Shown piece after piece: positions 1-58,451 of a stretch of 58,451 bases of DNA. The position numbers and the translations under genes are program-made. Source of the DNA: Zarea fungicola (lineage: Eukaryota; Ascomycota; Sordariomycetes; Hypocreales; Cordycipitaceae); assembly GCA_900169235.1 (NCBI GenBank), contig FWCC01000055.1, positions 562 to 59,012 on the forward strand, written 5' to 3'. Each line of letters starts with the position of its first letter. Within the stretch, counting starts at the first letter, position 1. Under the pieces are notes generated by a model. That model made no database searches. It saw only the letters and a list, made by a program, of their open reading frames with translations, and was not told the DNA's origin.

Positions 1-1925
1 TAGAGATCTAAACTATCTAGACTGGCTATGGCCTTCAAGCTCATTAATATATTCATTGGATCTCTATTGCTCACTCCGCTCACCAGTGATCTCAGTGAGC
101 GCCGCTCACTGCGACCACCAGTGATCCGGGTGATCGGTCACGTGACCGATCACTTCCCAATCGGGCCTTGTGCAGGCGCCCGTCGTCGGGTCCCTTCCTG
201 GGCCGCCTCAGCCTCTTTTACGTTTGTAACAGGCACCTAACAGTAAGCTAGCGGCTGCAAAGTTGTTGTGACTGCTGAGTCAGGTCAAGCAGCTATTCTA
301 ATGAAGCCTCACTCCTGCCACAGTAGGCTTCCGTCGGTCAAACAGCCTGATCGACGGCAGCCTGTCGTCAATACGAAGCCATCACGGCAGCTAGGGAGGA
401 AAGAGAAATCTAGTGTGTTTGCTATTTGCTTTTCCTGTTCCTGATTTCCTGTATATAGAAGAGGAATTCCTCGTCTACCTGTAACCAGTTTTTAGGTTAA
501 TCACAACTTGTTACAACCTGCATATACTGGGAATAGCCCTCCTAGTGCTGTGCTTTGTAACTATTCGTGATATACCAACACTGCAGAACTGTGAAAGCCC
601 GCCTACCCTGAACCAATATAGCCAACATACCCGCCTTAAAGAAAAGCAAATAATAAATCATTATCCAGTCAAACCTAATTGAATTTGGTATTATTAACAT
701 GTCCCTCTAAAAATCGCTTCTTATCTGCCTTTTGTGCATTTTGTCGGTTGATATTGATTGGCTGATGGCATGACGGCAGTGACCGATCGTGCTACAGGCA
801 CCATTAGCTATTTTTCAAGCCCTAGAGGAAAGGGTCCAGATCCAGGCCAGCGCCTGAATCCATTAAATTGCTGAGGAATTAAATTCTTTAATTTTAGGTA
901 CCCTATTAAATTGTAGAGGTTTTAGGAAAGGGTTTAAGTTAATTGAATAATTAGAAGAAAAAAAAGAACTTTAGAAGGTGATACAGATTACTATGGAATC
1001 TATTGCCTAAATATATTAATAACTCACTAGTTCACTAACTAGTTTTATGCAATACTAATGTTAGGTAGGTATGGAGTCGCCACATTTCTTGTTGCCTACT
1101 TGGATAGGTAATCGAAAAACACGAAAGAGTGGGCGATGGACAGGCACAACAGCCAACTTGCTGCAGGCTCGTGACTTGTTCGGCAGTTGCACAGTTCATG
1201 TGGGTCGCTCATCCAAGTGCTCAAATTTGGCTTAGCCTCACTTTTCCTTCACTCTTCTCTCCTATATTCTCAGGCTATTTGGCCGAGCCAAATGAGCGCG
1301 CCGGTCGGCTTGACACGCTTTTCTTCTCCTTGGAACGTTTTTTCGACGTTAAGCCTCGCCTGCAGGTTTTGAAGCTGGCTCTATTGTGTAGTGTTGGCGC
1401 TGATTACCACTCATCATCGACCAGGCATCAATCCATCGAGGGTAGCGATGAAATCGAGTTGACTCCTTGGACGCGGCCGTAAAGCTAATATTGTAAGATT
1501 AAGATCCCACACACCAGAATTTTATCTTCGAAACTGACTTGACAGACTCCGCGACGTAGGAATCATGACAATTATGCAGTGAAGTCGCTCAGTATGTCCA
1601 CGACACTGAAGTCATGGTGTACTTACAATGCCCACACATTCTCACTATGACGAATATCTCCCATCAGATGCTTCCGAAATACGGCGGCGCAAAAAGCGGA
1701 ATAAGGCACTGTTGGCAAAAGCCTTCGCACTCAACAGAATGCGCATGAACCTGAGTACAGGGCTGGCTCGTCTCTAGAGGATGCTCGGTAAATCGTCGGG
1801 CGGCAAAGCGTCGGCGGATCACTTAGACCCACTCTGTTGGCCGTCGGCTTGGGCTTGACAGTATCTCATTTTCCGTCCAACAGCCACTTGAATGTAGCCA
1901 TTCACATGGCCGAGCCCTTCTCACA
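1..1925. other. Intergenic region with palindromes and a short ORF
   Basis: No convincing gene is visible. The first 160 bp hold many TCAC/GTGA words. They include an inverted repeat at 93-111 (cagtgagcg, one base, cgctcactg) and a perfect 24-bp palindrome at 130-153 centred on CACGTG. Positions 660-1020 are AT-rich. A 50-codon ORF at 1628-1780 (+) is basic (IRRRKKRNK near residue 22). It could be an upstream ORF or leader exon of the C2H2 gene, but nothing proves it is translated. Confidence 0.4.
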
Positions 1926-2927
1926 ATGGCCTCGTTTTCAGCCAGTCAAAGCGACGCGCTTTCTACTTCGAGTTTTGCTCGCAACTGGCCCCTGTCCGCA
2001 CCGCACGCAAGCGATCGAGACCTGCAGCAGCAATTCGACGATGGCATATCCTGTTTGCGGCTTCCAGTTGGTGCGTCGCGTTTCTACCAAGACTCAACAC
2101 CACCGTATACTTGGAATTTTCCAGAAAGCAGTGCTTTCGCTGGGTTAACGAATGTGACGGACGTGTCTCATACAGTGCAAGCCCAGCTGAACAAGCGGGA
2201 CAGTTGGCATGATGACAATTTGGCACGATATGCTCAACATTTTGGTGCCCAAAACCCAGATTTTGGGAGCGATTTATTTGGCAATTCATCCTATAGCGAC
2301 CAGGTTGTGGCTGCGGCGCAACCATCTCCTGCAGATACAGGACATAATCTGTTCAGAACGACCAGTGATTTTTACAGCATACACAGCCAGGTCTCAGGAG
2401 CAAGTTTCACAGGTCCCGGATTGACTACGTATCACCACCCTTCTAAAATGAGCCCAGCTACCAATAAGTCACTACCAGATGCCCACGGCTATCCGGGACC
2501 GTCTGTTTTCAGCACTCAAGAGAGCGATGACACGTTCGAGTGGGTTTCCGGGACACTTCCGACCATGTTTACTCCTTTCCTGACTGATGACAATTTGGCA
2601 GCGGATTGGCTACCGCGCAGTAATAGTACCAGTCTGGCCCCTCGTTCAATGCAATGCTCTCATCCATCCTGCGCCTCGAAACCACTTTTTCGGAGACCTT
2701 GCGACTTCCATAAGCATTACCAGCTACATATCCGGAAATACTCCTGCAGAATACACAGCTGCCACCTTGCTGATGGCAGGCCACCAATATTTGCACTAAA
2801 GAAAGACAGAGATCGGCATGAAAGGACACATAGACCCTCAATACCTTGCGTGTATTGTGGTAGGCTCTTCAGTCGGGAAGATACTTTAAGAAATCACTGT
2901 CGGACGCAACACCAAGAGCCAAGCTGA
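1926..2927 (+). CDS. C2H2 zinc-finger protein, probable transcription factor
   Basis: This uninterrupted 333-residue frame has a low-complexity Ser/Thr/Asn/Gln-rich N-terminal two thirds and three C2H2-like fingers at the C-terminus. The first begins at CSHPSC and ends in a KHYQLH pair. The second begins CRIHSC and ends RHERTH, with a long loop. The third is compact (CVYCGRLF ... HCRTQH). This layout, an unstructured body with C-terminal fingers, is common in ascomycete nuclear regulators. The finger region is the firm evidence; the target genes are unknown. It stands at the edge of the putative peptide cluster and could regulate it, which is inference. The start is the first in-frame ATG; an upstream exon cannot be excluded. 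Confidence 0.75.
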   Translation: MASFSASQSDALSTSSFARNWPLSAPHASDRDLQQQFDDGISCLRLPVGASRFYQDSTPPYTWNFPESSAFAGLTNVTDVSHTVQAQLNKRDSWHDDNLARYAQHFGAQNPDFGSDLFGNSSYSDQVVAAAQPSPADTGHNLFRTTSDFYSIHSQVSGASFTGPGLTTYHHPSKMSPATNKSLPDAHGYPGPSVFSTQESDDTFEWVSGTLPTMFTPFLTDDNLAADWLPRSNSTSLAPRSMQCSHPSCASKPLFRRPCDFHKHYQLHIRKYSCRIHSCHLADGRPPIFALKKDRDRHERTHRPSIPCVYCGRLFSREDTLRNHCRTQHQEPS

Positions 2928-3672
2928 AATCAAAGCTCCTGCTTATACTGGCGTCTCAGTCTAGCCTGGTATCCTGTTCGGAATGGCATTTCACTGCATG
3001 AGTTGACATCTGGCTACGTACATGTTGTATTCTCGTTCGTTAAAGCGTTTAGCGTTACTTGTCATTGCCTTTGAGCTGCGTTTTGAATTGATTGGAAGTC
3101 ATCCTCGTTCGTTTGCGTCTGCTACAAATGTGCCCTATTGACACTTCGTTGAACGGCTTGTGTGGTAATGTTAGTTCCTGTCTCCATTGTCTAACTGCGA
3201 TTTAAACGCCCGCGCGCAACCTTGCGGAGCATTATCACTCCGTAGGTACTGTGCATCGCCAGAACCAGTCTGGTGTACCGCTTACATCCCGATTTTGATA
3301 GCGCAGACAGTCAAAAACCCACGCTACCTAGACTGTATGCGACCTGAATAAACATTATGGGACACAATGTAGAGACCAATTTTCCAAGCGCATTGTCGCA
3401 AATACAACCGCGACCAGTCTTTTGTTATAATCGTCTCAAAAGATGAAGGATACGAGGAGACACAGGAGTCATCGCTATCTCGTTCATAATGCAGGAAACT
3501 CCTGAGCCGTCTGAAATCCTAGGAATCCACTCCGACGCCTCTATTCTTTATTGGCTAAGTAAATGAAGAAATCGGGAAGTGCCTCTGACAAGTGGCTATT
3601 CGACATTTTGTCCTGTTTTCGAACTATTTCTGTGATTCAACGTTCAAAAAGCTGTCATTTCATGATTAGATG
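2928..3672. other. Intergenic, convergent 3' ends
   Basis: This stretch lies between the stop of the C2H2 gene (+) and the stop of the M3 peptidase gene (-). It presumably carries both 3' UTRs. Nothing else is recognised. Confidence 0.4.
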
Positions 3673-5968
3673 CTATGCTAGTTGGGGTTGTAATCCCAGC
3701 GCCGCGAAAAACGCAGTTGTGTCGTCTGGCGGATATCCTAGAAAATCCTTCAGCAGCGTATATTCGTCCTCGCTTCCGCCTTTCTGCAGAATCTCCCGCC
3801 GAAACTTGTTCCACGTCCGCTTTGCTCGCGGGTCCGTCGCAAATAGGCTGCTCGCCAAATTGGCAGCCACAACATCCGCACTACAAAACTCGCCTGTCAG
3901 AAATTCACCGAGCGGAGAGGAGAGCAGACGGCCAGACTCACTAGATGTATGTATAGTACCCCGCATCGTAGTCCGAGACCAGGTGCCCAAACTCGACGTG
4001 GAAAGTGGCGCTGGTCAGTGGCGTGATCATGGATGTGACACGGCAGTACACATCCCGCCATACCTCGGCCTCGTTCATGTCGAGCAAGGCCTGGTGAGTG
4101 GGAGGTGTATGCACAGCCATATCGAATAGACAAAGAATACTGAGATAATGGTCAGATAACTCCCCAATTATGGGATGAATTGCATAATAGCTTACAGCTG
4201 TCCTGTTGTATTATATCGCTTTGTTGAGGCCTGCTGCTTGAGCTGTGTCTTCAAAATATCGTCCGGAATTTCTGTAGTTGGGCGGTCAAAGCGCTGGGTT
4301 TCCGTCACGCCAGAAGCTGGCGTGAAAGAATAGTGGCAGCTCATAGCTTTAAGTTCCCGCTTATTCCATGCCCACTGTTCAAATGCAAACGCGATTGCCT
4401 CACCCAGCTCTCGTTTAACATTGTAGCCATGCTGTTTGGCAAAGCTGGTGCGGGCGAGCAGATCATGTAAGCTATGTCCAAATTCTAGAAGATATCAGAA
4501 TGGACTGGCTTATATATAAAAGACTCGATATATACCGTGAAATAGAGTACGAATATTACCGTGCTCAAGCAGATAGTTATGATCTGGTGCTGATGTATCG
4601 AAACAGCACATAAGTAAGTTGGCTGGATAGACCTGGGTTAAATCCTCTCTTATATATCCCTAGAGAAAAATGATACTTAGATGCATATCCTATAAGAGAG
4701 TCAAAAAGTCTTACCGGTCCTAGATTAACACTTTGGTTGCCTTTATACTTATGTGGTCGATCTTGCAAATCCGCCAAAAAATACCCAATGAAGCTATTAC
4801 TGCTGGGCTCACGGTCCCACACTGCCCATCCCTTTACCTCCTTGGGCCAATTGGCCTCGAGCAGTGACTCTGCCGTGATGGGCTCGAATTTTAGCCCAAA
4901 TAGATCTTGAGCTAGTATTATCATCATTTGGACCGTGTGCCAAAGAGGAAAATACTCTGCAAACTTGGTTGCCCTGGCAACATTACTCTCCTGGGCCAGC
5001 TTTGCTTTGTTATAGGCTTTGTCCCATGGCTGAGTTGTGATATTTTCTTCCTTCTTTTTCGGGGACTTGGAGGCTGTTAATTTACTTCTGGAAGTAGCTT
5101 GTCTGTGCTGCTGTAACGCGTCCAGGGTAGATGCTAATAGCTTATTGACAGCAGCGATCGATAGTGGGAGGCGGTCTCGAAGCCGTAACTCAGCATGATT
5201 CTCGAATCCAAGAAGACGAGCGTTCTCATCGCGCAGGATAAGAATTTCTTTGAATAGAGAAATATTCTGCGTGTAGCGGCTGGAGTGGATTTCGTACATT
5301 TTCTTCCGAATATCTGTGCTGTGTGCTCGCTGCATGACGGTATCGTAGTTACCAGTATAGGGAACGCGGAGTTTTGCTGGCTGACTGTCCTCTTCAATGA
5401 GCTCTGTGTTCTGTAACCGATCTAAAATTTCGTCAAGCTCGTTGATATTAGCGTCTATGCTGCGATCCTCCCCACGAAGGTTGCGTAGAAACATGACGCT
5501 AAGCTGCTTAATACTGTCCTTGTTTGCCTGGATCTTCTTGGCTGAAGGGCCGTGCATGCCGCCAACGCCTAGGCCTTGTAGATCAGACAGCATTTTATCA
5601 ACTAGCCTTATTACTTGTGTTTGTTGCTGCGAGCTGTTTGCCCTTGCGGAGGCAATGAGTGAATAAATCCCCTTGCGTTGGCCATTGCCCACTTCTTGCC
5701 ACAGCGCCTCCGCCCCCTCGCACTTTATTTGAACACGCAAAACGGGTGAGCAGTACTTAAGCGCCAGAATCAAGGCGCGTTCGCTTGCTTGTGAATTTTC
5801 AAGATGTGCAATAGCAAGCACGGTGTTTTCAAGCGTTGCGTTGTCATGGCTTACACTAGTAAGGATATGGTCCAGCAGTTGAGTATATGCTGCAGCATGT
5901 CGTTGGGCGATCGTCGGAATTTCGTCTTCAGTTGGAGCGCGCGGAAGCTCCTGAGGAGGTAGAGCCAT
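3673..5968 (-). CDS. M3-family zinc metallopeptidase (MepB/saccharolysin/thimet oligopeptidase type)
   Basis: Five exons (5968-4715, 4659-4536, 4484-4196, 4139-3942, 3880-3673) keep frame and give a 690-residue protein, the usual length for cytosolic fungal M3 oligopeptidases. Exons 2 and 3 join to form the HEFGH zinc site at residues 459-463. A downstream Glu (GEA, about residue 488) fits the third zinc ligand. The C-terminal family signatures are also present: HLVSDYDAGYYTYIY, then a REIL..GGS segment and FLGYPP. These enzymes cut short peptides, generally under about 20 residues. An in-frame ATG at 6034 would add 22 residues; I prefer 5968 because the family-like N-terminus (PPQELPRAPTEDEI) follows directly. 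The gene looks intact. It lies next to the peptide cluster, and a role in processing peptides there is only a suggestion. Confidence 0.9.
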
Positions 5969-6242
5969 CGATGGTTGTCTGTCTTGAGGAAAAACACGAA
6001 TGAAGGCGCTGTTACCTGCGACCGTGATAAGCATGTGCGAAAAGTATGATGGATGCGGGTTGCAATTTATGCATGCAGCTCAGCTACGCAAGGTAAACTT
6101 GAAGCGCCGAAAGGCCGAGTTAGGTGGTTAGCCAGAGGTTACAAAACTACGGGCGCTCACTCATCAGCGTCACGCATTAGTTGGTTAGCTACATGGGTCA
6201 TATCATTATACTGTAGAGAAAGCCGTTTATTTTGTCAATTTG

Positions 6243-7007
6243 TTAAGCATCTATTTCGGCACCATACTGAAGCAGCAACTCAGCTATTGAGTCAAGTCCG
6301 TTCTCTGCAACGTAGTGTAAAACTGCTTTGCCCCATATATCCTTACAGTTAATATCTATAGACGCGTCTAATAAAGCTTTGACAATATCCTCCTTCCCGC
6401 TTCTTGCAGCGTAGAATAATGCCGTTTGTCCAGTCGCGTCCCGCGCATTAAGGTCCGCGAAGCTTTCCAATATTATTCTGACCATGTCTGCCTGAGCAGA
6501 CTGAGCAGCGAAGTGCAACGCGGTGAGTCCATTAGAATCGCGTTTCATGGGATTCGCACCCTTCTCCAGAAGTAAACGAACCATCGAATCTCTCCCGGCC
6601 ACCAGAGCCAAATGAAGTGGAGTTTGGTTGTGGCTTATGCTATCCAAAGGCTCTATTGACATATACATCTCACCCCCACCCCATGGCGAGTCTTCAATGT
6701 CGATGGCCGTAGGCGACGGGCTGATATCGCATACCAAACTACTTTGGGTCAGTGCTTGCGACAGAGAAGTGTCTTGTGGTGGAGTTTCGAGCGAAGCGGG
6801 TGCAGTATCGGGGTTGGGCAGGCTTTGCTCTTCGGGGCCCTTTGTCTGGTTTAGTGCCGCTTCTAGAGCTCTGATTTTCTTCTTCTGGTTGATTCCTTGC
6901 ATAAAAATTAGGTACAGATGTACGAGATCAGATGTTTTTCACTTACGGTAATTGCGTTGCGCATTTCTATTTTGCTCCTTTTTCTTTTCTTTGCGGATGT
7001 CGTCCAT
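6243..7007 (-). CDS. bANK transcription factor: bZIP basic region plus four ankyrin repeats (TOXE-like)
   Basis: Two exons (7007-6947 and 6895-6243) give 237 residues. Exon 1 plus the start of exon 2 encode a bZIP-type basic region, QNRNAQRNYR followed by INQKKKIRALE. No leucine heptads follow, so there is no zipper. Four ankyrin repeats begin at about residue 109 (QTPLHLALVAGRD, LTALHFAAQ, QTALFYAARSG, KAVLHYVAENG) and run to the stop. Basic region plus ankyrin without a zipper defines the bANK family. Its known members, TOXE (HC-toxin) and the apicidin F regulator, control cyclic-peptide clusters. The gene is therefore a good candidate for the pathway regulator of the adjacent enzymes. The acceptor is AAG rather than CAG/TAG, but it is the only one near that keeps phase. 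Confidence 0.8.
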
Positions 7008-8356
7008 TGATAAAATGTGCTGTGGTCACCTTCCTGGTAAGTTTCCGAGGTAGATAACATGCGTACCCTGTCATATTACAATTTGGCTTCGGCATGAAGC
7101 AGTCGTTTATATCGGTAACGGCACAATCGGCCAGGCTCTGTACAGATAACATGCGCATGGCTTCCCGAACTAGTGCTTGCCTCTGCTTTACGGCTGGGAT
7201 AGACTCACACAAGTTACACAATATGCGATTTTCGCATCCATCATTGGCATAGATTTAATTTTACACCTCGCTTTTACAATACTATGTCGCTGAAATATAC
7301 AAAACATTTCCACGAGTACAGCGCAGTACCTCTGTGAGTTACTCTACAAAGCGCCGTGAATAGCGTCAGAGAACTTCCTGGGGATCTACCAACAAGAATA
7401 CAGGGTCGTCCAAGCGTCAGCAACTTTGTGTAGACAAAAGGGTTACTTACTGACCCATACAATAACCCGCCCCGGGAAATTTTCAATCTAAATTAGTGGA
7501 CGATGGATCAACGTATATAGCTAATGGATTGCTGCGCGTTCAATCTGAACTTCTCGTTTTACGAATCAAAACCCAAGGGTAGATGCCTGTCTTCTCGTGA
7601 TGCCTTTTGCTTACCGTATTGGTAAGCCTGAATCGCTTCAACTCTTGCCGTTATAGCCGGCTGGAACCTAGCTAATTATGAGATTGGCCTCGTGAGCAAG
7701 TCGAATAACGGAAGAACCACCCATGACCGAATCCTACGGTAGCCTAACGGCCTAAGGCTCTACCTGATCGTAGAGCAACTCGTGGGCAACTCTCATCAAG
7801 ACCTACCTAGCGACCGAGCTAGACTACGCTGGCTACTAATTAACTTCATCCACGTATCGGTCAGCGCCACCTGCACGGCCTCCCACCTGCACGGCCTCCC
7901 ACCTGCACGGCCTCCCATCTGCACGGCCTCCCATCTGCACGGCCTCCCATCTGCACGGCCTCCCATCTGCACGGCCTCTCCGTGCATGGCATGCATTGTC
8001 CAGACCGCAAACGCGATCGCCGCCGCCGCCCCCCCCCCATCTGCCTGTTTTCCGTGGCCATCGCCACGGTTTTGAAGGCGTTCTGCGACTGAAGAGGACG
8101 GTTTGAGTTACAGTACGATAACGACATTTTCATCCGATAAAAATACTTGTTTTTGGGGATTGTCATGCGCCAAGTTTCATGATAACTATGCTCTATTGGT
8201 CAGGAATTTGGTGTTCTTCAATATCGATTGGTTAGCCTGGGATGTGGTGCCTCTACCCTTAATGTCGACTAATCTATCGCTGAGACGAAAATTGCAACAA
8301 TTATTTTCAAGTTCAAACAAGATATTCCATCCATCAGAGTATACGATAAGGTGCTA
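7008..8356. other. Intergenic region containing a minisatellite
   Basis: This is the promoter side of the bANK gene and the 3' side of prolyl hydroxylase 1. Apart from the 16-bp tandem repeat at 7869-7980 and a GCC/poly-C tract just after it (about 8020-8040), I see no gene. Open frames across the repeat exist only because the unit itself has no stops. Confidence 0.4.
7869..7980. repeat. 16-bp minisatellite, seven copies
   Basis: Seven tandem copies of a 16-bp unit lie here. The first three read acctgcacggcctccc, the next three change the second base to t (atctg...), and the seventh ends ctctc. Homogeneous blocks of each variant indicate recent slippage or unequal exchange. Because 16 is not a multiple of 3, every reading frame shows a 16-residue period; the apparent peptide repeat is not evidence of coding. 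Confidence 0.95.
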
Positions 8357-9244
8357 TTATAGCCCAGAATTGGCTCCAAGCATAGGCGTGTCATAGAAGT
8401 AATAACTAAATAAGTTAAGCCCGATCTTAACCCCACTCTCCACGGGGAGGCCGGCATGCGCCACTCGAACATCGCCGCTACCATTGGCGTGGAGGTTGTT
8501 CCAAAAGACTGCGTTCCCTTTCTTAGGTTTCACTAGAAGACCCTGTCCGGTGTCTGTGATCGAGAACTTGCTCTTGTCAGCTGTTGTAGATACGCCGCTA
8601 ACGTGCGGAAAGTATGTCTCTCCGCCAATGCAATCGTCTGACAAATAGGCAAATATGCTTGCTTGTCGATTGTAGGAGCGAAAGCGCTTGGATGGATTGT
8701 CGGAATGGTTCATTGGTACATCAAACCAGTCCGCATGAACCTTGAATAGCTCACTGGGCTCATATTTTACAACCTGTATCCCCTCGATCTCTGCATGTTG
8801 AACATTGCCAAGGATGGACTTCATGCGCTGGGAGAGTCGCTGGCTGATAGTGTCATTCTGCGGGATCATAGCCGACTTTGATGAGCGATACTGTCGATTT
8901 TGAACCGCCTCCATGTTTCCGTCATAGACATAAGAGCCATGGAAGCGGTCTTCTCTGTGCTGGTGTTAGCTGACTGCACCCGCGCGTCCGTCACAGCACG
9001 CTTACGTTGTGTGAATGAGATGATTTATCTCTTCCTCAAGAAGGAAATCATTGATGTAGAATATCAAAGGGTCGATTGAGAGTAGCTCAATGGTGAATCT
9101 ATGCTCGATATCAACACTGTTCGTGGTGCTCGATGGCGAACGTAGCCCAACCCAAGACGACCCTGGTAACATATTCCACAATCGCGCGACACTCAAAAGG
9201 AGTGTACAAGCTGGGAAGAGCAAAAATGTTTTGAATTGAGTCAT
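8357..9244 (-). CDS. Prolyl 4-hydroxylase-like 2OG-Fe(II) oxygenase (copy 1)
   Basis: Two exons (9244-9006, 8954-8357) give 278 residues. The N-terminus has a hydrophobic stretch (FLLFPACTLLLSVARLW), so the protein is probably a type II membrane protein of the secretory pathway. The P4H core is complete: iron ligands H153 and D155 in VHADWFD, H246 in VAHAGLP, and the 2-oxoglutarate-binding K256. The GGETYFP motif is also present. The family hydroxylates peptidyl proline or, in some cases, other side chains, using O2 and 2-oxoglutarate. It is transcribed away from the acyltransferase gene, with about 650 bp between them. A second, divergent copy lies at 15066-15909. The presence of two lumenal prolyl hydroxylases beside UstYa oxidases suggests a secreted peptide substrate (inference). 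Confidence 0.88.
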
Positions 9245-9892
9245 CTGTTATTGTTAGCTATAGTCAATTTGGTATGCCGTAGGTATAGGCCAAAAGACAT
9301 TTGTGAAGGCATTTCCTAAAATATGTTTCATTCGGGCAGGGTTGTTTCAAATGGTGAACATACTGTCTTAACTGCGTATAATATGTGTTGATAGGATCTG
9401 TTCATTCCTTGGATTACGTTTTGGCGTTGGCTTACGTGGAAAGTCGAACCGCAGCTAGCCTGCAAGGCACTGCCAACCCTGAATATTACTGGAAGACGCC
9501 TTACGTAATTATTGATGCTTTTCTATGTAACTGCATTACCACCATCAAGCATGAAAGATTTCGCCTTAGCCTTTAACATGATGATCATTTCTCTAGCTGC
9601 CAAGTCTCTAACATTGATGCATACTGGGGGCAGTGCAATGGAGTGCGCCAAATTTTACCAAGCACTTCATCACTACCCACCCGGAGCAGGTAGTCTAGTG
9701 AACGTACATTCTAATAGATTGGGATTTGGTACATTAAGTTGTCCTGGAATCGAACTTTCATACTGTATTGCCCCTCTTTCCCTCTTTGATGGGTTAACTA
9801 CACCAGCTACTCCCTCCGTCGGCCTCTTGGATATCCCAATGTCCCAAGCAGATGCTTCTTTTATAGCCCCAATTATAGAAAAAAGAGACACA
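9245..9892. promoter_or_regulatory. Divergent promoter, prolyl hydroxylase 1 / acyltransferase
   Basis: About 650 bp separate the two divergent starts. The acyltransferase frame stays open upstream to 9512, so part of this stretch could be 5' coding sequence. No specific operator was recognised. Confidence 0.35.
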
Positions 9893-11231
9893 ATGCAAAA
9901 ACCGAGCGCCCACAGTCCGGCGCAGATTCGCTGGTTGCAAGGCCTACGGGGCCTTGCGGCTCTGCTAGTCTACTGGCATCATCATCAACTATGGGCACAT
10001 CGGAACTTCCCGCAAATGGAGCTGGCGTTTGGTTTTCAGAAAAGATTCTTTTTCAGTACGGTTCCAATCATTCGGACTTTTTTTACTGGAGGTCATTTTG
10101 CCGTTGCTTTGCTCTTTGTTATCTCGGGCTTCGCATTATCAATTAAGCCTTTGAGAGCGTGTCGTCTCAATGATTCCGCTGCTCTCGTCGACTCTCTCGC
10201 AACCTCAATCTTCTGCCGATGGAGCCGGCTTTATCTACCCTTAGCACTTGTTACTCTCGTACATGTGACGTTATGGTATGTGCCATTATTGGGCATACAT
10301 ATGAAGCCAGAATGGGCCGACGAGAGATGGCTGCCAGAAGTGTTCTTGCTTACCAAAGCATTAACAAAGTACTCGTTCATTTTCGATTTTGGAGATCCAT
10401 GGCTCCGATACAATGACTTCCTCTGGTGTATAACGCCTGAGTTTCGAGGTTCCTTGATCGTGTATCTTTCTATCTTGAGTCTTTCCAGGCTCTCGCGACG
10501 GTCCCGTTCATTATCCATGACGTGCCTTATAATATACTTTTTATTCTTTGTTGATGGGTATGTCAACTCACAAACTGGTATTCACGATACTAATGCGGCG
10601 TAGATGGTATTGTGCTCTTTTCCTGAGTGGAGCAGTAATCTGCGAAAATAGCACGGCCCCTCTTGATCAAGCCCCTTCACAATGCCGGGAAACCCCGCTG
10701 CCACATTTTCTATGTTGCATACCGATCCTATATTTAGCAAATGTACCACATGTTACAGCAGAGAATCTTTCGCGAATGCCTGGCTGGAAGTTTCTATCGC
10801 ATCTCAGCCCCAGCATAATGGAAGACCAAAAGTGGTTCTTTCTCTTCTGGCCGACATCTGCTACGTTGTTCATCGTTACACGAACAAAGAAGCTGCAGAA
10901 ATATCTTGAGAATAAGTGGTTGCTGTATCTCGGTCATGTTTCATATGGGCTATTCCTTGTCCATGGGCCTATTTTATGGACACTTGGCACCTTGCTGTAT
11001 CGCCAGTGTAACATGTTCGGACCGTACTCTCGTCGCCAGCATGACCATGAAAGCTCCAAGGTAGAAGGTGGATATTTTTGCTCAGGCGTGATCGGGCTCG
11101 AGTTTGGGTTTCTCTGCAGTCAATTACTACTGTTACCGTTAAGCCTTGGGACTGCGCAACTTGCCACTAATTACATCATCGAGCCCATCTCTAGCAGGAG
11201 CCTTCGCTTATATCGATACTTAATAATTTGA
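9893..11231 (+). CDS. Acyltransferase 3 family integral membrane protein
   Basis: Two exons (9893-10557 and 10604-11231) join in frame across an intron with an actaat branch site, giving about 430 residues from the ATG at 9893. The signature RWLQGLRGLAALLVYWHHH opens the domain, and FAVALLFVISGFALS follows. Several hydrophobic segments and the C-terminal YLGHVSYGLFLVHGPI motif complete it. Fungal members acylate small molecules or sugars at membranes; the acyl donor and acceptor are not predictable here. It sits between a prolyl hydroxylase and the candidate precursor peptide, so transfer of an acyl group to a peptide product is possible but unproven. The start is uncertain: the frame is open to 9512, but the upstream residues look unlike the family. 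Confidence 0.82.
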
Positions 11232-12074
11232 CAGATGACGATCGTGGCGTGATTGGAAGCAAATATTCAAGTCTTACATAACCTCAATACTCTCCATTGA
11301 TAGAAATACGATGAATTTTATTATTGTAGCATCGAGATGTTTCGAGGAAGCTGCATGTTTTGTAGCAACTCTTCTGACAGGGACACGTTTCCTGCAACTG
11401 GCAGATTCGACCCAACTGTAAATCAAGTTCGGCTCTCTTTAATTTTGCGGACGTTCACGCTCCAAAACAATAGATCATAAGTGATGGAGACAGTTTCCAC
11501 GTATTTACCTCTAAGTGGAACGAAAAACACCCTAATATACAACTGATGTCACGACTCACGTCGATTCAAGTGCTAGACGATGGCGAATTAAGGACGAGAT
11601 GGCGGCGTGCAGTGGGCTAGATAGGACCTCCTCCTCTCTAGTGATCAATAGAGTCATTACTATCAATTTACAGCTATATTCTAGCCTTCGTCTTGCTATC
11701 TACCCCACAACCTTCGTGCTGGCCCCAACGTCCCTGACAACTTCGCAACCCCACACATTAGCTTTCCCATACTCATTTGAGAATACATTTCTTCCTTGGT
11801 AGCCGGAGCTACGAAATTATCTTATACAATATCGCGCTTCACAGGAAGGTTAAGTTCTAGCAAACAGTTGGCATTATCAGGGCTAATGAAATACGGTTAT
11901 ATACCTCTATAGCTAGCTACCTAAGGATACTAACCTCATCCGGGCGGGACATCGAACGGTATTGGCGGTATTGTAGTAGGTTTAGTGCCCCTGGCCTTGA
12001 CCTGCTGCGCCGTGAGTTAGTACTGTTTACTATTTAATAAGTCAGGTGGCAAGTTGGTACCTACGGAGACGTCG
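11232..12074. other. Intergenic
   Basis: Convergent 3' region of the acyltransferase (+) and the candidate precursor gene (-). Short unconserved frames only; no gene is supported. Confidence 0.35.
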
Positions 12075-12344
12075 CTAGACGGTCTTCTCTTCGGCCTCGA
12101 TGTCGCCTGTCTGAATATCTGCCTCAACGAGCTTATAGTATCCAATAGGTACAGGTACAGGGGAATTAGGAGCTTTTCAGTTAGCTGGATATGTTTCTTA
12201 AGACGCAATGAAAGACCTACGTGCGTTGCTTCGCCTGAACTGACCAATCTGGGCTTCTAACTTTGCACGGTCCAGCAGTGATGGCACTCCGGCAAGGCAC
12301 AAGGAAGCCGACGCCAGAATGTAGATGAGCCGATTGGCGTGCAT
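12075..12344 (-). CDS. Candidate secreted RiPP precursor peptide, 73 residues
   Basis: Exon 1 (12344-12221) encodes a signal peptide (MHANRLIYILASASLCLAG) and a short linker ending QFRRSNA. A 48-nt intron (12220-12173) has donor GTAGGT, branch GCTAAC and acceptor AAG, and keeps phase. Exon 2 (12172-12075) encodes a Pro-rich stretch, PPNSPVPVPIGYYK, and an acidic tail (EADIQTGDIEAEE). A Kex2-like RR precedes SNAPPNSPVPVPIGYY. Dikaritin precursors (ustiloxin, phomopsin, asperipin types) are likewise secreted, Kex2-processed and carry Tyr/Phe cores; unlike them, only one core copy is seen. The gene lies between the acyltransferase and UstYa 2, on the same strand as UstYa 2. The gene model is mine, built on splice logic, and the role is inferred. 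It could instead be an unrelated small secreted protein. Confidence 0.55.
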
Positions 12345-13063
12345 AATTTCAAAATTTGGATATATTTTGTAATATCTCAATTATAAATCGTTTTGTTTTG
12401 TTTGTACTCTCGTGTTCCTGTTTTTGGGTGCCTGATTTTGTATTATATAACTAGCTCAAGAATCTGAGCTGGGGTATATAATACTTCAGCGCCGATAGAG
12501 TGATTCCTATGACTCATACCTTATCTTGGACTGTATTCCGCTGCTAAAAAGGTATTTTCTTACTTAGTTTTCCCAGTTTAGGTAATCATAGTAATATGAC
12601 CTGGTGGCGATTACTTAATGCACCTAGTGACGTAAACTCGAGCGAAGGCGGTACTAAGCTTCATAGCTGATAAGTAGTGAACTAGCCTGATGTGTTGAAC
12701 CCGCCATTTTAACTAGTAGTGATGCACCGCATTGTTGGTGTGACTCGGTTAGCTAAGTTAGGTAAATTCCTAGTAATGCTATTAGTTGTTTATTTGAATT
12801 CCCTCGTGTCTTGTGAACCTTCCTGTCATGACTAGGATGGCAACCGAGATAGTTTACGAATGTACTCTCTTGACACTTATGAGGCGTTTGAACTTCATCG
12901 TTGACTACGATAATATATTACGATTCGTACTTGACGATGTCGCCGTAGCTTTAGGCGAGTCACGAGGGGTTTCTATTAGCGTAAGGACGAGATATTTGCA
13001 TAATATCAAACTCCAAGTTATTATCTCCTGTTTCAATCTCCTCTGCTGTAGAAATAGAGTACG
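12345..13063. other. Intergenic, promoter of the candidate precursor
   Basis: The sequence just upstream of the precursor ATG is A/T-rich in both strands (for example ttataatt near 12380), compatible with a promoter. An 84-codon frame at 12813-13067 (+) matches nothing I know and overlaps the end of UstYa 2; I do not call it. Confidence 0.35.
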
Positions 13064-14145
13064 CTAATGACCGAGTCTTTTCAATCGCTCAGCATTTTTT
13101 GACTTCCTACTCGCATTAGCGGCATCGCGGCTGAACGCCCAGTCGCGAATCTCTTCAAAATTACGGCATGTGTGTTGACTTGGCCACTCTGGCATCTCGA
13201 TTTTCGTATTTTCGTCATACAGTACAGGCTCTACTGTCAAGTCCCCAGCACACATGATGCTCTCCCGTAGTCTATCTAGGCAGTGGTCTGCCTCATGTTA
13301 GCCATAAACAGTCCTTTTTCGTCATTGGTGACGTACCAATGTGGACAGGAAGCCGCTTGTCTGTCACCAGCTCTTGGTATGGCTCAGGTTTTATGTATTG
13401 TCGTACCAGGTTCTAGATGTTTATCAGGTACGAAATTGCTTGCTAAGAGAATGCTTCACTTACGACGCAGTGTAATTCATGAGCCACAGATAATCTGGTA
13501 TACATGTCAGCGGTTTGTTTAACGCTTGTGCCAAAATCTGAAGCTTGTACCTTCCTCTGTAGAGTTCGAACTCTGCATCGAACACTATATTTTTGGCGGA
13601 AAAAAGCTGTGCTTCAGCAGGAGTAATCCATACCTCGATCGCTACGGAGTCATTAGTAGGCTCAACTACTATTAAACCAAAACAAGCCTACCAGGCAGAA
13701 GATCTCTCCAGGCGGCATCAATGTCCGCAATTGCTCCGGTGAAGTACTCGGGTGTAGTCTGCAATCGAACGTAATCCCCAGTAGAGTTTGTGATAACGCG
13801 TGATTGATACATTTTCTTTTGCCAAACTGCTGAAAGCTGCCTTGTAGCTGGACCTTTTTTTTTTTCTGGTTAGTCAGGAACGTGAGGGCTGCTCGACCGA
13901 CACTCTCGCTAGGCAAGTTGCTTCTCACCAAATTCGCTCAGGCGCCAAAATCCTTGCGTCTTATTCGCATGTCGAACGTCCAAGTCTTTAATCATAACTC
14001 CTGTCAGGGTGCCTGCAGAGAAAATTGCCAGCCCGACGGCGAATCCCCCTAACCGGATCCAAGCTCTTGTTTGAATTCTGCGCTTGGCTCTCTGTTCTGC
14101 TAAAAGCCAGAGGCCTTCCTCGTTACCCACACTTGGCACGCTCAT
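13064..14145 (-). CDS. UstYa-family (DUF3328) oxidase, copy 2
   Basis: Six exons (14145-13929, 13865-13692, 13641-13551, 13494-13464, 13412-13337, 13287-13064) keep frame throughout and give 270 residues. Exon 1 carries a single membrane helix (GFAVGLAIFSAGTLTGVMI). Then come the family elements: ADIDAAWRDLL, the first metal motif HELHC (exon 4), NLVRQYI, and the second motif HIDHC formed across the exon 5/6 junction, followed by LRESIMCAGD. UstYa proteins catalyse oxidative cyclisation, hydroxylation or chlorination in ustiloxin, asperipin-type and cyclochlorotine pathways. They act in the secretory route or on membranes. Exons 4 and 5 (31 and 76 nt) match those of the copy at 16382-17513 exactly in length, so the two are paralogues. 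No defect is seen. Confidence 0.88.
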
Positions 14146-15065
14146 CGTTGCTGGTATGTGGAGTGAGAAATCTTCAGTGCAATTTTCCTCATTTCGCAGT
14201 CTTGAGAAATGAAAAGAGACAGTTGAAAGATCAAGGTTTGAGAGTCGGCGTTTCTAGCTTGGTGTTAGCCTATTCGTCGCCGGCGTTGAAGCCATCCAGT
14301 AAGGCACGCAATCGACTGCAGGCTAACCCAAAAAAAAAAAAGGGAAAGAGAGTGCTAGCAGCGTAAGTCACTCTAATTAGATAATTCTGGTTGTCTGAAT
14401 AGACCACCTCATTGTTGGTAATACGCATTACTTAGATTTTGGGTGGAGCTCTTATACTATTACTATGCAGACTCTTACCAGTCGCCAGCGGCGTCTCCGT
14501 CTATATTAGATAATGAGGGCGGATACACTACGTAGTTATTGGGAGTAGTGATGGTTACGTCGTAGCTACTTGCAATTTACATGACTGATATAATACTTTC
14601 TGGAAAACAACCAAGTTCAAGCCTTTGGGGAAGATGGTCTTCCACCCACAAGGGTTCAGGGACAAATCATCTATACATAGGAGTGGCTTACTACGGCTCC
14701 GTTGCTCTGCGGTGCATCTGGGGCTGGGAATATTATTGTTCAGAGTCCTACTTCTTGCAATCTACAGCACAGGTGCTTGGTTTTCCCATTAGTGGTCGTC
14801 TTACTAGACAGCGACGAGTCATTCTCCTACATAGGCCGTTGAAGCTGCTACCCTCCGTTCTCCTCTGCCACTTTACCTCTTGCTTCACTGCAACTGTCAT
14901 CTTAGTCTGAAGGCACTTTAAAGTTTATTCCCGGGCTATAGTCGCCCTTCTAAGCCCGAAGCAGCTCCAGTTAAGCTTGCCGGAAAATAATTGAAGTATG
15001 AACAGATAGATGTTTTAGCATCGGGAAAGGAAAATCGAAATTTGTAATACTGTGGCTATAATCTA
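14146..15065. other. Intergenic, promoter of UstYa 2
   Basis: Upstream of UstYa 2 and downstream of prolyl hydroxylase 2. It contains an A11 run at 14329-14340 and a 109-codon frame (14581-14910, +) without recognisable features, which I do not call. Confidence 0.35.
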
Positions 15066-15909
15066 TCATCGCAGCGACTCTGTCGACATATTTCTCCATG
15101 AATGATCCCATGACCAAATATTCAGGCCGACTTTTTCACCACTGCGAACGGGCAATGACGCATGCCTTGTGCTAAGATGGGGAGTGCCATTTGAGGCGAA
15201 ATTTTCCCAAAAGATGGCGGCTCCTTTTCTTGGCTTGAAGGTGACGCCCGGATAATCCTCATCTTCATCACCTTCACAGACAATGAATCGGCACCATGCT
15301 TTATTGGCGGGCGGCAAAAGAAAGGGGAAGTTGGTGCCTCCGCCTGTGCAGTTGTCTTTCATATAGACCATGAATGTCGACATGCGATTCCCTGGGAACC
15401 TAGGGTCGGAGTCAATCCAGTCGTAGTGATAGCTGTAAAATCCACCTTCACCGTATCGCTGCACTTTTAAAGGCTGCAGTACCGTGCTGTTGTTTCGCCA
15501 GCCTATCAGGGTCATGGCTCTCCTCGCAATGCCTTGCACCACCGCGTCGTCGTTTTTTAGCTCTGCGCTTTCAGAAATGCGATAATCATGGTCGATGTAA
15601 CCAACATCGTCAAGCCACACACGGGATTCTTGGAAATGCCCTTCACTGTCTCGTATTAGCGTGTCTAACAGTGGGGGTCGCAAATTCTTACGCTATAACC
15701 ATTAAGTGGTCAATCTCGACTGAGCTGAGGAAGTTCTGAATATAAAGAACCAAGGGTTCTGTGGAGAAGATTCGTACTTCTTGACTGGTAATGGAGGTGC
15801 AGTTGCCGATGCTTGGCTTTGAGGAAATGAAGTATACTACCGGGAGTATAATGACAGCGCCAGTGAGCCACCAGGATGGGTATCTGAACTTCACATTGGA
15901 GCCACACAT
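15066..15909 (-). CDS. Prolyl 4-hydroxylase-like 2OG-Fe(II) oxygenase (copy 2)
   Basis: Two exons (15909-15692 and 15645-15066) give 265 residues. An N-terminal hydrophobic anchor (WWLTGAVIILPVVYFISS) is followed by the P4H catalytic core: H146 and D148 in HYDWID, GGGTNFPF, H234 in RHASLPVR, and K244 in GEKVGLN. All iron and 2-oxoglutarate ligands are present. It is clearly diverged from copy 1 (8357-9244), so this is not a fresh tandem duplication; separate substrates or sites are plausible. It is transcribed head-to-head with UstYa copy 1, with only 472 bp between the starts, which points to shared control. Confidence 0.88.
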
Positions 15910-16381
15910 CTTGCCTATATCAATGTTTCGCGCAACAAATACAGAGAGACTATTTCGTGGCAGAAGGAAAGCCTTCTACGTTATAATTATCTCTCCTCTG
16001 TCACATAATGGTGTTGGTGCATTTTCCGTTACCCGACCCTGGTCGCCCCCTCTTTGCCACCACCTTACTACCAGTACCTGCAGCCGAATTACCTAATGCG
16101 ATAACGGGATGAGGAGACGTTTCGGCGGACAGTAAGCCCTCCGTTTGCAGGCAACGTCGACTTTTATTAGCTAATAACGTGCATTATATCTTACTCATTT
16201 GCTATACGCTATGTGGGGAGCTTTCCCATACCATATTTGTTCATCCTTGTTTGTGGCGGCTGAGACAAGGATGTCAAAGTCTGCCTGTATAGCCATAAGT
16301 AATTAGTGTTGTTCATTATGGCTGCCCCGACAGCCAACTGCTCGCTTTCTCCGGGACAAAAGTCAAATAACACTGCTTAGA
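15910..16381. promoter_or_regulatory. Shared divergent promoter, prolyl hydroxylase 2 / UstYa 1
   Basis: The 472 bp between the two starts are probably a bidirectional promoter. I looked for the TOX-box (ATCTCNCGNA) bound by TOXE-like factors and did not find a match here by eye. Confidence 0.4.
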
Positions 16382-17513
16382 ATGGTTTTCCTCCATGGTA
16401 AGGTCTCGCCATCGCCCTCTCCACAGCGTTCCGGGCCGATATCTGTCCTGTCGAAACCGGAAGGCGAGGACTGTCTTCCGAATGACATCGAACAACCATT
16501 CTTGGGGCCAAGATTAAAGTCACGAGTACCATGTTCCACATGTCGAAGGCGGTATCACTTTACTCTTGCCTTGGCCGTCCTGTGGGTGGTTTCGGGTTTT
16601 GCCTGGATAATCTCAGGCATCACTGCGGCGCCAAACCTGTTGATGAACAATTGTCCGCCTTTCGCTGAGAACGGTATTGGTGAGAACCTCATTTCCACTG
16701 CCCACAACAATGCACAATAGCTAAGAAAAGCTTTCAACTAGTGGATAGGGATATCTTGAAATCTTCCAACAGAGTATTTTTCAACGCGACATTAGAATTC
16801 AACAGCACACGCCAACTTCATCGCCCTCCTCTACCAGAGCTTGACTATGTTGGCACGCCTAGCGCAAGACTCGATGCGGCATGGGAAACTCTAATCGGAA
16901 GTAAGGGCACAATGTGTGCTCTGTTCTAATTACGATTGCATGGCTAATACAGCTAAGATATTGAAGTCGCGTTGTCAGAGGCGGAGGCAAAGCAGTTCCC
17001 TGGTCAGCTATATTTCGACCCCCGGACAAATGTACGAAGTGGTTTGTAAGTCAATGGCCCATTGCAAAATTTCGATGCTCTAAGTACTAAGCAATTGTGC
17101 TGTAGTGTAATGGCACATCACGATTTACATTGCTTGGTAAGCTAATTATCATGAACTACGTGCACAAGCTATAAGGTTTTAACTCCCGACGCAGAACTTG
17201 ATTCGCCAGTTCTTGTACAAAGACTTTTATCCGCAGCTTCTAGAGGAGCAAGGTACAGCAACTCACGTCGGTAGGTTCACTTGCTATTGAGAAACGCGCT
17301 TTAGCCTATGCTAAGGTAGTTGAAGACCACTGTGTGGATAGTCTCAGAGAAAGTATCATGTGCACCAGCGACGCGACAATTATCCCGATGCGATGGTCAA
17401 AATATCGGAAGTATAAGATGCCCGACTACCATGTGCAGCATTTTTGCCGTGACTATACTGCGCTCCAAAGATGGAGTGCAGCACGTCATTTCCCTGGCGC
17501 ACTAGCTCCTTAG
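16382..17513 (+). CDS. UstYa-family (DUF3328) oxidase, copy 1
   Basis: Six exons (16382 to 16673 or 16679, then 16742-16900, 16958-17045, 17106-17136, 17195-17270, 17326-17513) give about 277 residues. A single membrane helix (TLALAVLWVVSGFAWIISGI) follows a cytosolic N-terminus. The family signatures are TPSARLDAAWETLIG, HHDLHC (first HxxHC) and HVDHC (second, spliced across exons 5 and 6), with NLIRQFLYKDFYP between them. The last exon contains LRESIMCTSD. The enzyme is expected to carry out oxidative tailoring of a peptide. Phase and exon lengths match the copy at 13064-14145. Which of two donors ends exon 1 is unresolved (both are phase 1). The gene is intact. Confidence 0.88.
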
Positions 17514-18236
17514 AGCCCTAGATTAATTCTAAGCTTTAAGAAGGCCTTAATTTAAGTAAATTATATAATCTTTAGCATAGTTACTCTTTTAATTATACTC
17601 CCTCTCCTTAAAAATTAAAAATTTAGAAGCTACGTGTGTCGAGAGTATAGTTACTAGCCTACCCGGTACATTGCTGTTCTCCTTGATGATGACCTTAATT
17701 CGGTTGAGGTCAATAGACGTAGTAGTCCTGCCCGAACACAATAGTGGGGAGTAAATAGTACAATTAAAAGGTAGGGTACTTAACTGAGGGCGTGTACCCT
17801 TAGTTAAACCGACTAAGCTACCCTCAGGTGAGTGGTGGCTACTCCTTACTCAGTTTCTTCGTTTGTAACACAGCCTGCCAGAGCCCCTGCCTGGTTGTCC
17901 CTTCGCGCCGCCTTAGCCTCCTTTATCACATCCGTTTTTAACAATAGGCCGAGCGGGTAATTCCCGTCCTTATTTTTGCTTGTTACTATGTATCTTTCTT
18001 GCACCTTGTTTTAGGGTTGATCGGAAAGGTTAAGTGGGTGACTTGGGGGGTTATATTTGGCCACTAGATGCCTGCTTGGACAGGGTTTAGGTACAAGAGA
18101 ATAAAATATCCACTTTATGTAGCATTTAGAATAGACATCACTGAATACAATGCTGTTTTTTACAAATGAGAAAATTGTATTAAGGATTAGGTTGAGATAG
18201 CATTAGATCAAGATCTGAAGCTATTTCTCATCTAGG
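17514..18236. other. Intergenic, AT-rich
   Basis: Positions 17520-17640 are strongly AT-rich. Around 17880-17950 the sequence resembles, at low identity, 190-240 near the window start (gccgcct.agcctc followed by gtttgtaacaggc-like text). That suggests two mutated copies of the same dispersed repeat. No gene is seen. Confidence 0.35.
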
Positions 18237-18694
18237 TTACGACGGGCTGCATTCGCAGTTGCCGTTATCCAAGCATGCATCTTCTAGCAAGGCACCGGTC
18301 CATCTTCCACAACGTACTGGGTTGTATGTACAGTCAATTTGTCCAAGTTTGTTGCATCTGCAATATGCCATGCAAGTATCCTCGTTGACGCCGAACTTGT
18401 AAACTCCCTGCAGGTGAAGAAGAAAGCGGGTACCTTCGTCTGCCTACAAATGTTGGCCACTGTAATTATGGCAGGAAGACCCGCAAGCTGTAATTGAGCT
18501 GACGTTAACGACTTGTCATGCACATATCAAGAAGACGGCCCTACAAGTGAGTTTCTTCCCTTCGAAGAACGTTTGGAAAGATGGTTCGATGATGTGTCTG
18601 GAGTGGCCTCTCTAGCGATGGACTTATCTTCCGGCAGACTAGCAGCAAATGAAATGGCTGCGAGGCAGAGAAGATTTAGTTCGTGAAACCGCAT
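18237..18694 (-). CDS. Small secreted cysteine-rich protein (8 Cys)
   Basis: Exon 1 (18694-18545) encodes a signal peptide (MRFHELNLLCLAAISFAAS) and a short pro-segment with a Kex2-like KR (HLSKRSSKGR). Exon 2 (18407-18237) encodes 56 residues with eight cysteines, including CMAYCRC, DCTYNPVRC and NCEC. Total length is 106 residues, typical of fungal small secreted proteins and effector candidates. The acceptor (cacctgcag) is good; the donor (GTAGGG) is weak, so the exact join should be confirmed, although both flanks are phase 0. It is convergent with UstYa 1. The family is not recognised and the function is unknown. Confidence 0.6.
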
Positions 18695-19424
18695 CGCGAT
18701 GAGCAACAGAGTATTGAATGACGGAAAATTGTAGGATACTATGGAAAGTGACAGAGGCTCACCCAGACATACTCGTGTATTTAAATAATCCATCATTTCG
18801 TTCAAGCTCTCTTCTATAAAATTGGACACTCCGTTTAACAAGTAGTTAAGCTACATGGCCGTTTTGCGCAACTAGAATGTGAATCTTTCGCGTTTGGTAG
18901 TGCTAGTGGTTCGGTGATAACCCATTCCAAGATTATTATAACTGGCGAGCTGAGAAAACTAGTTCCCAAACAAGATAGCCACCGTCTTAGAACCGGAAGC
19001 TTTTGCAAACTAGGTCCGATTGATCCTATAACCAGCAGATGTACCGGAGGCTTGTTGACTCTTACTAGTAGTTAATCTCACGCGAGATTATAGCACGAGC
19101 CTGGAACGGCCTTGCAGAGCAAGCAAACGCCAATAGTAGTGAAATACGGCAGTTATTGAACGATAAATTTACGCTAAAATGTGTCTATTCCTGCTTGCCG
19201 AGGAAAAGAGGGTCGCCATCCTACGATGAAGTCCATCATATACTGATTATGACTGGATGTAAGCTAAAGAACGAGAAACCAAAACGATCAGGCGTTGACC
19301 AAACAAAGAAAAAAAGTATACTTATATGCAAGTTTCCTTGATTATACTTTTTCCTGCTTCTTCCTGCTTCTTCCTACTTCATTGTTCCTCTTTGATAAGG
19401 CATCCTTGTTATTAAGACTTCACC
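18695..19424. other. Intergenic
   Basis: Divergent upstream regions of the two small secreted protein genes. A near-palindrome, taatctc-acgc-gagatta, lies at about 19073-19090. A pyrimidine-rich stretch with three ttcctgcttc/ttcctacttc repeats (about 19350-19380) precedes the next start, as is common in well-expressed fungal promoters. Confidence 0.4.
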
Positions 19425-20039
19425 ATGGTATACCTGAGTATGCGCATGCTGCCACTAGTGGCCTCTCTCTTTTCACTCTGCGCCGCCAGCTCTCTAAGCC
19501 TCCCTGTTGATGCAACAGAGGGGCTCGGCTTCCACCTTCAAGACGACGCTGGCAACATTGTTTATGTCCACCACACCGAGCTTGCCGCCTACGGCTTGAC
19601 ACTGGGCTCAAATGGTACGAGCGATGCTGGATCTGTCAACAATGACGCTAGATCGCTCACAGAGCGCGGAAACCTACCCAAAGGAGATTCGCTCAACTGC
19701 GACTGGAAGACATCCTTTGAACCCAACGACCTTCCTCTCGCCTTGGTCAAATTCTCTGACCAGCTTGGACGCCAGGGAATTACGGTGAACCAGAGTGGAA
19801 ACGCTCCCTATCAATGGGTTGCGCTGAACTATGTCTACGGTTCCGCGGTGATATACCTCTGCAACTATAGCGGAACTAACCGAAACTTTCAAGCGGCACC
19901 ACTGCTGAGCTTTTTGAAGCAGGTATATCAAAATTGCCAAACATATAATGTTGGTGGCTGGTATGCTGAGGCCTTTAACAATGTGGCTTGGGGCTATACG
20001 CAAAGCAAGGGCAAATCCTACTGCGGAGGTCCTATATGA
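19425..20039 (+). CDS. Secreted protein of unknown function, 204 residues
   Basis: This single-exon frame starts in a strong context (caccATGG). A hydrophobic signal peptide (MLPLVASLFSLCAASS) is followed by a variable linker with an N-glycosylation sequon (NGT) and then a domain from about residue 90. The mature part holds four cysteines (92, 146, 171, 200), consistent with two disulphides, and is rich in aromatic residues (YQWVALNYVYG, GGWYAEAFNN). I do not recognise the family. It may be an apoplastic or host-interaction protein, but nothing in the sequence fixes that. Confidence 0.75.
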   Translation: MVYLSMRMLPLVASLFSLCAASSLSLPVDATEGLGFHLQDDAGNIVYVHHTELAAYGLTLGSNGTSDAGSVNNDARSLTERGNLPKGDSLNCDWKTSFEPNDLPLALVKFSDQLGRQGITVNQSGNAPYQWVALNYVYGSAVIYLCNYSGTNRNFQAAPLLSFLKQVYQNCQTYNVGGWYAEAFNNVAWGYTQSKGKSYCGGPI

Positions 20040-20533
20040 AGATCGAAATGAAGAGAATTCATTGCAGATATAGGTTTTACATGAATGGCAAATTGCTGAT
20101 AGTGGGGAGAGGCGAGGAGGGTTGGGATTATAAGCCCAGTCTTGAAATACTGACCGACATTATTTGGGAAAGGCAATCCAACCCCAGTTTGTTTTACTGA
20201 ATTCAGAACAAAGTGGATAAATTTAAAAAAATTTCCGGGTTCATCAGGAATATACCTGATTATACTCACCAGAGAAGCATTCTATACTGATAGCATGTGT
20301 CACGGCCGGAGCCTATGAAGTTCATGTACTCATCTTTTCCTTTAACTGTTCGTCGAGAGCTACGGAGCAGTTTTCTCAGCCTCCTGGATGCCGGAGAGAA
20401 AGATGTCACATGGGCATTCTGGCAGTCACTAGGGCATACATGAACAATTAAAAAGTAAATAAGAGGCCGATCAATGTCCGACAAAAATAGAATTTCATGC
20501 TCTCTTAGTGGACAGTAGCTAATCCGCGGTTCG
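20040..20533. other. Intergenic, convergent 3' ends
   Basis: Lies between the stops of the secreted protein gene (+) and the NmrA-like gene (-). Nothing is recognised. Confidence 0.35.
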
Positions 20534-21644
20534 TCACTGTGTTGGCTGGTGCATCTCGGCCGTAACTCCTGCGTCCATGAGCAGTTTCATAAAGGGCCTT
20601 GCGGTTCCGTTCCAATCTGTCTCGCGTACCCAGCCCTCAAAACTCTGTAAGCCTGGGTGGAGATTTTTGAGTTCTGCCATGTCACGGTGGTTGTCCAATG
20701 TGCCATCTTCCCAGCATGGCCACCACATGCGAAAATTTTCCCCGTGTTTGATGCCATCTGGATCATCCTGCGCTACAGGAAGATCTCGGAAAGGAAGCTC
20801 CGCCACCCACTCATCGTATGTCACAGCTTCATATCGTGCGTCAACTCCGGCTACACGACTCAGCGTCTCTGCCATCTCTGTCCCAGTGATGAAGTGGCTA
20901 ACCCCTCCCAAGGTTCTTCCAGACCAATATTCAGGGTCTTGAAATATCTTGAGCGCAAAAACCCCAAGATCCGATAGTGTGATCCACGGCATTCTACCGG
21001 TCCCAAGTGGCATCTTAAAAATGCGCGTGCCGTCAGCGTCGATTCGTGGCACGCAAGGCCCACCCATTAAGTCTTCGTTATAGGCGACAGTCAATAGGAC
21101 GGACCAGGCGAGCTTAGAGGATGTATGTGCCGGTGATTGCATGCCTTGAAGATAAGTATGAAATCGACCTTTTGCATTAGCATGATGAACTGCATATTTG
21201 TGGTTGAAGTTCTCCATTTGTAAGAAGTAATCCAAGCTGCTGTAGACAAAGTGGCGCATAGTCGGTATGGTATTCGCAATTTCAAATATACGGATGCTAG
21301 CCCAAAGCTCGTCGCGTTCGTTGACAACGAATCCTACACAGTGCGCGCTGTTAATGCAAGGTTCATAATTTTTTTCAAGGAAAGGATTCAGCCTGTTCAC
21401 CTGAAGTGTTAATAAAAGCACCATAGCAGTCCTGGAGAGCCTTCTCAACAGAGTCAAAATCCATAAACGAGCCCGATACTAATTCCACCTGTGGGTAGTT
21501 CTTGAATCTCTCTTGTACTGATTTGGCGCCAGGGTTGCGAGACATGACGCGGACTATGAACCCGTCGCCAGCATCTAACAAAGCTTTAACGACAGCAAAG
21601 CCTTGCGCGCCAGTGCCGCCAATGGCCAATATACGGCGTGACAT
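20534..21644 (-). CDS. NmrA-like NAD(P)-binding protein
   Basis: Two exons (21644-21401, 21333-20534) give 347 residues. The N-terminus has the Rossmann dinucleotide motif (ILAIGGTGAQGFAVVKALL) and the usual second strand with Arg (VRVMSRNP). Later segments match NmrA-like atypical short-chain dehydrogenases: HFVYSSLDYF, and MPWITLSDLGVFALKIFQDP in the NAD(P)-domain end region. Members include redox-sensing repressor partners (NmrA) and true reductases; which applies is not clear. The Tyr/Lys catalytic pair of classical SDRs is not evident in the usual spacing. The gene appears intact. Confidence 0.85.
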
Positions 21645-23573
21645 TTTCCGGGGTTAGTTAGTAGTTGAGACTCTGCGCAAATACAAGTGGGCAGACTCTC
21701 CATTTATGTCAATCCACGCCACAGAGGGTCTTTAATATAAAACGGGATATTATGTCACTTTTTCAGCACGTGCTGAGTAACTCTAGGTTTTCAAGATATC
21801 CAGAATAGTCGGTAAACGCACTGATGGTACGGATTAGTAGATGACTAGTCTAGGAGCCACTACTAGTATATAATGCTTTCAGAGTTGCGGGGTCAAGAAA
21901 GGAAACTAGAGGGCCATTTGCCTAAAAGGGTTTGTGGTGATAACCAATGACTGCTGGACTTGCCTTTATTGCTAGCAGCCCCGCCATAACAAGGTATTTA
22001 TAAGCTTTCTCGATGCCCGCGGGGACGGAAAATTGTACGCCTCCCACTATGGGCGCGTGCTATCTTTTAGACCGCGGGCAAGGCGGATTTCTAATCCGCA
22101 ACCTAATGTATAGAGCTTGACCAGCGACGCCAACTTTACCATTATCAGTTTCGAGCGCTCAACCAGTAAACGGGTCTTAAGGCTGTAATCTTACGTTTCT
22201 AATTGGGCTTTCTACATTGACTTGGCGGCGAGTTGTCTACATAAAAAGGACGATTTACCGATTTTGGCTGTTGTCTTCTGCTAAATCCCTTTAGTACTTT
22301 ATAATTCTATACACCCAGGTCGAAGATGTACCACACTAGTAGGGGTATTTTTAACAGGTTAAAACTAGCAAAATAGGTACAGTAGTCTATTCTCTACTAT
22401 ATATTAGCGGGGTTATTCCTTTTAAATTTAGCTAGAAATTATGCCCAAGTTACTTGGTAGAATAGCCAAGTTACCTAATACCTAATATAGGGTCTTTATG
22501 GTCTAGTATTATACAACTATCTATAACCCCTATAATACTGCCTAAGATTTGTATGCTTAATTTGTAGTACTATCTCAAAGTTTCCTATACACTTTATGCT
22601 CTGTTTGGGCACTGGCCAAATTTCAACTGTAACAGGATCCTGAATCCTGCAAAAGGGTCTTCACTCCTCCTGTTCCCCTCCCTCCTCTTGCGGTTTACGA
22701 TGACTTTCTTTCTCTCCAAGGCCAGTACTCTTTGACTCGCTGCTTTCTCTTGCCGCTGAGTTTCATCTACCTACCTTGCTCCAGCGTTAGACATCTTGCG
22801 AATCATGGGAATAAAACCTATATTAAACTAATTAAGTTAATTAAGAAAAATGGTACAACTACTTTATTAATTTAATATTTATAAGCCTTAGCGTCAAAAA
22901 AATTGGTCGATTCGATCGACCATTCGTACAAAGTCCAACCGTGCCTTGCTCCCGAAGAGACTCTCTTAAATTCCTTACATGCACGAGGAATTCCCACGCC
23001 GCCATTGGAGAATGATATCCGAGTGATTGCGATCATTTGACCTACCAAGTCTTTTAAACCGGAACAACGGAGCGAGAAGCATAAGCCAAAGCTGAACCTC
23101 GTGGCGTTGAAGGTATAAAGCGGGACGGGACTAAGCGAGCGATGCGAGATGGAACTCACAATGCTTCGATTTCGAATAGCCTACTGTAACCGAGCTGTAA
23201 TAGGTTCGGACGTGGAAAAGGAGGAGCAAACTTTCATCGTACGTTTGTAATAGGCCAGGCAACAGAACAAAAGAAAAGACTCCGACAGGCAAACAGAACC
23301 AATGATACGCCTTTAATTGTAGGGAATAAATCATCATCGGATCACGGGATTATAATCACTTGGTACATGTAGATTTGAAGCCTTGCTGGTGACAAAGAAG
23401 CTGGAGGCTATGCCCATAAAGGCGCGTTAGGTGCATGCGTAAGTTTTATCTTGCTAGGAATTTTTTCATGGTATTCTGAGCGTCTTGCTTAGCATTGTAG
23501 ATGTGATTCTAACAGGGATCTCAGGCTGACTATTCAGCTTGGCTGGTAAAAGCTCGACGAGTACTACAGGTTG
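21645..23573. other. AT-rich gene-free region
   Basis: About 1.9 kb without a credible gene. Positions 22300-22560 are TA-rich and stop-dense, as expected of RIP-mutated repeat DNA. The 95-codon frame at 22872-23159 (-) has no recognisable features. Confidence 0.4.
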
Positions 23574-23790
23574 CTTGACGATACTGAAGTTTATGTAGTT
23601 GCCGCAGCGCTGCACCCAAAGTATCACCTTACAAAGTAGAACAGATGTGGGCTGATCGAGAAGGAGATGACTGGTTCCCAGGGGCGGAGAGACAGCTTCG
23701 AATCTCTGGAAGGACTATAACAGTCTACAACTACCAGGTAGCTGCTTGAGAAGCAGTCTGATGAGGACATCCTAGACAAGATCTTCATCC
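23574..23790 (+). pseudogene. hAT-like transposase remnant (possible)
   Basis: Reading across three frames gives pieces in the order expected for the C-terminal half of a fungal hAT transposase. The first is VAAALHPKYHLTK, followed after a frameshift by VEQMWADREGDDWF. After another shift comes NLWKDYNSLQLPG. The LHPKY block followed by a Trp-rich stretch is typical of the family. The frame breaks and stops show it is dead. The match is from memory of the family pattern, so moderate to low confidence. Confidence 0.35.
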
Positions 23791-23953
23791 GACCACACTG
23801 CCCTCTGCAGAAGATAAAACTCTACACAGACTTAAGCGATGTAGCTTTTCTCCCGAAATCTCACGCGCGGGAATCGAGTTAAGAGTTTTATATTTATTTA
23901 TATTTTTACATTGTTCCAGCCACCATGGGATAGCTACATACTTTTGAACTGTA

Positions 23954-25391
23954 CTACGCGGCATGTTTAATAGTGACAGACTTTACCTCGTACCATGATT
24001 CCAAGCCCAATCTTTCCTTTTCTCTGCCGATTCCCGACTGCTTCCAGCCTCCAAATGGGATATTGTATACATTCTCGTGACTTGAACAGTTGATCCCAAC
24101 CATTCCTGCCTCGAATGCTTTTGCAACCCGTATTCCTCGGGACATATCCTTCGTGTATGGATGCGTACAGTCCGTACTCGGTGTCATTCGCCTGATTGAT
24201 AACTTCCTCTTCCGTCTCGAATTGCTGAATAGCCGCAACGGGCCCGAAAACCTCAGTCTTGAGTAGATTCGCACCATTAGGAACGTCTGTAAAGATCGTA
24301 GGCTGTATAAAGTACCCCTGCTCAGTAGCGCGGCTACCTCCTGCGACAAGCTTCGCTCCGCTTTGCTTAGCCTCATCAATTAAACAAAGAATGTTCTCAA
24401 ATTGCTTCTTATCCACCTGAGGTCCAAAGCCCGTAGTCGCATCTAGGGGGTTGCCCATCTTCACGTCTGTGAAGATGTGGCGGAATGTCTCGACAAACTC
24501 GGTATATATACCCTTTTGCACGTATATACGCGAGTTTGATATACAGACCTGACCTGAGTTGAGTCGCAGGTTGATTGCTGTTGAGGCGGCGGCATTCCTT
24601 ATATCTGCATCGTCAAAGATGATGGCTGGGTTTTTGCCGCCGCATTCGAGACTGACTCGTTTCATGTTGCTCTTCGCCGCGGCTTCCATAACAGCCTTAC
24701 CTGCCAAAGTTGAGCCAGTGAATGATATTTTTCGAATACCAGGGTGGCTAGCTAGGATAGCACCAGTTTTTCCAAAGCCAGATATGACGTTAATGACGCC
24801 AGGTGGGAATCCAGCTTCATCAGCCAAAGCAGCCAGTTTGAGGGAGGACAGGGGTGCCTTCTCCGAGGACTTGAGAATAGCGGTATTGCCAGCAACAACG
24901 CAGGGAACGATTTTGCCAATCCACATATTAACCGGGGCATTCCACGGAATAATTGCGGCGCAGACACCTAGTGGCTGCCGCAAAGTCAAGCCGAGAAACC
25001 CAGAAGTATTCAGTGTTGTGTCGCCGTGGACATCATGCGCCAGACTAGTAGTGTACTTGATTCCTTCAACGGCTTTGGAAATAACAGCCCTGCAAAGGGT
25101 AATGGGCATGCCCATGCTAATAGAGTCGAGTTGGGCAAGCTCTTCCACGTTTTTCTCAATGAGCTCCGCCAATTTGAGACATTTGTTGATACGGTCCCAG
25201 GCTGAGAGATCCCGCCATGACAGGAAAGCTTTGCGCGCAGCAGCATAGGCAATGTCAATGTCTTCAGAGTCTGCTTCATGCACAGTGGCGATTGTTTCCT
25301 CGGTTGCCGGGTTGATCACGGCGAACGTTTTACCGGACCTCCCGGAAACCCACTTGCTGTCGATGAAAAGCTTCGTGTAGCTGGTTGCCAT
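23954..25391 (-). pseudogene. Aldehyde dehydrogenase with a C-terminal frameshift
   Basis: The N-terminal 410 or so residues are a normal ALDH. They include IIPWNAPVNMWIGKI, FTGSTLAGKAVM, catalytic Glu in LECGGKNPA, catalytic Cys in NSGQVCISNS, and TEVFGPV. At about 24157, just after NDTEYGLYAS, the conserved continuation moves to another frame: YTKDMSRGIRVAKAFEAG, then PFGGWKQSGIGRE. Start to the second frame's stop is 3n+1 nt, so one extra base (or two missing) explains it. As written, the reading frame ends at 23967 with an unrelated tail lacking the conserved oligomerisation end. No intron of workable size can bridge it. It is either a young pseudogene or a sequencing error. The family oxidises aldehydes to acids with NAD(P)+. 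Confidence 0.85.
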
Positions 25392-26885
25392 TGTGCGACC
25401 GGACAGGGAGTGATTGTAGCCGTGAAAGCGAGCGGTTTGCTACAATGAGTAAATTGAAAACCCTACAAGGCGCACTGGATTTTCTCTTGTTTCTCTACCT
25501 TGATAAATTCAAGAGCAGTAAGTAAAAGCATATAAATTCTCAGTAGGAAATCAGGACACATGACTACTTAAGAGTGTCAGCCCTAAATTCCACCCTCGCG
25601 CTAATTGGGAATTTTGTTATCTTCAATGTCGACCTAAGTTGCGCCAAAGAGTGGCCGCCACAACCAAGGCTTGATTATTATTCCCATATCTGTGTGACAC
25701 TAACTTATTAGCTTGGAGCTAGGCACGCTCTAGACTTGAAAGAGACAGCGTCGCTAATGCTGAGGAGAGAATGACGGAGTTAATTGATGCAGTTTCGGCC
25801 CTGCAGCCCCTGTTCAAGGCTTTCATTTCCGAAAATGTTATTAATTCTCTATTGAACCAATAAATTCACGGACGGACGGACAAATAATGCCGAGGAAGAC
25901 TCCCCGCACTGAGGCTTCCGTCAGTCCCCATCCAGAGGCGGTGTCGGCTGCTTTGGCTTACGCCCCATGCAGCCTCAACGGCCCGCTTCGGATTCTGATT
26001 GCGACTCATGCCCACAAGCCACTTCAAAGGTATTGTAGTTCCAGTTGCAAGAATTCTGGAAACATAATTTCATGTGGGACGTTCGAAAAATGGACCAGCT
26101 CAGCGCATTGGCTTTGTCCAGTCGCGATTCGTAAACTTCATCCTTTATTTGAAGTGCTCTGGTCAGACTTCCCAAAACAACCTGGCCAAAATGCCAATTC
26201 CCCGGCCTTGCCAACGGTAACATACGCACTGGGAGAATTAATGTGATAATGCTAAGGCTAAGCTGCATCTTGACCTATTGAGGCGAAGGCAAGCAGCAGG
26301 AGGACCTCTGAGACAGGTCGTGACTTACGGATGGGGTGTATCGTAACTGACAAGCCTTCCGTATAATATATAATTTCCATGTATTACAACAGTCACCAAA
26401 CTGCACGGGGTAAGACTCGGAGGTAGAGTTAATACATTTGGTCCATGTCAGCGGAGTACCCGACGCGAAACCAAGTATCTTGGAGTTGGCCTCACTGCGA
26501 GCTTCTTAGGGAAGGGCAACCAAGCACCTGACCGGGCTTGGAGGAAAATGCTATGACGTAAGGGTGTTGATTTTGAGGTGGTTGTTAAGCTTTACTAACC
26601 CTCCGTATTCATAATTTGTCTAGCATGTTTTTCTTAGCATGGACGAAAGAAATGGACCCTGCGGGGTCAATTACATACCTACATTTACTATAAATGGCGG
26701 CATTACTACTGCCTTTATATGAAAATCATGTAGAGCTCAAACGTACTGTTCCATTATTCAGGCTGATTCTTCCCCTTCACAAACTTTATCCCAGCACTGA
26801 CGACGTTCTCGCATTTACAAATACGGTTTGAAGGGCTAGGGGACTAGTAGGAAGACGTCCCATCAGTCTTCGAGGTGAGATCAAC
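25392..26885. other. Intergenic
   Basis: About 1.5 kb with only short uncharacterised frames (one at 25887-26246, +). An opposite-strand frame overlaps it and neither shows a domain. No gene is called. Confidence 0.35.
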
Positions 26886-27253
26886 ATGCCTCCTGAGAAA
26901 GGTATCAGATAACCAAAAAATCACGTCGGACTATCGTTCGAATAAATCGCCTTTTTTGTTTAGCTTACTTACCTTTGCCAGCTCCTCGACCTACCCGTTC
27001 CGCGTTTGCTTTCTTTGCCCGCGCAAACTTTCACCTAGTTAGTGGGAAGAAGCCGGATGCGACGAGCAGCCTCACTGCAATCCTCGGCCATATATGGACA
27101 GATCTAAATAGTGAAGAGAAAGCTCCATATGAAGAGATGGCGGCGGCAGATAAAGCGCGCTATAATCATGAGATGGCCGTATTCCTGTAAGAACAGAGAG
27201 CTCTTAGGCTTATAAAAGACTAATAATTTAATAGGGCCAAAGAAAGGCTTTAA
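26886..27253 (+). CDS. Minimal HMG-box protein (Nhp6-like)
   Basis: Three exons (26886-26901, 26964-27186, 27235-27253) keep phase and give 85 residues, almost all HMG box: RPTRSAFAFFARANF, LGHIWTDLNSEEKAPYEEMA, ADKARYNHEMAVF. The order and spacing match Nhp6-type HMG boxes (SAYxFF ... LGxxW..L..EEK.PYE..A..DK.RY). Nhp6 proteins bend DNA without sequence preference. This copy lacks the basic N-terminal arm and starts MPPEKAYLPLPAP, so it is a divergent paralogue and possibly decaying. The introns have a good branch site (gactaata). It stands alone between transposase debris. Confidence 0.7.
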
Positions 27254-29699
27254 GATATTGCCCTTGGCCTGCCATTTAGCCTGCTATGGCTGCGATAGAA
27301 CATCTGGTAGGCTACGCTAACAACTTCAACCAGGGAAATGGCGAAGACGGTTGTCCCAGATGGTGCTGGATTCTCTGACAATCTAGGCTATCTTGGAAAC
27401 ATACGATAGACTCTTCTCGGTAGCAGGTGACGTCTCTTCAGAGTCGGCTGGAAACTGTCATGATGGGAATGTGGCAAGTGTTGTGGTTATGGTTACGCGC
27501 AGAGGTGACTGAGGATTTGGATGCTTTCCTTGCTCTCTCTCTGCATCTGTGGTGACTGGGCAGAAGCACAGTTTGAAGGAAAAGAAAATACAGATGGAGC
27601 CACATAAGCAGAAGTACATGAGTCAACTTCAATTCATAGCCACTCAACTCAATCCTGGGTTCACCTTGCTAACGCCACTGAAACTCGCAGTCGACACAAC
27701 TTGGCTTTACAAGAGACTGAATCTAGTAGTTTATAAGGGCTCTGGCAATTTGCAAGCACTTTTGTCGCCTTGTGTGAAACGGAACAGGAAAAGCAAAAAA
27801 TCTCCCATCATTATTTCCCGGCTGCGTCGACGCTTTTTCTCAAAGGTGAGTGTAACCTACCATAACGCTCTGTGAAAAAAAACTAACTACAAGGCTTGTA
27901 GGTAGATTGTAGTTTCATCCATTTTAAATAGAAATCCGGCAAAATGATTAAGCGTGTTTTCTTATGTTAGTTAAACAATCGGGGCCACGTCCGTAGTGCT
28001 TATATGGCTCAGCGGGCCACAGACAGTGCATGCCTTGCCACAATTCATTGTGTCTCCATACCAGAAAGTGACTTGTGGTGACCAGTTTCTATGCTCCGGC
28101 TTCAATTTAGCCAAACTCTTCACCGGCCATTTGTTGCCGAGAAACCTGTTCCTGTAGACTTGCCGCGATTGTGCCTTGTTTGCGGATGGGATCCCGGCGT
28201 GCTACAACAGGAGAACCGCGTCGCTTCAGATCGGTCCAAGGTACAGATACGAATCGACAAATTGAATTCGCAGAGGGCGTGGTATCCTTACGCCAAGTGC
28301 AACTGAGACTTGCCTTCTTGCTTTGATACATCTGGCTAGTGTGGCTAACAATCAGGTTGAAAGCGAAACGACTTCAACCAGATTCCTCCGCTCATCGAGC
28401 CCGGGCTGAAGATCTTGGCCAACTTTTGGACGCTCAATGCTCGAGGGCATGGCCAGGATTGCTAGCTGACGCATGACACGTATGCATCCGCGGCCAAGTA
28501 CCAAGTTGGCACCATTGTCAGTAAATACTGCGCCGCATTGCTTAAAACGAGCAAAATCAACTACACAATGATGCATTGGCCGCGCGGCAGTCACACAGAT
28601 GGGGTCTCCCCTGACAATATTTACACGAATGTCGACGGATGGCACAGTCAGTGTGCGGTGTGTCGAGATGAAAAACTTATAGGCTGGGATGGTGTGGAAT
28701 TGCTAATTCGTGTGATGTAACTGGTCAAAACATGTTCGTAGTGTGACACTCTGGGCAATGTTTTGTAGCAGCAAACTCCCCCCCTGCATAGCCCCAATTG
28801 ATGGCTTAGTCTGGCCATGGTTAATTTTGCTGCTGTTTTGTGCTGAAATCAGCTGGAGGTGGAATAGGAACCGTGTGGCAGAAATTTACAGACATCATTA
28901 CGAGCACAGTCGTAGAGATGTGGGAAACCCGAACCAGGAAGGTCATGTACTTTTGGTTACCCAGCCGCGCGATCCGGCTCAGCCTGTTGGTCCGACAAGT
29001 AACCTGACGACAATCTCCGCCTGGTACTTATTCCACCACCGGCTTTGCTGTGGAGCGCACCTCCTGATGAAACACTCGGCGCTCGCGTTTATTCGGCCTC
29101 TGCCATTAATTTTCCGCGAATGATCCTGTACTGTCTATTTGCCACCCAGGGGCTTGTTGCTATAGGTAGCCCTACCATTGTACCTGGTTGAAGACAGGGC
29201 CTAAATACTGGCTAACCAAGTATACCGTAGGGGCACGGATTACCGCTCTCGTTAAAAGTAACTAATAAATACGCTTTAACTAAAACTGGCTAGTTAGTCG
29301 TATCTTGCCAAGGGCAAGACCCATAGAGTTCCTTGTCCGCCATATCTTACTGCCATCGCTATACATCCTTATTATGTAACTCGGCACAGCACGACCTAGG
29401 TGTGTAAGCAATGAGTAATCGCTGGTTTTGTCCAATTCCGCAGAGATCTATAGTTTAATTAATTTATTGCTACCGAAACTTATGGAAAATTTGATTCAGT
29501 TCGGACGGGTCAGCGCATGTGCTCCGCAAGATGTAACTCCGCAAGTTGCAATTGCTTCACTAAACAAGGAATGGACAAGCTGACCTGGCCGATACTTTGG
29601 ATTGGCAAAACTTTATAAGACGCGGCATTGGTTCATGTCAAAGCTTCTACCGTAACTACTACAGCTTCAATAAGTTATACAAACATATACTCGTTCACT
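27254..29699. other. Intergenic with possible transposon debris
   Basis: At about 27400-27545 (+) the pieces DRLFSVAGDV and, after a frameshift, QSRLETVMMGMWQVLWLWLR recall the dimerisation end of hAT transposases. At 28352-28645 (-) GANLVLGRGCIRVMRQLAI weakly resembles the early part of FAD monooxygenases, but no complete gene can be built. A TATA-like tttataag sits near 29612, upstream of the DUF3237 gene. Confidence 0.3.
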
Positions 29700-30258
29700 A
29701 TGAAGACCTCTCTGTTCACAGTCGCTAGCACCTTCGCCGCCGGGGCTCTAGCGAGTCCAACAGGTGCCTCATGCAACAGAACGCTATTGGGTGAACCAAA
29801 ATTGGAATTCCTCTACACGGCAAATATAACCATTGGCGAGCGCTGGTCGGCTGGTGACACTGGGAAAGGCACCCGTGTCATCATTCCTCTCGAAGGCGGC
29901 ACTTTCCACGGACCTCGACTCTCCGGCACCGTCAACGCGTTTGGTGGTGATTGGGGCGTCATGTCTAGCAAGGGTGTATTCTACCCCGATGTGCGCTACA
30001 ACCTCAAGACACACGACGGCGTGGATATCTATATCCAAACCTCTGGGGCTGTGCAGCCCGATTCCAGGGCTTTGCTACGGGGAATCTACGAGACCGGAGA
30101 CCCAAAGTACGAATGGCTGAATTCTATTGTCGCAACCGGTGTGATGAAGCAATCAGAGCACTATGTGCTGATTGATATGTGGCAGGTATGTTGCCCATGG
30201 ACTGTTGCTGCTTGATTATGTGCTCATGATGATTTAGATGATACTGCCTCAGCAGTAG
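29700..30258 (+). CDS. Secreted DUF3237-domain protein
   Basis: Two exons (29700-30185, 30238-30258) give 168 residues. A signal peptide (MKTSLFTVASTFAAGALA) precedes a single DUF3237 domain (LEFLYTANITIGERW, GTRVIIPLEGGTFHGPRLSG, NLKTHDGVDIYIQTSG, RGIYETGDPKYEWLN). The small last exon adds MILPQQ after the conserved MWQ. The family folds as a small beta-barrel; its biochemical role is poorly defined. I choose 29700 because it starts the signal peptide; an in-frame upstream ATG at 29628 would put a hydrophilic stretch before it. Confidence 0.85.
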
Positions 30259-32857
30259 GGACGCTTATACTTTGCCAAGCAATACTTGACTGTACTGCAC
30301 GCGCCAAAATCCTGCGGACTGTTGTAATGAAGCGTGGGGGAAGACTTGTACAATCGGCCCAGCTAAACACTAATCAGGCAAAACATGTTCTACCTTTTCC
30401 CTTGCCAGACTAATAGGTTCATTAAGGTATATAGAATCATAGAGTAGTTCTACTTTCCTTTCATTATTTACTCTCACTTCCGTATGGCAATGTAAATGCC
30501 TGCATCATTTTTGCTGTTGATCACAAATTCAATACCCCAAAACAGTCCCATCGATGAAACTGAAAAGATTGTAGACAGTTTCGCATACCAGGGCTTGGCC
30601 CGGCAAACTCCCTATTAATTCGGTAGCTCGCTTCTGCGACAATAATGCTAAGGAACTCTATATGAGTCAATCAAATTGGCGTACCGGCAGCTAAGTCTCG
30701 CAGTATGGCGTCTCTAGCTCGGCCATGGCTTTGCACCTAAGAGCGCAGCCAATAATTGAGATTTTTAACCTCAGGCCGAACATTACATAGATTGTCAACT
30801 CTGCCATAGAACAAAGATCCCATCGCATTTCCACAGCGACCTATATGAAACGTGGAGAAGAATAGATCTGGCACGAGGCTGACAGCATCATCATTATTAG
30901 CAATGTCGACCGCTGCTGGCATTGATACGCATTTATATTCCTCATATCGGTTGTATACCTGATTGTGGCTAATGCCATGGTAACGTTAATTGTAGCTGAG
31001 CTTTTAAACGTGCTGCTCTTCCATTGAGTGCCAAGACAGACTTGGCGCAGGAGCTCTGATACCGTCTACATTAACAGAGAGCAAGGTTTTGCTGGCATCA
31101 CAGGGAGTATGGCTTAAAAGCTGCAAATATTGCTACTGGATCATTTCTTTTTTTCATTCTTGATAGTTCTGCGCTAGTTTGAAACTAAAACTACTATTCA
31201 GTACCCAGGAATGAGTACGTCCTAGCTAGCTAGTGACATGGCAAATTTTCTCTTTGAACCAATACTACAATAAAGCAGGTTTTCTCAACATAGGTATTTC
31301 TGTCTTTTAGCAGGACATTCTGCTCTCGGTGACAAGACTATTTTCTCTTTAATGGTCGATAGGCTCCGAGAGGGCTGTTGTTGACAGCGGTTTGGAAGGC
31401 CGAGAGGCAGGGTCAGGGGCAAGCGAGAGAGGGTGGTCGAGAGACCTTGATGGGATCAAAACCATCCCTGTAAAAAAGCACAACAAAAAGAGTAGCAAGA
31501 ACTAGCAATATCTACTAAACTTTTAAATATTGGTTCTAGATTTAGCGGCTAGGTAGCTCAACCCACCCCTAATCCTTAATTTCTTCAAGCTGTATTCCAT
31601 GGACCATGTCTTCGGCCCAGCGGTCTAGTCTGTGCCCATTTAACGACTGTTGAGGCTATGGTCCGGACCGCGAGTCAGCGTACCTCTCCTTTTGATAATT
31701 AGCGCTGATGTTTTCTTCCGTGGTCAGTGCCGATTTAGAGCCAGATGCCGAGTTGCTAATTAAAATCGGTAGACTCCGTTTTCTTGTACAGCCTCCTAGC
31801 ATTACATGATAAAATGTTGTATCTTAATCAGGCCACAGTGATTCTACATAACTTCTTAATAATTTTACTATACTAGTAGGGGGCTTCGTAAGGCTTGAGA
31901 TAGTTAGATGAAGCTTCTTTATTTTTACGTGTCAGCTGAGCATTCAAGTCTATATAAAAGATTTCAGACTCCCATCACCCTGGGCTGGCCCTATAAGGTA
32001 ACCGCCTGAGAAATGACTCCCTCCGGGACACTAGCAACTTGTACCATTCCACGCAATCCGCGGATTCCAATCAACAACTCGGCATCTGGGCATTAGGTCT
32101 TGGCAGCTGTGTTCAGTTGTCGCCGGAGTAGCCAATAGTAATAGGTGGCAGTGGCTTGGGGGCGGAGCACTCGCAAACGTACCAAGAGTTCTACTCTTAA
32201 AGATGCTTATGAGGGTACTATGAGGGTACTATTTAATATAATCTGATTTGCTTTAGAGCATGTCCTAACTCTAACTTGTGGTACTAAATCATTGTTATAT
32301 AAAGATGGTGATAGTTACCAAACTTGGTAGTGTTTGGTAGCATATAGTGGCCAGTTGTAGCCTAGACTGAGAAAAGGCCCGACGTTACAAAATGGCACAC
32401 CAAGGGGCACGGGAGTATAAACTTTCTGCTACTTTAGCAGTCAAATAGATAGTTGTTGTACGGTTTTAGGGTCCACTGTGGGGAGCTCAGATCGGCACAA
32501 TATGCGCATTGTCTGAAAATGGCATATTAGCGCGGAAACGATGCAATTCTAGATTATGTTTCCGACCTTGCTGGTTCGCATTCGCGTAACTAGCAGCGGC
32601 AGCAAAAAAAGCTCATAATTCCGAAGTTTATTTAGCGCACAAATGACGCAGGCAGGAGATTAGGGAGAGTCAACAGATGATTGACTATAAAAACTCATTA
32701 GGATCTCAGTTAAATCTTCCTTGTCAAGTCCTTCTTTATCTGATACCATTGCGCGACTTGGATTGCGACTTACAGCTAGAATATCCCAACTTATCCAGAC
32801 AGCAGTTTACTTTGCGCCTATTGGAGCCGCAGAAACAGCCGCTGCTACTTTGGAAAA
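30259..32857. other. Gene-free, AT-rich region
   Basis: About 2.6 kb with no supportable gene. Only short stop-dense frames are present. It separates the DUF3237 and multicopper oxidase genes and presumably includes the promoter of the latter. Confidence 0.4.
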
Positions 32858-35192
32858 ATGGGGGCAAAATATTTTCTTTTATTCGTTTACATTACTGTGG
32901 CTTCAGCTGCGTTGCGGCAATTCAATTTTGCACTGCACGTTGAATCACGTTCCCCAGGTAAATAAGTATCCTCTCCAACAAGGCAAAATAAGTAAACGCT
33001 CCTAACTCCTCTCAGATGGATTTGCACGAGACGTCTACTTGATTAATGGTGAACAACCTGGACCCTCGATCGAGGTGGATGAAGGCGATGATGTGGAAGT
33101 ATTCGTCAAAAATGACCTACCTGTGGCTACCACGCTGCATTGGCATGGTAAGCAGCCGCCTATATGCTTTTATTGAAGCTGGATGTTATGTCTAAACAAT
33201 GCTGCTCATCAGGTCTTTTGCAGCAAGGCACACCAGACATGGACGGAGTTCCCGGAGTGACCCAGGTTTGTACTGTCAAAGCAGCATACCGCGACCCGAA
33301 ACAGAGGAGCTAACACGATAACAAGAAACCGATCCCTGCTGGTGGCAGCTTTACCTATCGATTCTCTACCGCCGGGCAATATGGTTATTACTGGTACCAC
33401 TCTCACTATAAAGCATACTACAATGACGCCATTCGAGGGCCGCTGCTTATTCGACCGGCCGCGTCCCGAGCTCGTCCGTTTGAGAGCCTCGCAAAGAATG
33501 ACGCTGATAAGGCAGCTCTTCTTGAGGCAGAGAAGCAGGCTGCAAGCCTCATGCTGAATGACTGGACGCACGACCTCTCAGATGTCATTTTCGCTCGGTA
33601 CAATACTACCGGCGCGTTTCCCTTGTGCGTCGACAGTTTATTGGCCAATGGAAACGGTAGAGTGCAGTGTCTACCGGAAGCATTTCTTAAAGACGGTGGA
33701 GGGTTCTTACTTGACTCCCCAACTACGACAACTACTATGGCAATGTCGGGTACTGCAATGCCAAGCCAAATCTCAACGATGCAAGCAAGAATGTCAGCAA
33801 AAATGTCACCAGACATGCCAGGTATGATGGCTCTCAGCCCCCGCGGCTGCGTAGCACCAATGAGTTTCCGGGATGGATTCAACGCATCGTCGCTGCCAAA
33901 AGAGCAGTGCACGAACACGACTTCCGAGATATTAACCATAACCGCCAACCAAACAATGGGGTGGCTAGCCTTGAACTTGGTAAATTCTGGCGCTGTAAGT
34001 GCCCTCAGGGTCTCTCTGGATGCACATTCAATGTTCGTGTACAGCGCCGACGGTCTCTATACTGCCCTTCAGGAAGTAAAGGTATCCATTCCATCTTTCT
34101 TTATCAGTGCACGAATTCGTGTCGATTTGCTTACCCTTGACTCCAGGTTCTTCATGTCAATCTTGGCCAGCGCTACTCTGTACTCGTCAAGTTGGATCAG
34201 CCCGCAGCAAACTACAAGCTCCGGTTCGCCACGTTTCCATTGGGCGACATGCAACAAATCCTCGAAGGCCAGGCTGTTGTGTCGTATTCGGGGGCCGCGT
34301 CTCAAAATCTGGTGGAAACCCAAGAGACAACCTGGATGTACATCAATGGCACAGAAAAGGCCAACACGGCGCTGCTTGATGCCAAAATGCTCTCCCCATT
34401 CGAGACAGATGTTTCTCCTCCGCCTGGGGATGCCGATAGGATACTAGCGTTTACAGTCAACCAGACAGACATTGTGACTTGGGTACTTGGCGGCGACGCG
34501 CCGTTTAATGAGCCCAGTGTGCCGATTTTGAATGGCAACACATCGACAGGATGGAATGCAACTACAACGTTCCATTTACCACTGAACGCAACGATTGACC
34601 TTGTCGTAAACGTTGCAGATCAGTCACTGGATACGGTATGTCCCACATGTGAAAATATTCTGTGATTGAGCTAACATTTCAAGATGGGACACCCTCTTCA
34701 TCTCCACGGCCACAAATTCTGGGTCCTTGGCGCTGGAGAAGGTACTTTCAACTACAAGACGGTTAAAGAGGTGCCGGCCGGTGTATTGAACTTGGAGAAT
34801 CCGCCGTATAGAGACACGACTGGATTGCCTGCCAGTGGCTGGACCGTACTAAGGCGAGTAATTTTTCCAGTAAATGAATGAAGTGTGTACTAACGCTAAA
34901 GTTTTTAGATATCGCACTGACAATCCTGGAGCTTGGATGTTCCACTGCCATCTGCAATGGCATGCTGTTGTAGGTTATCTAACTACAGAGTTCACGGATG
35001 TCGCGTAACTAACATGTCGTACAGGTTGGTATGGCAGTGGTTCTGGTCGAAGGAGAAGCTCGGCAACTGCAGAGCGTGGGGGGAGGTGCAGCGACTAATA
35101 CTACCAAGCCACCACTGCAAAACGCAGGCTCCTCGGTAATGGTGAATGCATGGGTGTTGCTGTCAGTTTTGGCAGGTCTATTCTTGTATTAA
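32858..35192 (+). CDS. Laccase-like multicopper oxidase with Met-rich loop
   Basis: Eight exons (32858-32957, 33016-33147, 33213-33265, 33326-34081, 34147-34635, 34684-34853, 34909-34969, 35025-35192) give 642 residues. A signal peptide is followed by three cupredoxin domains. All copper motifs are present: HWHG, WYHSH, HPLHLHGH and HCHLQWHAVVGM, the last spliced over exons 7 and 8. The enzyme should oxidise phenols, metals or pigments outside the cell, reducing O2 to water. Domain 2 carries nine methionines in about 35 residues (MAMSGTAMPS ... MPGMM), an unusual insert. The C-terminus is hydrophobic (VNAWVLLSVLAGLFLY), like a GPI-anchor signal. Intron 6 starts with GC instead of GT. The closest functional class is probably ascomycete MCOs of pigment or iron metabolism. 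Confidence 0.9.
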
Positions 35193-36621
35193 TAAACAGG
35201 CTGGCTCGAGAGATATGTTGCACACGCGGTATAGGCAGCGGGTTTCTACACAAATGACTCCTTCTAGCAAAGAAACCCACTAATGTCTGTGTGCACTGTC
35301 TCATACGAAGTAGCTCCAATTAGCAGACTAAAATTTAATTAAAATGGAAATACATACAAATAGACTAGTCTAAATTCTAGTCTATAGTCTAGTTAGTCAC
35401 TCTCTAATAGCATCTTTATATAAGCCGTACCCATCAAAGGTGTCCTTATAATTGTCGTGTTATAATCGAGAAATACTTACTTTAGTTGGAATACATTAGG
35501 TCCATCCGTGGACCTAATGTGACAGTATTTTAGGCCGCTTTGCCATGATCTACAATTGGACTCTGCCTGTCATCATGGCAGATACTCTGCAGGCGAACGG
35601 ATTTCCGAGAGGACCCTGTCCGATTCATTTCTTTTTCTTTTCGCTTAAAAATAAGAATAGCATTGGTTGGTAAATCAACTCATCATTAGAAGCTTGCCAC
35701 TCATGTGTCGGCTCGGTTGGGATAACGAAATGTGTCAGTACAAACAAGGTACAGGGTAGCAGTTGATGTTGCGTTGCCCGTGAACCAACTCTGGGTAGTT
35801 TAAGCCTCGCTGACAGTGGGCGGGCATAGGGATCTCTTGCGGGCCATTAAAATATTTGGTACATTTATAGGCAGGTTATAGGAAGAAGCAGATCTGTGTA
35901 GTGTAGAAAAGTCAGAAGCCACGAGGCCACAGAATTGCAGGAGACGGCTACTTGAAAAGCGAGAGCAGTCTACCAGGGAAGTAGAAGGTATCTATATATT
36001 AGATGCCAGGGGTACCCTGCTTTTCTTCGGCATTGCCTGAGCTTTTTCCTTTCTTTTGTACATTTGTGGCCGAGTGGTTACTGAGCGCGTGTTCTTCCCA
36101 GACAGTCGGCGCCCGTACATCACAGGAAGCCTCATCTGACACTTGTGCAGGATCGAATATTTAATAAACATAAAAATATAATAATGAATCGCTAGTTTTC
36201 TGCCAGGAAAAAAAGTCTTTCCAACTTTTGCTTGAAACTCAAACCCCAATGTCGTCGGCGCATGATGGCTGAAAATACAAACTTTTCACATGACGGGGAA
36301 AAGCCTCGCGATTTCCCAAAGCTTGTGCAAGCCATGCTCGGTAAATTAGCCGTACTGCAGTGTTCTCCGTTTGAAAATTTCCCATTCGTCTTGAAAATTT
36401 CTCATCCGTTCACAACTCAATCTTGTCCGTCTCCCATACAGTTCCTGACGAGAAACCTGCACGTCCGTCTCCTCTACACACTTACACGAACCTGAACACT
36501 ATCAATTTTGACATCTTTCTTGTCTCTATTAAAGACGTATCATTCCAAAGATACAAGGGGACTATCATACCGCTTAGCTTTTACACAATACAATACACAA
36601 CACGAAACAGCCACTGACAGA
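35193..36621. other. Intergenic with a perfect hairpin
   Basis: No gene is seen. Positions 35350-35395 hold repeated tagtcta words. At 35493-35520 there is a perfect 12-bp hairpin (see separate entry). The last part is pyrimidine-rich and probably the promoter and 5' UTR of the next gene. Confidence 0.4.
35493..35520. repeat. Perfect 12-bp inverted repeat with tccg loop
   Basis: The left arm acattaggtcca and right arm tggacctaatgt are exact complements around the 4-base loop tccg. In RNA the plus strand would give a UNCG-type tetraloop. It lies 300 bp beyond the oxidase stop. It could be a transcript-end structure or part of a small mobile element; nothing decides. Confidence 0.6.
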
Positions 36622-38021
36622 ATGAATTCTTCCAATCATGGAAACGGCTTCGCCATGGCATTCGATCCCTACCTCGAAAATCAGGACAAGGTAGCCCTGG
36701 TCGCGCAGCTCGAGGCCATATACGTACGGCCCGATGCAGCGTCGAGTTTTATTCGCAGACCCGACCCGAGGCGTGTAACCGGATGGGAACAGGGCATCTT
36801 TTACCTGCCCAGCCGCGACATGCTCCTAGACTTACTGCACGACGAAATGCACGTCAAGTGGATGGGAGACATGAGTAAAAAATTCGTCACAAAAAGTAAG
36901 TCTACTTTCCATACCCTCTGGTATTTCTTGCCTTGTAGACATTTTTACTGACCTTTTTATTTTGCAGTGTTTGAACCCAGAAGTGGTAGTTGGGACTCAC
37001 CTCTGCTAGATGTACGAAGAAAATCTCACCAAATTTAGATTTCCCTTTTTTTTTTCCTTTTTCCCTTTTGTTGATCTTTTACTAACAATTTGCTTCGTAG
37101 GCCGTCAAATCCCGGGACATTGCAACGTGCGTCATCACCGGCAAGCAATACACCGTCGCGCCGGCGTCCCTCATCCCGCCCGGCTTCGAGGCGCACATGA
37201 TGCCGCCCATGATCTTTGACGACGAAACCACCTACAGACTCACCAGACTGGTCAAGTCCTTCGCCGACCTAGCCAGCCCCCTTGAGGAGCTCTTGGTCCA
37301 CAGCAGCGTCTCGACCCTCACTCTGGACTGGGAGATGCACAACCTCTTTGCCGAGGGCTGGGTCGGCTTCCGCCCTGTGGAAATCACCGAACATACCACC
37401 ACCACCACCACCACCACCACGTATTACGTCGAATTTGCCGTGCACTGGCTCTACCCAACAGTGGCCAAACCAAACGCCTCGCGCAAGGCATCCCTGGCGC
37501 CACTCCGGAGCATGTTCTCGCTCAGCCAGCGCGGCCGTGACAACATGCACCGCATCAAGGAGCACGACAGCGAGGGCCGCCGGATCCGCTGCGGAACTAT
37601 TGCGCGCGTTCCGTTTACTTCGCGCGAGAGGGCGCAGGACATGATGGACCTGCTTGCGCTGCGCTGGGCGGCGAGTCTGGTCCTTTTTTACGCGGGCGGC
37701 GTGGGACGTCTTGCGAGTGTTGGGCCTGTCGAGGAGCCTGCGTACCGAAACGGCGCCGCCACCACCACCACAACCGCCACCGCTACCACTACTTTACAGC
37801 CGCAGCATCAGGCAGAGGACGAGTTTGAAGCTTATGATAGCGGCATGGATGCAGATGATAAATCGGGTGAGATATTTAGGAGGAGCAGCACTGCGCATGA
37901 CTGGCGTCGAGTTGTTACGCCGCGGTCGCGGCTCGAGGCTTGGGGCATTCCGGTCGGCATTGGTCGGGCGGGAAGAGAATTGGAAATCACTTCCGCTTTC
38001 CTAATCCGAGAAACAGCCTGA
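36622..38021 (+). CDS. Hypothetical protein, possibly HNH-nuclease-like
   Basis: Three exons (36622-36895, 36968-37011, 37101-38021) give 412 residues. The central part SRDIATCVITGKQYTVAPASLIPP resembles the entry of the fungal HNH_2 type domain (RD..C..TG .. AHI.P). However, the expected His pair is not preserved (ASLIPP), so activity is doubtful. Later LTLDWEMHNLFAEGWVGFRP fits the usual second half. A run of nine Thr (residues encoded by an ACC repeat near 37396-37422) and a second Thr/Ala run near 37760 are low-complexity inserts. The C-terminus is rich in Arg and acidic residues. GC content rises sharply here compared with the upstream 36 kb. Function is unknown. Confidence 0.65.
37396..37423 (+). 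repeat. (ACC)n microsatellite within the coding region
   Basis: About nine ACC triplets encode a poly-Thr run within the HNH-like protein. In-frame triplet length change is tolerated, so this site is probably polymorphic between strains. Confidence 0.9.
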
Positions 38022-39592
38022 GATGAAGATGAGCGGGTAAAAATGAATTACCGCGAATTATTTTGGTAAAGAGAGGGATGGGGCGAGGTTGCAAACCTTG
38101 GGAGTACGGCGAGTCGTGCGTGGCAGCAATGTATATTTTTCTCGTTATTGGAGGGCCCTTGATGGATTAATGCTTGGGATATCGTCTGTTTTTTTTTGTT
38201 TTGTTTGGTCCTTTGGATATCGGGTTTCTTGTTTTGTTTTGAAGTGTGGTGATACCCAGCGACGGTAGCGAGCGACTCTGTCATTCCTACCAACCACATC
38301 TTCTCTTGATACCACTCTGTTTCTTATTCATCCGCACACGCAATCTTATTCACTTTTCACAGCCAATTTCACACTCATCACCGTGCATGCTAATCCGTTT
38401 GCCTCACCCCCCCCTCTCACTCGCTCATCCAGCCACCCATCCACCCGCCAGCTGCCTGCCAGCTGGCCCTGCCCAAGTGAGTTTCAAGTGAGCTGCGTGC
38501 CAGTTCAGTTGATATAAACAATAATAAACAAACCGTTCAGCAACATTCAATCACAAGGCAGAATGGCCCAGTGGTTTCCAACGGTTCCTCAATAATTGCA
38601 GTGAATAAACCTACCCTCCCCCTGGTGCAGACGTAATTACCCTCGCATGGCAAGCCTTTCGCCGCTCTAGTGGTGGTGAGCATCCCTCGACGGACGGAGG
38701 GGTGTAGTGCTCAATCCTGCGCAGGTCTGTATGTTCACTTTGTATAGCTTAGATTCATAGTTGGGTTGTAAGAATAGCCGTACCGCTACTCTAAACGCAT
38801 GGCAAGCCCCTCCTTCGATGGAGGCACTTCATGATGTAAGGAAGTGAGTGCTCAATCCCGCGGGCAGTGCGACACATTCTGAACCGTGACATATTATCTA
38901 GGCGCGTTGAGGGACCAGGAAATCATTAGGTCGGGGCCTCCCTTGAAAGAGGTTGAAGCCGCCAGGTTGTTCCCAAATACTAGTCCGGTGATGACTTGGT
39001 TCTGTTGTTGTACCACTTTTTTTGTCGATGTGGGTGGTGCACTTGTCTATGGTGATGTCTTTCTTTTGTCCTTTGCGGGATTGTATTTTCTTTTAGGTTT
39101 AAGCTGGTTTCTTTGTTCAATTCCTGCTGCATTCGTTTTCTTTTTCTTTTTCGTTTATTCTGTTTGTAGTTGGATGCATGGTTGGCAGCTGGCAGACGGT
39201 CTGGGCGTTTGCGCGTGGTGGTTGGTGGTTAGTTATGATTTAGGCCGTGATTTTTGGCTGCTAGTAAGTAAGGTGGTGGCTTGAATGGATGGAAGAAAAA
39301 ATAATTTCTATTGCTGTTTTTCTTCTGGTTGATGGCCGGGATAGCTTGGGATGACTGGCATCATCTGGCCATCAAGGTATGTTGCTGGATTATTTAAAGA
39401 CTGGACTGCGGCCGGTTGTACTCGGCTGCTACACTGACTTGCGCACTGATTTGCACACTGACTTGCTCACTGACTTGCTCACTGTATGCATCTTTGATTG
39501 TACCACTGTTGATATCAATTGGTTTACATTCTTGTAATTACCCATTATTCGATATACATTTTACGATTAAATCACAGACCCGCGCCGTCCAG
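38022..39592. other. Intergenic with paired structured repeats
   Basis: Contains two diverged direct repeats at 38644-38721 and 38796-38862 and a 12-bp tandem repeat at about 39434-39483 (actgacttgctc-like, four imperfect copies). A 132-codon frame at 38886-39284 (+) is hydrophobic and Trp/Phe-rich but has no recognisable domain; I leave it uncalled. Confidence 0.4.
38644..38862. repeat. Two diverged repeats with conserved ends and internal hairpins
   Basis: Both copies begin cgcatggcaagcc and end agtgctcaatccYgcg (38644-38721 and 38796-38862). Between these ends the sequences differ but both can fold: copy 1 by GAGCA/TGCTC and CCCTC/GAGGG, copy 2 by CCTCC/GGAGG and CACTTC/GAAGTG. Conserved ends with changing but paired middles suggest a structured RNA or a small repeat element; neither is shown. 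Confidence 0.45.
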
Positions 39593-41075
<1,483 letters not shown>

Positions 41076-42127
41076 CTTGCTGTGCTTGAGTGATGTGTGT
41101 CAATGCAAATGGCAAAATGATGTAGATGAAAGATGAAGAGGGGAACAATGTTCAATGGCCCAGAGCCGAGATGGAAAATAAATAAACGGAGGGCTGCCTT
41201 ACGCCGAGCAGCATGTCATGGCGCCGTCCAGCCGCCCGAGGCCGGCCTACAGAGGGCCGTTGACATTTTTCTAGCAGTCGCCTTCACAGCATAAAGCGAG
41301 CTACCCCGCAGCGGAGCCGCCCACTGTAACAAGCTACAGCCAAAGGCTACTGGTGCAGGCTAACAGCGCTGTATTCAGTAACACAGCGCGAGCACTAGGC
41401 TGAGGCTAAGACTGAGACTGACACCAAGATGCCGAACAGCGAGATGTATGCGAGAGCGCTCCGGGGTAACGATTTCGTGTTGGACGATTGGTCCAGCAGT
41501 TGCGGCAGTTAAATTGATGGTTATCTTGACAGGCAATCCCCGTTTTTCCTTGCCTCTGTTCTCGGTGTTAAGTGTTTGTTAACACCAGTACAATGGGGAC
41601 TGGACGGCGAGTGAGTAATTCAGCTACTAGTCGACCGTTGGAATTTCTGGCAATTATTTTGATTTATGCAATCCATTAATTACTGAATGATTACTACTTG
41701 ACTCTAAATTTGTCAAGTCAAGAAGTCTGGAACGGACCGTGCAGCAGGCAAGGCATCCGATCACCTGATCGCCGGCCTAACCGGCTCGCCGCTGGCCTAG
41801 GCCTTAGTCGCGTACACTGTCGTTAATAAATCGTGCCAAAAAAAAACAATAATTTTTGTCTGCAGTCATGTGATCATTTTTTGCTAGTTCACCACTTTGT
41901 ACGCAGTATTTCCTTGTATTTCTTTAGATCTGCTTTTCTTGTTCTGCAAAATGTAGTGGCTTGCACCCTTCCATCAGCCACACCACAGCCACTGCAGTCG
42001 ACTTGCCCCACATCCTCTGACGACAGCTTCAGACCAGCCCCGCCAAGTCGAAGCTGCATACGCCATCAACGTCTCGTCCAACTCTCGTCACATAGTCGTC
42101 CATTGCATTGCGCCAGAGCTCTTCACA
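41076..42127. promoter_or_regulatory. Divergent promoter region, SFA1 / ARPC3
   Basis: A 1.05-kb interval between two divergent housekeeping starts. No ORF or known motif is claimed. Confidence 0.4.
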
Positions 42128-42909
42128 ATGCCGGTAAGCAGTCTTTTATCCTCGCACACGATTCAAAACAGTCGTCTCTATTTATAGGACTGCACGCTCC
42201 GTCCCTTGTCGTGACTCCCAAAGCACACGTGCTGACGTCGTCGTCCTCACACAGGCCTACAATTCCGTCTTCAACTCGGAGCCCGAGCCCCGGCTGATTG
42301 GCAACTTTCCTCTCCTGCCCCTGCGCACAAAGGTCCGCGGCCCGGCCTACACCCTGCCCATCCCAAGCCCGCCCCTCGCCGCCTCCGAGTCCCCCGACCC
42401 GGACTCGGAGAGCTACGACATCCTCGACGAGGTCATCTCCCTCTTCCGCGCCAACACCTTTTTCCGCAACTTTGAGATCCAGGGCCCCGCCGACCGCCTG
42501 CTCATCTACGGCATCTGGTTCCTCAGCGACTGCCTCACCAAGATCAAGCCCAATGCCACGGGGCGCGATGCCCAAAAGGAGGTCATGAACCTTGCTCTGG
42601 ATCTGCACTTTGCCCTGCCTGGTGATCCTGCTTTTCCTCTCAACCAGGTACTTACTTTCCCCTATACTTCTTTTTGAATTCGTTTGCAACGCTTGGTTGG
42701 TTGAATAAGTTGTTAATTGGCTGTGCTTCCAGATGTACGAAGCCCCCCGCGATAGACAAGACGCCGAGCAGCTTCGTCAGTACATGGCCCAGGTCCGTCA
42801 GGAGCTCGCTGCCCGCATACTCGCCCGCGTCTACGAAGAGGACGACACCAAGCCCAGCAAGTGGTGGTTGAGCTTTACAAAGAGAAAGTTTATGGGCAAG
42901 GCGCTGTAA
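42128..42909 (+). CDS. ARC18: ARP2/3 complex subunit 3 (p21-Arc)
   Basis: Three exons give 191 residues. Exon 1 (42128-42133) holds only Met-Pro; exon 2 is 42255-42647 and exon 3 is 42733-42909. The protein begins MPAYNSVFNSE and contains RLIGNFPLLPLRTKVRGPA, DILDEVISLFRANTFFRNFE and a C-terminal KWWLSFTKRKFMGKAL, all characteristic of ARPC3. It is part of the seven-subunit complex that nucleates branched actin filaments, needed for endocytosis and polar growth. A six-base first exon is easily missed by automatic prediction. The gene is tail-to-tail with TRM6. Confidence 0.96.
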
Positions 42910-43215
42910 ATGAATCAAAAACAAAGAATGCAACAGAGAATGCAAAGGGGGAGGGGGGGGGGGCAGGGCGATACTTTAGACTATTCTGCTTTATAACGTC
43001 TATATAGCGAACTTTTTTTTTTACTCATGTCCACAGCGTGCAGGTAAAGACAAATCCAGAGCGAGTGAGTGCTCAAGTGTGATTCAGACTGGCCAGAGCC
43101 GCTACCCGTGCTCCAACCTCCAATTCATTCCAATGCCAATGCTATTTACATGATACATCATTACATCTAACGGGTATCTCTTTTAATTTGTTCCCCCTTT
43201 AACCATCTCAACCAC
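42910..43215. other. Convergent 3' region ARPC3 / TRM6
   Basis: About 300 bp between two stop codons, with G-rich and T-rich homopolymers (G near 42950-42963, T near 43012-43021). No gene. Confidence 0.5.
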
Positions 43216-45086
43216 TTAGCCATCCATCCTTCGCTTCTGAAACTTTCCTCTCGCCGATATTCGCCCCTCGGCCGGAATCGCCCTCCACCCGGTAAACAGA
43301 TATCCCTCCGCACCACCCTTGCCCATCATCATCGGATGCGTCCTGCCGGGAAGAACCTGCCACCTCTTGGCCCTGCTCGTCTGCACCGTGACGCCCACCA
43401 TGAGCGTCGGGTTAATCGGAAACTCGGCCGACCCTTCCCACGTCTCCAGCTCCTGCAGCGTCCTGCCCTCGGCCTCGGTGGGGGGCTCCGCCACCCACGC
43501 GCCGCGCCGACCGATACTAAAACAGTCGGCGAGCTGCGCGAGGGGCTCCACGGTCGGCGAGAAAATGGCCACGGGGCTGCCGCCCGCCAGCAGCGGCAAG
43601 GCGTGGCGCAGCACCGAGACGGGGTCCATGGTGCTCGCGACGGCCAGGCCCGAGAACCCGCCCGCGCGCGTGCCCTCGACAATCTGCCGGGCGCGCGCCC
43701 ACCGGCGGCGCTTGCGGTGGTAGTTGCCCCGCCGGTTCGTCTTCCACGACATGAGCTCTGCGAGGGACACCTCGGCCGGCATCTCTGCGTACGTCGGGTC
43801 GTCCTCTGGCGAGAGGATCTGCAGCCAGCTCACGGGTAGCAGGTTCGTCGCCAGCGGGTGGTACGGCTCCTGCGGGTTTGGGTCGCTGGCGTCAAAGCCA
43901 AAATAGCGCAGCAGGGAGAGGTTCGGCTGTGAGTTGGCATGAATGAGCGTGATGGAGTTTGTGAGGGCGTAGTGCGCCGCCAGGTCGTCCTTGTGCTCGC
44001 GCTTCCGCGATGGGCGGGCGGCTGTGGACGGGGTTGTCGATGTCGTCGTCGTGTCTGCGGCAGCAGCAGGACCGTCGGTGCTTAAGTCGATGAGGTCTTC
44101 GTCGGCGTTTGCTTCTGGCTCTTGTGGCGGTGGCAGCTCGTCCTCCTCGCTGGGATGTAAAAGACCCATTCTCTCGGCCATAGCCGCCACCAACAGGCCA
44201 CCCGTGTCGTCCACCGCCAGCCATCGACCGCCGTGTGGTGCCGTCGCGCCCTCAATGGGCAGGCCGCCAAAGTGTACGTCCGCCCAGCACCCCAGGAGCG
44301 CCAGGGACTCTTGCCTCAGCTCCATAATCTTGCTCGCGTCCTTGTCCTCGAGCATCCACTGCGCCAACATCGGCACGTCCAGTGGCAGCACCGTGAAGCG
44401 CCGCAGGAACTTCTTCTCCTTGAGGAGCTTGTACTTGGCCAGCGACGACGCCGTCTTCTGGTCAATGGCCGTGTGCCGCAGCAGCAGCTTGGCCACGATT
44501 TCCTTGCCGGCGTTTGTGCCCTTGCGCTTGAGCTCCTCAATCTCCGCATTGGTCAGCGTCTGTCGTGCCCTCTCGTCCGACGTCGCAGGAGCAGCCGCCG
44601 CAGGACTGCCATCGTTCGCCGCAGCGCCACCATTCTCTGCCTCCTTTGCGAGCGCGAGTTCTTCGTCGACGGCCGCCGCGATAATGGCGGCATTCACATC
44701 GTCTTCTTCGTTGTTGCCTGCTGTTGTCTCGGCTTCTGGTGTCGCGTCGGCGCTGTCGTCCTCCACTGTAGTGTCGATCAAGGCATCGGCGTTGATTTCG
44801 GTGCCCGGCACCACGCGCAGCCGTGAAAACGTCTCGCCCTCGCGCTTTTCTTGTACCTCGTATGTGAGGTGAAACGGCCGATCGAGGAGCAAATTGCTAG
44901 CAAAGGCACCGTACTTGCCCAAACTCACGGTTCTGGCCGAGAAGCAAAGTTAGCTGCAAACGCCACCATCGCGAGACTCGGTGCGAGGAGTCCTTACGTG
45001 TTGGGGGCTATTTGTAAAATTTTAAAATTCCCGCTCGGAAGCTTCAATGCCACCCAGGCATTGGGCTGCACCGTATTTCGCGGCAT
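43216..45086 (-). CDS. TRM6: tRNA (adenine58-N1)-methyltransferase non-catalytic subunit Trm6
   Basis: Two exons (45086-44998 and 44932-43216) give 601 residues. Exon 1 encodes NTVQPNAWVALKLPSGNFK and the following ILQIAPNT; exon 2 continues SLGKYGAFASNLLLDRPFHLTYEV. The Gcd10/Trm6 hallmark LTNAEIEELKRK with AIDQKTASSLAKYKLLKEKKFLRRF follows, then the Rossmann-like methyltransferase fold that has lost SAM binding. Trm6 pairs with Trm61 to make m1A58 in tRNAs, including the initiator tRNA, in the nucleus. Ala/Glu/Asp-rich linkers explain the extra length over yeast. GC-rich coding produces several long antisense frames, which are shadows. Confidence 0.93.
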
Positions 45087-45319
45087 GACGCTGTGTTGTG
45101 TCTTGCCGATGTTGATGTCACAAACTCAGAAAAAGCTGGCCAAAAAAAGTTTCCAGTGCAAGTCGCATCGGCCCCACCTTGTCCGTGTCCGGATGTAAGT
45201 CAATGCCTCCAAAGAATATCATTTTGGAACAGAATTTTTTTTTGGTGAATTACACATTTCTTTGTAAATGCTGCTTAAAATTTGTGACTGGTTTTATGTT
45301 GTTTAAATTTATGCCACGC
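45087..45319. other. Short intergenic
   Basis: Lies between the start of TRM6 and the stop of the HET-domain gene; presumably the TRM6 promoter. Confidence 0.4.
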
Positions 45320-47312
45320 TTAATGTATTGAAAACGTCTCTTCCACCGCGCCTTTCACATTCAGGGCCTCGCCCTTCATCATGCCATGCACATAACACTC
45401 GCCAATTAATTTCCATCCGTCTTTTGTCCTTGGTCCTCTACGCCGCAGCACAAACGGCGCATGTCCACCATACAGCACCACTACGGTGTCTCCCGGCTCC
45501 ATAGTGTCCGGACCAAGAACGTAGTGGCCCTGTGCCGAGACGGCGAACCGCCTGTATCTCGAGATGAGCGATGCCTCATGCGACCATTTGAAGGCGTCAC
45601 CGCCTCCAGTATTGCCGAGTTCGCGAATCTCGGGGGACACGAGCGGATCGGAGGGCGACGTCGTTCGAGTTATATATGCCGCTGCATTGGCGAGATGTAC
45701 AGAGCTGGAAATCGCCGAGTGGTCGCGGCTGCGGTCAACGCCAATGCCTGCATTTGTCAAGCACTGGGCCAGGACAAAAAATGGCGACTCGACAGTCGGG
45801 TAGTATTTTCCGACCGCCGACGAGGAAGCCAGGTGCATGGGCGAATTGTGGCCGCATATTCGTTGCCAGAGCGCAGTCATGGGATGAATGGCATCGTCCC
45901 GCTGTCCGCGGATAAAGAAATTGTGGCTATGTATCACCCAAGACGCCGTATCTATGGTATCAATGTGTCGCCCTCGTATGTGTAACGTCAGCGTCTCCTT
46001 GTCTATTGTGAGCTGCGGCTTCGTTGTGCCTGCCGCCCGGTGCGGTGTGTCCGGGGACCCAAACATGTGGCGCGCCCGATGACGCCAGTCAGGAACCCAA
46101 GAAGGTAGGCCGGCCGGCGAAAAGTTTGTCGGGGCCGGAGCCGCTCCATCACTGTTGCTGAGGATCGAATTCTGCCTGCTGACAGACACCGCATCGCCAT
46201 TGTGTGTGGCAGACAACACAATGAGCGAGTCTGCACCCTCCAGTCCTCGAATAGCCACGTCGCAGTACACGTCCTCAACTGGCCGACCATAATTAGCAGC
46301 CAGACTTGTCAGTGTTGGTGTCGTACTCTTTTTGCGAAGTGAAAAGTGGCCGAGAAAGGCATAGACGCGATCTCGCGGATCCTCGGCACGCATATGCCGC
46401 GCTCGGTGCAATTCATAGATGAAGTTGCCACGCCGGTGGTATTGGTCGACAATAGCGTCTTCTGGCTCCACAAACCGGCGGTAGAGGTAGCGAATGTTGG
46501 GGGTTGCGACAGAGAAACGCGACCGTAAGTGGTGATACTTTTCGTTGAGCACCGCCACGACGTCAGAGAGCAGATCCCAACTAATTTCTGCATCGCCCCA
46601 GAACAACGTTGCCGGCGTCGTGGTCCCTATTTCTTGGACTATCCAAATACGATGAAACTAGTTCCGTTAGCTTCATATTCTGAGAAAGGTTCACGCGACA
46701 AAAGGACGAACCCAGGGCAGCAATGCCATCTTAGCCAGCGGCTTCCACAGTAAAGCACTCTGCTGATGCAGGTTATCGGAGTGTGCCTTGTGGAATATTT
46801 TTATGAGTTTCCTCGTCAGCAAAGGTGCCTTGAAGTTTCTCAATCATATTAAACGCCTCATACGCCACCCCTGCATCGTCGTGACCCAGCCAGACTAGAA
46901 TTTGCCGCGCACTCCTATACACCAGATTCATCAAGTCCACCTGTTGACTTCGCTCTTCTACGTCATTTTGGTTGATGCACACTTGATCGGCCCAGAGCCT
47001 GCGCGGCTGGTCTTGCCGTCGAAGGCGCCGCAGCGCGTCGTGGATGCTCTGCGTTATTGGGAGCACTCGTCCATCATCAAGGTGCAGCTGCTCGGTACGG
47101 CTGCGGCTGCCCCAAACATAGGAGATTGCCTCGAAATCAATCTCAGAAGCAGATTCATCAAGGGACTCGGTGCTCAGATAGCCGCGGAGTGGTTGGTCGC
47201 GGCCGTTGGCTGGATGAAGCGTCAGAATGCGAATGGACCGCGAGTCGCCAAAGGACTCGTACTGGTACACGGGCCACTTTGGCGATTCAGTCGCGATGAT
47301 TGACTCCTCCAT
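45320..47312 (-). pseudogene. HET-domain (heterokaryon incompatibility) protein, frameshifted
   Basis: The N-terminal HET domain is clear: FEAISYVWGS, SIHDALRRLR, RRLWADQVCINQND and VYRSARQILVWLGHD. After ADEETHK the frame runs into a stop. One base fewer in the T5 run at 46798-46802 (+) gives FHKAHSDNLHQQSALLWKPLAKMALLPW in frame. A 54-nt intron (46711-46658) then joins to FHRIWIVQEIG, the expected end of the domain. The C-terminal part is long and conserved, ending with the family's LIGECYVHGMMKGEA. Start to stop minus the intron is 3n+1 nt, fitting a single indel. HET proteins trigger cell death after fusion of incompatible hyphae. The gene is head-to-head with an NLR. The start at 47312 is my choice; the frame is open upstream to 47507. 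Confidence 0.85.
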
Positions 47313-47938
47313 AGGAGACTGGTTATTGCTCCGCGAAACACATTGAAGAGGCCACGATGGTTGATACGGGGAGAGAGTTGAGATCAGCATCGCGGATTTA
47401 GTGGGACGCCTAGTTCCAAGGCTGGCGGCCAAATACTGCTTCGCTACGAAGCTGCCGCTGATCTTGTAACGAGGGCCCTGTCGAGTGAAAACATGCCGTC
47501 TCATCATTATTGATGCTCCATGACAAAAAGATGGTCATTTTCCCCTTTCGCTGCCAAATCGCCCTCTGTTTTATCCAGTAAGCCCGGTAGCAAGAGGCGC
47601 AGCAAAGGATGATGGCGGCCTCCAACCACGACCGGGCCATCGCGACAGTGGCCAGATATCCACGGTAAATCCAACCACGGATCCATAAATACCAAGTAGC
47701 CGCCCACGAGAGGCCTAGCGAGGATGTTTGTACGTTTCATCGTCGCGTGTGCTCGCTCGCCCTCCTAAAGGTGCCGAGTTTTTCCATTTGCGCATAGCCT
47801 CTCAGTCACGGGCTGCGGGGTTACTGTCGTGGCGCGTAGGAGCTGAAGTTTTCATGCAGGCGGCGCTGTCGTCGAAATGTCTGCCTTTAGTGGTAGACTG
47901 CACATCATGCCCAGTTTATTCGTCCCCAAGGTCTCGGA
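47313..47938. promoter_or_regulatory. Divergent promoter of the HET / NLR pair
   Basis: The region between the start codons of the HET and NLR genes (430-630 bp depending on the HET start). Shared regulation is likely by position only; no motif was identified. Confidence 0.4.
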
Positions 47939-50900
47939 ATGCAAGCTCTACAGCAGGCCGCACCGCTAAAGGCCGGGATTCGCTTGGCACAGGCCATCTC
48001 CGAATTTGAGGCAGGTCTTTCGACAGGTCAAAAGAATGAGTTCGGATCGTATCGACTGAGCGCAAGCAAAGCGCCCCTAACGAGCCAAGATGTCGATCGA
48101 CTCACGAGTGAACTTGACCTCCACATGGCAGGGAATCGATTTGGCGGCGGACGATGCTTTGGACCTCGGCTCACAAATGTTCTTCATGCTATTCAACAGT
48201 TTGCTTCCATCGGAGATGTGATGATTGGTGGCTCGCAAAATCTCATCGCCTGTGGAGTTTGGTCTGTCGCCCGCATTACTCTGCTGGTGCGTTGAGCGTC
48301 AAATCACTTCAATATTAATTCCTTAAGCTAATCAATTCTTGCAAAGTCTCTCATCACTTGGTCGTCATTCTTCGAGAAGCTGTCCTTGCTACTCATGGCG
48401 GCCGGGCGCTCAGCGCCGCGATACGAACGAATGGTGCTACTGTATCCGCGATCACAAGCCCTTCAGTCCTATCTTTCAGAGTACTTCATCGTTATTGTGC
48501 AAATTTGTCACCGAGCGTTCAAGTTTGGGCAGAAGCGAGTCCTTGGACAGATTTTCTCTGCGATTGGCGACGGCGATGCAAACTTGCAATCGCACAAGGC
48601 CGATCTTGATGAATGGTCAACCCTTATTAAACTTGAAGTTGATCTTCTTAATGTTGAAGAACATAGGAGTTTCTTCAAAAGTCTCGTGCAATCCTCTGGG
48701 TCCGAGACTGCTCGCCGACGCAATGAAGCAAGAATCTCAATCCTCCAAGCCTGTTCAACCTACGACTATCAAACAACGTGGAAACAAATTCGCAAGCGCG
48801 GAAACACGTCCCTGCTAAATGGAAACGAAGTATATCTCGCTTGGAAGGCTAACAAGACATCATGCACACTGATATGTACCGGCAAGCTGGGGTCGGGTAA
48901 ATCAGTGTTGTTAGCCAACATTGTTGACGACCTAAATTGTGATGTACAATCGCTCATATGCCCTGTCGCATATTTCTTCTGTCGTTATGACTTGGCTGAA
49001 AGCCTGACAAGCAACACGATGCTCCGTTCTTTGGCCCGTCAACTGTTGCAACCGATCAAGGAGCTGACTTCACTGAGTCGCGAACGTCTGGAAACCGGCA
49101 ATTTTCCTGACACTTTCAAACTATTTGATCTACTCGCCATGGTAGTTCCACCAAAATTTCAGGCTTGCATAATAATCGACGGTTTAGACGCCTGTGACAA
49201 GGCTGAATCAAAACAGGTACTCAAGGACCTTCAGCGACTTCAAGATCTTTTTCCAATTCGCGTCTGTCTTTCCTTTAGAACCGATTTTAAAAGTGGTCAG
49301 AATATGCTTCATCGAGAAATGAAGACACAGACTGTGTTTTCTATCCCAGAAGAGAACCCCGACATTGAAGGTTTCATCACTGCTGAGTTGGAGCGCCGCC
49401 TCGAATCTCGGCATCTCAAGATCGGCAACCCGGGTATCATCGCTGAGATACATGATGCCTTAACGTGTGGGGCTCAGGGCATGTTTCTTTGGGTTGTCTT
49501 GCAAATTGATTCTCTATGCAGTGCAAGAACCGATGAATCTATCCGACAAGCGCTGCATGATCTTCCAGGCGATCTACCTGAGACATTTACACGCGTCTTG
49601 CGCAAGTCCACTAAACCGGGTGATAAATTTCAAACCAAAGTACTAGAGCTTCTCACTACGGCACGACGTCCTTTGACTACGGCGGAGTGTCGTGAAGCAC
49701 TGAGCGTAGTAGTTGGCGACACCGACTGGAATCCCGCGCGACTGCTCAATGATGTGGATGACGCGTTGGCAGGCTGTGGCAGCTTAATCACTGTGGATGA
49801 AGAAGATGACACTGTAAGCTTCATTCACAACAGCGTTGTACAATACCTGTTTAGTGACTACATGTCTTGTTTCGACGCCTCATTTACAGCCGAACGCGCG
49901 GAAAATACCATGGGCTGCATCATCGTAACATATCTCAATTATGATGTTTTTGATACTCAACTGTCAAAAAGCTCAAACACACAGATGGATGGTGCAGTCA
50001 TGCCGTCCAAGGTAATTCGATCGATAAATTTGCCGAGCACTGCCCAAAGCATTGCCTTGCGGCTTTTACGATCCAAAGGACAGCCCAATTTCAACTTGGG
50101 GGAAGCACTTCAAGAGGCGGGGCAAGCTTTTCAGCCCCCTTTGGTGAACCAATTCTTCTTCCTACAGTACGCAAAGTCAAATTGGCCGCGCCATGTCCAG
50201 TTTATCGCAAAAGAAAATCTTCGGTGCTTCAATCTTGTGCTGAGGCTTTGTCGAGGAGTCGACATCAATGCCAATAAAGTTATTGGAGGCAGTGACTGGG
50301 CTAGCTTTATGGTTTGGGCTGCTGAGAACGGAGAGATGGACATTCTTCGTGCATTTCCCAGCGAATTGAACCTTTTCTACAGGGCAGACAGAATAGCAGG
50401 CCGGGGGCGGCGCATTCCTCAAGCGCTCTTACGTAGACTGTTGATCCTGGATGACCAACTTCTCAATGCTCGAGACTCAACTGGCCAGTCACTACTCATG
50501 TTGGTAGTTTACCAGTTATTAGAGGCGGGTCCAGACCCAATTAGACGCACCTGGAGGGACCATAAAGCGCGTGGTGAATTTCGAGGTGCCTGGGTCTGGA
50601 GGTGGCCTGAAAGTGATGAAATGATCACAATGATCATTGAGTTCCTCTTCATGCATTGTGTGGGCAGGGGCATCGAAAGTAAAGACAGCAATGGTCGAAC
50701 CGCGTTATCCATCGCATCGGAGCTCGATCTGGTATCGATTGTCCACATGCTGGCTTCCGCAGGTGCTGACCTTGACTGTAAAGACATACGTGGACTAAGT
50801 CCTTTGCAATGGGCTATTTTTGGCGAGTCCAGAGCGACTACTGAACTCCTCGTCCATTTTAAGGTAGATGTTGAGGCCGAGGACACGCTCGGCCGGAGTG

Positions 50901-51193
50901 CTCTTTCCGCAGCAGTGAGAGCAGACAATTTACACGCAACGCGTCTTTTAATTGAATGTGGTGCGAACTGTAACAGCACCGATGTTGATGGCGTAACGCC
51001 GCTCATCTATGCGGCTCGAGGTGGCCACACGGAAGTGCTGAGAGCCCTTATTGACGTTGAAAGGGCAGACCTCGGGCATACTGACAAACATGGCCGTACT
51101 GCCCTTTCCGCCGCCAAGGAGAGTGGCAACAAAGAGACTGTCCAAGTTCTTTTAACAGAGGTGTCAAGAAGAGTGGTTACGAAGACACATTAA
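47939..51193 (+). CDS. NLR-like STAND protein: N-terminal fungal domain, NACHT, ankyrin repeats
   Basis: Two exons (47939-48286, 48347-51193) give 1064 residues. The N-terminal 250 residues form a conserved fungal STAND-associated domain (GNRFGGGRCFGPRLTNVL, GSQNLIACGVWS, MAAGRSAPRYERM, YPRSQALQSYLSEYFIV). The NACHT module has Walker A GKLGSGKS at about 295-302 and Walker B ACIIIDGLDAC at about 388-399. A winged-helix-like segment follows (ARRPLTTAECREALS). Ankyrin repeats run from about residue 880 to the end (NGRTALSIASELD, GLSPLQWAIFGE, GRSALSAAVRAD, VTPLIYAARGGH, GRTALSAAKESG). Such proteins sense non-self or perturbed self and trigger cell death or defence. No frame defect is seen, unlike its HET neighbour. 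Confidence 0.92.
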
Positions 51194-52632
51194 ACACGGC
51201 GGCCTCCTATATTTATTCTACAGCAGAGTGACTCTTAACAACCACTACCTAAACAAACATCAAAACTAATAGTCTTTATTTAACTCTTTTATATAACAGC
51301 ACATGAGACAACATTTGCAAGTTAAAAACTTTTGGAACTGGCTTCCTATGCTTTGTCAATCACCCACTTCTCTCTAACCGTGGGCCAACTACAGTCTCTT
51401 GTATTGTATATAGGAAGGAAGTCCTTCCTATCGTTAGATAGAAAATCTAACCAAGTCATCACACTGCAATATCATCAAGAGCAGCCCTCTTGGTACATGC
51501 AACCGTGACTATACCAACACGCGCGACTTGAACACATCAACACAGGTTCAAGTGCACCACGTCCAAATCCTTTTGGAAAACATTGGGGTGGAATCGGAAG
51601 ATTTGGATCTGGGGTCGCGGGGTCATAATTGTTATGATTGAGACAATTGGCAAGAGCCAGCAGAGCGGATGGTTTGGTTAATGGGAGGAGTATATATGTT
51701 TATACACTTTCACCACTGCAAAGAAAAATGAGCAGATAAATATCTCTCTTCTCGGATTTGGCTAGGATAGTACCAAATGAAACATTACCGGAAAACGACT
51801 CGCACTCTGCTGCCGAAGATGAGGCCAAGAGCCAGTCCCGGCTACCCACACAGCGCACCGCGACTCAAAACAACAAAGTTTGCCGTATGTAAAATTGCGC
51901 AACCCCAGAGCCCAGACCTGCAAAAACGCCATTATCTGTTGAGAATAAAAACTCCTCTCCTTACGCTCCTTTGTCCCCATAACTCCACAACTTGGGCGAA
52001 ACTGACTCTCCCTCCAGAGCAGTCACCACCCGTTGGGCCATTTATTTGCTGGCAAAATTTGTTACTAGTTATGGTTAAGATCCAGGCAAATGGTTAAATA
52101 AATTTTGCTGGCACAATTTTGGCTCAGCGTTGCCTTGGACGCCGCTGTGTGAGACATCTATACTAGTTAAATGCCACACCCGTTTGGCCATTCATCTCTC
52201 ACGTTTTGGATGCTCCTTTGACAAACATCCACCACACGGAACCATACCAACGGTTGTACCTGTCGCTCATATACCTAGCAACAGGTCATCTCGGCAAATG
52301 CCATGGCCGATATCGTGATCGTAGGTCAGCGCTACATATGACAGCAGGGGCCAGGTCAGTATGCCGGCTCAACACGGCCCTATACCGCCTCCGTGCCGCT
52401 TACTGACAAGTAAGCTGGCCCAGTTATTGCCAAACGGCGATGATTTCCATCACCTACTGCCAGACACGGTCGGTTCGGGTCCCGAGACGCCGCTCCACTC
52501 CAAGAAGCATTTGTAGTAATATAGAAACAAGCATATTTCCATTCTCAAGGCAACACCGATACCCTTACTTCACTTCATTTATTCTCAAAACCCTATTCTA
52601 CAGCAGAGTTAAGCTTACATTTCGTCCCCATC
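51194..52632. other. Intergenic
   Basis: About 1.4 kb with only short frames. None has recognisable features. Confidence 0.4.
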
Positions 52633-53502
52633 ATGTTATTGACTGGCGCTCTTATATTATCTTTGGCGGCTGTTAGCCTTGCTAGCCCTGTGGTCGTACT
52701 CAGATCAGACCCTCCTGTCGATGCTGTATTTATCACGTGTGAGGAGGGCACAAACGACCCCATCTGTCTCCTCGTCAAGCAACCTATTCAGGATGTCATC
52801 ACGGAGCTCACTCACCCTAACGGGACAGTTGAGGTCCACAGGAACCTTTATACTCGCTCACAGCTACAAACCATTCGTGAGGAAAATGGTGTGGTCAGCA
52901 CTGAACACACCCCCCACCAGGAAGACATCGATCCATCTGCAGCATTTACCAAGCGTGAGAATCTGCCCCCTATCTGCAAGAGAGAAACCCAAAAATGGTA
53001 CGATACCCAAACCTGGGGATACTGGTACCAGGGCTGGCACCAAGTTGGCAATTGCTTCTACTGCGACCAATGCACCGAGTCCATCGCCACAAGCTTTGCC
53101 GTGGCGCAGACGTGGACCTACGGGCTGAGTGCCAAGTTTGGCGAAGTCATTACTGCTACCTTTGGCTTTAGCTGGGGACAGACCTTTACCCTATCCGATA
53201 CTCGCACCTGCCAATGGAATTTTGTGGAATCCGGCTGCCACTCAATATGGTATCAGCCTCTAATGTCCTATCATAACGGAAACGCAAACTACCAAACTCA
53301 TATTCACTGTTATGCTCGCCCAGGCGAGCCTGCCACTGACTCCTATTTTGACCACAACTGGGTGGGTGTCAATGTGAACCAGGGTGGGAATAATGGTGTA
53401 AACCAGGGAAACTTGGGCTGCAACAGCGGGTGCAGCGGAAAAGATTACCGACAGTGCGCTAATGGAAATCATGGCGGCGTTCTGTGGCCTTATGCTAACT
53501 AG
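52633..53502 (+). CDS. Secreted protein with dibasic pro-region, unknown function
   Basis: A single exon encodes 289 residues. The signal peptide (MLLTGALILSLAAVSLAS) is followed by an acidic pro-region with an N-glycosylation site. Two Kex2-type KR sites lie at 107-108 and 116-117, and cleavage would release a mature chain of about 172 residues. That chain is rich in Trp/Tyr (KWYDTQTWGYWYQGWHQ), contains paired Cys (CFYCDQC) and has alternating Ser/Thr/aromatic stretches suggesting beta-structure. The end is Gly/Asn-rich with four Cys (CNSGC ... QC among them). I do not recognise the family. The pro-protein layout is clear; the role is not. Confidence 0.75.
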   Translation: MLLTGALILSLAAVSLASPVVVLRSDPPVDAVFITCEEGTNDPICLLVKQPIQDVITELTHPNGTVEVHRNLYTRSQLQTIREENGVVSTEHTPHQEDIDPSAAFTKRENLPPICKRETQKWYDTQTWGYWYQGWHQVGNCFYCDQCTESIATSFAVAQTWTYGLSAKFGEVITATFGFSWGQTFTLSDTRTCQWNFVESGCHSIWYQPLMSYHNGNANYQTHIHCYARPGEPATDSYFDHNWVGVNVNQGGNNGVNQGNLGCNSGCSGKDYRQCANGNHGGVLWPYAN

Positions 53503-54091
53503 CCTACTATGAGCCTTTATGTGTATTATTAGGATTAGTTGGCAGCGCACTCGCAAAAACGCGCCAATAGATAGTCTCGCTACATATATTATTCTAGCAA
53601 TCAACCTTTTAATATCGCACCTTATAACGCTCCATCTAAAGACTGCTTGACAAGTACTGATGACTTGCAGCCTGTTCCTCTGGTGTATGTACGCCGTGGT
53701 CGTTTAATAGACGCACTAGGTGGTTGCCTATTGCAATCACAGGCATATATTCTTTCGAATTCTATGTTATCGTTAGCCTCTCTTTGCCCTTTGGCGAAAG
53801 TTGCCTATTTTGGAATATTTGTAATAAATTTTGCATGGCTATTGTGAACATTTTCGTGATTGCATCATTTTTCATTAAATCTAGAACTTACGGTTCTTGC
53901 GAGGCTCCACTCTCGACGAAACTTTCCTATTTTGGACAATTGGTAATCCCCTCGGTCTAGATGTGGCTTGCATAGAACCCGGAAGCCAAAGAGTTCACTT
54001 GGTTCGTGTCGGCATAAAGAGACACACATATATATAGCATGATGCTATCCGATCAATTTAGACTCCTAACAACAAAACTACCCATATCAAG
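53503..54091. other. Intergenic, promoter of epoxide hydrolase
   Basis: No gene. A TATA-like atatatata lies near 54030, about 60 bp before the epoxide hydrolase ATG. Confidence 0.4.
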
Positions 54092-55444
54092 ATGTTTCCC
54101 CCACTCACCAGCCTGTTGAAGGCCGCATTGGTGACTCTATGCGTCACTGGGGCCTTGGCCGCCAACTTACCTAGGGATACTGCCGATACTGCCAAGTACC
54201 GGCCTCGTCCGTACAAAATCGACGTTTCTCATGAATTCATTGACGAATTCCGACGCAAAGCGGCCCGCTACCGTCAGGTCACCGACATTGCAGCACCTGC
54301 TTGGTTTGACGGACCACCCTCTGCCAATATCTCGCAAATTTCCAAGTTCATCGCCTATGAATATGACTGGTATAAATATCAAGAGACCATCAATTCCAAG
54401 TTCCATCACTACATCACTACTGTCCCGGCCCCCAATGGATACCCTCACGATCAAGCCATTCACTTCATCCATCACCGAAGCAATAGGAAGGATGCCATCC
54501 CCATTCTGCTTCTTCACGGCTGGCCAAGTACTAGCCTTGAATGGGAAAAGGTGGTTGAAAAACTGGTCAACCCACAGGACTCGTCGAAACCAGCATTCCA
54601 TGTCGTGGCACCAGACCTCCCTGGCTTTGGGTTCTCGCCTGCACCTGTTGCACCTGGTCTAGGGGGCTCACAGCATGCCTCGATTTTCGCAAGCCTGATG
54701 CAGCAGCTGGGATACTGCTCTTACGCCATATACTCGACCGACTTGGGCTATGTTGTTGGGCTGAAAATGGTGGACGAGTACAAAGAAAGAATCCTCAATC
54801 ATTTAACCGACTTTTATATTGTACTTCCCAGTCCAGCAGACGTACAGCGGTTTGCGCAGAATGCCACCACTGCCGAGGAAGCGAGGTATATTGCTGCGTT
54901 CAGCGAGGGACTTGGTGGCCAACATTCTGCATACTCTGCCGTGCACAGTACCTATCCACTGTCCATTGCCTATGCCTTGAACGACTCACCCATGGGGTTC
55001 CTGGCATGGATGTGGCAGCTTGACTATACAGTGCGTGACTTGTCTGTGCCTTATACACCGCAGGAGCTAGTTTCGCAGGCTCTGCTGCTTTATCTCCCCG
55101 GTGTATATGGAAATATCCGGAGCTACAAGGAGCTGTTCCCGGCCTTGCTGCAAGGCATCAAACCAAGCACTGTTCCCACCTCTGTCCTGCAGTGGGGCTA
55201 TCCAAAGCCAGCCTATCCTGAACTCGCAAATGCCAACTTTGTGGTAAGTTAACTTGCCGACAAGCAACTATAAGCCCGCGAATGATTGCCTGCTAACAGG
55301 GACACGCTTTATTAGCCCAGAAGCTGGGTCGAGCGAACTGCCAATGTTACGTTTTTCAGACGCCACGATAGCGGCGGCCATTTTCCTGCGTACAGTCAGC
55401 CAGAACTATGGTTAAAGGATGTGCAAGACGTTTTCAGGAAGTAA
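54092..55444 (+). CDS. Secreted epoxide hydrolase (EHN plus alpha/beta hydrolase fold)
   Basis: Two exons (54092-55243, 55316-55444) give 426 residues. A signal peptide (LLKAALVTLCVTGALA) is followed by the N-terminal EHN domain (RPYKIDVSHEFIDEFRRKAARYR, quoted as family start) and the hydrolase domain. The oxyanion motif HGWP is at 142-145, and VVAPDLPGFGFS follows. The nucleophile is D217 in STDLGY, and the catalytic His is H406 in SGGHFPAYSQPE in exon 2. The enzyme opens epoxides to diols. An extracellular form suggests action on host or environmental compounds. The nucleophile elbow reads STDLG instead of the common GGDWG, a divergence to note. A Zn(II)2Cys6 gene lies convergently next to it. 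Confidence 0.9.
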
Positions 55445-55891
55445 CAAGGCTGTCAATGTACGATATAAATTCTCCTGGGGAGAATCGACGGGCAAGACAT
55501 GTATCCAAAACATTTTAGTGTCCATGTTCAATAGCCGGGGTCATCATAACTGTATGTAGGCAGAACTTTGCCAGCAACACATACAGAGAGGCATTGAATA
55601 TGTGTGTAAAACATCAACTTGGTATTTCCACCGGGCCACCTAGTCTAGTCACATGGAAAAGGAAACAAACGGTTGTGCTCTTACATAAAAATATTTTGTG
55701 TTGTGTCTAGTGGTATTCCTCAGTGTAGAAACACGTTGCATAGCTGTGGTTGCCAGCAGATGCCTATTTGTAGAGAATTCTGGACATATGGAGACTGCTA
55801 TTTAAAGAAGATATATTTTGTCACTAAATACCGTTCCAAGCTGCAGTCTTGGTCTGAATGATGCTCCAACGGGCAGCGCCTGATTGACTGC
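55445..55891. other. Convergent 3' region
   Basis: Lies between the epoxide hydrolase and transcription factor stops. Nothing is recognised. Confidence 0.4.
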
Positions 55892-57519
55892 TTACACTAT
55901 AGTTTCACCTTGGTTTCTGAACAAGCTCTTGAACCCTTGGAAAACATTGGCACCATCATTGAAAGGCGGTAACATGAAAATGCTGGCACCAGCCTGATGT
56001 TGAAGCTCGGGTTCTCTTAATAAGGCCCAGTAAATAATACCAAACGGTGCTGGCGGAATATATTGGCCATTCGAAAAGTCGATGAATCTTTGATTCATAA
56101 TAAACCATATAATGCGCATTGCCTCTATAGCAGGTTGGCATTCAAACTTTATCTCGCCTGGAAATAGTAATGGTTCATTGTCAGATTTATCTGAACTCTG
56201 GCATATATTAGCCAGACTCATGCGTGTAATTGGGGCGTGTTGTCTGGGCGGATCTTGTGTGGTATTCTTGAGTTCAAGGAGGATGACCAAAGCGACATTG
56301 TAATATAGTATTTCAAGCGCATTTGAGAGTGAGTCAAATACTATAGGGCGCTGCAGGAATTCACACAAGTTCGGAATTTGCAAAGGATCCTGAACAATAC
56401 TGGCCCCGGAATCCCTGGCTGCGTTGGCGTTTTCCAGCTGCCATTTCAGCCGCCACCTGTGGAGTTTTTGGATTTGCAGTTCCACCTCCAAACTAATAAT
56501 GCCTTGGTTTTGCACATCATAGCTGCTCTCCAACATACCGGGGATATCGACTAGGATATCCATAAGCGTATCTTCCAATGTTTTTGATCGCTGGAGCCAG
56601 GGAATCGCTCTCCATGGCTCACCGGCCAGAAAGGATCGTTGTCGTGCTTCAAGGCTATAGCAAAACTACACACTCTTAGTACGTAAGAAAAAAAAAGTTC
56701 AGGATACTCTCTAGAGGGAGGACAAACTTGAAAAACACGAGACGAACGGTATATGCCAATCAAGGCGTTCTCCTGAAAGCATTCAGCGCCACAATACTGT
56801 AGAATTTGATTTATGGCGCCAAGATGGATATTCCAAGTGCTGCTATGCTCCACAGCAAACTGTAAGGCATCAGCACCGTTAAATCTGTTCTTCTTTCACA
56901 ATAGGGTGGGTGGGTGACCAACGTTGTACATTGCCATCGTCAAAAGTATTGGTATTATCTGGGCCAGTTCTGGCTTGACGGCCCGAGAAACGACCGACTG
57001 CACTTGACCCAAAGCTGCTGTATAAGAGGTGTGACCATGAAGCTGAATGGCCTTGGCCTTGAGCCCGGCTCCGGCGCATCCATATACAACAGCCAGGCTA
57101 CATAATTCGCTCAACGGCCGCAAGTCTCCGCCTTTACTTTCTCGTAACATGGGTTCCCAGATCGGCGCCCACTGGTAGGTTGCATAAAAGTAAGAACGGA
57201 TCATCTGTTCATCCACCCTGACAAGAGGCTGGCGGCTCAGCAGCGTAGTCGTGGGCGAGAGGGCGACGTCCAATTTCTGCAATACATGTTGCGATTCATC
57301 CGGAGGCTCCCGTTTATAATGCTTCATTCGCAGAATTGGAATGTACCCTGGGCAGGGACGGCGGGAGCGGAGGCATTGACCGCATCCGGGTCGGTCCTTG
57401 TCTTATCCGGTCATTGTTGGTCCATGGAAGGCGTGTTCCTCCGGCTCGCAATACTCACCACACTTGATTCTCCGTCTCCGACATGCTTCGCAGTAGCCAC
57501 TCGTCGGTTGTCTGCCCAT
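55892..57519 (-). CDS. Zn(II)2Cys6 transcription factor
   Basis: Four exons (57519-57459, 57401-56923, 56859-56728, 56665-55892) give 481 residues. The binuclear zinc cluster is complete across the first intron: Cys 10, 13, 20, 27, 30 and 37 (CEACRRRRIKC, then CGQCLRSRRPC). The rest follows the compact fungal regulator pattern: MIRSYFYATYQWAPIW, STWNIHLGAINQIL, SFLAGEPWRAIPW and EDTLMDILVDIPGMLES. The donor of intron 2 is non-standard (gttggt); an alternative four bases away changes phase, so that join needs transcript support. Being convergent with the epoxide hydrolase it could regulate it, but position is the only hint. Confidence 0.85.
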
Positions 57520-58451
57520 CTTGGAATCGAAAACGTCTTCCTTGCCTGGTATCGTGTCGTGGAGCAGGGCGATGGAAATGTATGTCACACATAACTTGAC
57601 GAGCGAGGCCCACACCTCTCATTAAAGTCATTAAAGTCCGGTGAACGCTGTCGTTGATTTCTAAGCAGACATGGTGGGCCACGGTCCAGACCACCCTGAT
57701 GGAATTGGCCTCAGGCCGCGTGTAGACCAATACAGGCAGGCTTATCCTTCGTCTCCTCTTGGAATTATCAGTTTTTTGACGACGAAATCGGCTGTCCTTA
57801 ATATCAGCAGTATATAGCCACACTTGTTCTGGATCGGCTCTGAAATGCCAAGCAGGTAGGGCACTAGGCAGGCATAAGTGGCTAGCTCCATTTGTTAGAC
57901 AAGACCAATAAATTAACTGCAAAAAAGACATTTATTCCGCCTTTTAACGTCAACCACCCCCTTATGGGACACCCCCACATTTGGGACACCATTTTACACC
58001 AAAAAGGGCCTTTTTTAACCTTAAATACTAAGATAACAGATATATTATAAATTATTATAAAAATATCTTAATTTAGTATTTTAGTATGTCTTACTAATAA
58101 CAAATTAGAGGGCTTATACCAGCACTCTAGAACTTTTTAGAATTTTTTAAAGTTACAAAAAAAGTCGTACATATAAAATACATACAAAATTCAAAAAGGT
58201 TTATAAAAATTCTATATCCTCTAATAAAATAGGTATAATAATAAAATAAATATAGTAAAATAGCTAAGATTTAAGGCTACTTTATATCTTAATCTTAAAG
58301 GGTATAAAAAATCTTATAAAAGATTATAAGAAAAAGTTAAAAAAGAGAACTATATTTTTAGCATTTTCCTTATAACCTTTTTAAAGATTTTTTATATTCT
58401 TTAAAATTAAGATTTTAAATAGTCTTATTTTTAAGCTATTTAACTATATTT
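57520..58451. other. Promoter of the TF, then extremely AT-rich repeat-like sequence
   Basis: From about 57960 the sequence carries gggacaccccc and gggacacc words. It then becomes almost pure A/T (58020-58451), with many TA dinucleotides and no coding potential. This looks like a RIP-mutated transposon or an AT-isochore edge. Confidence 0.6.

Follow-up and report, generated by a model that had tools for sequence, protein, structure and literature searches.

A candidate peptide-tailoring cluster combining UstYa-family oxidases with prolyl 4-hydroxylase-type enzymes in Zarea fungicola

Introduction

The closest described counterparts of the locus reported here are fungal dikaritin or ustiloxin-type clusters. 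These clusters contain repeat precursors, a tyrosinase, an S41 peptidase, a methyltransferase and a P450, and an S41 protease, a tyrosinase and a transporter are named for the ustiloxin and phomopsin clusters (PMC6941272, PMC9233826, PMC10512285). One enzyme of the same oxidase family, CctR of the cyclochlorotine pathway, acts on a non-ribosomal peptide (PMC12435403). The regulator of our locus has its nearest counterparts in bANK factors, and those treated in one study are located in or beside NRPS clusters; the HC-toxin and apicidin F clusters, with the regulators ToxE and Apf2, are NRPS-based (PMC4109984). In Cladosporium fulvum, a prolyl 4-hydroxylase (P4H) gene adjoins effector genes, and the passage that names it mentions no UstYa gene (PMC10823647).

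The original prediction for the locus knew of no described cluster that adds two prolyl hydroxylases to UstYa enzymes. This agrees with what we found, since there is none among the matches listed from the main text of open-licence literature. Two copper peptide oxidases together with two collagen-type proline hydroxylases, an acyltransferase and a regulator, probably decorating a small Pro/Tyr-rich secreted peptide, would be an uncommon way for a fungus to make such a product.

Results

We analysed a stretch of 58,451 nucleotides from contig FWCC01000055.1 of Zarea fungicola (the window), part of a 43.1-Mb genome. Between positions 6243 and 18694 it contains seven open spliced gene models, with a Cys-rich secreted protein at the edge:

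6243..7007, minus strand: bANK regulator, 237 aa, exons 7007-6947 and 6895-6243, basic region and four ankyrin repeats
8357..9244, minus strand: P4H-type 2OG-Fe(II) oxygenase A (P4Ha), 278 aa, exons 9244-9006 and 8954-8357
9839..11231, plus strand: AT3 membrane acyltransferase, 448 aa, exons 9839-10557 and 10604-11231
12075..12344, minus strand: candidate peptide precursor, 73 aa, exons 12344-12221 and 12172-12075
13064..14145, minus strand: UstYa-family oxidase 1, 270 aa, six exons, HELHC (166) and HIDHC (195)
15066..15909, minus strand: P4H-type 2OG-Fe(II) oxygenase B (P4Hb), 265 aa, exons 15909-15692 and 15645-15066
16382..17513, plus strand: UstYa-family oxidase 2, 279 aa, six exons, HDLHC (187) and HVDHC (216)
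18237..18694, minus strand: small Cys-rich protein with a signal-like start, intron(s) and cluster membership uncertain

The seven models contain 15 GT-AG introns of 46-63 nt. Both the gene set of the original prediction (one bANK regulator, two P4Hs, one AT3, one candidate precursor and two UstYa oxidases, with the Cys-rich protein at the edge) and the positions of its members are confirmed by open spliced models and, for the enzymes and the regulator, by Pfam matches. The enzyme models look intact, with open frames and conserved catalytic motifs. The gaps between the genes are long, and the region is gene-poor.

The cluster was also said to lack an NRPS or PKS. We saw none in the window, where the largest listed frame, of 953 aa, belongs to a NACHT/ankyrin protein; the frame list covers frames closed within the window, and Pfam was applied to selected frames. 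An S41 protease, a tyrosinase and a transporter are likewise missing among the cluster models. The claim that all products other than the regulator carry signal or membrane segments stood for the precursor, the AT3 enzyme and both UstYa oxidases, in which a 19-residue stretch attains a mean Kyte-Doolittle value of 1.6. It is less certain for P4Ha and P4Hb, whose N-terminal hydrophobic stretches are short and stay below this value. All signal-like starts mentioned here rest on hydropathy.

Prolyl 4-hydroxylases carry an HxD...H...K motif as their Fe/2OG site. This site is present in both P4Ha (HAD at 153, H246, K256) and P4Hb (HYD at 146, H234, K244), each of which also has a short N-terminal hydrophobic segment and N-glycosylation sequons, three and five, respectively. 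The Pfam family 2OG-FeII_Oxy_3, which covers the catalytic domain only, scores 35.7 bits in P4Ha and 45.8 bits in P4Hb (cut-off 27), and NCBIfam gives no match for either. In searches against the PDB both matched prolyl 4-hydroxylases (best E 1.9e-15 for P4Ha and 2.2e-17 for P4Hb), including 7zsc (P4H subunit alpha-2) and 2jig. By motif and by these matches to solved enzymes, both proteins can be classed as putative P4H-type enzymes. They share the motif with the animal, bacterial and algal enzymes but differ from them in sitting in a fungal cluster. The two are related to each other (31.5% identity over 219 aa). A structure prediction of the P4H domain from a two-sequence alignment was unusable (pLDDT 32), so the assignment rests on sequence.

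The UstYa family is matched with 115.7 bits by oxidase 1 and 125.7 bits by oxidase 2 (cut-off 25), and the exon pattern of the two genes is the same. Both contain the complete copper motif HxxHC(x)nHxxHC of the UstYa/DUF3328 oxidases that help to define dikaritin clusters, with n = 24, although the second HxxHC depends on the splice sites: in both genes the intron junctions were picked among possible sites for restoring the motif. This choice is supported by the genome, in which 15 of 55 UstYa rows, including the two cluster genes, start at the profile position of the second HxxHC. CctR has the same motif and a single membrane anchor, as do the cluster oxidases.

The family of AT3 acyltransferases is marked by the motif R-x10-H. 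The cluster protein has this motif as RGLAALLVYWHH at residue 37 and matches PF01757 (Acyl_transf_3) with 74.2 bits (cut-off 31), and it can be assigned to the AT3 class on both counts.

The regulator shows the features of the bANK class, namely an N-terminal bZIP-type basic region without a leucine zipper and four ankyrin repeats, as in ToxE and Apf2. Its four Ank stretches reach 106 bits (Pfam cut-off 21.1), and the basic region was recognised partly by inspection, bZIP_1 scoring 16.7 bits at residues 4-33, below the cut-off of 27.6. Searching for exact boxes only, we found no Api-box TGACGTGA in the window and a single Tox-box at 46370, far from the cluster. All five intergenic regions together share no exact word of seven to nine bases. 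The word TTACGT occurs at five sites in three of these five regions, compared with 0.7 expected, with a P of 0.0007 that is uncorrected for the many words tried.

A chance grouping of the P4H, AT3 and UstYa genes is unlikely, because two of the five places with PF13640 in the genome fall in this cluster, and neither the three other P4H contigs nor the five other AT3 contigs have UstYa rows. Among the profile rows found in the genome, P4H, AT3 and UstYa coincide on this contig only. If five P4H genes were scattered at random, two of them would lie within 7 kb of each other with P = 0.003, and the expected number of P4H genes less than 3 kb from any UstYa locus is 0.03. That the genes have separate orthologue groups elsewhere is spoken against within this genome: the only match to the P4Hb protein at E up to 1 is P4Ha, and the candidate precursor matches nothing else. 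At 4 of the 14 other UstYa stretches examined there are Kex2 repeat proteins with Tyr in the repeats; hence, UstYa-type peptide pathways are probably at work in this fungus.

The candidate precursor begins with a signal-like stretch, followed by a single dibasic RR (residues 37-38), then SNAPPNSPVPVPIGYYK and an acidic tail. Five prolines fall within nine residues (PPNSPVPVP), followed by IGYY. The prolines after RR suit the P4Hs and the tyrosines suit the UstYa oxidases, which makes the protein a putative substrate. No Pfam family scores above cut-off. Its codon score of 0.113 exceeds that of 98.2% of non-coding small ORFs and lies at the median of coding pieces. The measure is weak, however, because undoubted cluster genes score lower (P4Hs 0.02-0.03, bANK 0.015, AT3 -0.113). 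We could reject the idea that the gene is part of a dispersed repeat: in the gap 11240-13080, only about 11540-11748 matches elsewhere, and this dispersed repeat, some 200 bp long, has 16 further genomic matches at 69-82% identity. Nevertheless, the choice of this one short gene, in a gap of 1.8 kb, was made post hoc, and its assignment as precursor is the weakest link of the cluster reading.

The scan that detected Kex2 repeat proteins at four other UstYa stretches found no secreted Kex2 repeat precursor in the window. It flagged a Gcd10p frame at 44949 and a basic frame at 39228, which by eye are not precursors. Within 1-25000 the top-scoring array consists of seven 16-bp units at 7867-7978, and its frames show no dibasic spacing. 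Among unspliced frames, other signal-like small ORFs outside the models are a 36-aa frame at 11311-11421 and the Cys-rich gene.

Discussion

Peptide tailoring, as originally predicted, is the best reading of the locus: the enzymes look intact, and among the rows found their combination occurs once in the genome. The predicted link to dikaritins is only partial. Like dikaritin clusters, the locus has a signal-like precursor with a Kex-type site and Tyr in the putative core beside two UstYa/DUF3328 oxidases with HxxHC(x)24HxxHC. Unlike them, it has a single core, its models include no tyrosinase, S41 peptidase, methyltransferase or P450, and it adds two P4Hs, an AT3 enzyme and a bANK regulator. 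Dikaritins are side-chain cyclised products, and their precursors are defined by a signal peptide and tandem repeats between Kex2 sites. Our candidate has no such repeats and, not being a Kex2 repeat protein, falls outside the usual definition.

The genes would best fit a single-core UstYa-type RiPP pathway that follows the secretory route and includes hydroxylation of prolines and possibly O-acylation. We see about an even chance that the locus is a compact cluster whose product is a ribosomal peptide, modified and secreted, with the 73-aa protein as its precursor. In such a pathway, the bANK factor would turn the cluster on and the precursor would enter the ER via its signal-like start. Along the secretory route, the two P4H-type enzymes could hydroxylate prolines in PPNSPVPVP, and the two copper oxidases, judging from their family, may oxidise or cross-link the neighbouring Tyr/Ile. 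AT3 might carry an acyl group through the membrane to a newly formed hydroxyl, and a Kex2-type protease would free the peptide by cleaving after RR. The gene set, the catalytic motifs, a precursor model that is open across two exons and a grouping that occurs once in this genome are consistent with this pathway. Further support comes from the open frames of all six models for the enzymes and the regulator, and from the P4Hs, which resemble prolyl 4-hydroxylases of solved structure and carry N-glycosylation sequons. The reading is weakened because no homologue of the precursor was found in the genome and because the protein has a single core and a single dibasic site but lacks repeats.

One could also argue that the cluster is real but that its substrate is made elsewhere, for example by an NRPS at another locus or as a Kex2 repeat protein from another UstYa locus. 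Repeat precursors are indeed present at other UstYa loci, the bANK factors described in PMC4109984 lie in or beside NRPS clusters, and CctR hydroxylates the NRPS product cyclochlorotine (PMC12435403). However, no NRPS-sized frame is listed in the window, and a small Pro/Tyr-rich protein with a signal-like start sits mid-cluster among the enzyme genes. We therefore consider an external substrate unlikely, though a serious contender. It is far less probable that the enzymes decorate the Cys-rich protein (18694-18237) or another secreted protein. The Cys-rich protein adjoins UstYa oxidase 2, and it has a signal-like start and a dibasic KR ahead of the Cys-rich part; the model used, one of several possible, is matched by neither Pfam nor NCBIfam. 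The structure of the gene is uncertain, though, the readings obtained are not proline-rich, and about 0.7 kb without a gene found separates it from UstYa oxidase 2.

Alternatively, the UstYa pair and the P4H and AT3 genes could be two independent groups lying side by side in a gene-poor region. The long gaps, one of them holding the dispersed repeat, would suit this explanation, as would the lack of a shared exact word in the intergenic regions. Yet P4Hb lies between the UstYa genes, while P4Ha, its only match, lies beyond AT3 and the precursor, and the grouping is hard to reconcile with the chance expectations given above. An accidental neighbourhood is thus improbable.

If the single-core pathway exists, it would broaden the targets of genome mining to UstYa pathways with prolyl hydroxylases, bring the hydroxylation of peptidyl proline, and possibly acyl-hydroxyproline, into the chemistry of fungal RiPPs, and tie the bANK regulators familiar from NRPS clusters to ribosomal peptide synthesis. 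RiPP surveys in ascomycetes have relied on Kex2 repeats. A repeat-less precursor would have been missed by surveys seeking such proteins. The locus might even represent a new fungal RiPP class, with a single-core Pro-rich precursor, lumenal collagen-type P4Hs, O-acyl-hydroxyproline, UstYa-oxidised Tyr and bANK control; we hold this to be tentative and on the doubtful side. Plants use hydroxyproline-containing peptides in wall proteins and hormones. If the new-class reading were true, the product would contain hydroxyproline, and mimicry of host peptides is conceivable. The prediction is concrete, as it names a peptide sequence with searchable mass shifts.

Beyond the other edge of the cluster there is a gene that was not listed originally:

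about 3673-6079, minus strand: M3-family oligopeptidase gene, family matches at 4207-5338, outer limits given by open frames

Since this family occurs at about 17 places of the genome, it is doubtful whether the gene belongs to the cluster. As a specific partner it is a weak candidate: in a by-eye comparison, no M3 row lies less than 40 kb from an UstYa row on other contigs. The gene adjoins the bANK regulator, and its motif HEFGH was read by eye across an intron.

Gene models and enzyme families

The original prediction had placed a gene group at positions 6243–18694 of the window, and open spliced models at these coordinates bear this out. The models were spliced from the DNA directly. All seven have an uninterrupted frame from ATG to stop, with a total of 15 GT-AG introns of 46–63 nt.

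Spliced gene models of the cluster (window coordinates, strand, product)
7007-6243, -, bANK (basic-region and ankyrin-repeat regulator)
9244-8357, -, P4Ha (P4H-type 2OG-Fe(II) oxygenase)
9839-11231, +, AT3 (membrane acyltransferase)
12344-12075, -, candidate precursor (73 aa)
14145-13064, -, UstYa1 (UstYa/DUF3328 oxidase)
15909-15066, -, P4Hb (P4H-type 2OG-Fe(II) oxygenase)
16382-17513, +, UstYa2 (UstYa/DUF3328 oxidase)

UstYa1, UstYa2, P4Ha, P4Hb and AT3 all score above the Pfam cut-off; in the regulator the ankyrin repeats do so and the bZIP basic region falls below it. Both P4H models have the Fe/2OG site motif of prolyl 4-hydroxylases (HxD, a distal H and, ten residues beyond it, a K), and both match solved prolyl 4-hydroxylases in the PDB (P4Hb 2.2e-17, P4Ha 1.9e-15). 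AT3 contains R-x10-H, the motif of AT3 enzymes. The N-glycosylation sequons (three in P4Ha, five in P4Hb) are in keeping with a lumenal location; the N-terminal hydrophobic segments are short (Kyte-Doolittle mean <1.6 over 19 residues in both).

The two UstYa genes have six exons each, in parallel positions, and both models carry HxxHC-24-HxxHC, the last junction having been picked for restoring the second HxxHC. Such a pair is reported as the copper-binding motif of CctR in the accessible text of PMC12435403. Fifteen of the 55 PF11807 profile matches in the genome, including UstYa1 and UstYa2, start at profile positions 160–167, as a conserved intron there would produce.

Is the grouping due to chance?

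We searched a genome of 43.1 Mb in 456 contigs, fungal to judge by its genes; the window (C266:562-59012) runs to the end of its contig. PF13640 occurs at five places genome-wide, two of them inside the cluster. PF01757 gives eight matches, or six loci after merging (one inside), and PF11807 gives 55, or 39 merged loci on 32 contigs (two inside). Under random placement, two of five P4H genes would lie <7 kb apart with P = 0.003, and 0.03 P4H genes would be expected ≤3 kb from any UstYa locus. Genome-wide, no UstYa match falls on the remaining P4H contigs (0/3) or the remaining AT3 contigs (0/5). With P4Hb as protein query, P4Ha is the sole genomic match up to E = 1, the three remaining PF13640 proteins being too distant to show in this search. 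The best match to UstYa2 elsewhere (31%) is one of three frames with HxxHC pairs, identified by eye, at a single locus (C182:53500-61255).

The candidate precursor

The predicted protein of 73 aa opens with a hydrophobic stretch resembling a signal peptide. RR follows at 37–38, SNAPPNSPVPVPIGYYK comes next, and the tail is acidic. Because this ORF was chosen after the fact, its proline and codon figures overstate the case: five prolines in nine residues have a chance of 0.1% per random 33-mer at 6% Pro, and the codon score exceeds that of 98.2% of small non-coding ORFs (95% by synonymous choice alone) and equals the median of coding pieces, themselves drawn from the training set of 61 long ORFs of the same genome. 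The codon measure is weak, since P4Hb (0.026), P4Ha (0.020), bANK (0.015) and AT3 (-0.113) all rank below the precursor (0.113). Its intron is 48 nt long, a multiple of three, with a CTAAC element close to the 3' end; unspliced, the frame runs into stops. A genome search up to E = 10 gave no further match. The gene lies outside a dispersed repeat at window 11540-11748, which is ~200 bp long and matches 16 other sites in the genome.

Comparison with dikaritin clusters

Kex2 repeat proteins were sought in 14 stretches around other UstYa loci, taken from the 39 merged loci; stretch L035 is the contig end and contains no UstYa match. A crude scan of unspliced frames flagged five in these stretches, four of them by eye signal-bearing or Kex2-spaced repeat proteins, which makes at least four of the 14 stretches with such a protein. 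The same scan found none in the window.

Kex2 repeat proteins near UstYa matches (scan and by eye)
C439:44000-53999, stretch L022
C230:147500-157499, stretch L024
C163:48000-57999, stretch L027
C162:92000-101999, stretch L031

All four have Tyr in their repeats. In the available part of the Umemura survey, 22% of 7878 repeat precursors adjoin DUF3328 genes, and in this group Tyr occurs in 65.6% of repeats (PMC7329392); a P4H association may already be among its neighbouring domains. A dikaritin precursor is defined by a signal peptide plus tandem repeats (PMC9632046, in excerpt). Our candidate would act likewise, yet falls outside this definition, and a survey requiring ≥3 repeats (PMC6339444, in excerpt) would overlook it. 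The original prediction is supported in part: the tailoring-enzyme families and a grouping unlikely to be chance favour a peptide-tailoring cluster, and the form of the precursor makes the link to dikaritins only partial.

Proposed working

Prolyl 4-hydroxylases of this kind work in the ER, and AT3 enzymes carry acyl groups across membranes. The candidate precursor would enter the same secretory route as the UstYa, P4H and AT3 enzymes, and its segment after RR has prolines and tyrosines side by side. For CctR, a lumenal orientation has been proposed (PMC12435403); chemistry and topology are thus in agreement. We infer the order of steps, the modified sites and the products alike. Of the readings still standing, a single-core hydroxyproline RiPP class is the most far-reaching, and it is less likely than not.

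We found no described cluster of this make-up in the literature covered, mainly open-licence papers, a weak sign of novelty. Papers naming both UstYa and prolyl hydroxylase were, judged by title, unrelated. In one paper that mentions UstYa together with an acyltransferase (PMC10512285), the latter is the penicillin enzyme; PMC12048977 and PMC9233826 use neither the word hydroxylase nor acyltransferase.

Regulation and neighbouring features

Published accounts of bANK factors come from the NRPS clusters for HC-toxin and apicidin (PMC4109984). The window holds no exact Api-box and a single exact Tox-box, at 46370. TTACGT has five sites in three of five cluster intergenic regions versus 0.7 expected, among many words examined, and is missing upstream of the regulator and in the P4Hb/UstYa2 promoter; as a putative shared cluster element it is a lead only. 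The regulator as protein query gave many ankyrin proteins among the matches listed (150 of 524 candidates scored). Its short first exon, which encodes the basic region, drew no match at its own locus either; a second bANK gene may therefore exist elsewhere in the genome.

Adjoining the regulator is an M3 oligopeptidase (about 3673-6079, -) of a family with ~17 places in the genome (matches merged by hand). A minisatellite of seven 16-bp units (7867-7978) separates regulator and P4Ha. Next to the cluster on its other side is a ~200-aa protein (19425-20036, +) whose start resembles a signal peptide and which matches neither Pfam nor NCBIfam. Farther along the window are a HET-domain frame (46773-47534, -) and a NACHT-ankyrin NLR-like protein (48332-51193, +).
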